Of a stretch of DNA of 53,219 bases, positions 1-53,219 are shown in pieces. Positions within the stretch are counted from its first letter, which is position 1; each line of letters opens with the position of its first letter. Under the pieces are notes generated by a model. The model did not search any database. It saw only the letters and a list, made by a program, of their open reading frames with translations, and had not been told where the DNA came from. The stretch comes from Chromatiales bacterium (GTDB lineage Bacteria; Pseudomonadota; Gammaproteobacteria; Steroidobacterales; GCA-2729495). Location of the stretch: positions 1,896,157-1,949,375 of the forward strand of contig CP070671.1 in the NCBI GenBank assembly GCA_020351875.1. Reading direction: 5' to 3'. The translations under genes were made by a program, and so were the position numbers.

Positions 1-414
1 CACCTTCACGGTCAGCGGGGAACCCTGCCGCGTGTACCGATAGCTGTCCTGCTGACCGCCCGGCAGGGCCGGCAGCGCGATGGCGATGTAATCGTTCTTG
101 TTATCGGGCCCGGTCCAGGTGACCGTCAGCACGCTGCCCGATGGCGCACTGGCCGGCGCATCGAGGGTGGCAGGTCCGGTTCGCAGCTCCTCCGCCGGTT
201 CGTCCGCAACGGGGCTGTCCTCAGACGCTACGACCAGGGAATCGTTGCCGTCGGACACAACGGTACCGGCAGCTGACCCCGGGATCTCCATTGCGGGGTT
301 GGCGCTTTGCCCGACCTGCGCGGCCGAGTCGGTCGCCGCGAACCCGAGCAGCCAACAGGACCACGCGGCAAGCGACGCTGCGGCCTTGAGCGGGTTCTGG
401 CGCCGCACGATCAT
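1..414 (-). CDS. Exported protein, N-terminal part (cut by window edge), possible VWA/surface protein
   Basis: The reading frame is open on the minus strand from an ATG at 414 to the window edge, giving the first 138 residues of a longer protein. The start has a basic N-terminus (MIVRRQNPLK) and a hydrophobic stretch to about residue 30, consistent with a signal peptide ending near AAQ. After a low-complexity acidic and Ser/Ala-rich stretch comes a segment around residues 93-138 with VTWTGP, DYIAIA and YRYTRQGSP. This resembles a short beta domain I recall from exported von Willebrand factor A-type proteins. The family call is from memory of that motif and is tentative; the missing C-terminal part would decide it. 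It is divergent from the gene at 510. Confidence 0.6.
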   Translation of the reverse strand, partial: MIVRRQNPLKAAASLAAWSCWLLGFAATDSAAQVGQSANPAMEIPGSAAGTVVSDGNDSLVVASEDSPVADEPAEELRTGPATLDAPASAPSGSVLTVTWTGPDNKNDYIAIALPALPGGQQDSYRYTRQGSPLTVKV

Positions 415-509
415 CGGCGTGTGTCGCGGAGTTCGCACATGGGCTGGAATACGCGGCAGTGTAGGCGAGTCAGGTGAAATTGCCTATGCTGGCGGCCGAG
501 GAGGGGAGC

Positions 510-1220
510 ATGGCCGAAGAAGACACAGAAGAACGCAAACGCATCCGGGACGTAATCAAGGAAGACGCCCTGGAGACCCGCGAGGAGTTGAGCGGCAAGC
601 TGCGGGCCAGCTGGAGCCGGCCGGTTTACCTGCTGTTTGTGATCGGGGGCGCCATCCTCGGGCTGGCGATCAACAATGTGGCCAGGCGCATCGTCGACTC
701 GATGCTGGACGAGCCCCAGGTCGTGCAACTGGATACGGACCTGCAGGCGGCGAGTGAGGAACTGCAGGAGTCTGCCGACGAGATCAAGTCGCTGGTCGCG
801 GACATCGAGGCCAAGGCGGCGGCTGACCCGGCACTGAAAGAAGAGTTCGCGGTGCTGCAGGGACGCTTGATTGGCCTGACGGCGCTGGTGGCGAAGACCT
901 CAGAGCAAACGGAGAAGGTGGCGTCGATTTCGGAGGCACTGCGCGAAGACTGGCAGCGCAACCGGCGGGCAGCCGACCGCAAGATCGATTCCGTGCCCGA
1001 CCTGGTCCTCGGCAGCGGCGATGCGGTGCGGGTGTGCAACGGCATTGCGTCGGTAGGTGTGACCGCCACGGACACTAACGAAGGCTCGGTGCAGCTCAAG
1101 GTCAAGGACTGGACCTACCAGGTCAAGCCCGCCCAGCGCGTGCCGCTCGAGGGCGGCGCGGCGGTGGACTTCATCGGGCTCGACGGCGGCAACGCCAAGC
1201 TGCAGATCAGTTGCCCGTGA
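510..1220 (+). CDS. Membrane-anchored coiled-coil protein of unknown function
   Basis: This 236-residue protein starts at the ATG at 510, preceded by a strong GAGGAGGGG ribosome site; an in-frame ATG at 474 lacks one. A charged N-terminal segment (residues 1-35, rich in Glu, Arg and Lys) precedes a single transmembrane helix at about residues 38-58. A long Glu/Ala/Leu heptad-like region at roughly 70-150 looks like a coiled coil. The C-terminal 80 residues contain two cysteines (VRVCNG and LQISCP) and look like a small beta domain, probably periplasmic. I do not recognise a named family. It is likely a bitopic inner-membrane protein that oligomerises through the coiled coil. Confidence 0.7.
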   Translation: MAEEDTEERKRIRDVIKEDALETREELSGKLRASWSRPVYLLFVIGGAILGLAINNVARRIVDSMLDEPQVVQLDTDLQAASEELQESADEIKSLVADIEAKAAADPALKEEFAVLQGRLIGLTALVAKTSEQTEKVASISEALREDWQRNRRAADRKIDSVPDLVLGSGDAVRVCNGIASVGVTATDTNEGSVQLKVKDWTYQVKPAQRVPLEGGAAVDFIGLDGGNAKLQISCP

Positions 1221-1288
1221 CGGCGTTCACGCCGCGCTGCCTGGCGACTATCCGCACCTGGCCTGCAGGCGCGAGTTGAACGCGGTGA

Positions 1289-1831
1289 CTATTCGGCCGG
1301 CGCGGGGGTAATAGACGGTGCTGGCGGGCGGGCCTCCACGCCCACGATCAGGATGTCGAAGGTGATGTCTTTCCCGGCCAGCGGGTGATTGAAATCGAGC
1401 ACCGCCACTTCTTCCTTGATTTCCGATACCCGGATCGGCCCCGGGAAACCCTGCGCCTGCAACATCGCACCTTGCACGCGAGCGCCTTCCGGCAGCTGGT
1501 CCAGCGGAATCTCCTGGAACGCGTCCTGCCTGACCTCGCCGTATGCATTGGCCGCCGTGAGGCTCACGGATTTTTCCTGGCCCGCGCTCATGCCCTCCAG
1601 TTCCGCTTCCAGGGCCGGCAGGATCTGGCCGCCGCCCTGGATATAGACCATCGGTTCCTGGCCTGAATTGCTTTCCACGACGTCGCCCTCGGACGTGAGG
1701 GTGTAGGTGAACGAGACCTGCTTGCCTTCTGCGATCATTTCGGGTGTCTCCTGGGCCATGCCCTGGGGTGCCACCAGTGTCGCGAAGACAAACAATGACA
1801 CGTAGTTAAATTTGCGTAATGGACGGAACAT
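1289..1831 (-). CDS. Exported FKBP-type (SlyD-like) peptidyl-prolyl isomerase
   Basis: The protein is about 180 residues. A signal peptide covers residues 1-26 (hydrophobic VSLFVFATLV, cleavage near GMAQ). The mature part has the SlyD-type FKBP pattern: VSFTYTLTSEGDVVESN, then YIQGGGQILPALEAELEGM, then a flap with NAYGEVR, and a C-terminal DFNHPLAGKDITFDI strand. SlyD-type FKBPs catalyse prolyl cis-trans isomerisation; this one should do so in the periplasm. I favour the ATG at 1831, which has a G-rich stretch seven bases upstream. An in-frame ATG at 1846 would add five residues but has no ribosome site. It is transcribed alone, away from the barrel gene at 2302. Confidence 0.88.
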   Translation of the reverse strand: MFRPLRKFNYVSLFVFATLVAPQGMAQETPEMIAEGKQVSFTYTLTSEGDVVESNSGQEPMVYIQGGGQILPALEAELEGMSAGQEKSVSLTAANAYGEVRQDAFQEIPLDQLPEGARVQGAMLQAQGFPGPIRVSEIKEEVAVLDFNHPLAGKDITFDILIVGVEARPPAPSITPAPAE

Positions 1832-2301
1832 TCGTCTGCCCCCCATAAAGAAATGTGGATTGCGTGGATGAAATCGCGGGGGCTACTTCCTGTCGCCGCC
1901 ATCGCGATATGCCCTGAGAACCAAGTGCCGGCCGTTCGGGGGCCAGGACACTTCAACCTGATTACGGCGCTCGAATCAGTGTGCGATGCAGGGACGGAGG
2001 CGAGTACGGAAAGAGATTGTGCGCGAAGGCTAGCATCTGAAAACCGCTGCAGGCAAATCCCGATGCGCTGGCCACCCGCGTCTTGTGGCACCTTGCGGTC
2101 TGCGCCATCAGGCGAGCCATGTAGGGTGGACACTTGCTCATACCCGCGGTTGGAAATCTGCAGGCAAAGGGCTTGAATATCCGGAAATGAGCCCCATATC
2201 CGCGTTGTCAGTCAGCACTTCGCGGATACTGTACTTCCCCTCACTATCGCCGGTTGTTCTGCAAGACAGTTCCGCCTGCTGAGGGAGGAAAGGAGGGCAC
2301 C
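1832..2301. other. Divergent intergenic region
   Basis: This 470-base stretch lies between the FKBP gene and the outer-membrane barrel gene, which are transcribed away from each other. Open frames here have proline/arginine-rich shadow composition and no recognisable protein. It presumably holds both promoters, but no clear -35/-10 pair or dyad stood out. Confidence 0.5.
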
Positions 2302-2982
2302 ATGCGTCGATCCTTGTTGGTCCTGAGCCTGCTGGCCGCGTCGCCGGTTCAGGCGCAACTCGATTTCGTCAATGACCGGCCCGGGTTCTATGCTGGCGGT
2401 GGCGTAGCATTCACGAATGTCTATGCGACCAGCTGGACCAGCGCGACCAGCAGTTCCGAGAGCGGCGACAGCGACTACGGTTTCATGGTGAATGCTGGCT
2501 ATCGCTTTAACCCGTATATCGCCCTGGAAGTGGGTTATCTCGACGGCGGCACGCCGGAATTCAACGACAGCGGCTTCGACGGGCGAGTCGATACCGAGGT
2601 GGACCTGACCGCGTGGCAGGCAGCCGGTATCGCCACGTGGCCCGTGGCCGAGCGCTGGGAGCTGTGCTTAAAGCTGGGGCTGTCGGCCTGGGATGCAGAC
2701 GGTGACCAGTTGCTGACACCCGTCGGCGGACCGTCGGTGCTTCGCCGCGAAGATCGCAACGGCCCCAGCTTCCTGGTTGGCCTCGGCCTGGGCGTGACGC
2801 TCCTCGAACACCTGCACCTGCGTCTTGAGTACCAGTCGTTCGAAATCGATGACGAGATGCTGGCCCTCGATGCCATTAACACCGGCAACGACGACGCCAG
2901 CTTCGACAGCGTAATTCTCCAGTTCCACTACCGCTTTGCCGGGCCGAAGAAGAGCGAGCCCCTGGAGCGGCCTGTCGACTGA
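2302..2982 (+). CDS. OmpA-like/OmpW-like small outer-membrane beta-barrel protein
   Basis: The protein has 226 residues. Translation starts at the ATG at 2302 behind GGAGGAAAGGAGGG. Residues 1-18 form a signal peptide (RRSLLVLSLLAASPVQA). The mature protein has alternating hydrophobic/polar strands with aromatic girdles, such as PGFYAGGGVAF, GYRFNPYIALEVGYLDGG and LRLEYQSFEID, and it nears its end with FHYRF, a typical barrel-insertion signal. Barrels of this type (OmpA-N/outer-membrane protein beta-barrel domain) have about eight strands and serve structural or small-solute roles. Substrate cannot be told. The extended Ser/Thr-rich loop (SWTSATSSSESGDSD) fits an exposed loop. Confidence 0.85.
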   Translation: MRRSLLVLSLLAASPVQAQLDFVNDRPGFYAGGGVAFTNVYATSWTSATSSSESGDSDYGFMVNAGYRFNPYIALEVGYLDGGTPEFNDSGFDGRVDTEVDLTAWQAAGIATWPVAERWELCLKLGLSAWDADGDQLLTPVGGPSVLRREDRNGPSFLVGLGLGVTLLEHLHLRLEYQSFEIDDEMLALDAINTGNDDASFDSVILQFHYRFAGPKKSEPLERPVD

Positions 2983-3044
2983 GTGTATTGAAACCTGGAT
3001 GCCTGGCGTTCGCATCTTCAAGTCCGTGGCGTGGGGAGGAGCCG

Positions 3045-3518
3045 ATGTCTGCAGAAGCCAACAAGCAATTGATCCACACCGTGATTGATGTGATTTTCAA
3101 TCAGCAGGACCTCGACCGGCTCGAGGAGTTCTTCACCGAAGATTTCCACAACCACGACGGGTACCCCGGCGCGCCGACGGGCCCGGCCGCGTTCCGGGCC
3201 TACCTGCCGATGATGAAGACTGCGTTCCCGGACCGGGTGCTGACGCCCGAGTTCACCTTGTGCGATGGCGACCGCGTGGTGTCGCGCACGATTACCGAGG
3301 GCACGATGACGGGGCCATTCATGGGTATGGCCCCGACCGGCAAGCGCTACCGGATTACGGCCACGGATACCTACCAGATCCGGGACGGCAAGATCTGCGC
3401 GCGCTGGGGCAACGAGGATTCGCTCGGCATGATGCAGCAACTCGGGCTCATGGAGGGTGGCTGGCGCACGGCGACCACCGATGACGCCGGGTCCGTCGAG
3501 GCTGACTATGACGGCTAG
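3045..3518 (+). CDS. SnoaL-like ester cyclase / NTF2-like protein
   Basis: The protein has 157 residues, with the start at the ATG at 3045 behind GGGGAGGA. The pattern is that of the SnoaL polyketide-cyclase-like branch of the NTF2-like fold: a helical N-terminus (NKQLIHTVIDVIFNQQD), FFTEDFHNHDG, FRAYLPMMKTAFPD, then beta strands with DRVVSRTITEGTMTGPFMG and a closing IRDGKICARWGNEDSLGMMQQLG. These are cytosolic small-molecule-binding proteins and sometimes isomerases or cyclases. The substrate is unknown. No signal peptide is seen. Confidence 0.88.
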   Translation: MSAEANKQLIHTVIDVIFNQQDLDRLEEFFTEDFHNHDGYPGAPTGPAAFRAYLPMMKTAFPDRVLTPEFTLCDGDRVVSRTITEGTMTGPFMGMAPTGKRYRITATDTYQIRDGKICARWGNEDSLGMMQQLGLMEGGWRTATTDDAGSVEADYDG

Positions 3519-3527
3519 ATTGGTGTC

Positions 3528-3565
3528 GGGGGCCCGATTCCCTTAGGATTCTCGCGCGGGCCCCC
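3528..3565. repeat. GC-rich inverted repeat after the SnoaL-like gene
   Basis: The bases gggggcccg at 3528-3536 are the exact reverse complement of cgggccccc at 3557-3565, with a 20-base loop. It lies ten bases after the stop codon of the SnoaL-like gene. It could stabilise the 3' end or help termination, but no T-run follows, so it is not a classical intrinsic terminator. Confidence 0.4.
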
Positions 3566-3682
3566 GGGCCGGCTTTGGTGGCGGTCGCCGCGACGACCTG
3601 CCGGGACCGAAATTTGTGGCCTGCGGACCAGAATTGGCCGGCCTGAATGCGCAGACTCTGCGCTCCAGCCCCAGGACCTGAT

Positions 3683-4594
3683 ATGACCCTTCGCACCCTC
3701 TTGCTGGTGTCTGCGGCCTCGATCGCCGCCACGAGCTGCAGCACCTGGCGGGGCCAGGCACCTGCCGTTCGCCTGACGGCCCTGGCCAGCCAGGTCAACG
3801 GTGTGGAGACCGATCCGGCGGCCTGCCGCGACCGGATGGCCGAGTCGGCAGCCGCGCCGGGCGCAGGGCTGGATTCCAGCCGCCTGGGCATCCTGAGCTG
3901 GAACGTGAAAAAGGGCCAGCATTCGAACTGGCGCCACGACCTGGCACGGATGGCTGCCGACAAGCACCTGATCCTGATCCAGGAGGCCAGCCTCGGCCCC
4001 GAGTTACTGGACGCGCTGGAGCCCACGGCGCACTGGGCCTTTGCGCCCGGCTACCGCACCCGGATGGGTGCCACGGGCGTGATGACGCTGAGCAGTACAC
4101 CCCCGCTGACGCAGTGCAACCTGCAGATCATGGAACCGTGGCTGCGCACGCCGAAAGCCACGTCGATTACCGAGTTTGGCCTGACCGGCACGAACGAGAC
4201 TTTGGTCGTTGCGAATATCCACGCCGTCAATTTCTCCGTGGGCGTGGTGGAGTTCCGGCAGCAGATCCAAGCGTTGCGCACGGCGCTGGCGGATCATGCC
4301 GGGCCGATTATCCTGTCCGGCGATTTCAACACCTGGCGCACCGCGCGGCTGGACATACTCTCTGAAGTCACGCGCGAGCTTGGCCTGGAGCCCATCGGTT
4401 TCGACAACGATCACCGTACCCTGGCATTCGGCCTGCCGCTGGACCACCTGTTTGTCCGCGGCCTGGCCGTGCAGAGTTCTGCGACCCGGTCGGTGCGCAC
4501 GTCCGATCACAACCCGCTGGCGGCGGAGTTTGCCGTGATCCACCCGATCCGCACGGCCGATGACGTGTCGCTGCCCGAAGAGCTGGCCTTATGA
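3683..4594 (+). CDS. Exported endonuclease/exonuclease/phosphatase-fold protein, probable lipoprotein
   Basis: The protein has 303 residues from the ATG at 3683. The N-terminus has a hydrophobic leader followed by ATSC, a possible lipobox, so it may be a lipoprotein. The EEP (DNase I-like) fold motifs are in order: LSWNVKKGQ, LIQEA with the metal-binding Glu, VVANIHAVNF, LSGDFNTW, LDHLFVRG and SDHNPL near the C-terminus. The full metal and catalytic set (Asn, Glu, Asp-Asn, Asp-His, SDH) is present, so it should be an active Mg-dependent phosphodiesterase or nuclease. The substrate may be extracellular nucleic acid or a phospholipid. Its TGA overlaps the next ATG (ATGA), indicating coupling to the DUF5329 gene. 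Confidence 0.88.
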   Translation: MTLRTLLLVSAASIAATSCSTWRGQAPAVRLTALASQVNGVETDPAACRDRMAESAAAPGAGLDSSRLGILSWNVKKGQHSNWRHDLARMAADKHLILIQEASLGPELLDALEPTAHWAFAPGYRTRMGATGVMTLSSTPPLTQCNLQIMEPWLRTPKATSITEFGLTGTNETLVVANIHAVNFSVGVVEFRQQIQALRTALADHAGPIILSGDFNTWRTARLDILSEVTRELGLEPIGFDNDHRTLAFGLPLDHLFVRGLAVQSSATRSVRTSDHNPLAAEFAVIHPIRTADDVSLPEELAL

Positions 4595-4956
4595 AGTCGG
4601 GCGTCTTCGTCTTACTGTTGATGCTCGCGTTGCCGGCGCTGGCCGAGGACGCGGAGATCGAGTTCCTGCTGACCTCGGTGGAGCAGAGTGGCTGCACGTT
4701 CATCCGCAACGGTGACGCCCATCCCCCCGCAGACGCCGCCGATCACCTGCGCATGAAATACGACCGCGCGGGTTCGCGGGTCAAAGGCGCGGAGCAGTTC
4801 ATCGACCGCATCGCGAGCAAGAGCTCACTGAGCGGCCGACCGTATACCATCCAGTGTGGCGACGGTGAGCCCTATCCGACAAAGCGCTGGCTGACAGAGC
4901 GCCTGGCAGAATACCAGGCGGCGCAGCACCTCGTGTCAGACGCGACGAGCCAGTAG
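4591..4956 (+). CDS. DUF5329 family periplasmic protein
   Basis: A 121-residue exported protein. The signal peptide is residues 1-18 (VFVLLLMLALPALA). The remainder matches the DUF5329 pattern as I know it: EIEFLLTSVEQSGCTFIRNG, a conserved HLRMKY, AEQFIDRIASKSSLSG, YTIQCGDG and a closing WLTERLAEY. The two cysteines (about positions 35 and 89) could form a disulfide. Function is unknown for the family. It overlaps the EEP-fold gene by four bases and should be co-translated with it. Confidence 0.85.
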   Translation: MKSGVFVLLLMLALPALAEDAEIEFLLTSVEQSGCTFIRNGDAHPPADAADHLRMKYDRAGSRVKGAEQFIDRIASKSSLSGRPYTIQCGDGEPYPTKRWLTERLAEYQAAQHLVSDATSQ

Positions 4957-5026
4957 CCCGGCATCAAAAGGCGGATCGACCGCCCATCGCCATCGCGCCC
5001 GATGTTGCCCGGGAGCCTGGGCTCGG

Positions 5027-5635
5027 CTACTTGACCGCGTGAATGGTTTTCACGGTGTCGAGAAATACGTGGTTCACTTCGGTGACCCGGAAACCTGCCG
5101 CGCGAACGTTCGTCACCGTGTCGCGGTCCAGTTCGGGGCCGAAGCGGCTGGCCAGCGGACTCATCAGCTTCATCATCACGTTGAATGGAAACCACCGGCT
5201 GCCGGTGTGTTCGAACATGTGCAGTTCGCCGCCGGGTTTCAGGACCTGGTGCAGGGCAATGAGCCCCGCTACGGGGTTCGGCACCGAGCAGAACGTGCAA
5301 GATGTGAAGACCTGGTCGAAGCTCGCTTCCGGGAACGTCATAGCATGCACGTCCATGACGAGCGCCGTCATGTTGCCGTCGTAGGCGGCGACGCGCGCTT
5401 GCGCCCGCTCCACCATCTTCGGGCTGATGTCGATGGCGGTGATGTCACGCCCGCGCGGAAAGCAGGAAATATCGAGCCCGGTGCCGAGCGCGAGGAACAG
5501 GATCTTTGCATCGGGACGCATGCGTTCGAACAGCCGCAGCTTGGCCGGCCGCCAACGCCATTCCGGCCCGTAGGCCGACATCAGGTCGAAAGTGCGCGAC
5601 GCGCGATCCCATTTGGCCCGGGTGGCGGTGTCCAT
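5027..5635 (-). CDS. Class I SAM-dependent methyltransferase
   Basis: The protein has 202 residues starting at the ATG at 5635 (MDTATRAKWDRASRTFD). Rossmann-type methyltransferase motifs are visible: motif I is ILFLALGTGLDI, the acidic residue after strand 2 is in ITAIDISPKMVERA, then ALVMDVHAM, FDQVFTSCTFCSV and a post-motif LKPGGELHMFEHTG. The overall pattern is like UbiE/phospholipid methyltransferase relatives (Methyltransf_11). Substrate cannot be assigned. It lies two bases downstream of the small membrane-protein gene at 5638-6009 on the same strand, so the two likely form an operon. Confidence 0.88.
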   Translation of the reverse strand: MDTATRAKWDRASRTFDLMSAYGPEWRWRPAKLRLFERMRPDAKILFLALGTGLDISCFPRGRDITAIDISPKMVERAQARVAAYDGNMTALVMDVHAMTFPEASFDQVFTSCTFCSVPNPVAGLIALHQVLKPGGELHMFEHTGSRWFPFNVMMKLMSPLASRFGPELDRDTVTNVRAAGFRVTEVNHVFLDTVKTIHAVK

Positions 5636-5637
5636 GA

Positions 5638-6009
5638 TCAGTCTGCAACCTCCTGCGGGCCGTGCATCGCGGCGTTGATGGCGTAGACGATGATCACCAC
5701 CGCCACACCGGTGCCGATGCCCCAGCGGAATATCGCAGCACCCGCGAGCGGCCACATGCCGCCCCACATGCCGCCGATCATGCCGCTCAGCATGCACGGG
5801 GCCATGACTTCCATCACACCCAGGACCGGGAACAGCAGGGCCAGAGTCACGGGCAACGCGATGGCCATGCCGAGCACCATGCCGACCAGCATGCCCGGGA
5901 CCATGCCCCAGGCACCACCGATCAGCCACGCAGTGACCGCCACAGTCAGGGTGGCGACAAGGGCATTGGCGACCAGGTCGCCGATCACGAAATACAAGCG
6001 CTTTTCCAC
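5638..6009 (-). CDS. Small glycine/methionine-rich integral membrane protein
   Basis: The protein is about 123 residues from a probable GTG at 6009 (MEKRLYFVIGD). It has roughly four hydrophobic helices: residues 9-30, 35-60, 62-85 and 92-112. Helices two and three are rich in Gly and Met with repeated GM steps (WGMVPGMLVGMVLGM, MIGGMWGGMW), a pattern of tightly packed helices. I do not recognise a named family. It ends two bases before the methyltransferase start, so the pair may act together, for example on a membrane lipid. The start is uncertain because no ribosome site is evident. Confidence 0.65.
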   Translation of the reverse strand: MEKRLYFVIGDLVANALVATLTVAVTAWLIGGAWGMVPGMLVGMVLGMAIALPVTLALLFPVLGVMEVMAPCMLSGMIGGMWGGMWPLAGAAIFRWGIGTGVAVVIIVYAINAAMHGPQEVAD

Positions 6010-6102
6010 GGCCCAGGCTGATGCAGAGATTGCCGTTATTCTATCCCTTCCGGCGAACAGGCCAGAAATACCGCCTGGCCGGCTGCCGCGGAGGCCGATT
6101 GG

Positions 6103-6525
6103 ATGCTGACAGCCCGTCTCTGGTTCGCGCGCCTGGTCGCGCTGTACGCGTTGCTGATCTTCACTTTCCTCGCGTACCTGTACGTGATCGAGCCGCTGGA
6201 CCACATCGCCCGGTTCGGCATCAGCGCGTCCGGTGTGCCGGAGTCCATCAATTTTCTGCGCGCCGGGCCGGGTGCGCTGTTCATGGGCATGGCCATCACC
6301 GCGGCCTTCGGGCTGGCGCGGCCCCGGCACCTGGTGACGAGCCTGTGGGTGATCGTGCTGTTCGACGCGTGCGTCGTGGCGGTGCGCCTGTTCGGGATGG
6401 CGGTGGACGGGGTCACCGAACTGCAGCTTTCCGAACTGCAGGACGAAGGCGTATCGTGGTTGGTATTTGTTGCGGCGCTGGTCGCACACCCTCGCCACGA
6501 ATCCGGACCGGGCAGTGAAGCTTGA
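6103..6525 (+). CDS. Small integral membrane protein, DUF4345-like
   Basis: A 140-residue protein with four predicted membrane helices at about residues 8-30, 52-76, 80-102 and 112-128. The arrangement, with a loop containing IEPLDHIARFGI and an FLRAGPGALFMGMAI helix followed by GLARPRHL, resembles DUF4345 proteins. The function of that family is unknown. It is divergent from the membrane protein at 5638-6009 and ends three bases before the metallo-hydrolase gene, so it probably shares a transcript with it. Confidence 0.7.
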   Translation: MLTARLWFARLVALYALLIFTFLAYLYVIEPLDHIARFGISASGVPESINFLRAGPGALFMGMAITAAFGLARPRHLVTSLWVIVLFDACVVAVRLFGMAVDGVTELQLSELQDEGVSWLVFVAALVAHPRHESGPGSEA

Positions 6526-6528
6526 CCG

Positions 6529-7389
6529 ATGAAAGTCTGTTGCGTTGAAGGCAATCGCCAGCGCCTCGACGGAGGCGCGATGTTCGGCAACGTGCCGCGC
6601 GCGCTGTGGGCGCAGTGGCTGCCGCCGGACGACCAGAATCGGGTTGAACTTGCCACGCGCGCGCTGTACGTGCCGGACCTGAACGGCCGGGCCGTGCTGT
6701 TCGAGGCCGGCATTGGCGCATTCTTCGAACCGAAGCTACGCGAGCGCTACGGCGTGTCCGAAGCACAGCATGCGTTGCTCGATTCCCTTGCTGAATTGAG
6801 TGTGGCACACGAAGACATCGATGTCATCGTGCTCAGTCACCTGCACTTCGATCATGCTGGCGGGCTGCTGGCCCCGTATTCAGAAAGCACCGACAAGACG
6901 CTGTTGTTTCCGAAGGCGCGCTTTATCGTCGGCGCCGAGGCCTGGCAGCGGGCGTGCGATCCGCACCCGCGAGACCGCGCGTCCTTCATCCCGGAGTTGC
7001 CGGATTTGCTCGAGGCCACCGGCCGCCTGGAGCTCGTCGAAGGTGAGCGGTCGCCCACCCTGGGCGAGGCGGTGCACTTTCACTTCAGTCACGGCCACAC
7101 GCCGGGCCTGATGCTGTCGCAGGTCGGTGGGCCGGGTGGCGTGCTGTACGTATCGGACCTCGCGCCGGGCAGGCCGTGGGTGCATTTGCCGGTGACCATG
7201 GGTTACGACCGGTATCCGGAAGTGCTGGTGGAAGAAAAGCGCCAGATCCTGGAACTGGCGATGGAGCAGGACCTGCGCCTGGCTTTTCCGCACGATCCCG
7301 AGTGTGGGCTGGGCGCGGTGCAGCAGGACGCGAAAGGCCGCTATTCCGCCGCGGCCGTGCCGGGCGACATCTACGAGATACCTGGCTGA
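6529..7389 (+). CDS. Metallo-beta-lactamase-fold hydrolase
   Basis: The protein has 286 residues. The N-terminal segment has the LDGGAMFG and ALW elements seen in cytosolic MBL-fold hydrolases. The metal motif is [11 protein letters not shown] (HxHxDH) at about residues 103-111, followed by FSHGHTPG with the third-ligand His, YVSDLAPG with the bridging Asp, and FPHDPE with a later His. All metal ligands for a binuclear zinc or iron site appear intact. This subgroup contains lactonases and thioesterase-like enzymes; the substrate is not evident. The ATG at 6529 is kept because the family N-terminus begins upstream of the alternative ATG at 6580. Confidence 0.9.
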
Positions 7390-7433
7390 GTCAGGTACTA
7401 CGGGTGCGGCGCACCGATTACACTGCTTCGACT

Positions 7434-8444
7434 ATGCGAGGCCAACTGCCGACCACCTGTGCGTGGATTTTCCTGTCGCTGCTGACCCTGTTCACCGCGG
7501 GGCTTGGCGCCTGCGCGCCGGACGATGCCGCGTACCAGGTTCGGACGCAGCCGCTGGCCGTTGTCGCGGACGATTCGGTCGTGTTGACCGCGGCCGACGA
7601 TCGCCCTGTGCCACTAAAGATTTTCCACCCTGCAGACGGTGGTCCGTTCCCGCTGGTCGTGTTGTCGCACGGCACCTTTTCGTCGATCCACCGTTACGAC
7701 CGGGTCGCGGAGTACTGGGCTGGGCAGGGCTACGTGGTAATACTGCCGCAGCACATGGATGCGGACTACGGGGTGAGGCCGTCGAGTTACGAGGTGATGC
7801 AGGACGTGATCCGCACCCGTGTGGCGGACATGACGCTGGTGCTGGATGAACTCGACGCGATCGAGGTGGCAGCGCCCGCGGTCGTCGGCAAGATTGCCCG
7901 CGACGAGTATATTGCGGCCGGGCATTCCATCGGTACGCAGGTGGCCATGCTGGTGACCGGGGCGCGTTTTCGCACCGAGTTCAACGGCGAGGTAATGGAG
8001 TCACCGGAAAAACGCTACCGCGCGCTGGTACTGGTCAGTGATCCGGGCAAGATGCGCCTGATGCCGCCGGATACCTGGCTGGCGAGCCCGGTGCCGACGT
8101 TCATGGCCACCGGGACCGAAGACTTTGGCCTGATGGGTAGCCGTGGTGCGCCGACCGAAGGGCAAACCGAAGTCCTGACCGCGGATGAGGCAGCGGACCT
8201 GCCGCGTTACGAATTACTGCTCGACGGCGGGGACCACTATTTCGGTGGCCTGGTGCAGAAAGACGTGAAGAAGGGCGAGCCGGACCACGAGGGGCTGGCG
8301 ATTTTCAACACCACGTCCACCGCGTTCCTGGACGCGATCGCGAAAAGCGATCGCCGCGCACGGGTGTACCTGGACGAGGTGGACCTGTTGGTGGCCACCG
8401 ACGGCCGAGCGAGGCTGACCCGGCCGGAGCCGGTTGCCAACTAA
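7434..8444 (+). CDS. Alpha/beta-hydrolase lipoprotein
   Basis: The protein has 336 residues from the ATG at 7434. A hydrophobic leader ends in a lipobox (GLGAC), so it should be lipid-anchored. The fold pattern is clear: VPLKIFHP, PLVVLSHGTFSS (oxyanion-hole loop), GYVVILPQH, the nucleophile elbow AAGHSIGTQ (GxSxG), PTFMATGTEDFGL with a candidate acid, and GGDHYFGG with the probable catalytic His. This resembles dienelactone-hydrolase/platelet-activating-factor-hydrolase-like proteins. Likely role is ester hydrolysis in the periplasm or at the outer membrane. It follows the MBL gene by 44 bases. Confidence 0.88.
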   Translation: MRGQLPTTCAWIFLSLLTLFTAGLGACAPDDAAYQVRTQPLAVVADDSVVLTAADDRPVPLKIFHPADGGPFPLVVLSHGTFSSIHRYDRVAEYWAGQGYVVILPQHMDADYGVRPSSYEVMQDVIRTRVADMTLVLDELDAIEVAAPAVVGKIARDEYIAAGHSIGTQVAMLVTGARFRTEFNGEVMESPEKRYRALVLVSDPGKMRLMPPDTWLASPVPTFMATGTEDFGLMGSRGAPTEGQTEVLTADEAADLPRYELLLDGGDHYFGGLVQKDVKKGEPDHEGLAIFNTTSTAFLDAIAKSDRRARVYLDEVDLLVATDGRARLTRPEPVAN

Positions 8445-8793
8445 CTCGCCGGCCGCCGGAGCCGAAGCTCAGGCCATGGAGACCCTTAACACGAAGAACC
8501 CGATCACGTCGAGATGCCGTATTCGAAGACCGCTTGGATCTTCCACGGCGCTCTCCCGTTTTGATCAGGGAAAGATAACGCGGCACGGCGGGCCGGGCGT
8601 TGATGGGGTTCACAGAACAAAACACCATGTGATCAGGCACCTGGGCCATCGGCGCGGGCCAGTCGCAGGGCCGGCTGCGGCGGCGTCCGTGCCCGCCTCG
8701 CGGCGCAATTTTTAGCCCGGGACCAAACGATTGGTGTTTGGCGTCTACAGTCGATACGCGCTGTTCGTTGGACCTTTTGTGGAGCCCCTGACC
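8445..8793. other. Intergenic region with no recognisable gene
   Basis: About 350 bases between the hydrolase lipoprotein and the NTF2-like gene. Frames on both strands give arginine- and proline-rich translations with no family pattern. It presumably contains the promoter of the 8794-11667 run; no convincing terminator or dyad was found. Confidence 0.5.
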
Positions 8794-9345
8794 ATGGCTG
8801 CAGATCTGATGACCCAGTTATTGAACCGCCGGGAGCTGCTGAACGGCGCGGGCATGCTCGCGGTGCTGGGCGCCGCCCAGGCCTATGCCGGGGGGCACAC
8901 CGGCGGGGAGCGCGTGATCCTGACGCCCGAGCAGCAGCAGGAGCTAGAAACCGCGAACGAGACGCTGGTGAACAACTTCATTCGCGATTACGCGACCCGG
9001 GACATCGACCTGCTGGCCAGCTACCTCGCCGACGATATCATCTACCAGGTGTCCGAAGGCCAGCCGGAAGTCATCGGGCTGGAGGCTTACAGGAAGCGTA
9101 ACGGTGCGATGCTGGACGGGCTGGAGAAGGTGGACTGGCAGATACTGCGGTCATTTGCCATCGGTCAGCTGGTAATCAACGATCGCATCGACGACTTCTT
9201 CCCGAAACCCGGCAGCCGCGTACCGCGCATGCGCTTTCGTGTCGCGGGCTACTTTCTCGTGCAGGACAACAAGATCAAGGTATGGCGCGACTTCGGTTAC
9301 CCCGGCGCAGAGCAACTGGTGCAGCCCGCACCAAAGGCCTCATGA
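8794..9345 (+). CDS. Exported NTF2-like/SnoaL-like protein
   Basis: The protein has 183 residues from the ATG at 8794. The N-terminus carries NRRELLNGAGMLAVLG, a twin-arginine-like signal, ending near AYAGG. The mature part has the NTF2-like cone fold pattern: LVNNFIRDYATRDIDLLASYLADDIIYQV, EAYRKRNGAML, FFPKPGSRVPRMRFRVAGYFLVQDNKIKVWRDF. This resembles limonene-epoxide-hydrolase/SnoaL relatives. A signal peptide on this fold is less usual and implies a periplasmic ligand. It overlaps the amidohydrolase gene by four bases (ATGA), so the two are coupled. Confidence 0.85.
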   Translation: MAADLMTQLLNRRELLNGAGMLAVLGAAQAYAGGHTGGERVILTPEQQQELETANETLVNNFIRDYATRDIDLLASYLADDIIYQVSEGQPEVIGLEAYRKRNGAMLDGLEKVDWQILRSFAIGQLVINDRIDDFFPKPGSRVPRMRFRVAGYFLVQDNKIKVWRDFGYPGAEQLVQPAPKAS

Positions 9346-10361
9346 GCAAGATCGGCGTGCTGGCTTGTGCGCGTGCACTCTCGCAAGCGCCGGGGATGTC
9401 TCTGGCTGCGGTCGGCCTGGGCAGACGCTGGCTGCGCGCAGCGCTTCCCGGCCTTCTGGCGTTATTGCCCTTGACCCTGGCGGCCGCACAACCCGTGATC
9501 GACATGCACCTGCACGCGTGGCCGTACGGCGCGGATGGCCCGCCGGATCACCCGAAGAACCTGGAGGTGATGACCCGGACCCTCGCTGCTCTCGACGAAC
9601 ACAATGTCGTGCTGGCTGCCACCAGCGGCCCGCAGGCCTTCCTGGAGCGGTGGCATCGTGAGGCACCGCTTCGCTTGCTGCTGGGACCTGTGTTGCCGTG
9701 CGAAGGCGGGGTGAATCCCAACTGGTTTCGATACCAGTGTTACGCGAACGGTGCCGAGTTTCCGGACCTGGTATGGCTGCGTACACAGTACGAAAATGGC
9801 ACTTACCAGCTAATGGGGGAGATCTACACGCAGTACGCGGGCATGGCCTACGATGACCCGCGCATGCTGCCCTATTACGAACTCGCGGAGGAACTTGGCA
9901 TACCGGTGGCGTTCCACACGCATTCGGCACCACCGCTGACTGCCAGTCGCTGTTGCCCGAACTTCCGAATAGCACTGGGTGATCCGATGTCGCTCGAAGA
10001 GATACTGGTTCGTTACCCGCGCCTGAAGGTGCTGGTGATGCACGCGAATCCGCTGGTTTACCCGCTGGTACTCGACCTGATGGCGCAGTTCCCGAAACTG
10101 TACGTCGAGCTGAGTCCCTTCGACCGAATCCTGGCGCGTGAGCGTTTTCACCAGCTGCTCAAGGCTTTCCAGCAACGTCGTCTTATTCGACGTGTGACTT
10201 TCGGTACAGACGGCGGTGATCATGGGAGGGCGATCGAAGCCTATCGTTCCGCTGATTTTCTGTCGACCGCGGAACTGGACGGGATACTGTGTCGGAACGC
10301 GGCGCGCTTTCTCGATCGGCCGCACGTGTGTGATACGGTCAAAGTGTCCGATACCAAGTAA
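9342..10361 (+). CDS. Exported amidohydrolase-family (TIM-barrel) metal enzyme
   Basis: The protein has 339 residues. The N-terminus has a hydrophobic helix (LPGLLALLPLTLAAA) consistent with export. Metal-binding motifs of the amidohydrolase_2 group are present: VIDMHLHAW (HxH on strand 1), VAFHTHSAPP, VLVMHANPL and FGTDGGDHG with the catalytic Asp. Enzymes of this group (aminocarboxymuconate-semialdehyde decarboxylase-like) decarboxylate or hydrolyse small acids or lactones. Substrate is unknown. The start overlaps the stop of the NTF2-like gene, and seven bases separate it from the dehydrogenase gene, so all three probably form one operon. Confidence 0.85.
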   Translation: MSKIGVLACARALSQAPGMSLAAVGLGRRWLRAALPGLLALLPLTLAAAQPVIDMHLHAWPYGADGPPDHPKNLEVMTRTLAALDEHNVVLAATSGPQAFLERWHREAPLRLLLGPVLPCEGGVNPNWFRYQCYANGAEFPDLVWLRTQYENGTYQLMGEIYTQYAGMAYDDPRMLPYYELAEELGIPVAFHTHSAPPLTASRCCPNFRIALGDPMSLEEILVRYPRLKVLVMHANPLVYPLVLDLMAQFPKLYVELSPFDRILARERFHQLLKAFQQRRLIRRVTFGTDGGDHGRAIEAYRSADFLSTAELDGILCRNAARFLDRPHVCDTVKVSDTK

Positions 10362-10368
10362 CAAGAAG

Positions 10369-11667
10369 ATGGAGATTCTCCTGTTGAGGCGTTTACGTGT
10401 TCCCCTGTGGCTGTCGGTAGTTCTGCTGGTGTCGTCGCTGGATGCGGCCGACGAGCCGTTGCCGCCGATACAGGTGCCGTCCGGATTTTCCGCGACCATG
10501 TTTCACCCGGGGCTCGGCCCGGCCCGGCATATGGCTGTTCGCGATAATGGCGATGTCTATGTGGTGCGCAGCTTTCGCATGAGCCGGCCGCAGTTGCGTA
10601 TGGAGGCGGCCAACGGCGCCTTGATTGCGCTGCGGGACACGAACGGGGACGGTGTCGCCGATGTCGTCGAAGCTTTCGGCCCGATCGACGTAACCACCGA
10701 AGTGCGGATTCACGACGGCTGGTTGTATTACTCGTCGGATGTTGCGGTTTACCGTATCGCGCTGGACGACAACCTCGTGCCCGCGGGCGCGGCGCAGCCC
10801 ATCGCCGGCGGGTTCCCGATGCAGCGTACCCACGGCACCAAGACCCTGGCCTTTGACGGTGCGGGCAATATGTACGTGAACGTCGCCGCCCCATCGAATG
10901 CCTGTGAAACCAAGCGAATGGCGAAAAACACGCCCGGTTTTGATCCGTGCCCGCAACTTGAGCGAGCCGCTGGGGTCTGGAAGTTCAAGGCCGATGCACA
11001 ACTGCAGGACCAGGTGCGCGACGGTGAACGCTACATCACCGGTACACGCAACCTGGTCGCGATGGCCTGGCATCCGCAGGCTGACAAGCTTTACTTTGTG
11101 ATGCACGGGCGCGACAGTCTCGGCCTGTTGTTCCCGGATCTGTACTCGCGCCAGGCCAACGCGGAGCTGCCGGCGGAAGAGTTTCACGTGGCCGAAGCCG
11201 GCGATGACTTTGGCTGGCCCTACACCTACTACGACCCGATTCGCGGGCGGCGCATGCGCGGACCGGAATACGGCGGCGACGGGCAGACCGAGGCGGACGG
11301 TGACTACAAGGATCCGCTGATCGGATTCCCGGCCCACTGGGCTCCCAATGACCTGTTGTTCCACTCGGGCAAAAACCTGCCGGAGAAATACGCCGAAGGC
11401 GCTTTCATCGTGTTCCACGGTTCATGGAACCGCATCGGCATGGAGCAGGACGGCTACAAGGTGGTGTTCGTGCCGATGCGCGACGGCGAAGTGACGGCCG
11501 ACTGGGAAATCTTTGCCGACGGCTTCAAAGGCACCGGGTCGGTTCGCAATCCCGGCGACGCCGCCTACCGGCCCACGGGACTCGCCGAAGGCCCGAACGG
11601 CGAAATCTACATCAGCGAAGACAAGCACGGGCGCATCTGGCAGGTGCGCTGGAGTGGCGCCCCCTGA
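10369..11667 (+). CDS. Soluble PQQ-dependent sugar dehydrogenase-like (sorbosone dehydrogenase-type) protein
   Basis: The protein has 432 residues from the ATG at 10369, with a signal peptide at residues 1-26. It is a six-bladed propeller of the GDH-B/sorbosone dehydrogenase type: VPSGFSATMFHPGLGPARHMAVRDNGDVYV in blade one, RDTNGDGVAD, FDGAGNMYVNVAAPSNAC, NLVAMAWHPQADKLYFVMHGRD, DDFGWPYTYYD, FHGSWNR and a closing PTGLAEGPNGEIYISED. These enzymes oxidise sugars or polyols in the periplasm using PQQ and calcium. Substrate cannot be told. No PQQ synthesis gene is in the window. It is third in the run with the NTF2-like protein and amidohydrolase. Confidence 0.9.
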   Translation: MEILLLRRLRVPLWLSVVLLVSSLDAADEPLPPIQVPSGFSATMFHPGLGPARHMAVRDNGDVYVVRSFRMSRPQLRMEAANGALIALRDTNGDGVADVVEAFGPIDVTTEVRIHDGWLYYSSDVAVYRIALDDNLVPAGAAQPIAGGFPMQRTHGTKTLAFDGAGNMYVNVAAPSNACETKRMAKNTPGFDPCPQLERAAGVWKFKADAQLQDQVRDGERYITGTRNLVAMAWHPQADKLYFVMHGRDSLGLLFPDLYSRQANAELPAEEFHVAEAGDDFGWPYTYYDPIRGRRMRGPEYGGDGQTEADGDYKDPLIGFPAHWAPNDLLFHSGKNLPEKYAEGAFIVFHGSWNRIGMEQDGYKVVFVPMRDGEVTADWEIFADGFKGTGSVRNPGDAAYRPTGLAEGPNGEIYISEDKHGRIWQVRWSGAP

Positions 11668-11703
11668 CAAGAATCGGCGGTAACGCGGCCAGGGTGTCCG
11701 TGG

Positions 11704-13218
11704 CTACGCGACCGGTTTCACGTTCGCGTTCAGCCGGAACAGATTGGTCGGATCGTACTGGCTCTTCAGTACGGCCAGCCGTTCATAATTACTGCGGAAG
11801 GCGCGCTTCGCCTTGTCCTTGTCGGTGTCCACCATGTGATTCGAATAGAAGCCGATGGTGTACGGCTCCATCTCGTCGAACACGCCTTTGAGCCACGCTT
11901 TGTGCTCGTCGTTGTAGGCGGGGTCTTCCCACGCCGTCATGAGCACGCTGTCGAAGCGCGCGTCGCGATGCACGTAAGCGGTGCCATCGGTGGGCACGTC
12001 GGCCACCGCACCGCCGAGATGCTGGATCACCACGTTGCTCGCCGCGCTTTGGTCCGGGCTGGCGGCCGCCGTTTCCAGCTGGTCGAGCAGCATGGTCAGG
12101 AAGTCCGTGTCCAGGCGCCCGAGCAGGCCGGACTTGTTGTAATACAACCGGCCGGCCTTAGTGCCCGCATCAGCCGAAGTCTGCAGCGCACTGTATGGCA
12201 TGAGCCGGGCCTGGTCGACGCGCGGTTTGACTGCCTTGCGCAACGGGGCAAGCACTCGCTCTGCCTCGGCGGGGTCGCCGACGTGACAGACGCTCACCAT
12301 GAAGTTACCCGGTCGCTTGCCCGGCGCCATGATGAACAGGTCGGCCGCGAGCGAACGCGGTGCGGTGGCGGTTAGCTCTTCGATCAAGGGCAGAACCTGG
12401 CGGGCCTGGTCGAAGGAATACAGGATGGGTCCGCCATAGATCTCCGGACCTACCGGGTGCAGCTGGTATTCGAAGGCCGTGACCACGCCGAAGTTGCCGC
12501 CGCCGCCACGCACGCCCCAGTAAAGATCCGGGTTCTCGTCGGCACTCGCGCGCAGGAAGCGGCCGTCCGCCGTGACGATGTCGACGGACCGCACGTTGTC
12601 ACAGGTCAGCCCGAAGCTGCGCGAGATGCGGCCGTGGCCGCCGCCGAGTGTCAGCCCGGCAGCCCCGGTGTGCGAGACGGTTCCCACCGGCGTGGCCAGT
12701 CCGAAGCGCTGGGATTCGTGATCGAGATCGCCCAGCAAGGAACCGCCGCCGAGGCGTGCAGTGCGTGTTTCCGGATCCACCGTGCACCAGCGGATCGGTG
12801 ACAGGTCGATCATGATGCCGCCGTCGCACACGGCCTTGCCGGAAATGCTGTGGCCGCCGCCGCGAACGGCAACGAGCAGGTCATGCTCGCGTGCGAAGTC
12901 CACTGCGCGGGTGACATCTGCTGCGCCCGTGCAGCGCACGATCAACCCGGGCCGCTTATCGATCATGCCGTTCCAGACCCGACGGCTGCTTTCGTACTCG
13001 GCATTCCCCGGCAACAGCAGGGGGCCGCGCAGGCTTTTCTGCAATTCCTTCAGCGCAGCTTTCGGCACGGTGGTGTCACCACCGGTGCGAGTCACCGCCT
13101 CGATGTCGCCGGTGATTTTCGTCAGGCTTTTCGCAGTGGCCGCCAGCGTCGAGGCCGGAGCCAGGGCCGTGGCCCAGCCGGCGGCCAGCAGCGCACGGTT
13201 GAATTCACGTCGGTCCAC
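11704..13218 (-). CDS. Exported FAD-binding (berberine-bridge-type) oxidoreductase
   Basis: The protein has 504 residues. I choose the GTG at 13218 because CGGAG lies six bases upstream and it begins a twin-arginine-like signal (DRREFNRALLAAG); a GTG at 13242 is the longer option. PCMH-type FAD-binding motifs: VRCTGAADVTRAV, AVRGGGHSISG with the histidine expected to link FAD (His123), GGGSLLGDLDHE, and TLGGGHGRISRSFGLTCDNV. At the position where berberine-bridge enzymes carry a second linking cysteine there is Thr (VGTVSHTG), so a single covalent bond is expected. The C-terminal BBE domain ends in NLFRLNANVKP. Likely an oxidase of sugars, alcohols or phenolics. Confidence 0.9.
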   Translation of the reverse strand: MDRREFNRALLAAGWATALAPASTLAATAKSLTKITGDIEAVTRTGGDTTVPKAALKELQKSLRGPLLLPGNAEYESSRRVWNGMIDKRPGLIVRCTGAADVTRAVDFAREHDLLVAVRGGGHSISGKAVCDGGIMIDLSPIRWCTVDPETRTARLGGGSLLGDLDHESQRFGLATPVGTVSHTGAAGLTLGGGHGRISRSFGLTCDNVRSVDIVTADGRFLRASADENPDLYWGVRGGGGNFGVVTAFEYQLHPVGPEIYGGPILYSFDQARQVLPLIEELTATAPRSLAADLFIMAPGKRPGNFMVSVCHVGDPAEAERVLAPLRKAVKPRVDQARLMPYSALQTSADAGTKAGRLYYNKSGLLGRLDTDFLTMLLDQLETAAASPDQSAASNVVIQHLGGAVADVPTDGTAYVHRDARFDSVLMTAWEDPAYNDEHKAWLKGVFDEMEPYTIGFYSNHMVDTDKDKAKRAFRSNYERLAVLKSQYDPTNLFRLNANVKPVA

Positions 13219-13311
13219 GGCGCACTCCGGGAATGGGGTCACGCGCCGATCTTAGGCCCAAAGTCGCCCGGTGTCAGACTGCAGTGGTTTGCCTGGCCGA
13301 TGATCGGCGCT

Positions 13312-13782
13312 CTAGCCACCCATCTTGCGGATCACCGCCATGGCCGTGTCCTGCATGACCTGGCGTGCCTGCTGGCGTTTGGCCGCGGTCCAGGTGAGAT
13401 TCCCGGTGGACGAATGCTGGCTCTGGCGATACGCGCTGGCCCGTGTCAGCACCTCTTCGATGGCCCGATCCAGTTTCGCGTCCGGCTCGTGGAATTTCTC
13501 CACGTACGCCCCCCAGGCCTGTTTGAACTCTGCCGATTCCGCATTCTTCGCGCACAGCACGACGATTTTCTGCAGTTCACTCATCTGGCTGCGCGCCGGA
13601 CTGGTGCCGGCGGCCCGGACTCGACCGGGCGACGCCGATGCGGTGCCCGGGTCGGCGTCCGTCACGTTGCCCCACTCGGGATTGTGGGCGGGTGTCTGCG
13701 AGCTGCGTTGCGGTGCGTCAGCGGCCATGGCCACTTGCGCCGCGAAGGCGAGGGATAGCAGCAATTGCCAGCGTTTCTGCAT
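13312..13782 (-). CDS. Small exported protein of unknown function
   Basis: The protein has 156 residues, with a strong GAGGAGGA site six bases before the ATG at 13782. The signal peptide is about residues 1-21 (LLLSLAFAAQVAMA). A Ser/Pro-rich linker follows, then a helical C-terminal half (SELQKIVVLCAKNAESAEFKQAW, KLDRAIEEVL, KRQQARQVMQDTAMAVI) with one cysteine. No known family is recognised. It is probably a periplasmic helical protein. Confidence 0.7.
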   Translation of the reverse strand: MQKRWQLLLSLAFAAQVAMAADAPQRSSQTPAHNPEWGNVTDADPGTASASPGRVRAAGTSPARSQMSELQKIVVLCAKNAESAEFKQAWGAYVEKFHEPDAKLDRAIEEVLTRASAYRQSQHSSTGNLTWTAAKRQQARQVMQDTAMAVIRKMGG

Positions 13783-13931
13783 ATCGGGTCCTCCTCTGAA
13801 GCCGTCGACGCTAGCACGGCAGCCAGGGGTCGAAATGGGGCGAAATTCGCAGTTCCGGGGCGAACTGCACTGATTGAATCCGGCTCGACCCGTTTCTTCC
13901 GCCGCCGGTTCCTGACAGGATCTGGCCGGTG

Positions 13932-14783
13932 ATGAATGGTTCGACCTACTTTGTTACCGGTGCGACGGACGGCATCGGCAAAGCGACCGCGCTGGCCCTC
14001 GCGCAGACCGACGCGACGGTCATCATGCACGGTCGAGACCCGGCGAAGGCGGCGCGGGCCCAGGCAGATGTGCAATCGGCCACGCACAACCGGCACGTGC
14101 ACACGGTGTTGGCGGATTTTGCATCGCTGGGCGAGGTGGCCGGGCTGGCCGACCGAGTTCAACAGGATTTCGGCGGGTTGAACGTGCTGATCAACAACGC
14201 CGGCTTGTTGACGGATCACCGGCAGCTCAGTCGGGACGGATTCGAGCTCACGTTCGCGGTGAACTATCTGGCCCCAATTCTGCTGACCCATCGGCTGCTC
14301 GCCTTGCTGCGGCAAAACGCGCCGGCGCGCATCGTGAATGTGGCCTCAACGGCGATGGGTGGTGGCCACATCCACATCGACGACCTGCAGGCGGAACGCC
14401 GGTTTGACGGTTGGCAGGCCTACGCAAACTCCAAGCTGGCAAACGTTTTGTTCAGCGCGTTACTTGCAGAGAAGCTGGCGGGAACCGGCGTGGTGAGCAA
14501 CTCGCTGTGCCCGGGGCTGATCGACACCAACTTCTTTCACACGAACGAGATATTCGGCGACGGTGGATATGAACGGTTGCGGCCTGGCATGCGCCCGCCG
14601 GAAGAGGGCGCGCTGGTGCCTTTTTACCTTGCCACAGCTGATGATGCAGCTGACGTCAGCGGGGAATTCTTCGTGCGGGTTGGCCGTGACGGCCGCCGCG
14701 CGGTGCCGCTGGACTGGGATCGCGCCACGGCCGAAGCGCTGTGGCAGCGCAGCCTCGACGACCTGGCGCCGTGGCTCGACTGA
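13932..14783 (+). CDS. Short-chain dehydrogenase (retinol-dehydrogenase-like)
   Basis: The protein has 283 residues from the ATG at 13932. Classical SDR motifs: YFVTGATDGIGKATA (TGxxxGIG cofactor loop), MHGRDPAKA with an Arg that suggests NADP preference, LINNAGLL (NNAG), RIVNVASTA with the catalytic Ser, and WQAYANSKLANVLF (YxxxK). After YxxxK comes the usual CPGLIDTNF. The RDH/WW-oxidoreductase-like subgroup is the best match. Cytosolic; substrate unknown. It is transcribed alone. Confidence 0.9.
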   Translation: MNGSTYFVTGATDGIGKATALALAQTDATVIMHGRDPAKAARAQADVQSATHNRHVHTVLADFASLGEVAGLADRVQQDFGGLNVLINNAGLLTDHRQLSRDGFELTFAVNYLAPILLTHRLLALLRQNAPARIVNVASTAMGGGHIHIDDLQAERRFDGWQAYANSKLANVLFSALLAEKLAGTGVVSNSLCPGLIDTNFFHTNEIFGDGGYERLRPGMRPPEEGALVPFYLATADDAADVSGEFFVRVGRDGRRAVPLDWDRATAEALWQRSLDDLAPWLD

Positions 14784-14834
14784 CGCGCGATGACCGGTGC
14801 CGAGTCTGAACTCAATCACCTGCGCACAGGTCTC

Positions 14835-14919
14835 CCGGTGGGAGCGGCTTTAGCCGCGATCAAGTCCGGTTAGCCGCTTCGGCTGGGGAAAATGTCGCGG
14901 CTAAAGCCGCTCCTACCGC
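14835..14919. repeat. REP-like palindromic element (facing pair of GC-rich repeats)
   Basis: Bases 14841-14859 (ggagcggctttagccgcga) and 14895-14913 are exact reverse complements over 19 bases. Flanks extend the match with one mismatch (cggtgggag against cggtaggag). Each arm is itself a small stem (gcggct/agccgc). The sequence resembles extragenic palindromes (about GTAGGAGCGGCTTTAGCCGCGA) that I know from xanthomonads, pseudomonads and relatives, mobilised by REP-associated tyrosine transposases. It lies between the convergent SDR and glucosaminidase genes, a typical position for such elements. No RAYT gene is in the window. Confidence 0.75.
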
Positions 14920-14941
14920 CGCTGCGCGGCGGTGGCCGCGA

Positions 14942-16015
14942 TCATTCCAGCCGCATTCGCGCAATGATCTCGCCGAGTTCGCCGGCCGCGCGCATGTGTT
15001 CGATCTCCTTCCGCAGGCCGGTGGCCGCGTCTTCGCCGTCCGCCGTCACGACAAAACGCATGGGCTCGTCCCGGAACGCGGCGTTGTCGGCGCGATCCAG
15101 CCCATTCTTGCGGATGATGCCCTTCAGGGTGTCCACGTAGGCCTGGCCCCGTTCGGAGTAGCGGCGCAGGCCGTCGACGAGGGCCAGCGAGGTGACGGGT
15201 TTGCCTTCACGCTTGAGCTTTGCGCGCAGTGCCCGCAGGTCTTCATAGGCAGGGTGCGAACTCAGATTCAGGAAGTAGCTGCGCACGCTGTCGAAGGGCC
15301 AGTCGTAGCTGGCGATGCGGTGATCGCCCAGGTGCTTGCGCTGCTGTTGGGGTACGAGGCCTTCGCCGCTATAAGTCCATTGTCCGAACAGCGCATTGCC
15401 CAGCACGGCGAAACGCGAGGTGCCGTAGCCGCTTTCGTACGCGGCCTGTCCCAGCACGAGGCCGGCGGGAATTTCATCCAGCCGGTACAAGGCCGTGTCG
15501 ATGACCGCGCGCAATTCAACGGCATCACCGCCCAGCTGTGCCGCTGTTTCTTCATCGCGGATGCGCAGGAACCGCGCGGCAATTCGCAACCCCTCCAGCT
15601 GTTCGTCGGACAGCGCCTGGCCAGCGTCGAGGTCCTTCACCATCTGCTCGAGCCGGCCGCGGCGTTCGCGCACCAGTTCATTCGCGCGCAGGGCCAGGGG
15701 CAGCATGAACCGGTAGAAGATTTCCTTCTTTTGCGGCACCGGCATGTCCTGGGCAGCGGTTTGCCAGCCCGGGGCGATGCCGGTGATCACCACGTGCGGC
15801 ACGTTGCCGATCTGCTCTTCGGTGACTTCGCCCCACCACCGCTCTGCCTGCAGCCACTGCACGATGGCGTCGACACCACCGAATACCAGCACCTCGTGTG
15901 GCGCGGCAGCGGCAGTGTCCTTGGCGGCAGACGCCTCGTCCGTGCTGTCTGGGCCGCAGCCTGCGATGGCAAGCGCACTGGCTGCGAAAAAGAATGCTAA
16001 GCGACTGGGATTCAT
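14942..16015 (-). CDS. Bax-like glucosaminidase-domain lipoprotein
   Basis: The protein has 357 residues from the ATG at 16015, with GGGGAGGA eight bases upstream; a GTG at 16021 is too close to that site. The lipobox is AIAGC (Cys about 20), so it is lipid-anchored. The C-terminal half matches the Bax/mannosyl-glycoprotein endo-beta-N-acetylglucosaminidase domain: VLGQAAYESGYGTSRFAVLGNALFGQWTY with the catalytic Glu, RIASYDWPFDSVRSYFLNLSSHPAYEDLR and GLRRYSERGQAYVDTLKGII. Such enzymes trim peptidoglycan. The N-terminal 130 residues form a family-typical extension. It should face the periplasm and act in wall remodelling. Confidence 0.9.
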   Translation of the reverse strand: MNPSRLAFFFAASALAIAGCGPDSTDEASAAKDTAAAAPHEVLVFGGVDAIVQWLQAERWWGEVTEEQIGNVPHVVITGIAPGWQTAAQDMPVPQKKEIFYRFMLPLALRANELVRERRGRLEQMVKDLDAGQALSDEQLEGLRIAARFLRIRDEETAAQLGGDAVELRAVIDTALYRLDEIPAGLVLGQAAYESGYGTSRFAVLGNALFGQWTYSGEGLVPQQQRKHLGDHRIASYDWPFDSVRSYFLNLSSHPAYEDLRALRAKLKREGKPVTSLALVDGLRRYSERGQAYVDTLKGIIRKNGLDRADNAAFRDEPMRFVVTADGEDAATGLRKEIEHMRAAGELGEIIARMRLE

Positions 16016-16093
16016 CCACACGGTCCTCCCCGATTGCAGTCAGCGATTGCAGTTCGGCGCAGGCCCCAGAGTGTGCCAGACAATGCCGGGGCC

Positions 16094-16122
16094 AAAAAAA
16101 GCCCCGCCGCGGCGGGGCTTTT
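16094..16122 (-). terminator. Intrinsic terminator for the PEP-CTERM gene
   Basis: An 18-base perfect palindrome (gccccgccgcggcggggc, 16101-16118) is flanked by seven A at 16094-16100 and four T at 16119-16122. Read leftward, it is a GC hairpin followed by seven T, 22 bases past the stop of the gene ending at 16144. It is a strong rho-independent terminator on the minus strand. Confidence 0.85.
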
Positions 16123-16143
16123 GCATGGCTGGCGTGACCGCGA

Positions 16144-16713
16144 TTAACGGCGCCTGCTCCACCCCAGCAGGCCAAGGGCCGACGCGAAGAGCCAGGCCGC
16201 GGCTGGTATCGGCACAACGGCGAAGGCCCGAATGCTCCCACCTTGGGGCACTTGGCCGCCACCGTTTCGAAAGTCTTCGAGTGCGTAGAAACGCTCCTCG
16301 CCACAGACGTCAGCCGGGCAGGTCACCGCGGAAAAGTCGGGCATCCAGTCGAGGATGTCCGTGCTGCCGCTGACCGGGCCCTCCATAACCTCGCCGACGA
16401 TGTGATAGGTGGACGATTTGAAGGCCAGGTGCGTGATATCAGACTGCGAAAGGTCATGTTTCGAGCCGGAGAGGACGATGTTCCCGTGGCGGTCTATTCT
16501 CGCCGGGCCCAGGTAAGTCACAAGGCTTTCGTCCACGCTCAGAATGGCCGCGATGCTCTCGCTGCTGGCGTTGCCACCGCGGTCGCAAACGTCCGTCGGC
16601 AGGGTCTTGTTACAGCCGCCAACAAAATCCATGCCCGTGGTCGTCGCCGCACCGGCTGCGAGGCCGTAGCACGCAAGCGGCACCACGAATGCCATCCGCA
16701 AGATGGTTCTCAT
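16144..16713 (-). CDS. VPLPA/PEP-CTERM sorting-domain protein
   Basis: The protein is about 189 residues, with the start taken at the ATG at 16713 (MRTILRMAF); a GTG at 16746 is possible. The N-terminal signal peptide ends near AAGAA. The C-terminus has the tripartite sorting signal: VPIPAAAWLFASALGLLGW followed by RRR, that is a VPxPA motif, one hydrophobic helix and a basic tail. In known systems this tail is cut by an exosortase and the protein is exported to the surface or matrix. The mature part has five cysteines and no domain I recognise. No exosortase gene lies in the window. Confidence 0.85.
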   Translation of the reverse strand: MRTILRMAFVVPLACYGLAAGAATTTGMDFVGGCNKTLPTDVCDRGGNASSESIAAILSVDESLVTYLGPARIDRHGNIVLSGSKHDLSQSDITHLAFKSSTYHIVGEVMEGPVSGSTDILDWMPDFSAVTCPADVCGEERFYALEDFRNGGGQVPQGGSIRAFAVVPIPAAAWLFASALGLLGWSRRR

Positions 16714-17020
16714 TACGTTGAATTTATCCAAGATCTTCCCCAGCACTTTTCTTGTTGTTGTGGATAACCACGCTCAAATGGTCCCGGCCTCCAGCCCGGC
16801 CACAAAAAAACGCAAGGGCCCCCTTTTCGAGAGCGCTTGCATCATCGCGGACATAATATGCTCGCGTTTGCGGGGCTCACAAGGTCGCGTTTTGCCAAGA
16901 TGTTATGTCTAATCGTATGGACTAACTATCAATGACTTATGGCGAACTCCGAAAGTGTCATGAGAAGGAAGCCAGCTGTCGTCCAGCCTGGATCGCGCAA
17001 ACGGTGACGGAGCCGCATTC
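16714..17020. other. Divergent intergenic region
   Basis: About 300 bases, more AT-rich than the genes, between the PEP-CTERM gene and the lipase-like gene, which are transcribed apart. It likely holds both promoters. No family-like peptide or strong dyad was found; runs of seven A (16804-16810) and of C/T (16820-16829) are the only notable texture. Confidence 0.45.
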
Positions 17021-18508
17021 GTGAACCCGATCCTGCTGATTCACGGTTATTCCGCCGAGTCACGACGCACGAGCGCGAAGGCGATTACGCGGATCTACGG
17101 CGCGTTGCCCGACGCGTTGCGCGCGCGTTACGGGAAGCGCCGCGTACGCGAGCTCAACGTGTCGCGTTACGTGACCCTGGAGGACGGGCTGAGCCTGGAC
17201 GATCTGGCGCGGGCGATGGACCAGGCACTGCGGAATGACGCCGCTGACCTGCTGGACGGCCGCTTCGACGTGATCATCCACAGCACCGGCGCGCTGGTGG
17301 TGCGCAACTGGCTACGGCGTTTCTCTTCGCGGCCCAGCCCGCTGGACCGGCTGATCTACCTGGCCGGTGCGCACTTCGGTTCCGGTTGGGCCCATGTCGG
17401 TCGCGGCCAGCTCGCGAAGTGGGGACGGCTGGTATTTCAAGGCGGCACGGAGCGCGGTATCCAGGTGCTCGATGCGCTGGAGCTGGGTGCCAGCGAGACC
17501 ATCGACCTGCACCATTCATTCCTGGCACCGGAACGCGATCTGTATCGGCGCTACCGGGTGCGCGAGTTCGCGGTGATCGGCAGCCAGGTGCTGAACACGT
17601 GGCTGCCGGTGCCGGTGCGTTACGCGCACGAGGACGGCAGCGACGGCGTGGTGCGCGTGGCTGCCGGTAACCCGAACTGGAATTACGTGGCACTGGCACC
17701 CACCGCGCGCGCGAACCGCCTCGCCTGGGACGAAATTACAGCCAGCTGCAAGCTGCTGGGCGGTGACCCGGGCGCGCGGCGCGCGGAGCCGGACGAGTAC
17801 TACCGGGTCACGGCGCAAGTGCTGGCGGATGACGCCGAGTTTCCGGTGCCGCTGGCGATTCCTTACCAGTGTGCCCACTCAGGCAAAGACCACGGTGTGA
17901 TGGCGGGCAAGGGCGTGCGCAACGAAGTGATGGCGCTGATCGATACAGCGCTCAACGTGGGCACCGCGGCACAGTACCGTCGCGCAGCAGTTGAATTCGC
18001 AGCTCGCAGGGAAGCTACCCGGGCGAGAGTGGCAGAGAAACTAAAGCCGCGTGTGGTGCGGGGCCTGGCGAACGATCCGCGGGCCCAGTACGACGCTCAT
18101 GCGCAGCTGGTGTTCCGACTGCGCGACCAGTACGGCAAGCCGGTAAAGCACTTCGACATCTTCTTTCACTCTCCGCCAGGCTGCACGCTTTGTATCAACG
18201 AGCTGTTCGAACACACGCACAAGAATCGCCGCACGGACGGGAGTATCGTTTTCTACTTGCGTACGACACGCTTCACTGACGATGAGCAGGATTGGGTCGA
18301 TCAACTCGCGCGTCTGGACACTGTGCAGCTCGAGATCGCCCCGGTAGAACCGCGCACCGGCGACATTCGCTACTTGCCGGTCTGCCTCACGTTATCCGGC
18401 AACCGGTTGCGGCGCTTCGTGCAGTCGCACCGCACGACTGTCATTGACGTGACATTGATGCGCTTGCCGGCACCCGGGGTATTCCGGGTAATGCCGGCAG
18501 CCATTTGA
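17021..18508 (+). CDS. Alpha/beta-hydrolase (lipase/PGAP1-like) protein
   Basis: The protein has 495 residues from a GTG at 17021. The hydrolase fold is at the N-terminus: NPILLIHGYSAES (HG oxyanion motif), a helical insertion, then DVIIHSTGALVVRNWLRR. Here the nucleophile elbow is HSTGA, the form common in lipases and PGAP1-like esterases. GAHFGSGWAHVG follows, and a later SGKDHGVMAG may supply the catalytic His. The C-terminal 170 residues (after about 320) are not part of the hydrolase core and contain beta-rich stretches such as FDIFFHSPPGCTLCINELF. No signal peptide is seen. Likely a lipid or ester hydrolase. Confidence 0.8.
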   Translation: MNPILLIHGYSAESRRTSAKAITRIYGALPDALRARYGKRRVRELNVSRYVTLEDGLSLDDLARAMDQALRNDAADLLDGRFDVIIHSTGALVVRNWLRRFSSRPSPLDRLIYLAGAHFGSGWAHVGRGQLAKWGRLVFQGGTERGIQVLDALELGASETIDLHHSFLAPERDLYRRYRVREFAVIGSQVLNTWLPVPVRYAHEDGSDGVVRVAAGNPNWNYVALAPTARANRLAWDEITASCKLLGGDPGARRAEPDEYYRVTAQVLADDAEFPVPLAIPYQCAHSGKDHGVMAGKGVRNEVMALIDTALNVGTAAQYRRAAVEFAARREATRARVAEKLKPRVVRGLANDPRAQYDAHAQLVFRLRDQYGKPVKHFDIFFHSPPGCTLCINELFEHTHKNRRTDGSIVFYLRTTRFTDDEQDWVDQLARLDTVQLEIAPVEPRTGDIRYLPVCLTLSGNRLRRFVQSHRTTVIDVTLMRLPAPGVFRVMPAAI

Positions 18509-18578
18509 TCGGCGGTGGAGCGGCTCAGCGTTCTTTCCGCGTGCTAGCATCCAACGCTCTAACGACCGGGAGTTAATC

Positions 18579-19565
18579 ATGTTCTCTAACCTGGATTTCC
18601 TGTCTGCGAGCGGCGGGCGGACCCTCAGCCGGCGCTCTGTCCTGGGCGGCATGGGCGCGCTGGCCGGCGCCGCCACGTTGCCAGCCTGCGCCGCGCCGGA
18701 GCCCGGCCCGGGAAAAAGCCTGAATCTCGACTTCAGCAAGCCGGAGGACAACCTGACTGCGTGGGTCAAACTCGCTTCCAGCCTGGAAGACGGGGTTGAA
18801 ACCTGCGGGTTCTTTACCGGTACGCAGTACGCCGACGTCGGGCCGCAGGAAGTCATCAAGCCGCTGTTCCGGATCCAGGGTTTCGGCATGAGTCGCGTGA
18901 CGCGCCTGGAAGACGGGCGCTATCAGAACCTGCACCGCGAGGTGGTCTACTACCTGCCGCTGAAGGAAGACCGGATACTCGAGGAGTGGGAAAACCCGTT
19001 GACGGGCGAGACGGTGGAGGTCTTTCACACCCACAACGATCCGGTGAATTCACACTACGCGCCCACCTTCCAGCAGCGCTTCGGTTCGGAAGCGGAGGGC
19101 TTCGAGGTGGTGGAGTTTCCGTTCATCCTGCCGTGGGACATCTTTGACGGCCGCGCCATTGTGAATTTCTCCGTGAACACCCGTTGGCCGTCGCCGTTGC
19201 CGCCGGAGAAATGGCCACGCGAGAACTTCGGCGAGTGGTATCGCACCAGCGAGTACTTCCAGATTCACGCGAGCCTGGCCGACCTGAATAACCCGGACAT
19301 GATGAAGGTGCCCTACACCGGCGCATGGCAGAAGGTGGCACCGTGGCACCCATGGATGCTGATGGACAATCGTCCGGGCGGTATTTTCGGCGTGACCAAT
19401 GTGTTTTCGCTGGACGGTGTGGACCAGCTTCCGCCACACGTGCTGGCTTATACCGAGAAGCATTATCCGAAGTGGCTGACCGCACCGACCGAGTGGGTGG
19501 AGCCGAACATGGCCACGTGGGAAACTTTTGCCGCCGAGCGCACGCCGGCGCCGCCGAAAAATTAG
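18579..19565 (+). CDS. DUF1838 family exported protein
   Basis: The protein has 328 residues. A twin-arginine signal (TLSRRSVLGGMGALAGAATLPAC) comes first; the Cys at the end may also serve as a lipobox. The body matches DUF1838: NLTAWVKLASSLEDG, FFTGTQYADVG, LFRIQGFGMSRV, NLHREVVYYLPLKEDRILEEW and FHTHNDPVNSHYAP, ending with PKWLTAPTEWVEPNMATWE. The family's function is unknown; members often sit in catabolic clusters with SDRs. Here an SDR gene follows 65 bases downstream on the same strand. Tat export suggests a folded or cofactor-bearing protein in the periplasm. Confidence 0.85.
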   Translation: MFSNLDFLSASGGRTLSRRSVLGGMGALAGAATLPACAAPEPGPGKSLNLDFSKPEDNLTAWVKLASSLEDGVETCGFFTGTQYADVGPQEVIKPLFRIQGFGMSRVTRLEDGRYQNLHREVVYYLPLKEDRILEEWENPLTGETVEVFHTHNDPVNSHYAPTFQQRFGSEAEGFEVVEFPFILPWDIFDGRAIVNFSVNTRWPSPLPPEKWPRENFGEWYRTSEYFQIHASLADLNNPDMMKVPYTGAWQKVAPWHPWMLMDNRPGGIFGVTNVFSLDGVDQLPPHVLAYTEKHYPKWLTAPTEWVEPNMATWETFAAERTPAPPKN

Positions 19566-19574
19566 CAGGTAACC

Positions 19575-19629
19575 GGGGTCAGGCCGAAATTGTTTACGTG
19601 CTGGATAATCGCGGTTCGACCCCAATTTC
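19575..19629. repeat. Interleaved inverted repeats before the SDR start
   Basis: Two complementary pairs are interleaved: ggggtc (19575-19580) with gacccc (19618-19623), and gaaattg (19586-19592) with caatttc (19623-19629). The last arm ends one base before the SDR ATG. The layout A-B-A'-B' could form alternative or pseudoknotted structures in the mRNA. It also resembles degenerate extragenic repeats with GGGGTC ends. Functional meaning is not established. Confidence 0.35.
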
Positions 19630-19630
19630 T

Positions 19631-20446
19631 ATGAAGAACAGGCTGCAAGGGCAAACGATCTGGATCACCGGTGCGTCGTCGGGCGTCGGGGAGGGCATGG
19701 CGACCGTCTTTCACCGTGAGGGTGCCGAGCTGATCCTGTCCGCTCGCCGCGAGGCCGAGCTGGAACGCGTGAAGGAGGACTGCACGGGAAGCTCGGCTCC
19801 GGTGCACCTGCTGCCTTTCGACGTGATCGACGAAAGCGCTCGGGAGGCCGCGGCGGCGGAGGTGCTGCAGCGCTTCCCGCGCCTGGACGTGCTGGTGAAC
19901 AACGCCGGTATCGGTCAGCGCAGCCTGGCGAAGGACACGCAGCTGGAAGTCGAACGCCGGATCATGGAGGTGGATTATTTCGCCCCGGTCGCGCTGACCA
20001 AGCTGGTGTTACCACGCATGATCGAGCAGCAGAGCGGACATTTTGTCGTAACGTCGTCAGTGGCCGGCAAGCACGCTGTGCCGTATCACACGACCTACTG
20101 CGCCGCGAAGCACGCGCTGCACGGCTACTACGACACGCTGCGCATCGAGCACCTGAAGGACAACATCGCGTGCACGCTGCTGGTGATCGCCGGCATCAAG
20201 AGCAATGTGTTCGAACACGCGCTGACCGGCGATGGCTCCGAGTACGGCGAGAGCACGTGGAACAACGATTCCGGCATGACCGCCGAGGCCTGCGCCGAGC
20301 GGGTGGTGGAGGCCATCGTCAACCGCGAGGACGAGGTGGTCATCAGCATCGAAGAGGCCAGGCAAGCGATGCTATTGCGGGACAAAGATCCCGAGGCCTT
20401 CAAGCAACGCATGGCCAGCATGATGGAGTGGTTGGCGAAGGGTTAG
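19631..20446 (+). CDS. Short-chain dehydrogenase/reductase
   Basis: The protein has 271 residues from the ATG at 19631. Classical SDR motifs: IWITGASSGVGEGMA (TGxxxGxG), SARREAELERV with Arg after strand 2 (NADP preference), LLPFDVID, VLVNNAGIG, FVVTSSVAGKHAVPYHTTYCAAKHAL with catalytic Ser and YxxxK. The pattern is close to DHRS7-like reductases. Cytosolic. It follows the DUF1838 gene by 65 bases and may share its transcript. Substrate unknown. Confidence 0.9.
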   Translation: MKNRLQGQTIWITGASSGVGEGMATVFHREGAELILSARREAELERVKEDCTGSSAPVHLLPFDVIDESAREAAAAEVLQRFPRLDVLVNNAGIGQRSLAKDTQLEVERRIMEVDYFAPVALTKLVLPRMIEQQSGHFVVTSSVAGKHAVPYHTTYCAAKHALHGYYDTLRIEHLKDNIACTLLVIAGIKSNVFEHALTGDGSEYGESTWNNDSGMTAEACAERVVEAIVNREDEVVISIEEARQAMLLRDKDPEAFKQRMASMMEWLAKG

Positions 20447-20556
20447 GAGCCACCTGGCTGTCGATCACCGCTTCTCAGCCTTAAGCCTGATCCTTTTCCG
20501 ATAATGTGGGGACATTCGGCCGCCACTGCTAACGGCGGCGTCGTGCTGGTGTCTCG

Positions 20557-21783
20557 TCACCAGCCGTTCGTCTCGCGCACGTAGGCGGCCAGGGTCGTGA
20601 TCTCCTCCGCGCTCAGCACCTCGGCGAAAGCCGGCATGCTCATCACGTTGTTGCCGCCATTACGAATCACGCCCTCGACCGCGGCCTGATCGGTGCCATA
20701 GATGCCTCGGTAGTTCGTGTTCTGCTGGTGGCAGGCTTGGCAGTTCTCGTTGAAGAGCAGGGCGCCGGGGCTGCCGTCGTCCGCTAGAACGTCGCTGACC
20801 CCTGAGCTTGCTGCCGCAGTCGCTGGTTCGGCCACGGTTCCCAGTGCGACACGAAAACCCATGTTCGTGCCCCGGCCGGCCCGCGGCCGGCCTACCCGCA
20901 CCGTCGTGCTCGAGCGTTCCACGCGATTCAGAAACGAACCGCTGCGAATCAGGCCAAACTGGCAGCCCTCGGCGTCCAGCCACGCGCTGCCGTCGGCCGG
21001 TGCACCTTCGTAGTCCTTGTGGTTGCAGTCGGCCACCCATTCCCACGCATTGCCCTGCATGTCGTGCAGACCAAAGCCATTGGCTGCGAAACTGCCCACG
21101 GGGGCGGCAGCCGGGTATCCGTCGTCGCACGGAAAACCGTCATTCTCATCCGACTCCATCTGCCTCTGACTGATGGACTGCGCGCCGGGGCTGCGCACGT
21201 TCGCATACTCACAGGCGTCGGCCGCCGAAGAACCCCAGTGATAGCTCGTGGTCGCGCCAGCGCGCGCCGCGTACTCCCACTCGGCTTCGGTGGGCAGGCG
21301 GTACGGTTTGCCGGTCTTTTCCCGCAACCAGTCCGCATAGGCTTGCGCGTCATAAAACGATACACAGCCCACCGGGTGACGGGCGGACTGTTCCGCATCG
21401 ATGCGCTGCCAGTTGAACTTCGAGCTCATCTTGAACTGGTTCGGCGCGTCAAAGCCCATGCACTTGCCCCCATGTTCGCGACCGGTTTCAGCTACGAAGG
21501 CGGCGTACTCGCCCACCGCCAACTCGTAACGGCCCAGCGCGAAATCCTGGGCCAGGGTGACCAGGTGCTGCGGGCTGTCGTTGGTGGCGGGCTTGCCGGT
21601 GCGCGGATCGATCAGCCGGTCTTCCGGGGCCGTGCCCATCAGGAATTCCCCGGCCGGAATGTCCACCATCAGCGGACACGCATCACAGTCGCGAAACGCA
21701 ACGACCTGGGGCGGTTGTGGGGTCGGTGATTCCGGGGTGCAGGCGGCCAGGCACACAATGGCGACTACGTTCAAGTGGCGCAT
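20557..21783 (-). CDS. Lipoprotein fusing an FGE/SUMF1-fold domain with cytochrome c
   Basis: The protein has 408 residues. The N-terminus ends in a lipobox, CLAAC (Cys15). Residues 40-315 are a formylglycine-generating-enzyme-fold domain: MVDIPAGEFLMGT, HLVTLAQDFALGRYELAVGEYAAF, HPVGCVSFYDAQAYADWL, YRLPTEAEWEYAARAG, GLHDMQGNAWEWVADC and LIRSGSFLNRVERSSTTVRVG, closing in MGFRVAL. The cysteine pair of true FGE in the SFL segment is absent, so sulfatase activation is unlikely. After a short linker, residues 340-408 form a small class I cytochrome c (CQACH at 348-352, axial Met in MSMPAF, C-terminal helix EEITTLAAYV). Probably a periplasm-facing electron carrier with a binding domain. Confidence 0.9.
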   Translation of the reverse strand: MRHLNVVAIVCLAACTPESPTPQPPQVVAFRDCDACPLMVDIPAGEFLMGTAPEDRLIDPRTGKPATNDSPQHLVTLAQDFALGRYELAVGEYAAFVAETGREHGGKCMGFDAPNQFKMSSKFNWQRIDAEQSARHPVGCVSFYDAQAYADWLREKTGKPYRLPTEAEWEYAARAGATTSYHWGSSAADACEYANVRSPGAQSISQRQMESDENDGFPCDDGYPAAAPVGSFAANGFGLHDMQGNAWEWVADCNHKDYEGAPADGSAWLDAEGCQFGLIRSGSFLNRVERSSTTVRVGRPRAGRGTNMGFRVALGTVAEPATAAASSGVSDVLADDGSPGALLFNENCQACHQQNTNYRGIYGTDQAAVEGVIRNGGNNVMSMPAFAEVLSAEEITTLAAYVRETNGW

Positions 21784-21860
21784 TCGCTGAGGTTAGGGAC
21801 ATCAGGGGCCGACGCTAAGTCCAGCTCGCTCGCTTGTCCGCTCAGCGGGAGCGGGCCGGT

Positions 21861-22802
21861 TTACCTGCCGGCGTAGATGCTGGTGTCCGGGTGAAAAGCC
21901 ACCCATGCAAACCAGAACGCGGTGAAAGATGGAATCTCCCGGCCTTCCTCGTCCAGCAAGGCGGCGGCTTGCGCGCCGTGGTCATATTCCAGCCGCACCT
22001 GCTTATCGTCCACGGAGTCAATCAGGAAATTGTCATTCGCGGGTAACTCGGCAAAGGGCCATGCCCGCGCTTTGCCATTCACGACGGCACCCACCACCAC
22101 GGACTTGGCCGGATAGCGTCGATCCCGGTGCGCGACGGGTGCCCAGATCTGGGCCGATTCCGCATAGCCCACGTAGGGATCGACGTTGTAGTTGCGGCCG
22201 GTGGAACGCGGCTCGACCAGCGCCAGCGTTGCCGGATGCCGGCGGCGCCACTCGGCCCAGGTGGTGTGACGCACCGGCACCGTCCGCAATTTCGTCCCGC
22301 GGGCCGGTCCGGTGACGGCCTGGCCGAGAATTTGAGACCAGAGCGAGTCGCTCGCGCGGTCATACATTAATACGTCGCTGTTGTAGAGCAGGCCCGAAAC
22401 GCCGAATTCACGGGCTTCACCGTTCACCCGCGCGTCGAAGGCCACGCCACTGCCACACAAAGGGCAGAAAGTGACGGCCACCGGTAATTCCCCGAACCGG
22501 TCGTTCACGATTTCGTGGTAGTTTAGGATCTTGACCGGGTAAGCCTTCGCGAGGCCGTCGACTGTCACGCCGAGCACGCGGTCAGTGTCGCGCAGCGAAC
22601 TCGCGCTGGCGGCGCTCATGAATCGGGGCTTGTCGATTGACGGAATTCCATCCCGCGGTGGTCCACCCGCGCGAATCAGTTGGCGAGGCACCAGCGGGTC
22701 GCTCAGGTCGAAGCCATTCAGTTGGTCTGCGTGGGCGCTGAACATGGCCGCAACCAGCAGCAGCGTGCCGCCAAGGCACGAATTGGTCAATTGCGCAGCC
22801 AT
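21861..22802 (-). CDS. DUF3179 family exported protein
   Basis: The protein has 313 residues from the ATG at 22802; an earlier in-frame ATG at 22811 would add three residues. The signal peptide is about residues 1-26 (LLLVAAMFSAHA). DUF3179 features: GGPPRDGIPSIDKPRF, VLGVTVDGLAKAYPVKILNYHEIVND, TFCPLCGSGVAFD with the conserved CxxC, FGVSGLLYNSDVLMYDRASDSLWSQ, then VRHTTWAEWRRRHP. The family's function is unknown; the CPLCGS motif could bind a metal or be redox active. It sits downstream of nothing obvious and is transcribed in the same direction as the FGE-cytochrome gene, 77 bases upstream of it, so they may be linked. Confidence 0.88.
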   Translation of the reverse strand: MAAQLTNSCLGGTLLLVAAMFSAHADQLNGFDLSDPLVPRQLIRAGGPPRDGIPSIDKPRFMSAASASSLRDTDRVLGVTVDGLAKAYPVKILNYHEIVNDRFGELPVAVTFCPLCGSGVAFDARVNGEAREFGVSGLLYNSDVLMYDRASDSLWSQILGQAVTGPARGTKLRTVPVRHTTWAEWRRRHPATLALVEPRSTGRNYNVDPYVGYAESAQIWAPVAHRDRRYPAKSVVVGAVVNGKARAWPFAELPANDNFLIDSVDDKQVRLEYDHGAQAAALLDEEGREIPSFTAFWFAWVAFHPDTSIYAGR

Positions 22803-22985
22803 GCAGAACAAGACTGCGCGGCTCCGGGGAAGTTCCCGCCCAAACCCGGGTCCGGAAACGTCACCGCAATGATTGGTTAGCCGAAAAACAACGGGTTAAG
22901 GTATCGCTTACCTAGAGAATCGCGGCTGACAAAGTCACGGAAAAGGACCGCTTGTTGCGCAATTCCTTCCAGCTACTATTGGCTG

Positions 22986-23693
22986 ATGAAACGAGGGTTG
23001 ATGGTTTTTGCGGGGGTGTTTGCATTCGCCGTGGCGACAGCAGATGAAAGTAATCGCGCGCTGGTTTTCGGCGGCACCGGTCGCCTGGGCGCTCCCATCG
23101 TGGAGTTGCTGGTCGAGGCCGGTTACCCGGTGACGATCTTTGCGCGGCCCACATCGAACCGCGAGCGACTGGCGGGTCTCGATGTGGACTATGTCACCGG
23201 CGATCTGCTGGAGGGTGACAGCGTTACGGCGGCCGTGAACGAACAGCCGTTCCGGTTCGTGATCGATGCGTCGGGCAGAGGTCGCAGCACCGAGCGTTTT
23301 TACGACACCGCGATGCGCAATATCCTGGTGGCGATTGCAGACAGCGATGTACAACAGTTCATCCTGCACGGTTCGGTGGGTGCCGGCGACAATGTGAAGA
23401 ATTTTCCCGACATCCCGTTCGGGCGGATGATGGACACGCTGAACGCGAAGGGCGAAGCGGAAGACCTGCTGAAGGCCAGCGGTATCACCTATACGATCAT
23501 CCGCAATGGCCGGGTACTGCCGTACGGCACGCCAGCCACCGGCACCGGTGAATTAACGGAAGACGATACGGTCATGGCCAACATCACGCGCCTGGACCTG
23601 GCGAGCCTGACCCTGCAGTGTCTGGACAACCCGGACTGTTTCAACAAGACCTTTCACGCGCAGGACCCCGGACTCGAGGCGTATTCCCGCTGA
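22986..23693 (+). CDS. NmrA-like NAD(P)-binding protein with an export signal
   Basis: The protein has 235 residues. The N-terminus is a good signal peptide (MKRGLMVFAGVFAFAVATADE). It is followed by an atypical SDR/NmrA-like Rossmann core: NRALVFGGTGRLGAPIVELLVEAGY (GGTGxLG loop), VTIFARPTS, VDYVTGDLLEGDSV, FVIDASGRGRS, FILHGSVGAGDN, ITYTIIRNGRVLPYG. The usual YxxxK is replaced by features of NmrA/SDR-a5-like proteins. A signal sequence on such a cofactor-binding protein is odd because NAD(P) is scarce in the periplasm. Either the leader is a membrane anchor or the protein has a different ligand. Confidence 0.8.
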   Translation: MKRGLMVFAGVFAFAVATADESNRALVFGGTGRLGAPIVELLVEAGYPVTIFARPTSNRERLAGLDVDYVTGDLLEGDSVTAAVNEQPFRFVIDASGRGRSTERFYDTAMRNILVAIADSDVQQFILHGSVGAGDNVKNFPDIPFGRMMDTLNAKGEAEDLLKASGITYTIIRNGRVLPYGTPATGTGELTEDDTVMANITRLDLASLTLQCLDNPDCFNKTFHAQDPGLEAYSR

Positions 23694-23723
23694 CGCCTAA
23701 AACAAGCATCGCAAGAATAGGGG

Positions 23724-24503
23724 TCAGGCGGCGTCACGTTGCCAGAGCTGGTACACGCTCTTCTTGTCGGCGCCCAGGTTGGTGTTGAAGTAGTAGATCT
23801 GCTGCGGGGTCACGCGGATCAGGTCGAAGCGGCGCACGGCCCGTTCGGGCGTGACCCGCACGAGGTTGTATTTTTCGAGAAAGCCCATGAAACGAGGGTC
23901 ATTGGACTCGATGATCTCCGCGGTGCCGCGAATCTGTACGCTGATCCACTCCTTCTTGCCGCCTTCGGCCACGGTCCAGCCTTTGAAACGCACGGCGCTG
24001 ATGTTCGGGTTCTTGCGCAACTGCATCAGTTTTTCGGTGCCTTTCTCTGACACGACGAACAGCACGCGTTCTTGAGGGTCCAGGACCATGTCGACGGTCG
24101 TGGCGATGGGTACACCGTCGTGCACCGTCGCAATCGCGAAACGCTCGCGCCCGGGCAGAAACTCGACGATGCGCGACCAGATCTCGTCGTTGTCGAGCGC
24201 CCCGAAGTTGTTGACGAACTGCATCGTCGCCGACGTCATGCCGTCGAATGACACGTCGTGACATTCAGCGCAGGTCATGCCCCGCGGATAGTCGAAGTGT
24301 CCGTCCGGCCTGACCTGATCGCTGGTCAGCGGCGGTCCTGGAATGATCGTCGCGCTGATGCCCATCTCGCCCGGGCCCACATCCATGCCCTTTTTCTCGC
24401 CGGCGCCATTCTTGTGCATGCCAGCCTGCAACAACCCCCCGGATACCAGGGCCGCGATGACCAGGCCTGCCAGCACTCCGAACTTTCTTGATCGCATATT
24501 CAT
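23724..24503 (-). CDS. Exported FMN-binding split-barrel protein with a heme c motif
   Basis: The protein has 259 residues from the ATG at 24503, with GGAG six bases upstream; in-frame codons continue to 24590 but lack one. Residues 8-28 are hydrophobic (signal or anchor). Residues 68-85 have FDYPRGMTCAECHDV, so a CxxCH heme-attachment motif (78-82). Residues 105-255 match the pyridoxamine-phosphate-oxidase-like split barrel: RFAIATVHDGVPIATTVDMV, VLFVVSEKGTEKLMQLRKNPNISAVRF, ISVQIRGTAEII and the closing LGADKKSVYQLW. The combination suggests heme-to-flavin electron transfer outside the cytoplasm. The partner is unknown. Confidence 0.8.
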   Translation of the reverse strand: MNMRSRKFGVLAGLVIAALVSGGLLQAGMHKNGAGEKKGMDVGPGEMGISATIIPGPPLTSDQVRPDGHFDYPRGMTCAECHDVSFDGMTSATMQFVNNFGALDNDEIWSRIVEFLPGRERFAIATVHDGVPIATTVDMVLDPQERVLFVVSEKGTEKLMQLRKNPNISAVRFKGWTVAEGGKKEWISVQIRGTAEIIESNDPRFMGFLEKYNLVRVTPERAVRRFDLIRVTPQQIYYFNTNLGADKKSVYQLWQRDAA

Positions 24504-24739
24504 GAATGACTCCGTCTGCAAGTCGGGCACGCAAGGGTACCTTGATGGACCAATGCTAAGATCATTACTACGCTGGAAAAATTGCGGCAAACCACGATAC
24601 GGAGTCAGCGTGAGGCATGGCGGCGAGGTTTCAATCTACCTTTTTGAGGAGTGAAGCGGGCTTTCCCACGCGCGAGGCTGGCGAGGGCCGGGGAGATTCC
24701 GCCCTCCCGTTCGCGTTGCGGTGGCGTTGAGTTCTCACC

Positions 24740-26140
24740 GTGGCGATCGCTAGCTGGCTGTCCCTGAAGCGTATCGAGCCCACCCACCTCGGGTGGGCCG
24801 TCGGCACGCTGGGCGTGTCACTACAGCTCAATACCTTTGCCATCGCGGCGCTGTTCTTCATGGTCACGGTGCTGAAGATCGAGCCGGTGATCGCCGGCGC
24901 GCTGATCACCGGCTCGAAGCTCTATGACGCGGTGACCGATCCGCTGATGGGGGTGATCAGTGATCGGACGCGCAGCCGCTGGGGCCGGCGTCGGCCCTAC
25001 CTCCTGCTGGGGGGCGTGACCTGCGGCGCGTCTTTCGCCCTGCTGTTCAGCGTCCCGCCCATGGCAGACATGACGACGCTGTACCTCTACGTCGGTGCCG
25101 CGCTGCTGCTTTTGTCCACCGCCTACACCATCTTCAACGTGCCGTATCTCGCCATGCCTGCCGAGATGGTGGACGACTACCACGAACGCTCGGTGATGAT
25201 GTCCTACCGCGTGTTCCTGATTGCCATCGGCACCTTCATCGGCATTTCGGTGTCGCCCGCGCTGGTGGCGCTGTTGCAGGAGACTTTCGGCTACTCTCAG
25301 TCCCGCGCTTACCGCGGCATGGGCCTGACCATCGGCACGCTGATGACGTTGGCCATGGTGGCGGCGTTTTTCGGCACGCGGCGCGCGCGCTTCAGCGAAC
25401 CACTGCGCACCGAGCTGCGGTGGCGTGAGCAGGCGCGCCTGCTGTTCGGCAACGTGCCGTTCCTGTTGTACATGGGCCTGAAACTCGCCGGGCTGTTCTC
25501 GCTGGCCGCGGTGCTGGCTGTACAGCTGTTCTTCATCGTCTACGTGATGGAGCGGTCTATGGCCATCGCGGGCATCTACGGGATCGTTCAGGTCACCGGA
25601 CAGATTCTGTCGATCCCGCTGTGGCTGCGCCTGTCCAAGCGGGCCGGGAAGATCCGGGTGCTGGTCATTTCCAGCGCGATGATGTTGATCATTGCGGGCA
25701 CCTGGTTCTTCTCCGGGCCGGAGGAATCGCTGCTCGTCTACGGGATACGGGGCCTGGCCCTGGGCATCGGCGGCGCCGGCACGCTGCTCGCGACGCAGGC
25801 GATGCTGCCCGACGTGATGGAGTACGACCGCCGGCGCACCGGCATGCGCCGGGAGGGCGTGTATGCCGGGCTGGCCAGTTTCATCGAGAAAATCGCCAGC
25901 GCGTTGTCCGGTGTGGTGATCGGCGGACTGCTGTCGGCCATGGGTTTCGACCGCAACCTGGGCCCGGAAGGCCAGCCGGACTCCGCGCGTACGGCCATTT
26001 ACATATGCATTGCCGTGATCCCGATGGCCACGTATGCGCTGAAGCTCGTATTGCTGTACTTTTTCAAGCTGGACGAACAAACCCTGAAAACCGCGACGTC
26101 CGTCGTTGCGCCAACGCAGCGAGGACGCGCCGACGAATGA
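24740..26140 (+). CDS. GPH-family (MelB-like) cation symporter
   Basis: The protein has 466 residues from a GTG at 24740. About twelve membrane helices are visible. The family signature is in the first cytoplasmic loop: YDAVTDPLMGVISDRTRSRWGRRRPYLL. Other family elements are YTIFNVPYLAMPAEMVDDYHERSVMMSYR, and VMEYDRRRTGMRREGVYAG in the loop near helices 10-11. GPH transporters import glycosides, pentosides or hexuronides, or related polyols, with Na+ or H+. The substrate is not evident. It ends 18 bases before the methyltransferase gene and may share its transcript. Confidence 0.9.
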   Translation: MAIASWLSLKRIEPTHLGWAVGTLGVSLQLNTFAIAALFFMVTVLKIEPVIAGALITGSKLYDAVTDPLMGVISDRTRSRWGRRRPYLLLGGVTCGASFALLFSVPPMADMTTLYLYVGAALLLLSTAYTIFNVPYLAMPAEMVDDYHERSVMMSYRVFLIAIGTFIGISVSPALVALLQETFGYSQSRAYRGMGLTIGTLMTLAMVAAFFGTRRARFSEPLRTELRWREQARLLFGNVPFLLYMGLKLAGLFSLAAVLAVQLFFIVYVMERSMAIAGIYGIVQVTGQILSIPLWLRLSKRAGKIRVLVISSAMMLIIAGTWFFSGPEESLLVYGIRGLALGIGGAGTLLATQAMLPDVMEYDRRRTGMRREGVYAGLASFIEKIASALSGVVIGGLLSAMGFDRNLGPEGQPDSARTAIYICIAVIPMATYALKLVLLYFFKLDEQTLKTATSVVAPTQRGRADE

Positions 26141-26158
26141 CCAACGCGGAGCTATCCA

Positions 26159-27283
26159 ATGTCCCGTAACCCCGACCACGCAATGCTGGGCCGGCCGAGC
26201 CACGACGAACGGGCACGCCTCGGCATCATCGGCGCGATGAAACTGCGCGTGGGCCGGCGGCTGCGCCCTGGTAACCGGGTGTACTACGAGCTGGAGGCCG
26301 AACCCCGGTTCGAGGCGGCGCACGGGCACGCACCCAAGGGCCCCGACGAGATCGGCCAGGCAATGCGGCCAAATGCGCACTGGCAATTGTGGAGCGCGAT
26401 GAACCGGGCCACGCAGGAGCAAATGTGGGACGCGGTGCAGGACACGCTGCTGCGTGAAGCACCGCGCATGGAGAAGGTTTACCGGGAGCTCACCGGCAAC
26501 GAGAAAACGCTTGGCTCCCTGGAACTGGACCCCGATTGTCGCGTGCCCGAAGAGATACGGCAGACGGAGATACACCTGCAGCCGGGCGGTTACACGCTCG
26601 ACCGTGGCGACGATGATTTTCTCGCTGGTGCGTTTTACGAGCTGGGCGGCGCGGTGTACTCCCAGGCGCAGGGCATCGGCACCAAGCAGAGCAAGGGCGA
26701 GATCATCATCGGCATGCTGGAAGCCCAATACCCGGGCTTCAAACCGACCCGGATCCTGGACATGGCCTGTTCGGCCGGTTCCTCATCCACCCCCTACGCG
26801 GAAGCTTTTCCGGATGCAGAAGTGCACGCGATTGACGTCACGCCGGGGTTGCTGCGCTATGCCCACGCGCGGGCCGAGGCGCTGGGCCTGGCAGTACACT
26901 TTCACCAGCAGCATGTGGCGGACACGACATTCCCCGACGCATCCTTTGATCTCGTGGTGTCACACAATGCAATGCACGAGATGTCCAACGATGACGTGGC
27001 CGGCATGATGGGCGAAAGCCACCGGTTGCTAAAACCGGGTGGGGTATGCGTACATCAGGACGTGCCGTTGCGCTACGATCAGCTCGACGATTACACGCAG
27101 TTCGATTACGGCTGGGATCACGACTACAACGCGGAACCCTTCTGGGTGGTGTATGCGACCAACGACCCGCGCGCCATGCTCGTGGACGCAGGTTTTGCCG
27201 ACGACGACGTGTATGTCGGTTTCGTCGCGCAGAGTGACAAGAGCATGCGCTGGTACGTGGCCACGGCGCGCAAGGCAGATTGA
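26159..27283 (+). CDS. Class I SAM-dependent methyltransferase with N-terminal extension
   Basis: The protein has 374 residues, with CGGAG seven bases before the ATG at 26159. Residues 1-190 form an extension I do not recognise (with RLRPGNRVYYELEAEPRFEAAHG and AIGTKQS-like positions near the core). The methyltransferase core starts near residue 200: RILDMACSAGSSSTPYAEAFPD (motif I), VHAIDVTPGLLRYAHARAEAL, DASFDLVVSHNAMHEMS and HRLLKPGGVCVHQD. Motif I has DMACSAGSS where DxGxGxG is usual, so one Gly is replaced. The stop overlaps the ATG of the next small gene (TGATG), indicating coupling. Confidence 0.88.
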   Translation: MSRNPDHAMLGRPSHDERARLGIIGAMKLRVGRRLRPGNRVYYELEAEPRFEAAHGHAPKGPDEIGQAMRPNAHWQLWSAMNRATQEQMWDAVQDTLLREAPRMEKVYRELTGNEKTLGSLELDPDCRVPEEIRQTEIHLQPGGYTLDRGDDDFLAGAFYELGGAVYSQAQGIGTKQSKGEIIIGMLEAQYPGFKPTRILDMACSAGSSSTPYAEAFPDAEVHAIDVTPGLLRYAHARAEALGLAVHFHQQHVADTTFPDASFDLVVSHNAMHEMSNDDVAGMMGESHRLLKPGGVCVHQDVPLRYDQLDDYTQFDYGWDHDYNAEPFWVVYATNDPRAMLVDAGFADDDVYVGFVAQSDKSMRWYVATARKAD

Positions 27284-27612
27284 TGGCTGCGCCCGACGCC
27301 TTTGACCGACCCGCTCGCGAGCCTCGGCCCGCCTTCAGTGTCGACGAGCCCATCGCCGAACGCCTGGTGCGGGTGGTCATGAACCTGGCGGCGGAACTCG
27401 CGGTGGTTCGCGAACGCCTCGATACGGTCGAGCGCTTGCTGACGACGAAGGGCTCCGTGACCACCGCAGACATCGAAGCGTTTACGCCAGACGAGGCAAC
27501 CGACGCGGCACGCCGCGAGTGGCGCGAGGCTTACGTGGCGCGGATCTTTGCGGATCTCGAAGCGGAAATCGACGCCGCCCGGCAGCAACTGGGCGACCGC
27601 GCCGCCGACTGA
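27283..27612 (+). CDS. Small protein coupled to the methyltransferase
   Basis: The protein has 109 residues, with the ATG at 27283 inside the stop codon of the methyltransferase gene. It is largely helical and charged: IAERLVRVVMNLAAELAVVRERLDTVERLL looks like a short coiled coil, then TTADIEAFTPDEATDAARREWREAYVARIFADLEAEID. No signal, cysteine or known domain is seen. Its tight coupling suggests a partner or chaperone of the methyltransferase. I do not recognise a family. Confidence 0.72.
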   Translation: MAAPDAFDRPAREPRPAFSVDEPIAERLVRVVMNLAAELAVVRERLDTVERLLTTKGSVTTADIEAFTPDEATDAARREWREAYVARIFADLEAEIDAARQQLGDRAAD

Positions 27613-27620
27613 CAACCGGG

Positions 27621-28094
27621 TCAGGGGCCGATGTCTTCGGCCGCCTTGCGGATTGTGCGCAGCTGCCCGGCCAGCCGGTCCAGGTCCTGCGCCGTGAGGC
27701 CCAGCCCGTCGGTGAACAGGGCGGTCAGCGGCGCCTGGCGATCCCGCAGTTGCGCCCAGGTGCGTTGACCCTCGCGAGTGAGTGCAATCAGGTGCGAGCG
27801 CCGGTGGCCCGGGTTCGGTGCCGTCTTCACCAGGCCTTCCCGGCGCAACAGGTTCACCGTGCGCTGCACGCTCTGCCGGGTGAGGCCCAGGCGGCGCGCA
27901 ATCTCGGCGACCGTCCGGGGTTCATGGCGAATGGTGGCCAGCGCTTGCCAGCGTGCAGGGGATATCCCGACGTCCTTGCCGAGGCGTTCGCTGGCAGACA
28001 ACAGCTCGCCGTTCAGCCGGAATAGTTCGCCCACCAGGCGCTGAAACGCGACCACCAATTCGTCCTGGCGCGGCTTTTCGTTGCTTTGCAGCAT
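27621..28094 (-). CDS. MarR-family transcriptional regulator
   Basis: The protein has 157 residues from the ATG at 28094, with GGAG eight bases upstream; a TTG at 28130 would add twelve residues. MarR winged-helix pattern: long N-terminal helix (VVAFQRLVGELFRLNGELLSASERLGKDVGI), SPARWQALATI, TVAEIARRLGLTRQSVQRTVNLL recognition region, GLVKTAPNPGHRRSHLIALTREGQ wing, then a C-terminal helix. MarR dimers bind pseudo-palindromes and are released by small ligands. It is divergent from the TonB receptor with two strong inverted repeats between them, so it likely controls both itself and the receptor. Confidence 0.9.
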   Translation of the reverse strand: MLQSNEKPRQDELVVAFQRLVGELFRLNGELLSASERLGKDVGISPARWQALATIRHEPRTVAEIARRLGLTRQSVQRTVNLLRREGLVKTAPNPGHRRSHLIALTREGQRTWAQLRDRQAPLTALFTDGLGLTAQDLDRLAGQLRTIRKAAEDIGP

Positions 28095-28161
28095 CCCCGT
28101 GGCTCCGTCGGCGGCGCTTGTTGTTGTCAAGATGCGAATCCCCCGTGCCCTTTTGATAACG

Positions 28162-28189
28162 GTCTGGCACTATCTGTCGCGTGCCAGAC
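28162..28189. promoter_or_regulatory. Inverted repeat, candidate MarR operator 1
   Basis: The arms gtctggcac (28162-28170) and gtgccagac (28181-28189) are exact reverse complements over nine bases around a ten-base centre. It lies between the MarR gene and the TonB receptor, nearer MarR. The spacing suits a dimeric winged-helix binding site. Binding is inferred from position only. Confidence 0.55.
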
Positions 28190-28198
28190 ACATGAAAC

Positions 28199-28226
28199 GC
28201 CAATTGACAGGATGCTGTCAATTGGC
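28199..28226. promoter_or_regulatory. Inverted repeat, candidate MarR operator 2
   Basis: The arms gccaattgacag (28199-28210) and ctgtcaattggc (28215-28226) are perfect 12-base reverse complements around a four-base centre. The TTGAC/GTCAA half sites look like MarR-family operators as I know them. It lies 95 bases before the TonB receptor start and nine bases from the other palindrome. A protein-binding site is more likely than a terminator because no T-run follows. Confidence 0.65.
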
Positions 28227-28320
28227 CTAACTTCGGTACAACCGCGTGATCTGCCGACCGGGGGGTCGGGATAACCACAATCGCATCACGCGTTGGGTCA
28301 GCCAGCAGGGGGCAGCCAAC

Positions 28321-30849
28321 ATGCAGACCACAGACCGCTCGAATTGGGTCTGTTGCACCATCATCGGTGCGGCAGTTTTGGCCTTTACCGGCAGCGTCAC
28401 CGCGCAAACCGCCTATGACGAAGACCTGTTAGTCACCGCGCGGAAAGTCGAGGAGAACCCACAGGACATCCCGATCTCCATTTCGGCCTTCACCCAGGAA
28501 AGCCTCCAGAACCTGAACGTGCGGAACCTCGATGAGATCGCACTGTTCACGCCCGGCTTGTCGTTTAACTCTGCGTTTGGCCGGCAGCCGGGTTCCGACC
28601 GGGCATCGATGCGTGGCGTGACCACCATCATTAACGGCGCGGCCAATGCGTCATCCGTCGCGACTTTCGTGGACGGTGTGTATGTCGGTGGCACTACTCA
28701 GCAGACGGAGTTGTTCAACCTGGAGCGCGTCGAGGTGCTGCGTGGACCCCAGTCAGCCCAGTTCGGCCGCGGTACTTATGCGGGTGCGATCAACTACATC
28801 ACCAAGGGCGCATCGGAAGAATTCGAGGGTGACGTGCGGGCCACGGTCGGTGAGAACGACGATTACCGTATTTCCAGCTGGATCAGCGGTCCGCTGATGG
28901 GCGACAAGCTCGGCTTCTTCGCGGGCGCCGGCTATGACACCTACGATGGCGATTACACCAATCGCAAGATCGGCGACACGGCCAACACCCTGGGCCGGGA
29001 AATCGGTGACGACATTGGTGGTGAGGAAACCAAGAGCATCACCGGCAAGATTTACTGGAACCCGACGGACACGATCAGCGTGGTGGCGAAGCTGGGTTAC
29101 CAGGAAACGGACGACGATCACTTCCCGATCTATCTGCAGAACCGCTTCGTGCAGGGACGGAACAACACTACGGCTTTCGATCCCGCTACCCCGATCAAGA
29201 TCAACAACTGCTGCGACCGGACCTTCGACGATCCGCGTGCGCGCGAGTACTATGACGGTGTCGGCCGCAAGATCGGGCCGGTGCAGCTGAACACCGATAT
29301 TCTCGATCAGGCCGGGATCTCCGGTGTCGAGATTGACCGGACACTGGCTGCGGTGACCATCGACTGGGACCTGGACTGGTGGATTCTCGACGGCGCCACC
29401 GCGTCGAGCCTGACCGGCTACGTGGATGACGAGATCAAGCAGGGCCTCGATGCGACTTACGGTGGCTATGAAGCTTTCGACGGCGCGTCGATCGGCGCCT
29501 TCAACCAGATCGACGACGATTCCCAGGAAGACTTCTCGCAAGAACTCCGGCTGACGTCGTCACAGGACCAGGCGCTGCGCTGGGCCGCGGGTCTGTACTA
29601 CTGGCGTGGCGAGACCAAGGAAAACCGCGATGAACGCGCCTATGCCGACCCGGGCACACTGGCCGTGGTGCGGGAAAACCAGCCCTGGTTCTTCGGCGGC
29701 CTGGACCGCACGCGGGTGATCAACAAGGCCGCGTTCGGCAGCCTTTCCTGGGACTTTGCTGAGAAGTGGAATGCGACGGTGGAGGCGCGCTACTCGGTGG
29801 ATGAGGTCAAGGTGCGCAGCCTGAACCAGCCGACCGCACCGGGCTTTGTCGGCGGGCCGTTCTCGGACCGCCTGCGTGTGCAGGACGATTTTGAAAGCCT
29901 GACACCCCGTTACACGCTGACCTGGAGTATTACGGAGGATATGAACCTCTATGGCAACGTGGCGAAGGGCACGAAGCCGGGCGACGTGAATACCAGTATC
30001 CCCAATACACCGGCGGGTGATCCGGACGAGTCGAAACGCTTCGTGGACGAAGAGGAAGGCTGGATGTACGAGCTGGGCATGAAGTCCACCTGGTTCGACG
30101 GCCGGGCGCTGTTCAATGTCGCGGGCTACTACTTCGACATCAGTGACCAGCAGCTGACACAGAACGTGAGCTTCCCGGGCGGCCTGTCGAGCTCCTTCCT
30201 GGACACGGTCGGTGAGACGGATGTGTGGGGCCTGGAACTGGAGGGCTCCATGCTGTTCGGCGACTACCTGACCGTCGGTTTCACTTATGCCTATACCGAT
30301 TCCGAGTTCGACGAGTACGTGAACCAGGACCAGGCGGACCTGCGTGGCAGTGACGGGTCGAACGCCGCACCCGACTTCCAGAACGACACGCTGGGTGACG
30401 TGAGCGGTTTCGATTCGCCACGGGTGCCCGAGAATATGTTCTCGTTGACCAGCCGCTACGAGCGTCCCTTTGGCCGCGACGGGAGCTGGTTCGTCGGCGC
30501 TGATTACGGCTGGGAAGATTCGAAGTACGCGCAGGTGCATAACCTGATCGAGACGGGCGAGCGCAGTGACCTGCGCGCGCAGGCGGGCGTGGCCTTTGGC
30601 CCGTGGTCGCTGGTGGTCTGGGGCAAGAACCTGACCGAAGACGAGAGCGCCATCGACATCATCAGATACGTCGACCGCAGTCGCTTCGAGGAACCTGGGG
30701 GCCTGCTGCCGGGCTGCGCCACGCTGAACCCGGGTGCGATCTGCACGGATACCAGCCCGTCCGTCAGCCCGCGCGGTTTCGGCCTGACCCTGCCGCGCAA
30801 ACGCCAGTTCGGCGCCACGGTGACCTACAAGTTCGGCGGCAACCTGTAG
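28321..30849 (+). CDS. TonB-dependent outer-membrane receptor
   Basis: The protein has 842 residues from the ATG at 28321, behind an AGGGGGC site. The signal peptide ends near TAQT. A TonB-box-like stretch DEDLLVTARK follows, then the plug: IPISISAFTQESLQNLNVRNLDEIALFTPGLSF, SMRGV, FVDGVYVGGTTQQTELFNLERVEVLRGPQSAQFGRGTYAGAINYIT. The barrel is typical of large TonB receptors of the siderophore/organic-substrate type (TYTLTW, MNLYGNVAKGTKPGDVN) and ends with ATVTYKFGGNL. It should import a large or scarce ligand across the outer membrane. A MarR regulator and two dyads lie upstream, and an intrinsic terminator follows. Neighbouring HemD-like and HemF-like genes hint at a tetrapyrrole, but this is inference. 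Confidence 0.92.
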   Translation: MQTTDRSNWVCCTIIGAAVLAFTGSVTAQTAYDEDLLVTARKVEENPQDIPISISAFTQESLQNLNVRNLDEIALFTPGLSFNSAFGRQPGSDRASMRGVTTIINGAANASSVATFVDGVYVGGTTQQTELFNLERVEVLRGPQSAQFGRGTYAGAINYITKGASEEFEGDVRATVGENDDYRISSWISGPLMGDKLGFFAGAGYDTYDGDYTNRKIGDTANTLGREIGDDIGGEETKSITGKIYWNPTDTISVVAKLGYQETDDDHFPIYLQNRFVQGRNNTTAFDPATPIKINNCCDRTFDDPRAREYYDGVGRKIGPVQLNTDILDQAGISGVEIDRTLAAVTIDWDLDWWILDGATASSLTGYVDDEIKQGLDATYGGYEAFDGASIGAFNQIDDDSQEDFSQELRLTSSQDQALRWAAGLYYWRGETKENRDERAYADPGTLAVVRENQPWFFGGLDRTRVINKAAFGSLSWDFAEKWNATVEARYSVDEVKVRSLNQPTAPGFVGGPFSDRLRVQDDFESLTPRYTLTWSITEDMNLYGNVAKGTKPGDVNTSIPNTPAGDPDESKRFVDEEEGWMYELGMKSTWFDGRALFNVAGYYFDISDQQLTQNVSFPGGLSSSFLDTVGETDVWGLELEGSMLFGDYLTVGFTYAYTDSEFDEYVNQDQADLRGSDGSNAAPDFQNDTLGDVSGFDSPRVPENMFSLTSRYERPFGRDGSWFVGADYGWEDSKYAQVHNLIETGERSDLRAQAGVAFGPWSLVVWGKNLTEDESAIDIIRYVDRSRFEEPGGLLPGCATLNPGAICTDTSPSVSPRGFGLTLPRKRQFGATVTYKFGGNL

Positions 30850-30873
30850 GCGCGGCCAATTCTTGGCACAATG

Positions 30874-30907
30874 CGGCCGGGGCTTTTGCCCCGGCCGTCT
30901 TTTTTTG
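30874..30907 (+). terminator. Intrinsic terminator after the TonB receptor
   Basis: A stem of cggccggggc (30874-30883) and gccccggccg (30888-30897) with a TTTT loop is followed by tctttttttt. It sits 24 bases after the receptor stop. This position also argues against the upstream start at 30863 for the next gene. Confidence 0.9.
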
Positions 30908-30916
30908 GGCTCGAAG

Positions 30917-31843
30917 GTGATACGTAGATTTCCCGCTGGCTGGCTGATCCTGCCTTTCGTGTGCGGACTGTTCTTCCAGCCCGTCACGGCGGCCGAGCAC
31001 GCGGCCGCGCTCACCAAACGCGAGACCGCGCTGATCGCGCGCGCCGACCTGCCGCTGTACGGCAAGACCGTGCTGTACACCACGCCGCGCAACTACGCGG
31101 GCAAACTCGGCCGGCTGCTGATCGAGCGTGGTGCGCGGCCGATCTGGATGCCGACTATCTACATCGAGCCGGTGGCCGACTACCGCGTGTTCGATAAAGC
31201 GCTGCGCGAGCGCGACAGGTACGACTGGATTGCGTTCACGAGCCGCAACGGTATCGACGCTTACCTGAACCGGATGGACGCGCTCGGGCTGACACCAGGG
31301 GACGTGATTGGATTGAAGGCCGCGGCCATCGGCAACGATGCCGCGCTGCTGAAGCAGGCGGGGATCACACCGGTGCTGGTGCCGCCGACGCCGAGCCCGA
31401 TCGGCATCGTGAGGGAGCTGGAACGCCGCGGTGTTACCAGCGGCACCGTGCTGGTGCCGGCGCCGGATGTGATCGGCATGGAAGAACCGCGCGTAGTGCC
31501 GAAGTTCATCGAGAATCTCGAAGCGATTGGCCTGACCACGAAGCGTGTGCCGGCCTACGTGACGGCGCGGGAGACCGAAGACCTGGAACTCGGCACCCGC
31601 CTGTTGCTGGCCGGCGAGATCGACATGATCGCGTTCACCAGCCGCGGCGAGATCGAGAGCCTGTTGCTACACCTGGGTGACGACAGCGGCGTGCTGAACG
31701 ACAAGACCGTGCTGGCCTGCTTCGGACCCATCACGTCGGCCGGGGCGGAACTGCGCAACCTGCGGGTCGACGTGGTGGCGAAGGACTATTCGCGCTTCGA
31801 GGGCTTCGTGGCGGCGATGGAAGACTATTATCGCAGCCGTTGA
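30917..31843 (+). CDS. Uroporphyrinogen-III synthase-like (HemD-fold) protein with signal peptide
   Basis: The protein has 308 residues from a GTG at 30917, chosen because the upstream frame runs through the receptor's terminator. Residues 1-26 form a signal peptide (GWLILPFVCGLFFQPVTAAE). The HemD pattern follows: YGKTVLYTTPRNYAGKLGRLLIERG, PTIYIEPVAD, YDWIAFTSRNGIDAYLNRMD, GLKAAAIGNDAALLKQAGI, VLVPAPDVIG, VPAYVTARET, DMIAFTSRGEIESLL, VLACFGPITSAGAELRNL and a closing FEGFVAAMEDYY. Both half-domains of the bilobal fold are present. Known HemD is cytosolic and closes hydroxymethylbilane to uroporphyrinogen III, so an exported copy is unusual and may bind rather than make a tetrapyrrole. Confidence 0.85.
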   Translation: MIRRFPAGWLILPFVCGLFFQPVTAAEHAAALTKRETALIARADLPLYGKTVLYTTPRNYAGKLGRLLIERGARPIWMPTIYIEPVADYRVFDKALRERDRYDWIAFTSRNGIDAYLNRMDALGLTPGDVIGLKAAAIGNDAALLKQAGITPVLVPPTPSPIGIVRELERRGVTSGTVLVPAPDVIGMEEPRVVPKFIENLEAIGLTTKRVPAYVTARETEDLELGTRLLLAGEIDMIAFTSRGEIESLLLHLGDDSGVLNDKTVLACFGPITSAGAELRNLRVDVVAKDYSRFEGFVAAMEDYYRSR

Positions 31844-31885
31844 CCGCGTTGCGCGGGACGGCTGCACCAAGCGCGGTATAAGCGA

Positions 31886-32359
31886 ATGACGATGAATACG
31901 ATTCCTGGCCGGTTGTTCGGCGGTTTGCTGGTCGCCGCCACGCTCGCGGCCTGCGGAGGCAACGGAGATAACGCGGTCACAGAAGAGCCGGGCGTCGCTA
32001 CGGAACCTCAGTCTCTCGCTGCGCCGGCGACAACACCGCCGGAGCCTGCGGCGGCGGCTGAGCAGGCCGAGGACGTGGCGACGGGAAACGAGCAGATGGC
32101 GGAGGCTGCGGCGGAGATGGCTGCCGAGGTGGCCGCGGTCGAACAGGTCGCGGCGCAGTCCGGCGAACAGAAAGCGCAACCGTGCCTCAGTTGCCACTCG
32201 CTGGATAATTTCGCGTCCTTCGACGTCCCGAAACTCGAGGCGGCCATGCAGTCGATGCGGACCGGCGAGATGGCCCACCTGCCGTTGCCGGACAGCGTGA
32301 GCGATGCGGACGTGGCGGAGATCGCGGCCTACCTGGCGGGGGCTGGCGCGGATGGCTGA
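31886..32359 (+). CDS. c-type cytochrome lipoprotein
   Basis: The protein has 157 residues. The lipobox is TLAAC (Cys23). Residues 25-98 are a low-complexity Ala/Glu/Pro stretch that probably serves as a flexible linker away from the membrane. Then comes one heme motif, CLSCH (100-104), with Met residues at 121, 124 and 129 as axial candidates, and a C-terminal DADVAEIAAYLAGAG helix typical of small cytochromes c. It is likely a membrane-tethered electron carrier. It lies 42 bases after the HemD-like gene on the same strand. Confidence 0.85.
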   Translation: MTMNTIPGRLFGGLLVAATLAACGGNGDNAVTEEPGVATEPQSLAAPATTPPEPAAAAEQAEDVATGNEQMAEAAAEMAAEVAAVEQVAAQSGEQKAQPCLSCHSLDNFASFDVPKLEAAMQSMRTGEMAHLPLPDSVSDADVAEIAAYLAGAGADG

Positions 32360-32421
32360 GCACCGGCCCGGCGCAAAATCCCCCGCTAGATCGCGGCCAG
32401 CGCTGTGTTCGCCGCCGCTTC

Positions 32422-33174
32422 TCAGTACCGGACCTGCGGCGGGAAGCCGTAGGCCTCGATCACGGACATTGGCACGCCGCTCTTGCGGGCAAACTGGATG
32501 CCGATGTCTTCCAGCATCAGCCACTCGACGAGCCGGGCACGGTGCCGGTTGGTCTCTCGATAGTCCGCATCGGTGGGCTCGTCCTCGGCAGTCATCGCTA
32601 ACACCTCGCGATAGGCTGACAGCGTGGCGTCGAACAGCGCGTCCAGCGGTGGCTCGTCACTGGCCTGGTAGAAATCCATGATGCCGCACTCGGCGGCGAT
32701 GCCGGCCAGGATCCGGCCGGGCTCGGCCTTGTAGCGCTTGGCGAAATCGCCGCCGGCGCCTTCGTACGCGGGGCGCAGCGCGTCGGCGAACAGGGCCTGG
32801 GCTTCCGGTTGCGGCTCGCCCGTCTGCACCACGAGATCGATGCACACCACGACCGAGCGGCCGGCACCCTCGGTCTCGTTGGTATTCAGCAGCACGATCA
32901 GGCCCGGCACTCGCGGATTTGCCGGGTAGGCGAGGGTTTCGAAGAGCTTGATGCTGCCGGGCCGGCCGTAGATTTCGCCGTCGACGATGTGCATCAGCGA
33001 GTAGCCGGCCTTCTCCAGCACCGGCCCGCGCGACACCTGCGAGTAGCAGTACCAGTTGTCGCCCTCGGTTTCGCGTGGTGTTTCGGCGGCATCGGCACCG
33101 TTGATCGCGGCGTAGAACTCGCGCAGCCGGGCCGGGTAACTGTCGCGGGGGTGCTCGAAATCAGTCCGGTTCAT
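32422..33174 (-). CDS. Divergent coproporphyrinogen-III oxidase (HemF)-like protein
   Basis: The protein has 250 residues and no signal peptide. I see a HemF-like pattern: GDNWYCYSQVSRGPVLEKAGYSLMHIVDG (HemF has a glycine-rich stretch then FEKAGVN.S.V.G), LAYPANPRVPGLIVLLNTNE (HemF: HPRNP.VPT.H.N.R), and a C-terminus RARLVEWLMLEDIGIQFARKSG..MSVIEAYGFPPQVRY (HemF: EFNL.YDRGT.FGL.TGG...ILMS.P....W.Y). It is shorter than typical HemF (about 300) and strongly diverged, so activity on coproporphyrinogen is uncertain. It follows the DUF1330 gene by 16 bases, downstream of an MFS exporter. Confidence 0.62.
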   Translation of the reverse strand: MNRTDFEHPRDSYPARLREFYAAINGADAAETPRETEGDNWYCYSQVSRGPVLEKAGYSLMHIVDGEIYGRPGSIKLFETLAYPANPRVPGLIVLLNTNETEGAGRSVVVCIDLVVQTGEPQPEAQALFADALRPAYEGAGGDFAKRYKAEPGRILAGIAAECGIMDFYQASDEPPLDALFDATLSAYREVLAMTAEDEPTDADYRETNRHRARLVEWLMLEDIGIQFARKSGVPMSVIEAYGFPPQVRY

Positions 33175-33190
33175 GGTTGCCGCGTGGCTT

Positions 33191-33478
33191 TCAAAGTCCT
33201 CTCACCAACAGGAAGCGGCCGACGCTGGCTGTTTCCCGCTCTTTGCGTGCCGCCTGGTACTCGGGTGAGTCGTACCAGCGATAGAAGGCCTCTGCAGATT
33301 CGCACGACAGGATCACTGTGCGCGGATGGTCGAGTTCGCCTTCCACGGCGGTCGGTGTTTCGTCCACCGCGAGCAAACGAACGCCATAGGCCAGTAGCGT
33401 CGGCCCGGATTTTTCCAGGTAACGGTTGAACGCGTCGCGGTCGGTAATGGTGCCCTGCGCGATGGCATATACGGTCAT
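33191..33478 (-). CDS. DUF1330 family protein
   Basis: The protein has 95 residues, with GGAGA six bases before the ATG at 33478. It matches the DUF1330 ferredoxin-like dimeric alpha-beta barrel: YAIAQGTITDRDAFNRYLEKSGPTLLAYGVRLLAVDE, DHPRTVILSCESAEAFYRWYDSPEYQAARKER, closing in GRFLLVRGL. Function unknown; dimeric alpha-beta barrel relatives include monooxygenases and heme-degrading proteins. It lies between the MFS exporter and the HemF-like gene in one leftward run. Confidence 0.9.
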   Translation of the reverse strand: MTVYAIAQGTITDRDAFNRYLEKSGPTLLAYGVRLLAVDETPTAVEGELDHPRTVILSCESAEAFYRWYDSPEYQAARKERETASVGRFLLVRGL

Positions 33479-33579
33479 GGCGGATCTCCGCGCGAATGTT
33501 CAGCAACGTAGAGAGTGCCCGAAAATCCCTGCACATGCTGCAGGCCCGACCGCCCGGTGCTGTGCGTTTCGCGTTGGCG

Positions 33580-34971
33580 TCAGGCGGAGGCGCTGGCCGG
33601 CAGCGCGTCGGAAACCAGCTGTTCTGCGGCCCTGGACTTCAGCAGTGCCGCGACCACGAACAACGTGACGGCGAGGAAGGCCATGCCGGCGAAGGCGCTC
33701 TGGTATCCGGCGATGCCGCCGCCTTTCGAGGCCGCGACAGCCCCCACCGCGGCCGCGCCGACCAGCCGGCCCAGGGACGTGCAGACACTCAGCAGGCCCT
33801 GTGAAGAGCCGCGTTCTTCGGGGCGTGCCTCGGCCAGCATGATGAAGCGCAGCGGTGCACCCACCAGCCCGGCCGAACCCAGGCCGTTGATCATGTTGGC
33901 CGCGATGATGATGGGCAGAGTGAGCTCGCCGCGACCGAGGAGCAGGAAGGAACTGGTTACCAGCACCAGGCTCGTCAGCACCAGCAGCCGGGTGCCCACC
34001 ACGTTGATCAGCCGGCCCACCACCGGTGAGGCAACGGTGGACATGATGACGCCTGGTAACAGCAGCAGCGCGGCATCGGCTTCCGTGATGCCGATCGCGG
34101 CCACGATCAGCGTGGGCAGGAACACGCCGGCCGACTGCATCGCGCCAGCGCCGCCAGCCACCGCACAGGCCGTGCTAATCTGCCGGGAGTCGAACAGCCC
34201 GGGGCGAATAATGGGGTCTGCCGCCAATTGTTCGCGCTTCCAGAACAGCGGGGCGAGCACCGCGAATAGCAGCAGCAGCGGCAAGACCTGCCAGCTGAAG
34301 ACGCTGGCCAGTACCGCGTTGGTGTCGACCTGGTTGATGCCGACAACGAGTGCCGTGATGCCGATGACCAGCATGACCGTGCCGGCAAGATCGAAGGGTG
34401 TGTTCCGCTGCGGTCGCTCGGTGGGCAGCAGGCGGAATGCGCCGATCATCAGCAGCGCGGCAATCGGCAGGTTTACCAGGAACAGCCACTGCCACGAGAA
34501 GCGGAGAAAGATGCCGCCAAGTATCGGGCCGATCAGGAACGCGATGCCCCACACGGAACCGAGGATGCCCAGTGCCGGACCCCGGCGTTCCATCGGCAGC
34601 CGCGCCGCGATGACCGCGGCGGCCACCGGGAAGATACCGCCGGCGCCGAAGCCCTGGATCGAGCGACCGGTGTACAAGGTGTAAATATCGGGGGCGAAGG
34701 ACAGTAGCAGTGAGCCCAGGGCGAAGCAGCCGATGCTGAACACGTAGACCGCGCGCAGACCCACGCGATCGGAAATCTTGGCAAGCAACTGCGCGCCGAT
34801 CATCTGGCACAGCACGTACGCGTTGAACAGCACCGACAATTGCCGGCCGGTCATGTCGAAGTCGGCCTGGATCGCGGGCAGGGCCGGGCCGATGATCGCG
34901 ATGTCCACCGCGCCCATCAGGACGCCGATGAATAGCAGCGCCAGCAGAATATTGGTTTGCCTGGCTTCCAA
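33580..34971 (-). CDS. MFS (DHA2/EmrB-like) transporter, paralogue of the one at 51124
   Basis: The protein has 463 residues from a TTG at 34971, with AGAGGA eight bases upstream. About fourteen membrane helices are predicted. MFS elements: GVLMGAVDIAIIGPALPAIQADFDM (helix 1, DHA-type), LLAKISDRVGLRAVY (loop 2-3 motif A), RSIQGFGAGGIFPVAAAVI, GSVWGIAFLIGPILGG (motif C of antiporters) and NGLGSAGLVGAP. It is closely related over its length to the transporter at 51124-52497. Such exporters use the proton gradient to expel drugs or metabolites. Its leftward run includes DUF1330 and the HemF-like gene. Confidence 0.9.
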   Translation of the reverse strand: MEARQTNILLALLFIGVLMGAVDIAIIGPALPAIQADFDMTGRQLSVLFNAYVLCQMIGAQLLAKISDRVGLRAVYVFSIGCFALGSLLLSFAPDIYTLYTGRSIQGFGAGGIFPVAAAVIAARLPMERRGPALGILGSVWGIAFLIGPILGGIFLRFSWQWLFLVNLPIAALLMIGAFRLLPTERPQRNTPFDLAGTVMLVIGITALVVGINQVDTNAVLASVFSWQVLPLLLLFAVLAPLFWKREQLAADPIIRPGLFDSRQISTACAVAGGAGAMQSAGVFLPTLIVAAIGITEADAALLLLPGVIMSTVASPVVGRLINVVGTRLLVLTSLVLVTSSFLLLGRGELTLPIIIAANMINGLGSAGLVGAPLRFIMLAEARPEERGSSQGLLSVCTSLGRLVGAAAVGAVAASKGGGIAGYQSAFAGMAFLAVTLFVVAALLKSRAAEQLVSDALPASASA

Positions 34972-35159
34972 GACCCGAATCCTCTTCCCGTGGCTAAGAA
35001 TTCGCTGTCAGCGGGTGCTCGGATGCCTCACGCCTGCTACTGGCAGTGAGTTTCCAAGCTATTGAAATATATGGAGTATTGGCCCCAGATCGACGCTGGT
35101 TCCGGGCCCGGATCAAGCGTCGGCCGAACTATTCACGCGTCCCACTTGTTCCATAAGCG

Positions 35160-35912
35160 CTAACGGGCCCGTTCAAGGGCCTGCAGCGTTGCGGCCGTGA
35201 TCATGTCTATCTGGGCCTGCTCGCTGATTTTCGGCTCCCATACTTCTTCGTATGCGCCGCCGTCAAAGGAGCCGAAGTACATGTGAATGCCGCCGGGCAC
35301 CGGCACCCAGTCGCTGTCGGCCGGAAACAGATAACGCATGTCTTCGAACTTCTGCGGCGGCGCGCCCTCGAGAGTCGCCCGGTGGATGTGGGTCACCGGC
35401 AGGCTGGAGTCGGCCAGGCTGCTGGATTCTGGCGGGTAGGCGTCCCAGAAAATGAGGCCGGCGAGATTGTCCTGGTTATCTGCTGCGTACAGGCCGGCCA
35501 TCGCGCCCCCCATGGAATGACCGGCGATCACCCAACGCTCGATGTCGGGAAATGCCTCGCGCACGTCGTCCGCGCTGAACGGCGCAAAGATCGAGAAATA
35601 AAACGGCATCGACACGCCGACAACCAGGTAACCGGCGCGGGCGACCTCCTTGAGAATCGGTGCGTAGCCGCGGATGTCGCAGTAAGCGCCCGGGTAAACA
35701 ATCATCCCTGTGGTCGGAGTCTGATTCTGCGGGCGCATGATCAGCCAGTCGCCTTGCTCCTCGACCGCCACTGCCGCGTCGGGCTCGAGCGCGGCCATGG
35801 CCACTTCCGTGGGCCGCGCGCGGTTTTTCTCCGACGAGTAGCTGAGCCAGCCGTACAGCAGCACGAGGATCGCGGCGACGATGCTCGCCGTGACGATGAG
35901 AATTTTTTTCAT
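35160..35912 (-). CDS. Membrane-anchored alpha/beta-hydrolase
   Basis: The protein has 250 residues. One N-terminal membrane helix (residues 4-24, ILIVTASIVAAILVLLYGWL) is followed by a soluble domain. Motifs: MIVYPGAYCDIRGYAP (strand with oxyanion residues), YLVVGVSMPFYF, WVIAGHSMGGAMAGLYA (GxSxGG nucleophile), LIFWDAYP, and GGIHMYFGSFDGG with the likely catalytic His. This is a dienelactone-hydrolase-like fold facing the periplasm. Substrate unknown. Confidence 0.87.
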   Translation of the reverse strand: MKKILIVTASIVAAILVLLYGWLSYSSEKNRARPTEVAMAALEPDAAVAVEEQGDWLIMRPQNQTPTTGMIVYPGAYCDIRGYAPILKEVARAGYLVVGVSMPFYFSIFAPFSADDVREAFPDIERWVIAGHSMGGAMAGLYAADNQDNLAGLIFWDAYPPESSSLADSSLPVTHIHRATLEGAPPQKFEDMRYLFPADSDWVPVPGGIHMYFGSFDGGAYEEVWEPKISEQAQIDMITAATLQALERAR

Positions 35913-35980
35913 TGCCGGTTCTTCTGTCCACGCCCGCAGCGCGTGGTTCCCCGGCCGAATGCTATACGAAATTCAGACGA

Positions 35981-36172
35981 TCAGTGCACGGTGGCTGAAC
36001 AGGGCACGGCCACGAGCAGTTCCTTCAGCACCGGCTCCGCATCTTCGCTGTGCAGCCACTCGGCCACTTCCGGCTTCCACGACTCCCAGTTCAGCTGCAG
36101 CAGGCGCTGATAGGCCACCATGGCCGCCTCTACGCCGGGGCCGGCCAACATCGTTGTCTGGTCATTTTCCAT
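35981..36172 (-). CDS. Small hypothetical protein
   Basis: A 63-residue frame from an ATG at 36172. The composition is plausible for a helical soluble protein (EAAMVAYQRLLQLNWESWKPEVAEWL, then LKELLVAVP) with one cysteine near the end. No family is recognised and no strong ribosome site is seen. It lies upstream of the hydrolase gene at 35912 on the same strand and could be its first cistron. Confidence 0.5.
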   Translation of the reverse strand: MENDQTTMLAGPGVEAAMVAYQRLLQLNWESWKPEVAEWLHSEDAEPVLKELLVAVPCSATVH

Positions 36173-36468
36173 AGGTCTGAAATGGGGGCGAGGGGATCGA
36201 TTTCAAGCCGGACGAGTCGAGCCGCGCCGGGTCTGGTAGTCCGTTCCGACCAACAGGATGTGCGCCGTCGCAGGCCTTGAATTGAGACACGGCTGGACTG
36301 TCCCCAATGGCATTGGCGGGGGCCGTTATTCCGCCGGGCGCCCGTGCTGGTCGGCGGACTCGGACCCGGTCTCCGTGTGATCCGGTTGACCAGATGCGGA
36401 TTCGGTCACACCCGCTGGCAGCCGCTGCGGCCACAATTTGCCTTCGGACTTATCCAGGGATCGGAATT
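36173..36468. other. Divergent intergenic region
   Basis: About 300 bases between the small minus-strand frame and the DUF4382 lipoprotein. Open frames run through it on both strands, but their translations look like out-of-frame sequence. No terminator or strong dyad was noticed. It probably carries the DUF4382 promoter. Confidence 0.4.
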
Positions 36469-38010
36469 ATGTCTGCATTCAAGCGATGCTGCGCTGCGCT
36501 GCTCCTGTCCATCCTCTGCGGATTCTTGGTCGCCTGTGGCGGCTCAGGCTCCGGCGGGGGTGGTCCGACCACCGGCCAGGTGGTGGTAACGCTGACCGAT
36601 GGTCCCACCGACATCTACGAAAGGATGCTGGTCACGATCACCAGTATGACGCTGATTGGCAGCGGCGGGCAGCAGGTGCTCTATGACGGTCCACCGGTGA
36701 CTTTCGACCTGCTGCAGCTGCGGGACCGCGCCGATCTCGCGTTCAGCCAGCGGGTTACCGCCGGCGACTTCAGCAAGATCCGCCTGGAGCTGGCCGGGCT
36801 GACGCTCATGGACCTGGGCGATGATCCATTGAATCCCATAGACGACGTCGTGGTTGTTCTCGACAATCTGCCGGCCAACGGCAAGATCGACCTGAACCCG
36901 CAGGGTCCTTTCACCGTGACGCCGGGCGAGACCACCGTGATCGAGCTGGACATGGACGCGCGCCGCTCCGTGCAGGTGGTTGAAAACGGCAACGGCGGCC
37001 TGAAAGTGAGGCCGGTTATTTTCACGAACATCTACCAGGGGGACGTGATCCTGCCAAGCCGGCTCGTGCGCGTGTTCGGCACCGTGGAGGCGGTGAACGA
37101 GACTGCGCAGACTATGAAGGTCTGCGAAACTGAGTTCGTTGCCCAGCTTGACGGTCCCGCGCCGGTGGACCCCACCTCCTGCATCCAGATCTTCGCCAAC
37201 GGGGCGAGCCATTTCGGCACGGACGGGGTGGCTATCCCCTTTGCCGACATCGTCACAGCCTTTAATGCCAGCGATAGCCTGAAGGTCACCTCGATTGGCT
37301 TCGCGTCCCTGCCCGGGACGGCTGCGGCCGACGACATCGTCCTGGAACTGGATGCGGTCGTGGATGAGCTGGGCCCGCGGCGTGACAACACAATGGCGGG
37401 CTGGGAGACCACGACCGGCACCGTGACCTCGGACCCATTTACCACCGGCTGCGCGTCTAGTCAGTGCGTGGATTTCCTGGCCAGTGAGGCGGGAGCTGAC
37501 ATCACCGTGCAGTTGCAGGCCGAGTCGCGCGTGTTCACGCGTGACGGCACGGAACTGGGCCAGGGCGACCTGAGTGCAGGGCTGGCTGGCGCCTTCGACG
37601 GGCTGCGGGTGGACAACGGTGGCACCGAGGAGCTGCGCGCATCGCTGTTCGTGGCCGGTCCTGATGCGGGGGATGCGACGGTAAGCGGTCGGTTGACCGC
37701 GGTCGATCTCGACGTCCCATTTGGTACCAACACCTTCGATATCCTGACGGTGCATGCGGACGGCGTTGAGGCGGTGGAAGTCTGCGTGACCGCGGACACG
37801 GACGTGCTGCGAATCCTGACGGACGGTGCGACTGTAACCATCGCCGACCTGCTGGATCCCGCGGTGCTGGATCCGGAGGTCCTGAATCCCGAGTTGCTCG
37901 ATCCGGCTGACTACCTGCTGATCGAGGCGTCCGGCGCCGCCATCGCCGATCCGGACGACGTTTGCGACATCGACGCCGCGGTGGTGATCGTCGAAGACCC
38001 AGCGGCGTAG
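36469..38010 (+). CDS. DUF4382-domain lipoprotein
   Basis: The protein has 513 residues from the ATG at 36469. The lipobox is FLVAC (Cys about 24), then a Gly/Ser linker. The DUF4382 domain is at about residues 35-190: QVVVTLTDGPTDIYERMLVTITSMTLIG, VTFDLLQLRDRADLAFSQRVTAGDFSKIRLEL and TVIELDMDARRSVQVV. The later part has repeated beta domains resembling the DUF5666 type (VFGTVEAVNE, VTSIGFASLPGTAAADDIVLELDAV, TGTVTSDPFTTGC). Near the end is a leucine-aspartate-proline repeat (LDPAVLDPEVLNPELLDP). Likely a surface or periplasmic binding protein; function unknown. Confidence 0.85.
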   Translation: MSAFKRCCAALLLSILCGFLVACGGSGSGGGGPTTGQVVVTLTDGPTDIYERMLVTITSMTLIGSGGQQVLYDGPPVTFDLLQLRDRADLAFSQRVTAGDFSKIRLELAGLTLMDLGDDPLNPIDDVVVVLDNLPANGKIDLNPQGPFTVTPGETTVIELDMDARRSVQVVENGNGGLKVRPVIFTNIYQGDVILPSRLVRVFGTVEAVNETAQTMKVCETEFVAQLDGPAPVDPTSCIQIFANGASHFGTDGVAIPFADIVTAFNASDSLKVTSIGFASLPGTAAADDIVLELDAVVDELGPRRDNTMAGWETTTGTVTSDPFTTGCASSQCVDFLASEAGADITVQLQAESRVFTRDGTELGQGDLSAGLAGAFDGLRVDNGGTEELRASLFVAGPDAGDATVSGRLTAVDLDVPFGTNTFDILTVHADGVEAVEVCVTADTDVLRILTDGATVTIADLLDPAVLDPEVLNPELLDPADYLLIEASGAAIADPDDVCDIDAAVVIVEDPAA

Positions 38011-38011
38011 A

Positions 38012-38977
38012 TCAGCCCGCAGGGCTCACCGCATTGCTGACCGGCGGCTGCGCCATCAGGTAGGCGTAGATCGCCGCGAGATCGGCCTCGGTCAGCTGCG
38101 CGTACTCACTCCACGCGTGCTGGGTCTGAAAGCCGGTTTCGGTCACCGGGATCCGGGCACCTGCATAGGCCTTGAAGCGGGCGATGAACTCCGCCTCGGT
38201 CCAGTTGCCGATGCCCGTGTCGGGATCGGGTGAAATGTTGGCCGAGTACACCGTGTCACCAGCGGGAATCCGCATGCCCAGGCCGCCACCGAAGCGCATG
38301 TCCTCGTATGGCTGCATGCGTTCGTTGGCCGGCGTGTGGCAGAAACGGCAGCCGGCGATGATCACCATGTACTCGCCGCGGCTGAGCGGGTCGTCCTGGT
38401 CCACCTGCCAGGGGTCGGCGGGCAATACGCGCGAGTTGGCGATGAACTGCATCAGCCGCGTCATGCGGCGCCCGCTGTACTCGGCCTCGATCGGTTCCAG
38501 CGTGCGCAGGTACGCGATGATCGAATACACATCTTCCGTTTCCAGGTGCAGGTACACGTCGAAGGGCATGATCGGGAACAGCGAGTAACCGTCTTTGTGC
38601 AGGCCGTTCACGATGGCCCGGTAGACCTCGCCGTCACTCCAGTCGCCGATGCCGGCCGGCGTGATGTTTGCAGAGATCAATACGCCGGACACGCCGACGC
38701 GCTTGTCGAAACGTTCACCGCCTTTGCCCAGCGTGCCCGGCACCGGTGGTGCGCCGAACAGGCTCCAGTCGCGTTCGGAATGGCAGTACATGCAGCCGAA
38801 TACTGCGGTGGCCAGGTACTCGCCGCGGGCGACGCGCTCCGGGGTTATCTCGACGGCGAGTTCGGGCGGGGCAATATCCCGCGGCAGGATCATGAAGTAA
38901 TAGACGTACAGAGCGCCTACCGCGAGCACGGCCAGCACGACGACTCCGGCGATCAGCTTCAGCAGCCCTTTCAGCAC
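38012..38977 (-). CDS. Membrane-anchored diheme cytochrome c
   Basis: The protein has 321 residues from a GTG at 38977. Residues 9-30 form an N-terminal anchor helix. Two class I cytochrome domains follow, with CMYCH at 62-66 and CRFCH at 210-214. The sequence around them (ARGEYLATAVFGC, SANITP.GIGDWSDGEVYRAIVNGLHKDG, MPFDVYLHLETEDVYSIIAYLRTL) is like the cytochrome subunit of periplasmic alcohol or gluconate dehydrogenases. Its partner dehydrogenase is not adjacent. It stops two bases from the convergent DUF4382 gene. Confidence 0.9.
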   Translation of the reverse strand: MLKGLLKLIAGVVVLAVLAVGALYVYYFMILPRDIAPPELAVEITPERVARGEYLATAVFGCMYCHSERDWSLFGAPPVPGTLGKGGERFDKRVGVSGVLISANITPAGIGDWSDGEVYRAIVNGLHKDGYSLFPIMPFDVYLHLETEDVYSIIAYLRTLEPIEAEYSGRRMTRLMQFIANSRVLPADPWQVDQDDPLSRGEYMVIIAGCRFCHTPANERMQPYEDMRFGGGLGMRIPAGDTVYSANISPDPDTGIGNWTEAEFIARFKAYAGARIPVTETGFQTQHAWSEYAQLTEADLAAIYAYLMAQPPVSNAVSPAG

Positions 38978-39027
38978 CCCGCTATCTTAGCGCACGAGGG
39001 CGGCAGGCACGGTGTTAGGCTCTCCGG

Positions 39028-40245
39028 ATGCCAGCCCACGACGAAACGCACGGCGGTCTAAAGCGCGAAGTCGGCCTGCTGCTGTTTGCGCTGTACGGGG
39101 CCGGCAACATCATCGGTGCCGGGATCTACGTGCTGGTTGGCAAAGTCGCCGGCGAGGCCGGGTTGCTGGCCCCGTTTGCGTTCCTGGTTGCCGCATTGGT
39201 CGCGGTGTTCACCGGGCTCAGCTACGGCGAGCTGGGGGCTCGCTACCCGGTCAGCGCCGGTGAAGCGGTCTACGTGCAGCGGGCCTTCAGGATGCAGGCG
39301 CTGTCCATTGGTGTGGGCCTGCTGATCTCACTGGCGGGACTGGTGTCGGCGGCCACGATGGCGCGGGGTTTCGTCGGCTACTTCAACGTGTTCATGCCCG
39401 CGCCGGCCGAGCTGATCATCGCGCTGAACGTCGTCGTGCTGACGCTGGTTGCCGCGCGCGGCATTCGTGAGTCGGTGTTCGCCGCAGCCATCCTGACACT
39501 GATCGAAGCCGGTGGCCTGTGCTGGGTCATCGGGGCGGCCGCGCCCAACCTGGCCGAGCTGCAGAACCTCGCGGTCGCTGACGTGGTGCCGTTGGCAGGC
39601 GACGCGTGGCCGGGCGTCCTGGCGGGTGCGTTCCTCGCCTTTTTCGCGTTTATCGGCTTCGAAGACATGGTGAACATCGCGGAGGAAGTCAAGCACCCGC
39701 GCCGCACGATACCGGTAGGCATCGTGCTCGCCTTTGCGTTCTCGTCAGTGCTGTACCTGCTGGTGGCCATGGTGTCCATCACGACGCTTTCGCCGGCAGA
39801 ACTCGCAGCGAGCGAGGCACCCCTGCCTGACGTCTACGCGGCCGCCACCGCGCGTTCGCCGGTATTCCTGAGCCTGATCGGGCTCGTTGCGGTCACCAAC
39901 GGCGCGCTGATACAGATCATCATGGCGTCCCGGATTTTTTTCGGCATGAGCCGCAACGGCTGGTTGCCGGCTGTCCTGGGGCACATTCACCCGCGCACGA
40001 GTACGCCGGTGCTCGCCACGCTGATCGCGGGGGGGTTGGTCCTGATTTTGGCCATGTTGCTGCCGTTGGTCAGCCTGGCCAAGACTACCAGCGCGATGGT
40101 ACTGGTCGTGTTCACGCTGATTAACGTGAGCCTGTGGCGCATCAAGCAGCGGGACCCGAAGCCGGCGGACGTACGCTGCCTGCCGGTGGCCGTTCCGGTC
40201 ATCGGCGCGGCCGCCAGCCTGTTTATCCTGGTGGTATCGCTTTGA
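39028..40245 (+). CDS. APC-superfamily amino-acid permease-like transporter
   Basis: The protein has 405 residues with about eleven to twelve helices. The APC pattern is visible: LKREVGLLLFALYGAGNIIGAGIYVLVGK (helix 1 with the GxGI substrate-binding break), FTGLSYGELGARYPVSAGEAVYV, FLAFFAFIGFEDMVNIAEEVKHPRRTIPVGI and FFGMSRNGWLPAVLGHIHPRTSTPV. This is typical of cytoplasmic-membrane amino-acid/polyamine transporters. Substrate is unknown. It is somewhat shorter than average (about 450). A probable exported cupin gene follows 20 bases later. Confidence 0.9.
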   Translation: MPAHDETHGGLKREVGLLLFALYGAGNIIGAGIYVLVGKVAGEAGLLAPFAFLVAALVAVFTGLSYGELGARYPVSAGEAVYVQRAFRMQALSIGVGLLISLAGLVSAATMARGFVGYFNVFMPAPAELIIALNVVVLTLVAARGIRESVFAAAILTLIEAGGLCWVIGAAAPNLAELQNLAVADVVPLAGDAWPGVLAGAFLAFFAFIGFEDMVNIAEEVKHPRRTIPVGIVLAFAFSSVLYLLVAMVSITTLSPAELAASEAPLPDVYAAATARSPVFLSLIGLVAVTNGALIQIIMASRIFFGMSRNGWLPAVLGHIHPRTSTPVLATLIAGGLVLILAMLLPLVSLAKTTSAMVLVVFTLINVSLWRIKQRDPKPADVRCLPVAVPVIGAAASLFILVVSL

Positions 40246-40265
40246 GAACTTGTTAATCTGGCGTG

Positions 40266-41105
40266 ATGAAGACAGCAACGTCAGTCGGTGAACGCATCGC
40301 AAAGGCGGTGTGCCAGACGGCCATTGTCTGGTTGGTGCTGTGCGTTCCGGCGCCGGCGAGCGCGGCGGATCCCGATCTCGTCCTGTTCCGTGAGACCGCG
40401 AACTCGCCCGAAGCAACACTGGCGATACTCGGCGACAAGACCGTGCGCATGTTGAATAAGGCGCGCGACGGTCGTCGAGTTGCGGTGGCGGAATTGCCGG
40501 CGGGGTGGTCTCGCGAGTTGCCCGGTGGCCGCGAGCACACCGTCGAGCTGCTGGTGCTCGAAGGTGAAGTGAGTGTCGATGGCTCTGCGCTCGGCCCGTA
40601 TCACTATGCGCACCTGCCGGCCGCGGCACCGTCACCCGTGTGGACCGCCGGTGCGGCCGGGGCGCGCCTGCTGTTGTTCCTGGATCCGTCGCGCGATACC
40701 GACGGCTTGCAGGCCCGGATCATGGATACGCAAAGTGTGCCGTGGCGGGCCGGGGTGGTCGCCCAGCGCGACACGGGCCGCACGCTGGCGGTGGAGGTGA
40801 AGGACCTGCTGTGGGTAGAGGACACCGGCCAGCGCACCTGGCTGCTGCGCATGGGCGCGGACTTCGAGTTTCCGTGGGAAGTGCACGACACCGCGGAAGA
40901 GGGCTTTCTGCTGGAAGGCCACTTTCGGCTCGGCGAATGCCTGGAACAGGGGCCGGTGCACGGCGAGTATCGGGCCGGCGGTTACTTCTACCGCCCGGCG
41001 GGCATTCCGCACGGCGGGCTGGAGTCAGGTACCGACTCCATCGCTTTTTTCCTGCTGCGCACGCCCACCAACCTCACGGTGAAATTCCAGGATACCTGCG
41101 AATAG
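40266..41105 (+). CDS. Exported two-cupin protein (DUF4437-like)
   Basis: The protein has 279 residues from the ATG at 40266; a GTG three bases earlier is an alternative. A signal peptide ends near PASAAD. Two cupin-like halves follow: VAVAELPAGWSRELPGGREHTVELLVLEGEVSVDG, and TWLLRMGADFEFPWEVHDTAEEGFLLEGHFRLGE with YFYRPAGIPHGG. The second has the His/Glu/His set (WEVHD, EEGF, IPHGG) that could bind metal; the first is weaker (REHT). This resembles ChrR-type/DUF4437 cupins. Function unknown. Confidence 0.8.
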   Translation: MKTATSVGERIAKAVCQTAIVWLVLCVPAPASAADPDLVLFRETANSPEATLAILGDKTVRMLNKARDGRRVAVAELPAGWSRELPGGREHTVELLVLEGEVSVDGSALGPYHYAHLPAAAPSPVWTAGAAGARLLLFLDPSRDTDGLQARIMDTQSVPWRAGVVAQRDTGRTLAVEVKDLLWVEDTGQRTWLLRMGADFEFPWEVHDTAEEGFLLEGHFRLGECLEQGPVHGEYRAGGYFYRPAGIPHGGLESGTDSIAFFLLRTPTNLTVKFQDTCE

Positions 41106-41108
41106 CGT

Positions 41109-44100
41109 TCAGCCCGCGTCGAGCTGCAGGCTGATCGTGACCTGGTTTTCTTCGCCCGGTTCTACCTGGGCGGTGTCGGTGACAACAATGCGTTCCGGCG
41201 GCAGCCCGGCGTTCTCGACCAGGTAGTCTGCGATCGCTGCGGCGCGCGTGTCGCCCAGCGCCTGCAATTCGGCTTCGGACACCGGTTCAGCAGCCACGAG
41301 CCGGCGCTGAATTTCGGACAGGTAGGCGAGGGTGTCAAAGTCGGGCGTGTCCGGGTCGTCATCCTGCACTTCGAACTGCTTGCGCAGTTCACGCAGCGAC
41401 AGGTCGGGCAGTTGTTCGCGCGCCATCTTCTCGAGTGCTTTCTCGGCGCGCTCGGCCAGCAACTCGTCGCTGTCGCCCGCTTCCGCTTCCGCCCTGGCCG
41501 CCGCGTCGACACGCGCCGCGGCGATGCCCTCGGTGTCCACCTGCGCGGCGTAGGCGCCCGGCACGGACAGTTGCAGGCCGGGTCGCTGGGCGAGGGCGGT
41601 GCCCAGTTGGGTGAGCTTTTCTTCTTCCGGTGGGCTCAGTATGGCCTCGCCCGGCTCGAAGGCAATGTTCTGCAGGTCGACGTCTTCCCCGCCGCCAACC
41701 AGGCTGCCGAGCAGGCGGAACGGTGAGGTCACCGCCTTGACCAGCAGGTTCGCGAGGGCCTTGGCGACAACGCCGCGCGCGCTGAACTCGGGATCGTTCA
41801 CGTCGCCTTCGATGGTGAGCTTGATGTCGATCACGCCGTTCGTGTCGCTCAGCAGCGCGACGGCCAGCCCCAGCGGCAGGTCCAGCGCATCCGGGTTGTC
41901 CACCTTGTCGCCCAGCTGGATCTTTTCCACCACAATCTCGTTCTTGCCGACCAGCTGCGCTTTCTCGAAACGGTAGTCGAGATCGAGGTTCAACTTGCCG
42001 GCGGCGATCTTGCGGCCGGCGAAATCCACTGTGTACGGCGACAGGTCCGGCATGTTCACGTTGCGAAACTCGACGCGCACGGCGCTTTGCGCCAGCGGGT
42101 CCAGCGCGGTCAGCTGCCCCGTGACTTTGGCCTGGCCGAACTCGCCGACGCGGCCTTCGAAATCGAGTTCCGACGGCTCGCGCGTGTCGCTCGCCAGCGC
42201 CGAGATATTGCCGCCAAACCCGCGCACGTCGGTGCGGAAGGGCAGGGGCAGCGACAGGTCGGCAAAATCCACGCTGCCGTTTTCGATGAAGCTGCGGCCC
42301 ATCCGGAACACCAGGGGCTCGCCAGGCTCAACCGGCTCGGCAGGCGCACCGGGCGGTGGTTCGACAATCGCCTTCGCGAAGTTCAGCTGGCGCTCGCCAT
42401 CGATCTCGACACGCGCGAAAGGTTCGCGCAGGGTCAGGCGCGCGATCTCGAGCTGGTTGGCCGTGAGCTGGAAGATCAGGTCCTGCACCGCCAGCTGCCG
42501 CCAGCGGACCAGGTCCTCTCCACCCGCATCGCTGACCTGCAGCCCGTCGATCGTCAGCTGCCCGCGCAGGTCCAGCATCTCTTCCGGCAACGATTCAACG
42601 GTAGTTTTGCCGCTCAGCGTGCCGGCGTCCAGTCCCGCGCGGACGAACGGCACGAGCCACGGCTGCGCCACCGGCAGGGCCAGCTGGTCGAGGTTCACGT
42701 CGGCCTGCGCCACGACTGCCGGCAACACGCCCAGTTGGCCCGCCGCGTTGACGGTACCGCCGCTGGCCACCTCCAGGTCGAGGTCGAACGGGAAGCGCGC
42801 GTCGGGGGTGTTATTCAATTCCCGGACTTCCAGGTTCAGCGAGCTGAGTTCCACCCGGCCCGTCTCCGGCAACGTGCGGTCTTCGAAGTGCGCTTGCAGC
42901 CCGTCGATGAACACTCTGCCGATGCTCAGCTTGAAATCCGTGGCTGGTTCATCCTCCGTCGCGGCCGCAACCGTGGCTCCGGCGACGGCAGTCGCATCGG
43001 TGCCGGCAACCTCGGCAGTCGTTTCGTCGGCGTCGACTGTTGTGGTGTCGTCGCCGCCAATCGTCGGGTCCGCTTCGGCGTCGGCGGCGGGTAAAGAGTC
43101 CTCGAGGGCGTCGGCTCTCTCTTCGACCAGTTGCGCCAGGTTCAGGTTGCCGTCCGGGTCCAGCCAGGTCTCCAGCGTCGGTCCCGTGAGCACGATGTCT
43201 TCAACGCTGGCTTCAGCCTCCGGCCAGCGCAGTTCGCCGCCGGCAATGCGCAGGTTCTGAAAGCCGAAGAAGGGTTCCGCGCTGTCTTCGGTCGCAAGCT
43301 CCGTCTCGGTCACACTCAGATCGAGGCCGTTCACGGCACCGAGGAAGGCGCCGTCCGGTTGCGCCTGCACCTGGTAATCGAAGGCCATGTCGAGCAGGCC
43401 GCCGTCCAGGTCGAAGTCCAGCACGTCGTCGAGATAGCGGGTCAACAGTGGCAGGCCCGGCAGCTTCAGCGTGATCCGGCCCGCCGAGTCCAGCGGATTG
43501 ACCTGCAGGGTGCCGTCCCACTCGATCAGGCCGTCCCCCTCGGTGCTGATGCGGATCACCTGGTCGCCCTGGTCGTTCGGTAAGGTGCTCAGGTTATTTA
43601 CCTGGATATTGATCGGTTCCAGGCGGGTCTGGAAGGCGGTTGCCGGCATCCGGTCCGTCACGTCCATCACGCCATCGGCAATCTGCAACTCGTGTATCAC
43701 CAGCCGCAGGATGCCTGCATCCTCCGGCGGTTCTGCCGCTGGATCTGCGGGGCCGCTTGCGGCCGCGGCGAGCCGGCCGAGGTTGGTGTCGGCAAAGCCG
43801 TCGCGCACCAGGTTCACCGTCGGTGCCGTCAACCGGACTTCGCGGAACACCAGCGCCCAGCGAAACAGGCTCGATACCTGGAAGTTCAGGCGCAGCTTGC
43901 CGAAGCCGATCAGGTCGCTGCCATCCGTGTCGCGCAGCTCGAAGTCCTCTGCTTCCAGCGCCAGGGTCAACGGATTGAAACGCACCGTTGTCACTGCCGC
44001 ATCGCGTTGCACGAGGGTCTGGGCAAAGCCGGGCAGTTCCCGCTGCAGCAGCCACGGTACGAGAAAGAACCCCGCCAGCGTGTACAGGATCAGCAGGATG

Positions 44101-44204
44101 ACGACCCAGAAGCGGGCGTTGCGCGGACTCAGCCACGCGCGGGTGTCGGTCAGGGATTGCACGGCGACAGTCGTTGTTGTTCTTGGCCGGTGCGAGTCTA
44201 GCAA
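41109..44204 (-). CDS. Large DUF748/AsmA-like envelope protein with OmpA-like tail
   Basis: The protein is about 1031 residues if the TTG at 44204 is used; a GTG at 44162 gives 14 fewer, and neither has a good ribosome site. One membrane helix at about residues 32-52 anchors a periplasmic body. DUF748/AsmA-like features: AVTTVRFNPLTLALEAEDFELRD, FRWALVFREVRLTAPTVNLVRDG, LSLDQLALPVAQPWL and KIAAGKLNLDLDYRFE, then GVIDIKLTIEGDVNDPEFSA. An Ala/Thr/Asp-rich insert lies at about 375-430. The C-terminus (AELQALGDTRAAAIADYLVENAGLPPERIVV) is OmpA-like. AsmA-like proteins assist lipid transport and outer-membrane assembly. Confidence 0.85.
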   Translation of the reverse strand: MLDSHRPRTTTTVAVQSLTDTRAWLSPRNARFWVVILLILYTLAGFFLVPWLLQRELPGFAQTLVQRDAAVTTVRFNPLTLALEAEDFELRDTDGSDLIGFGKLRLNFQVSSLFRWALVFREVRLTAPTVNLVRDGFADTNLGRLAAAASGPADPAAEPPEDAGILRLVIHELQIADGVMDVTDRMPATAFQTRLEPINIQVNNLSTLPNDQGDQVIRISTEGDGLIEWDGTLQVNPLDSAGRITLKLPGLPLLTRYLDDVLDFDLDGGLLDMAFDYQVQAQPDGAFLGAVNGLDLSVTETELATEDSAEPFFGFQNLRIAGGELRWPEAEASVEDIVLTGPTLETWLDPDGNLNLAQLVEERADALEDSLPAADAEADPTIGGDDTTTVDADETTAEVAGTDATAVAGATVAAATEDEPATDFKLSIGRVFIDGLQAHFEDRTLPETGRVELSSLNLEVRELNNTPDARFPFDLDLEVASGGTVNAAGQLGVLPAVVAQADVNLDQLALPVAQPWLVPFVRAGLDAGTLSGKTTVESLPEEMLDLRGQLTIDGLQVSDAGGEDLVRWRQLAVQDLIFQLTANQLEIARLTLREPFARVEIDGERQLNFAKAIVEPPPGAPAEPVEPGEPLVFRMGRSFIENGSVDFADLSLPLPFRTDVRGFGGNISALASDTREPSELDFEGRVGEFGQAKVTGQLTALDPLAQSAVRVEFRNVNMPDLSPYTVDFAGRKIAAGKLNLDLDYRFEKAQLVGKNEIVVEKIQLGDKVDNPDALDLPLGLAVALLSDTNGVIDIKLTIEGDVNDPEFSARGVVAKALANLLVKAVTSPFRLLGSLVGGGEDVDLQNIAFEPGEAILSPPEEEKLTQLGTALAQRPGLQLSVPGAYAAQVDTEGIAAARVDAAARAEAEAGDSDELLAERAEKALEKMAREQLPDLSLRELRKQFEVQDDDPDTPDFDTLAYLSEIQRRLVAAEPVSEAELQALGDTRAAAIADYLVENAGLPPERIVVTDTAQVEPGEENQVTISLQLDAG

Positions 44205-44211
44205 ACCCTTG

Positions 44212-44415
44212 TCAGTCGTAGGTCTCCAGGTAGCCGTGCAGCGCGGCGCCGGCGAACGACGGCCAGGCCGACCAGTGCCGGACCAGCTCGGGCAAGACCT
44301 GGTTCAGCTGGTCGCGCTGGCCACGGAAGGTGGTGCCGCTCGCCGGGACCTGGGTGGTGTAGGCGCGGGCGAACGTGGTACCCGCCGGGTTGCCGGCCAG
44401 GCCCGGTTGGCGGAA
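44212..44415 (-). pseudogene. Truncated C-terminal gene remnant
   Basis: A minus-strand frame of 67 codons ends in TGA at 44212-44214. It has protein-like composition: FRQPGLAGNPAGTTFARAYT, TTFRGQRDQLNQVLPELV, RHWSAWPSFAGAALHGYLE. It has no start codon and is closed upstream by an in-frame TGA at 44416-44418. The ending looks like the last strand and helix of a TIM-barrel-like protein, but the parent family is not identified. It is best read as the decayed end of a lost gene. Confidence 0.5.
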
Positions 44416-44504
44416 TCACGGCTGAACCCCCCGGTTTACAAGGGCTTTGACCGGCGTGCGACAATGCCGGCCACCCCAGCAGGCCCAGACACCGGGAGCC
44501 GCCA

Positions 44505-44936
44505 TTGAGCATCAGCGACAAGATCAAGAACCTGCGGCACGTGGGCTATTTCGTCGACGACGTGGACGCCGCGCTGGCCATGTTCCAGCGCATGTTCGAC
44601 CTGGAGGACGAAGACATTCGCGTGATGACGGCGGAGGAGACGGCCGGCACCGGCGTATTCGGCTTCGTGAACGTCGGCGGCACGGAACTGGAGCTGATCC
44701 AGTTGCTGTCAGACGATGTGAAAGCGATGTGCGGTAACCCGCAGGCCGGCATCAGCCACGTCGCGTTCCAGGTCGAGGACATCGAAGCCGTGGTGGATGC
44801 GATGGCGAAAAAAGGCTTTCGGCTCGGCTATATCACCAGGAACGGCATCTTCGACAACGGCCGCTCGAAGGTCGCGTACCTGGCGCCGGAGGATACGGAT
44901 GGTCACCTGATCGAACTCGTGGAGCCAACGTCATGA
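44505..44936 (+). CDS. VOC-family (glyoxalase/methylmalonyl-CoA-epimerase-like) protein
   Basis: The protein has 143 residues from a TTG at 44505, with GGGAG seven bases upstream. The VOC fold pattern is visible: IKNLRHVGYFVDDVDAALAMFQRMF, FVNVGGTELELIQ, AGISHVAFQVEDIEAVVDAMAKKGF and DTDGHLIELVE. Metal ligands expected in epimerases are His (RHVGY), Glu (ELIQ or nearby), His (SHVAF) and Glu (HLIELVE), all present. Likely a metal-dependent epimerase, lyase or dioxygenase on a small acid. Its TGA overlaps the next ATG, coupling it to the FAD oxidoreductase. Confidence 0.9.
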   Translation: MSISDKIKNLRHVGYFVDDVDAALAMFQRMFDLEDEDIRVMTAEETAGTGVFGFVNVGGTELELIQLLSDDVKAMCGNPQAGISHVAFQVEDIEAVVDAMAKKGFRLGYITRNGIFDNGRSKVAYLAPEDTDGHLIELVEPTS

Positions 44937-46429
44937 AATACGCCAGGTCCACTCGCCGTGAAATCCTGAACCGGTTCTTATCCGGCACCGTCATTGGCGC
45001 GCTGGGATCCTTGTACTCACGCTCGGCCTTGCCGCAGGCGGGCGATTCGGGGCCGGACGGCACCGGGCCCCGGGTGTCCGGGACCGTGGTTCGCAAGGGA
45101 GACCCGGATTACGAGTCGTGGCGCCGGTCGATGGTGTTTCACCGCTCGAAGCCCGACCGGTATCCGGACATGATTCTGCAGGCACGTTCGGTAGATGACG
45201 TGCAGGCGGCGGTGCGTTATGCGGCGGACAACAATCTCAAGGTCACGACGCGCAGCGGCGGCCACAATGCCACCGGCGCGTCACTGCGCAACGGGGGTCT
45301 GTGTATCGACGTATCGCCGCTGGCGAACGTGCAGATAGACGACGAGCGGCAGATTGCGCTGACGCAGCCGGGAGTGAAGAGTATCCAGCTGTCGGCCGAG
45401 GCCGGCACACGCGGGTTCAGCTTTCCGGTGCCGCATTGCCCGACGGTCGGTATCGGGGGTTTTGTTATCGGCGGCGGGATTGGCCTGAACTACCAGTCTC
45501 GCGGCGGTTTTGCCGCACTGTCCATCGAAGGGGCCGACATCGTGACCGCGGACGGGGAACTAGTGACGGCCACCCGCGACGAAAATCCAGACCTTTACTG
45601 GGCAGTGCGCGGCGCGGGTCCGGGCTTTCCCGGCGTTGTAACCCAGTATCACCTGAGCGTGTACCCGACGCCCCGGGGCATCCTGGCCAGCTCTTACATC
45701 CTGCCGCTGGAAGCCGTAGAGACGATGACGAGGGAGCTCGACCGGTTGAACGAAGAAAAAGATGACCGCGTCGAGGTGCTGGCCGCGTTGATGCACAGCC
45801 CGGTGGCGGCGGCCGATGCGCCGCCGGAGGAGGCCAAGATCTGCTTCGTCACTGCCTACGCCTTCGGCGATACGGTGGCGGAATCCCGTAGCATGCTCAG
45901 GCCCTTTGCACGGTCGGCCTTGCCGCGCGAAAGCATCGTGCTGACGGAGTACGAGAAACTCAGCTTTAGCGGGCTCTACCAGTTCTTTACGCCCGACAAG
46001 CCGGGTGGCGCACACGGCCGTTACGCGGTAGATAACGTGATGACAAACGAGCCGGGCCAGATCTTTATCGGTCTGGCAGATCATTTTCGTTCCACCCCGT
46101 CGCCCATCAACCATGTGCTTGGTGCCTACGGCATGAATCTGAAGCAGCGCGACGACTCCTGCCTGTCGTCAATTGCCAATCACTACGTCGGCACTTTCAT
46201 CATCTGGCAGGACGAGGCGGACGATGAGCGAAATTTTGCCTGGCTGGAAGAAGCGATCCCGGTAATGGAGAAGTATGGCAAGGGCCACTACATCAACGAA
46301 GTGGAAGCCCGCCGCCACCCGGAGCACATTCGTGAATGCTTCTCGGCGGAAAACTGGCAGCGGCTGGCGGACGTGCGGCGCCAATACGATCCGGACGGTG
46401 TGTTTCACACCTACCTGGGCTACGGCTGA
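44933..46429 (+). CDS. Exported bicovalent FAD-binding oxidoreductase (berberine-bridge-type)
   Basis: The protein has 498 residues. The N-terminus STRREILNRFLSGTVIGALG looks like a twin-arginine signal. FAD-binding motifs: ARSVDDVQAAVRYAADNNLKVTTRSGGHNATGASL with His111, and FPVPHCPTVGIGGFVIGGGIG with Cys169. The spacing of 58 matches the His/Cys pair that doubly links FAD in glucooligosaccharide oxidase-type enzymes. The C-terminal BBE part ends with RRQYDPDGVFHTYLGYG. Expected to oxidise a sugar, lactone precursor or phenolic outside the cytoplasm. It is coupled to the VOC gene and is convergent with the nitrogenase-like operon. Confidence 0.9.
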   Translation: MKYARSTRREILNRFLSGTVIGALGSLYSRSALPQAGDSGPDGTGPRVSGTVVRKGDPDYESWRRSMVFHRSKPDRYPDMILQARSVDDVQAAVRYAADNNLKVTTRSGGHNATGASLRNGGLCIDVSPLANVQIDDERQIALTQPGVKSIQLSAEAGTRGFSFPVPHCPTVGIGGFVIGGGIGLNYQSRGGFAALSIEGADIVTADGELVTATRDENPDLYWAVRGAGPGFPGVVTQYHLSVYPTPRGILASSYILPLEAVETMTRELDRLNEEKDDRVEVLAALMHSPVAAADAPPEEAKICFVTAYAFGDTVAESRSMLRPFARSALPRESIVLTEYEKLSFSGLYQFFTPDKPGGAHGRYAVDNVMTNEPGQIFIGLADHFRSTPSPINHVLGAYGMNLKQRDDSCLSSIANHYVGTFIIWQDEADDERNFAWLEEAIPVMEKYGKGHYINEVEARRHPEHIRECFSAENWQRLADVRRQYDPDGVFHTYLGYG

Positions 46430-46447
46430 CCGCGAAAGCCTGAGTCG

Positions 46448-47974
46448 CTACTGCTGACTTTCCAGCTCCGCGGCGTCGAAGATCGCCGCGAACTTGGCAT
46501 GAAAGCGCCCCGGTGTGAAGGACTCCGCCGCGTCACGGACGATGTCCACCGTGACCCGCGTGCCGCGCTCGCGCGCGATCTTCTGCGACGCCTCGTACAC
46601 CTTCTTCACGGCAAACGTCCGCACGAACTGGGGCACCGCGAGGGAGATCTGCTGCAAGGCCTGTTCCGCCGCCACGTCCCAGTCGGCTCCTCCTGCCGAG
46701 ACTTCACCGGCGACATCGCCCTTGGTATCGATCAGCAGCTTCGTGACGGTGTTATTGACTGCGGTTTGCACCAGGTGCTTTGCGCCCATCAGCCCCATGA
46801 AGGGACCGACTTCCGATGCGACATAGCCGGCGGTGGGGATATCGGCCACCACGAAGTTCTGGATGCCTTCCTCGGAGGCCAGTTTCTGGTCGTAGAAATT
46901 GCCGAAAATCAGGTTGGGTCCGGTCTCTACGAACCGCTCCTTCTTCAGGTCGAGCGTGGGCGACACCAGCACTTCTTCACAGCTGGCGGCCACGCGTTCG
47001 CCAGCCTCGGGGTTGCTCAATGACACCAGCGGCACCTTGATGCCCACCTCTTTCTTGAAGAACTCGGCAATCCCCAGCGCGTAGGTGTTGTGGTTTTCGA
47101 AGGACAGCGCCGTGCTGAGTTCAAAGGTGGTGCCGAACACCAGGTTCGAACGAATGAAGTGGGTGGCGTTCTGCACGCAGCTCGCAAGATACCGCTTGAT
47201 ATCCATATCGAAGTGGTCTGCGATCTGCTCGAGCCAGCGCAGTGAGTTGTCGAAGCCAATCGGCACGATATCGGCCATGTAAGGGACGCCAAAGCGCTCT
47301 TCCATTACTTCCGCAGTTTCCACACCGTAATCGAAGGGATACATGCAGAGGTTCAGCTCGGCGGCCGGTGCGTTCTGGATTTCTGCAAAGGTCGCGCCGG
47401 CTGACAGCACCGCGTTCACCTGGATGCCGATCTCGCTCAGCATGCGCTTGAGCTCATAGACGTCGGCCCGCCAGTTGAACATGCACAGCGCCGGGCCGAT
47501 CAGGTTCACCGAGCGCGGCCGTTTTTCGGCATCGCCGTCCATCAAGTCGATCAGCGTCTGGAAGGCGGCTTCTTTGCCCTGGTTGCAAGACTCACCGATG
47601 GCCGGGCGCACGACTCGCGTGTTCGGGTAACCGATGCGCTCGCACACGCCTTCGGCATCGTCCTGGCTGGTTTCGGTGACGGGGGAGGTCACGACGAACA
47701 GCGCGGCGGGCCGCTGTTCCTTGATCGCATCGATCACGTTGGCGAGCTGTTCCTCGCCCCCCTTCATGACCGAAGAGAACTTCAGGTGGGAGGTATACAG
47801 CTCCATCGGCCAGTCGTTCATCAGCGCGTTGTTGTGCATGTTGAAGTAATAGCCCGGCGCGGAATGGATGATCGTGCGTGCGTCTTCGATACCCATCAGC
47901 GCCCACACCACGCCCTCGAAGGACGACGGCGTGTGCAGCTCCTGGAGTTTGAATTGTGGCTGGCTGTCGTTCAT
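46448..47974 (-). CDS. Nitrogenase-like component 1, NifK/BchB-like subunit
   Basis: The protein has 508 residues. The NifDK/BchNB superfamily pattern is visible: SFEGVVWALMGIEDARTIIHSAPG, FSSVMKGGEEQLANVIDAIKEQRPAALFVVTSPVTETSQDDAEGV, SVNLIGPALCMFNWRADVYELKRMLSEIGI and ELNLCMYPFDYGVETAEVMEERFGVPYM. The C-terminal residues 431-485 (DWDVAAEQALQQISLAVPQFVRTFAVKKVYE) match the PCP_red-type tail of BchB/BchZ. Where NifK has a cluster cysteine (HGPxxC) and BchB an aspartate (HAPxGD), this has HSAPGYY, so the usual ligand is missing. It is last in the operon, one base after the D-like gene. Substrate is unknown. Confidence 0.85.
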   Translation of the reverse strand: MNDSQPQFKLQELHTPSSFEGVVWALMGIEDARTIIHSAPGYYFNMHNNALMNDWPMELYTSHLKFSSVMKGGEEQLANVIDAIKEQRPAALFVVTSPVTETSQDDAEGVCERIGYPNTRVVRPAIGESCNQGKEAAFQTLIDLMDGDAEKRPRSVNLIGPALCMFNWRADVYELKRMLSEIGIQVNAVLSAGATFAEIQNAPAAELNLCMYPFDYGVETAEVMEERFGVPYMADIVPIGFDNSLRWLEQIADHFDMDIKRYLASCVQNATHFIRSNLVFGTTFELSTALSFENHNTYALGIAEFFKKEVGIKVPLVSLSNPEAGERVAASCEEVLVSPTLDLKKERFVETGPNLIFGNFYDQKLASEEGIQNFVVADIPTAGYVASEVGPFMGLMGAKHLVQTAVNNTVTKLLIDTKGDVAGEVSAGGADWDVAAEQALQQISLAVPQFVRTFAVKKVYEASQKIARERGTRVTVDIVRDAAESFTPGRFHAKFAAIFDAAELESQQ

Positions 47975-47975
47975 G

Positions 47976-49214
47976 TCAGACCACGGCGTAGCGACTGTTC
48001 AGTTCGCGCCAGTGCTTCCATACCGACGGCCCCGTCATGTTGTTGAAATTTTTGCCGAAATTCAGCGCGTAGTCGTAGCCGTAATCGGCCAGGTAGAAGA
48101 AGATGCAGAACGACGGAATCAGGCGTGCAGACGATTCCGGTTCGGCCTGCATCTCGTTGGCGATCACGGTAGGCTGAATTTCCTCGATTAGCTCATCCAG
48201 TGAGCCGAAATCCTCGTCGATAAAGTTGACGCCGTAGCGTTCTTCCATGATCGCTCGTTCCTGCTTGTAGAACTTGTCTTTCATGGACGGCACTACGAAG
48301 ACCTCGGCACCGAATTCGGCCACGATCTTGCCCATGGACATTTCATTCGCGGGGCCGGAGACCAGCAGCATGCGTACCGGGTCTTCCGCAAACTTCTTCC
48401 TGAGCTTCTCCAGTTCCACGCGAGCTTGCTTCTCCTCCTGGTCTACCAGGTCGTGCAGGGCCTGGCAGCCTTCCTTGTCGGCGACGCGCCGGAAGAAATT
48501 CGTGGTGCCGTCGATGCCCACCGGTATTTCGATGAATTCCACATCCTGCTCGAATTCGGACTCGAGATACTTGCAGCTCTCATAGGAACCCAGGTGAATC
48601 GGGTAGATGTGCTCCGCGCGGGTGATCTTGGCCATTTCATCGATGTGGCCCTCGGGGAACAGGTAGGTGTTCAAGCCCGCTTTTCGCAGCATCGTGCCAA
48701 TCGCACCCATATTGTCGGCATCCTGGCCCGAACGCCCGACGATGCCGATGGCGCCCGGCTCGTGCTCGGTCTTGTCCAGCGTCTGCAGGATGGCGAGCCA
48801 GGACGCGTCCGAGCCCCGCAGCATCGCGTTCGTGTAAACGAAGCCCGTGTTGATCGAGCGGATCCGCAAGCCTGGTATCTCTTCCTCCATTTCCATGCTT
48901 ACGCCCTTCACATCGTCACCATTGAGCTGCGGAATGCAGGTGTTGATGATCACGATCACCTTCGGGTGGTGCTTTTCGTAGACATTGCGAATCTGCTCCT
49001 TCAGGCTGTCGTCGCCGCCGAAGATCACTTCGCTCTTGCTCAGCAAGGTACCCGCGGTGATCAGCTTGGCAGGACGGCAATACAGTGTGGACATCTGGTT
49101 CTCGAACACGCAGGTCTGCGGGCCGTGCACCAGCGGGATCACACCTTCCACCTTGCCCAGCGTCGCCAGCGCCTGGGTTGTGGAGCAGCCGTGCTCGTAG
49201 TTCTTGATGGGCAT
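47976..49214 (-). CDS. Nitrogenase-like component 1, NifD/BchN-like subunit
   Basis: The protein has 412 residues. Superfamily pattern: NYEHGCSTTQALATLGKVEGVIPLVHGPQTCVFENQ, SEVIFGGDDSLKEQIRNVYEKHHPKVIVIINTCIPQLNGDDV, INTGFVYTNA and IGIVGRSGQDADNMGAIGTMLRKAGLN. Cys10, Cys35 and Cys93 correspond in spacing to the three cluster-binding cysteines of NifD/BchN. An extra Cys46 follows in TLYCRPAK. It lacks the FeMo-cofactor Cys/His pair as far as I can see, and is shorter than NifD (about 490). It should pair with the K-like subunit, carrying an iron-sulfur cluster fed by the NifH-like proteins. The gene starts 31 bases after the second H gene. Confidence 0.87.
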   Translation of the reverse strand: MPIKNYEHGCSTTQALATLGKVEGVIPLVHGPQTCVFENQMSTLYCRPAKLITAGTLLSKSEVIFGGDDSLKEQIRNVYEKHHPKVIVIINTCIPQLNGDDVKGVSMEMEEEIPGLRIRSINTGFVYTNAMLRGSDASWLAILQTLDKTEHEPGAIGIVGRSGQDADNMGAIGTMLRKAGLNTYLFPEGHIDEMAKITRAEHIYPIHLGSYESCKYLESEFEQDVEFIEIPVGIDGTTNFFRRVADKEGCQALHDLVDQEEKQARVELEKLRKKFAEDPVRMLLVSGPANEMSMGKIVAEFGAEVFVVPSMKDKFYKQERAIMEERYGVNFIDEDFGSLDELIEEIQPTVIANEMQAEPESSARLIPSFCIFFYLADYGYDYALNFGKNFNNMTGPSVWKHWRELNSRYAVV

Positions 49215-49245
49215 CTGCCGTTTCCTCTCGTCGTTGCGCCAGGGT

Positions 49246-50097
49246 TCAGGCCGCCAGCGTCTTGTTCGCCTGCCACCAGTGGTGGAGTTCGTCGAAGCTC
49301 ATGGGTTCCGGTATCGTCATTAACTTGTTGTTGTAGATATTGTCCGCCAGCTGCTGCATCGCCTCGCACTCGGGCGAGTCCGGCGCATACTGGAACAGGG
49401 TCTCGCCCCTGCCCGAAGCTGCCTTGATCTTCTCACTGTAGGGAACGAAGCCAATGATCTGGGTGCCCAGGCGCGCCGCGAAGCGCTCCAGCACCTCGCG
49501 TTCGTTCTCCATGTTGCGCAGGTTGCCCACGATACCGCCCAGGCGCACACCGGAGCGCTGCGCAAATCGCGCTACGGCCTTGGAAATGTTGCAGGCGGCA
49601 AACAGTGACTGCATCTCACCGCTGGTGACAATGTAGATTTCCTTCGCATGACCCCGCTTGATGGGCATCGTAAATCCGCCGCAGACCACGTCGCCCAGCA
49701 CGTCGTAGAGTATCGCGTCCAGTTCCAGCTTGTTGTGGGCGTCCAGCTTGGCCAGGGTGCGAATCGCTTCCGTCACGCCCTTGCCGGCGCAGCCGGCACC
49801 CGGTTCCGGCCCGCCGCTTTCGGCACAGAAAAGCTGTCCCGGCACGGTGTCGTTCAATGTGCTTTCCAGGACCACGTCTTCAAGCGCGACCTTGCGCGTT
49901 TCAAAATCCACCTTGCGCAGGATATCGAGGATCGCATGCGGAATCCGGCCGGCGAGCAGCAGCCGCGTACTGTCGTGCTTCGGATCACAGCCCAGGTGCA
50001 AGACCCGCAGGCCGCTGTTGGCGAAAGCAAAACTGATGTGCGAGGAGATCATCGATTTACCGATGCCGCCTTTGCCGTAGACTGCTATCTGGCGCAT
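49246..50097 (-). CDS. NifH-like iron-sulfur ATPase B (second of a tandem pair)
   Basis: The protein has 283 residues. The nitrogenase reductase family is clear: YGKGGIGKSMISS (Walker A, residues 8-15, both lysines present), LGCDPKHDSTRLLL (switch I with the NifH-type Lys at position 40), ESGGPEPGAGCAGKG (Cys103) and YDVLGDVVCGGF (Cys139). The two Cys of a homodimeric or heterodimeric pair bind one 4Fe-4S cluster. The Arg that is ADP-ribosylated in NifH is Lys here (GKG). The C-terminus adds a MSFDELHHWW tail. It should transfer electrons to the D/K-like subunits at ATP cost. It follows the A gene by 16 bases. Confidence 0.9.
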   Translation of the reverse strand: MRQIAVYGKGGIGKSMISSHISFAFANSGLRVLHLGCDPKHDSTRLLLAGRIPHAILDILRKVDFETRKVALEDVVLESTLNDTVPGQLFCAESGGPEPGAGCAGKGVTEAIRTLAKLDAHNKLELDAILYDVLGDVVCGGFTMPIKRGHAKEIYIVTSGEMQSLFAACNISKAVARFAQRSGVRLGGIVGNLRNMENEREVLERFAARLGTQIIGFVPYSEKIKAASGRGETLFQYAPDSPECEAMQQLADNIYNNKLMTIPEPMSFDELHHWWQANKTLAA

Positions 50098-50113
50098 AAG
50101 CCTTTGCCGTGCC

Positions 50114-50956
50114 TCAGTTGACGTACGGACACCACCACTCGTACAGCTCCTCGAAGCTCATCGGGTGAGGTGTCGTGGGCTCGTAGTCACTGGCCATGAC
50201 CTGTTCGGCCAGCCGACTATACTTCTCGGCCTCGGTACTGTCCGGATGGTCTTCGAACACGGTCTTGGCCTCGCTGCCGCATTCCTTGACCAACTGACTG
50301 AACGGCAGCACGGCCAGTACCCGCGTATCGGTCTTGGCAGCAAAATCGTTGATGATCTGTTCTTCCCGCTCCAGACCGCGCAGGTTGACGATCAGTCCGC
50401 CCAGCTTTGCGCCCGCCCGTTTCGCGAAACGGTTCACCGCGCCCATCACGTTCACGGCCTGGTACAGGGCCTCGAGCTCGCCGCTGGTGACTAGGTAGGT
50501 TTCCTCGGCAAAGCCGTCCCGAATCGGCTGAGAAAATCCGCCGCAAACGACATCGCCGAGGATATCGTAAATCACGATATCCGGTTGCAGTTCGTCGAAA
50601 ACCTCCAGCCGCTTGAGCGTGTTAATGGCTTCAATCACGCCCTTGCCGCCGCAGCCGACGCCCGGCTCAGGTCCGCCGGCTTCGGCGCAGTACACTGACC
50701 CACCGTTCTCAAAGGGCAGGGGTGACCTGTGGACAATCTCCGCCACCTCGATGTCCTCGTATTCGAAGTCGTGTTCCGTCAGTACGTCGAGAATCGGCTT
50801 CGTGTACTTGTGGAGCAGGTTGTGGGTGCTGTCTCCCATCGGGTCACAGCCCATCAGGAAGACCCGGTGCCCCTGGTTGGCCAAGGCGTAAGCCACATGG
50901 GTGGCGACCGTGCTCTTGCCGATGCTGCCTTTGCCGTAGAGTGCGATCTGTTTCAT
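50114..50956 (-). CDS. NifH-like iron-sulfur ATPase A (first of a tandem pair, variant nucleotide site)
   Basis: The protein has 280 residues from the ATG at 50956. Cluster motifs are intact: EAGGPEPGVGCGGKGVIEA (Cys102) and YDILGDVVCGGF (Cys138). Walker A is GKGSIGKST with Ser11 where NifH and protein B have Gly. Switch I is MGCDPMGDST with Met40 where NifH and B have Lys. The ADP-ribosylation Arg is again Lys. The tail, PMSFEELYEWW, matches B. The changed residues suggest altered or absent hydrolysis, hence a heterodimer with B, though a separate homodimer is possible. It heads the leftward operon and is divergent from an MFS transporter. Confidence 0.9.
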   Translation of the reverse strand: MKQIALYGKGSIGKSTVATHVAYALANQGHRVFLMGCDPMGDSTHNLLHKYTKPILDVLTEHDFEYEDIEVAEIVHRSPLPFENGGSVYCAEAGGPEPGVGCGGKGVIEAINTLKRLEVFDELQPDIVIYDILGDVVCGGFSQPIRDGFAEETYLVTSGELEALYQAVNVMGAVNRFAKRAGAKLGGLIVNLRGLEREEQIINDFAAKTDTRVLAVLPFSQLVKECGSEAKTVFEDHPDSTEAEKYSRLAEQVMASDYEPTTPHPMSFEELYEWWCPYVN

Positions 50957-51123
50957 GTTGAGGTCACAGGACCCTTCTCCCCAATTTCCCAATATACGCC
51001 GGTTTCCGAGCCTGCGTCCCGCCCGCACAGGGCACAGCGGTAGGTAATTTCCGAGGCTGGCCTGCGGCCAACCGCCGACGATGCCGTATGCTTGCGCGCG
51101 GCGGCTTGCCGGTGGGAGGCTAA
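50957..51123. promoter_or_regulatory. Divergent promoter region of the nitrogenase-like operon and MFS gene
   Basis: This 167-base gap separates the H-H-D-K operon from the MFS gene. Read leftward it contains TATATT about 35 bases before the first ATG, a possible -10 box, without a good -35. An imperfect hairpin (ggctggcc/ggccaacc) lies near 51055-51075. Promoter placement is a guess; no operator or terminator could be assigned. Confidence 0.35.
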
Positions 51124-52497
51124 GTGGACGAAGCGCAGAACCGGCGCGTGATGGCGCTGCTGTTTGTCGGGGTGCTGATGGGTGCGCTGGACCTGGCCAT
51201 CATTGGCCCGGCGTTACCGGCCATCCAGGCCGACTTCGACATGAACACACGCCAGCTCGCGTGGCTGTTCAACCTCTACGTACTGAGCAACCTGGTCGGT
51301 GCCCCGCTGCTCGCCAAAATGTCGGACCGCTATGGCCGGCGCCGAATCTACGTGTTGAGTGTCAGCGGTTTCGCGCTGGGCTCGCTGTTGCTGGTGCTGG
51401 CTCCCGGCGTGGAGTGGCTGTTGTTTGCGCGCGCCGTGCAGGGTTTCGGTGCCGCCGGCATCTTTCCTGTTGCCGCTGCCGTCATCGGCGACACGTTTCC
51501 GCCCGAAAAGCGCGGCGGCGCCCTCGGCCTGATCGGGGCGGTTTTCGGCCTGGCATTCCTCATCGGCCCGGTGCTCGGCGGCGTACTGCTGCGCTGGTCC
51601 TGGCACTGGCTCTTCCTGATCAATTTGCCGATTGCAGCCTTGCTAATCTGGCAGGCGGTCAAGCTGCTGCCGGGCTCCGGCGCTGTCGACACAAGGCACT
51701 TCGACTGGGTCGGTGCCGCGGTGCTGTCCATCGCCCTGGTGGCGCTGGCTGTGGCGGTCACCAACCTGGACAGTTCCCGGCTCGCGGTGAGTCTCGGGTC
51801 GACGACAGTCTGGCCCTTTCTGCTGGTGACGCTGGTCGGACTGCCGCTGTTCTGGCGCGTGGAGCAGCGTGCCGTCGATCCGATCGTCCGCCCGAGTTTC
51901 TTTGCGTCGAAGCAGCTGCGCCTGACAGTGTCCATTGCGCTGGGCGTGGGCACAGTCGAGTCGGGGTCGGTATTTTTTCCGGCACTGGCGGTTGCCGGGA
52001 TTGGCGTCACGGAGTCCACCGCCGCGTGGTTGCTGTTGCCAAGCGTGCTGGCGATGACGATCGCGGCCCCGGTCGTCGGCCGCTTGCTGGATCGAACCGG
52101 CTCGCGTGCGATCGTCCTGTTCGGGCTGGCCTGCGTGCTGGCCGGGCTGCTGATCTACGCACAGTTCAGCATGAGTATTGCCGTGTTCATCATCGGCGGC
52201 ATTATCGGCGGTCTTGGCCTGGCATCGCTGCTGGGTGCGCCCTTTCGCTACATCATGTTGCAGGAGGCGCGCGCCGAAGACCGGGCCGCGAGCCAGGGTC
52301 TGCTGAATGTCTTCATGGCGGTGGGCCAGCTGCTTGGCGCGGCGATCGTCGGCGGCGTGGCGGCATCGCGCGGTGGCGGAACTGCGGGTTACCAGGCCGC
52401 CTTCATGACACTGGCGGTGCTGACCGGCGCGCTCGTTGTTGTGGCGCTGGCATTGAAGAGCCGCCGGGTCGAGGAGGCGGAGCGGGCTGCGGTGTGA
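51124..52497 (+). CDS. MFS (DHA2/EmrB-like) transporter beside the nitrogenase-like operon
   Basis: The protein has 457 residues from a GTG at 51124, with GGGAGG upstream. About fourteen helices. Elements: GVLMGALDLAIIGPALPAIQADFDM, LLAKMSDRYGRRRIYV (motif A), RAVQGFGAAGIFPVAAAVIGD, GAVFGLAFLIGPVLGG (motif C), and FRYIMLQEARAEDRAASQGLLNVF. It closely matches the transporter at 33580-34971 along its length. Divergent placement next to the operon suggests export or uptake of its substrate or product. The charged tail after residue 445 is short. Confidence 0.9.
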   Translation: MDEAQNRRVMALLFVGVLMGALDLAIIGPALPAIQADFDMNTRQLAWLFNLYVLSNLVGAPLLAKMSDRYGRRRIYVLSVSGFALGSLLLVLAPGVEWLLFARAVQGFGAAGIFPVAAAVIGDTFPPEKRGGALGLIGAVFGLAFLIGPVLGGVLLRWSWHWLFLINLPIAALLIWQAVKLLPGSGAVDTRHFDWVGAAVLSIALVALAVAVTNLDSSRLAVSLGSTTVWPFLLVTLVGLPLFWRVEQRAVDPIVRPSFFASKQLRLTVSIALGVGTVESGSVFFPALAVAGIGVTESTAAWLLLPSVLAMTIAAPVVGRLLDRTGSRAIVLFGLACVLAGLLIYAQFSMSIAVFIIGGIIGGLGLASLLGAPFRYIMLQEARAEDRAASQGLLNVFMAVGQLLGAAIVGGVAASRGGGTAGYQAAFMTLAVLTGALVVVALALKSRRVEEAERAAV

Positions 52498-52633
52498 ACA
52501 AAGAGATGCCAGGAGAACGGAGCTGGCACCTTTTCGCAGATTGACCACCTGTCGAACATTTTGTGGGGCTCGCCAAATTCGCGGAGGCAGCCGGTAGACT
52601 GCCCGCAGTCTTTGCACCGCCCGGGGGTAAACA

Positions 52634-53219
52634 ATGAAGCTGATCCCACGTTTGGCCGCGATGCTGGCGTTTGCCGCCGCGATACTGCCGGCCCACGCGC
52701 AGCCAACAACGCTGCCGGACCCGACGACGGAAGAGTTCTGCATGGTCGTGCAGCAGGTCCTCGCGAACACCGAGCGCACCGGTGCGAACACGGTGTTCAC
52801 GAACATGCCCGCCTACCGCAGGTCCAAGCCCAAAGTGGACTACCACCTGATCTACCAGGTGGTGACCTATCGCGGTGATATGCCGATCATGGTCTCCTGC
52901 AAGGTGAAGGGCTCTGCGCACTTGCGCGATGCCTACGGGGAGGACGCGGCCGGGGAACAATTGTTCTGCCCGACAATTACGCGCATGTCCCAGGCCCAGG
53001 CGGTCGCGGAACTCGAGGCCGCAGGCGACAGCGCCGCGGCGGACAAGGCGCGGGCCTTTGTCGTGAACGATAACGAGCCTTACACCACCGGGCAGTCGTA
53101 TCTCAGTGATTTCGAGCTCAGCTACCTGGCCGAGGACGGCAGCATTCACCTGAACTCGCCGGGCCTGTTCCAGGACTATGACAGCTGGGTCACGATCATT
53201 TTGCCCGAGCGGGTCGAGG
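52634..53219 (+). CDS. Exported protein of unknown function, cut at window edge
   Basis: The frame opens at an ATG at 52634 and remains open to the last base, giving 195 residues of a longer protein. Residues 1-22 are a signal peptide (LAAMLAFAAAILPAHAQ). The mature part has cysteines in EEFCMVVQQVL, VSCKVKG and LFCPTITRM, and a motif DYHLIYQVVTYRGDMPIMVSC. No family is recognised. Probably a periplasmic protein; possible disulfides. Confidence 0.7.
   Translation, partial: MKLIPRLAAMLAFAAAILPAHAQPTTLPDPTTEEFCMVVQQVLANTERTGANTVFTNMPAYRRSKPKVDYHLIYQVVTYRGDMPIMVSCKVKGSAHLRDAYGEDAAGEQLFCPTITRMSQAQAVAELEAAGDSAAADKARAFVVNDNEPYTTGQSYLSDFELSYLAEDGSIHLNSPGLFQDYDSWVTIILPERVE

Follow-up and report, generated by a model that had tools for sequence, protein, structure and literature searches.

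Characterised enzymes of the nitrogenase-like type combine each D-K component with one NifH-type reductase component, which in nitrogenase is a homodimer, according to the sections of PMC11423573 consulted. The same sections give CfbD as a homodimer and the Cfb system as one without a NifK homologue; CfbCD is a NifH-type reductase with a PF00148 enzyme that acts on a tetrapyrrole substrate (PMC7242693, in the excerpt used). Mar carries a P-cluster with three cysteines on MarK together with an [Fe8S9C] cluster (PMC12552129, in the excerpt used). Surveys of nifH distinguish groups IV–VIII as nitrogenase-like lineages with partly unknown function, group VI being linked putatively to tetrapyrrole cofactor biosynthesis (PMC9391474, in the excerpt used). 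No H-H-D-K system was found among the titles and abstract openings listed by literature searches on nitrogenase-like families and on anaerobic chlorophyll breakdown.

An operon with two iron-protein genes

The window, meaning the whole 53,219-nucleotide stretch of DNA that was analysed, contains four minus-strand ORFs in the order HA-HB-D-K, separated by intergenic gaps of 16, 31 and 1 base:

50114..50956, minus strand: HA, NifH-family iron protein A (280 residues; PF00142, 275.2 bits; HA clade support 98/96)
49246..50097, minus strand: HB, NifH-family iron protein B (283 residues; PF00142, 316.8 bits; HB clade support 93/94)
47976..49214, minus strand: D, NifD/NifE-like catalytic subunit (412 residues; PF00148, 181.1 bits; own clade, 100/100)
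46448..47974, minus strand: K, BchB/BchZ-like catalytic subunit (508 residues; PF00148, 210.1 bits; own clade, 100/100)

All four proteins exceed the Pfam gathering cut-offs (25 bits for PF00142 and 28.6 bits for PF00148), which places them in the nitrogenase superfamily as two reductase and two catalytic subunits. The ORFs and these scores confirm the initial annotation, in which four leftward genes with this spacing were assigned to two NifH-like and two NifD/K-like proteins. An alternative GTG start for HA is open at 51028, and the NifH-family match starts at the ATG. A profile search of the 3.49 Mb genome returned only two PF00148 genes, the D and K of this operon, and thus no NifE or NifN. 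Strong PF00142 matches were limited to HA and HB, beside two weak partial ones (E = 1.4e-6 and 1.2e-5). The earlier remark that nitrogenase-type partner genes are missing from the window therefore extends genome-wide for PF00148 and for strong PF00142 matches. Given pairwise dN/dS values of 0.114 (HA), 0.141 (HB), 0.083 (D) and 0.153 (K) against the orthologues of a related locus, L003, the operon is neither a chance arrangement nor visibly decayed.

Relationships and cluster residues of the subunits

Trees were built with NifH, BchL, BchX, NifD/K/E/N and BchN/B/Y/Z rows and a single piece of MarD; CfbC/CfbD, MarH, MarK, IsrHDK and nifH groups IV–VIII were left out, and the Bch rows L018-L034 and the NifE rows L102 and L113 were labelled here according to how they cluster and to the order of their genes. 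In these trees HA and HB are sister clades, distinct from the NifH, BchL and BchX rows used. D lies nearest to NifD/NifE/MarD (82/83), closer to these than to BchN. K stands beside BchZ and BchB, closer to these than to NifK, and is sister to BchZ at 93/88; this position depends on two nodes, supported at 93/88 and at 92/80, and long branches are flagged. Gammaproteobacterial rows have long stem branches. The original labels, NifD/BchN-like and NifK/BchB-like, were roughly right. Nesting within known clades did not occur, all four proteins falling outside the rows used for NifH, BchL, BchX, NifD/K/E/N and BchN/B/Y/Z. The clades found here may already have names in nifH surveys, as groups IV B/C/E, VI or VIII (PMC9391474).

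NifH is the top-scoring NCBIfam model for both HA and HB. Some sources label HA relatives "nitrogenase iron protein NifH" and K relatives "light-independent protochlorophyllide reductase B subunit", names that would suit a DPOR, COR, Nif or Cfb system of the usual kind that annotation has overlooked. This explanation is highly improbable in view of the separate clades, the genome without further PF00148 genes, and NCBIfam scores that fall below cut-off, by far for D and K. Against the DPOR models, scores were 192.5/212.3 for BchL (cut-off 345.15), 61.7 for BchN (419.95) and 148.3 for BchB (490.35); against the Cfb models, a comparison made by NCBIfam scores alone, they were 275.8/293.7 for CfbC (402) and 40.3 for CfbD (268.4).

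Cluster cysteines and ATP-site lysines are present in the sequences of both iron proteins. HA residues 102 and 138 align with NifH C97 and C132, and the corresponding cysteines of HB are residues 103 and 139. HB keeps NifH-like residues at K10, K15, D39, K41, D43, D125 and D129; all ATP-site Lys/Asp positions tested are kept in both proteins except D39/K41 in HA, which has Met at the K41 position. Each iron protein would accordingly be expected to carry or share a [4Fe-4S] cluster, with HB probably acting as the canonical ATPase and HA as an altered form of it.

The catalytic subunits contain the following elements:

49077..49187, minus strand: segment of D with the Cys10, Cys35 and Cys46 codons; Cys10 and Cys35 align with cysteines of NifE and MarD chains
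48936..48938, minus strand: codon of D Cys93, the third cluster-type cysteine by alignment
47849..47851, minus strand: codon of K Tyr42, which aligns with BchB residue 36 (3aet_B) and with a Cys of BchZ
46529..46681, minus strand: PCP_red-like C-terminal domain of K (residues 432-482; PF08369, E = 2.9e-5, 24.4 bits, below the cut-off of 32.5)

Cys10, Cys35, Cys46 and Cys93 of D are invariant wherever the residue is present (111, 112, 114 and 117 of 119 aligned relatives, respectively), and D has three NifD/E-type cluster cysteines. FeMo-cofactor ligands were not matched in the alignment of D, which has a gap and Tyr378 at the places of NifD Cys275 and His442, which we take to be those ligands. 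K carries at most one of the Mar-type cluster cysteines. Its residue 42 lies where BchB has Asp36, presumably a cluster ligand, and is Tyr in each of the 17 relatives that share 60% identity or more with the K of the window; the position is Cys in 102 of 103 other K relatives, the remaining one being without that stretch. In a gapped region of the alignment, Phe occupies the place of BchB Asp274, which we assume to be the proton donor. PF08369 is above cut-off (38.8 bits) in the K of L006, within an extra C-terminal stretch.

The exchange of Cys for Tyr at K42 throughout the close relatives, the long gammaproteobacterial stem branches and a chimeric remnant ORF of the operon in genome G016 would fit an enzyme that is decaying or inactive in the clade of the window. 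Such decay is very unlikely, given that each of the four genes has a dN/dS of 0.08-0.15 when the window is compared with L003, and that Tyr42 is fixed among these 17 proteins.

Predicted models of D and K (mean pLDDT 77.2 and 80.3) are DPOR-like, with DPOR chains ranked first by VIA; Nif, NifEN and Mar chains are also strong matches, and no chain in the VIA lists was titled BchY or BchZ, an absence that carries no meaning. The first Foldseek match of D by E-value was 9fmg_A, from the Mar complex (MarD). For D, the tree position and this match (NifD/E/Mar) disagree with the VIA ranking, which places DPOR first.

Comparison with the described systems can be made on this basis. D-K resembles DPOR (BchLNB) in predicted fold, in the PCP_red-like domain on K, and in a predicted single [4Fe-4S] cluster with no FeMo-type cofactor; the operon differs in having two H genes instead of one, Cys/Tyr instead of Asp at the residue 36 place, an Asp274 that is not kept in the alignment, and separate clades. 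COR (BchXYZ) is approached through K, whose clade is sister to BchZ and in most of its members has the BchZ Cys at the fourth ligand place. Unlike COR, the operon has two H genes that are not BchX, a D outside the BchY clade and a K outside the BchZ clade, with Tyr42 in the window instead of the BchZ Cys. CfbCD, of F430 biosynthesis, shares the combination of a NifH-type reductase with a PF00148 component, but the operon has two unlike PF00148 genes. Mo-nitrogenase NifHDK is approached in the NifH scores of HA and HB and by the grouping of D with NifD/NifE/MarD, and differs by its cofactor ligands, which are unmatched here, by the genome being without NifE/NifN, and by the two unlike H genes.

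MarHDK/IsrHDK of group IV likewise have H, D and K subunits. The tree position of D and its first Foldseek match are consistent with a group IV enzyme (Mar/Isr/Nfl-type) acting on a small organosulfur compound. This is quite improbable, because the P-cluster and [Fe8S9C] cluster of Mar (PMC12552129, in the excerpt used) have ligands that are unmatched in K and D, and there are two H genes; no radical SAM protein, such as that encoded by marB/isrB beside H, was found among six window neighbours tested. When 349 genomes from the phylum of the window were searched with the MarD piece, no clear Mar emerged, the matches listed being at most 34% identical.

Conservation and neighbourhood of the operon

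Both H genes were found in 12 loci, three from the genus of the window and nine from Desulfobacterota-type genomes (L003/L004 and G003/G001 are the same genome, not separate ones). In all 12, HA and HB, drawn from separate clades, are adjacent and upstream of D-K, and the order HA-HB-D is kept. The separate clades and conserved H-H-D-K synteny that the initial annotation named as support for a new system were both found, within the rows used and these loci. Exceptions are L012, with HB only, located after K, and L011 and L014, with D-K and no H on their contigs; genome G404 has D-K with a stop in K, no HA and no PF05996.

Two separate homodimers serving different steps or partners, in place of a heterodimer, would be a possible arrangement for HA and HB, though less likely than not; it is compatible with a tetrapyrrole substrate, so that its probability overlaps with that of the reading preferred below. 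Both proteins keep the residues tested, apart from D39/K41 in HA, and several D-K sets in some genomes mean that more than one partner exists. However, of 12 additional host genomes, 11 have exactly two strong H genes, although their D-K sets range from one to three, and HA adjoins HB in all 12 loci with both.

PF05996, the bilin-reductase family, was examined in 395 genomes of one phylum (that of the Desulfobacterota-type carriers) and occurs in 10 of 11 carriers versus 2 of 384 non-carriers, counts that are uncorrected for shared ancestry in carriers that may be one lineage. The two scans behind these counts appear to cover one set of 395 genomes, since their identifiers coincide. A genome was taken as a non-carrier when D had no counterpart in it at E 1e-40, and many of the assemblies are incomplete; 11/395 is not a prevalence, because every one of the ten previously known carriers is part of the sample. 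In L003, L005 and L013, genes with the bilin-reductase fold adjoin the operon or stand close to it. In the family of the window, PF05996 is present in 22 of 60 genomes, 18 of which are without the operon or its remnant; the link is not specific there. One such gene, at L128, sits among Mo-oxidoreductase and amidohydrolase genes, surroundings that suggest aromatic-compound catabolism.

One further gene of the window is a possible associate, 13 kb from the operon:

32422..33174, minus strand: distant coproporphyrinogen-oxidase-family relative, 61-62% identical to L003:7427-8188

The L003 gene lies directly upstream of HA. The window gene alone had no Pfam match; a profile of the pair matched a protein of PF01218 with 96% probability (E = 3.6e-9). 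Bilin reductase was considered for the pair and rejected, the comparison with the PF05996 set giving E = 0.13, and the pair is therefore assigned to the coproporphyrinogen-oxidase family. PF01218 was checked in 48 genomes at E 1e-5: in the Desulfobacterota-type sample it was found in 8 of 11 carriers, both PF05996-only genomes and none of 20 others, and in the gammaproteobacterial genomes chosen it gave no clear signal (3/3 carriers, one under the cut-off, and 4/12 non-carriers).

MarR regulators lie upstream of HA in all nine Desulfobacterota-type loci with HA, those of L008 and L010 being recovered by tblastn; no match was obtained in the three gammaproteobacterial loci. For the MarR regulators, HpaR and FabT both outscore BilQ, and the top NCBIfam name of the one scanned was HpaR (53.7 versus a cut-off of 121.2). 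Other neighbours include a Mo enzyme resembling pyrogallol hydroxytransferase, encoded convergently to K in L004 and known from one genome, AOR-family genes in L007 and L008, and DUF1302, DUF1329 and MMPL genes in L010. The B12-radical SAM proteins of L012 and L014 had no match in other loci among the 15 searched.

Together with the surroundings of the L128 gene, the MarR regulators and these neighbours argue for a two-reductase enzyme that serves a catabolic pathway by low-potential reduction of a hydrophobic ring compound, (poly)aromatic or other, with MarR as an aromatic-acid-type sensor. We regard this as unlikely: neighbours other than MarR each occur in one or two loci, K retains the BchB/BchZ architecture with its PCP_red-like domain, and the recurrent companions in Desulfobacterota-type carriers are bilin-reductase-family genes.

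Proposed activity and its implications

The preferred reading, to which we give about even confidence, is that HA, HB and a D-K pair constitute a separate branch of the superfamily, an enzyme that would spend ATP to reduce a conjugated substrate, likely of tetrapyrrole type, by way of a predicted [4Fe-4S] cluster. The enzyme is thus predicted to reduce a ring compound of this kind and not to fix nitrogen. Indirect support for such a substrate comes from the DPOR-like predicted folds and from PF05996 co-occurrence in one phylum. HA and HB would cooperate, probably by forming an HA-HB heterodimer that presents its two different halves to the two different halves D and K, and would hand electrons to one [4Fe-4S] cluster held by three cysteines of D and by K residue 42 (mostly Cys, Tyr in the clade of the window). 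From there electrons would likely pass to the substrate in an open pocket, presumably as in DPOR. With less certainty, the substrate may be a tetrapyrrole or its breakdown product, handled with bilin-reductase/RCC-reductase-type enzymes, and in Desulfobacterota the operon may be turned on via a substrate-sensing MarR regulator. A bolder version is unlikely: that this is the first superfamily enzyme with an obligate HA-HB heterodimer, that it powers the reductive degradation of tetrapyrrole pigments (chlorophyll/heme debris) in anaerobes with up to 18 bilin/red-chlorophyll-catabolite-reductase-type paralogues, and that its D-K cluster is tyrosine-ligated in the clade of the window.

Surveys of nifH will encounter HA and HB genes, and HA relatives are already named NifH by sources. 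If the preferred reading is true, the nitrogenase family gains a new branch, and a fixed pair of unlike H proteins would demonstrate that the reductase need not be symmetric. Were the substrate a tetrapyrrole, the operon would provide a candidate enzyme for anaerobic tetrapyrrole turnover.

Organization and relatives of the HA-HB-D-K operon

The four leftward genes proposed in the initial annotation are real, and their intergenic gaps are 16, 31 and 1 base, as claimed:

50956-50114, minus strand: HA, NifH-family protein
50097-49246, minus strand: HB, second NifH-family protein
49214-47976, minus strand: D, NifD/NifK-family subunit
47974-46448, minus strand: K, NifD/NifK-family subunit

Their reading as two NifH-like and two NifD/K-like proteins was upheld, with HA and HB matching PF00142 and D and K matching PF00148, all far above the Pfam cut-offs. 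HA and HB share 45.9% identity. Values of dN/dS against the orthologues at locus L003 were 0.114, 0.141, 0.083 and 0.153 for HA, HB, D and K, respectively, and because these are low, all four genes appear to be under purifying selection. The G+C content of the operon is 59.8%, compared with about 65% on both flanks, and its neighbours were unlike, by eye, among the three carrier genomes of the window's genus. This would fit a moved cassette.

None of the four proteins falls in a named NCBIfam family. HA and HB scored 294.2 and 308.4 bits on the NifH model (cut-off 394.35) and lower on CfbC, BchL and BchX. The best score for D was 70.4, on NifE (cut-off 505.1). K reached 148.3 bits against the BchB model and 96.8 against BchZ, whose cut-offs are 490.35 and 529, respectively. 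A search of 5.8 billion proteins returned 124 relatives of D at E 0.001, with a minimum identity of 46% among the 120 listed; a profile search with K gave at least 135 relatives among the best 7998 candidates scored. Where stated, the sources of D, K and HA relatives were Gammaproteobacteria, Pseudomonadota/Proteobacteria and Desulfobacterota/Thermodesulfobacteriota/Deltaproteobacteria, with Spirochaetota named for two database matches (K relative P0178 and HA relative P0285, whose contigs are of the same length).

Phylogenetic analysis bore out the suggestion of a separate lineage. In a 35-row H tree, HA and HB lay outside the four NifH-type and five BchL/BchX rows and formed sister clades (paired supports 98/96 and 93/94) joined at 96/97; the H duplication therefore predates the split of the gammaproteobacterial and Desulfobacterota-type copies. 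In a 54-row D/K tree, D and K each formed one clade at 100/100. K was sister to BchZ (93/88) and next to BchB (92/80), and D grouped with NifD, NifE, MarD and related rows (82/83) and was not joined to BchN or BchY; these deeper joins are uncertain because the tree program flags long branches. Judged from sequence, the HA-HB-D-K (HHDK) genes represent a conserved nitrogenase-superfamily branch that stands apart from the families compared, both trees having been built without CfbC, CfbD, MarH, MarK and IsrHDK.

The window's genome is a single contig of 3.49 Mb that contains no PF00148 gene besides D and K and hence no NifEN, BchNB or BchYZ to partner the system. It also contains no further strong PF00142 gene besides HA and HB; two weak partial matches are taken as putative Mrp/MinD-type ATPases. 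In 12 further carrier genomes, identified via their loci, PF00148 matches were intact or fragmented D and K genes of the HHDK family, with the exception of one weak, unassigned match (E 5e-4) in G406.

The two H proteins

Gene order, which the initial annotation had proposed to survey, was conserved: HA-HB-D lay on one strand in 12/12 loci with both H genes (the window, L003-L010, L013, L015 and L016), with K next after D in 11 of them, that is, in all whose contig continues. The L009 K is frameshifted. In locus L012, HB comes last, after D and a K that an in-frame stop interrupts. No H gene accompanies D-K on the contigs of L011 and L014. At E 1e-30, exactly two PF00142 genes were found in 11/12 genomes and one in G404, the source of L012. 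The number of D-K sets ranged from one to three while that of H genes stayed at two in 11/12 genomes (three sets in G402, two of these with a split gene; two in G406; one plus a lone D in G405). The most distinctive trait of the HHDK system is this fixed pair of unlike H proteins.

In G016, from the window's family, an intact HA is followed by a single frame comprising the HB start, a middle part of D and the K tail (L038:886-1992), which is either a chimeric operon remnant that has lost two segments in frame or an artefact of assembly. B12-binding radical SAM genes lie upstream of D-K in L012 and L014, immediately so in L014; their BchE/HpnJ scores are far below cut-off.

Equivalents of NifH K10, K15, D43, C97, D125, D129 and C132 were kept in 13/13 HA and 13/13 HB rows. 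The D39 and K41 positions (switch I), whose residues participate in nucleotide-driven switching, were kept in 13/13 HB rows; in HA, the former is Ser in 9/13 rows and the latter Met in 2/13. Among the 120 HA relatives listed, the best of 6886, the D39 position was Asp in 39/39 window-like sequences and Ser in 77/81 others, and the K41 position was Gln or Met in 34/39 window-like sequences and Lys in 81/81 others. Given these lineage-specific swaps, switch I of HA is altered in both lineages, by different changes. Cys46 of D (window 49077-49079) is a fourth invariant Cys, and the NifD/E, BchN and BchY rows inspected have no equivalent residue in the same alignment column.

Gene neighbourhoods and candidate substrate

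A MarR-family gene ended 5-265 bases upstream of HA in 9/9 Desulfobacterota-type loci with HA, and L011 and L013 also have one ahead of their additional D or D-K genes; MarR queries matched 0/3 gammaproteobacterial loci. The genes after K in L005 encode an NAD-binding protein and a ferredoxin-dependent bilin reductase (PF05996; 54.4 bits, cut-off 31), and the genes downstream in L013 include two CbiX/ferrochelatase-like genes, FeoB and PF05996. The L003 gene immediately upstream of HA has a homologue at window 32422-33174. As a single sequence it scored 19 bits on the coproporphyrinogen-oxidase (CPOX) family PF01218, below cut-off; a profile of the pair matched a PF01218 protein with 96% probability (E 3.6e-9). 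This CPOX-family relative shares the stretch at window 28246-33174, 13 kb from the operon, with a TonB receptor gene and a uroporphyrinogen-III-synthase-like gene (30863-31843). In L004, K converges with two genes (12822-16690), one for a Mo enzyme resembling pyrogallol hydroxytransferase (PF21423) and one for a 4Fe-4S dicluster protein; this arrangement was seen in a single genome.

PF05996 matches (E 0.01) occurred in 13/14 HHDK carrier or remnant genomes, with none in G404; there were 7-18 copies per genome in nine Desulfobacterota-type carriers and 2-3 in gammaproteobacterial carrier or remnant genomes. Among 14 control genomes, only Synechococcus elongatus matched. In a 395-genome sample, PF05996 was present in 10/11 carriers versus 2/384 non-carriers (Fisher p 3e-17, shared ancestry ignored), and PF01218 ran parallel (8/11 carriers versus 0/20 others tested). 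However, the link is not specific in the window's family, where 22/60 genomes have PF05996, 18 of these without the operon or a remnant. According to PMC10151467, CPOX is oxygen-dependent, FDBR, RCCR and CPOX have a common fold, and FDBR relatives are described in non-photosynthetic bacteria.

Clusters of these genes were observed in G403 (three PF05996 genes with SDR and MarR genes) and G405 (PF05996, ferredoxin, AOR and PF01218 genes). One of the three PF05996 genes in G403 carries a ferredoxin fusion and an RCC-reductase hit. At L132:2694-3674, a PF05996/RCC-reductase-like domain is joined to a ferredoxin with two clusters, and two further PF05996 genes, an SDR gene and a MarR gene lie beside it. 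In a Desulfobacterota-type genome, a PF01218 protein (L129:7922-8686; E 6.4e-28) adjoins AOR, ferredoxin and PF05996 genes. In L128 (G397:C34), a PF05996 gene adjoins a molybdopterin oxidoreductase, with amidohydrolase and DUF4437 genes near; L124 (G000:C1 around 1966312) and L133 have a similar arrangement by eye. By gene content, the L128 PF05996 protein looks to sit in an aromatic catabolic cluster, and an aromatic ring compound is the main rival candidate for the HHDK substrate. The leading candidate is a tetrapyrrole-type substrate. In the best-supported putative mechanism, the HA and HB proteins, whose pairing we infer, would deliver electrons in an ATP-driven manner to a D-K component resembling that of DPOR (BchLNB).
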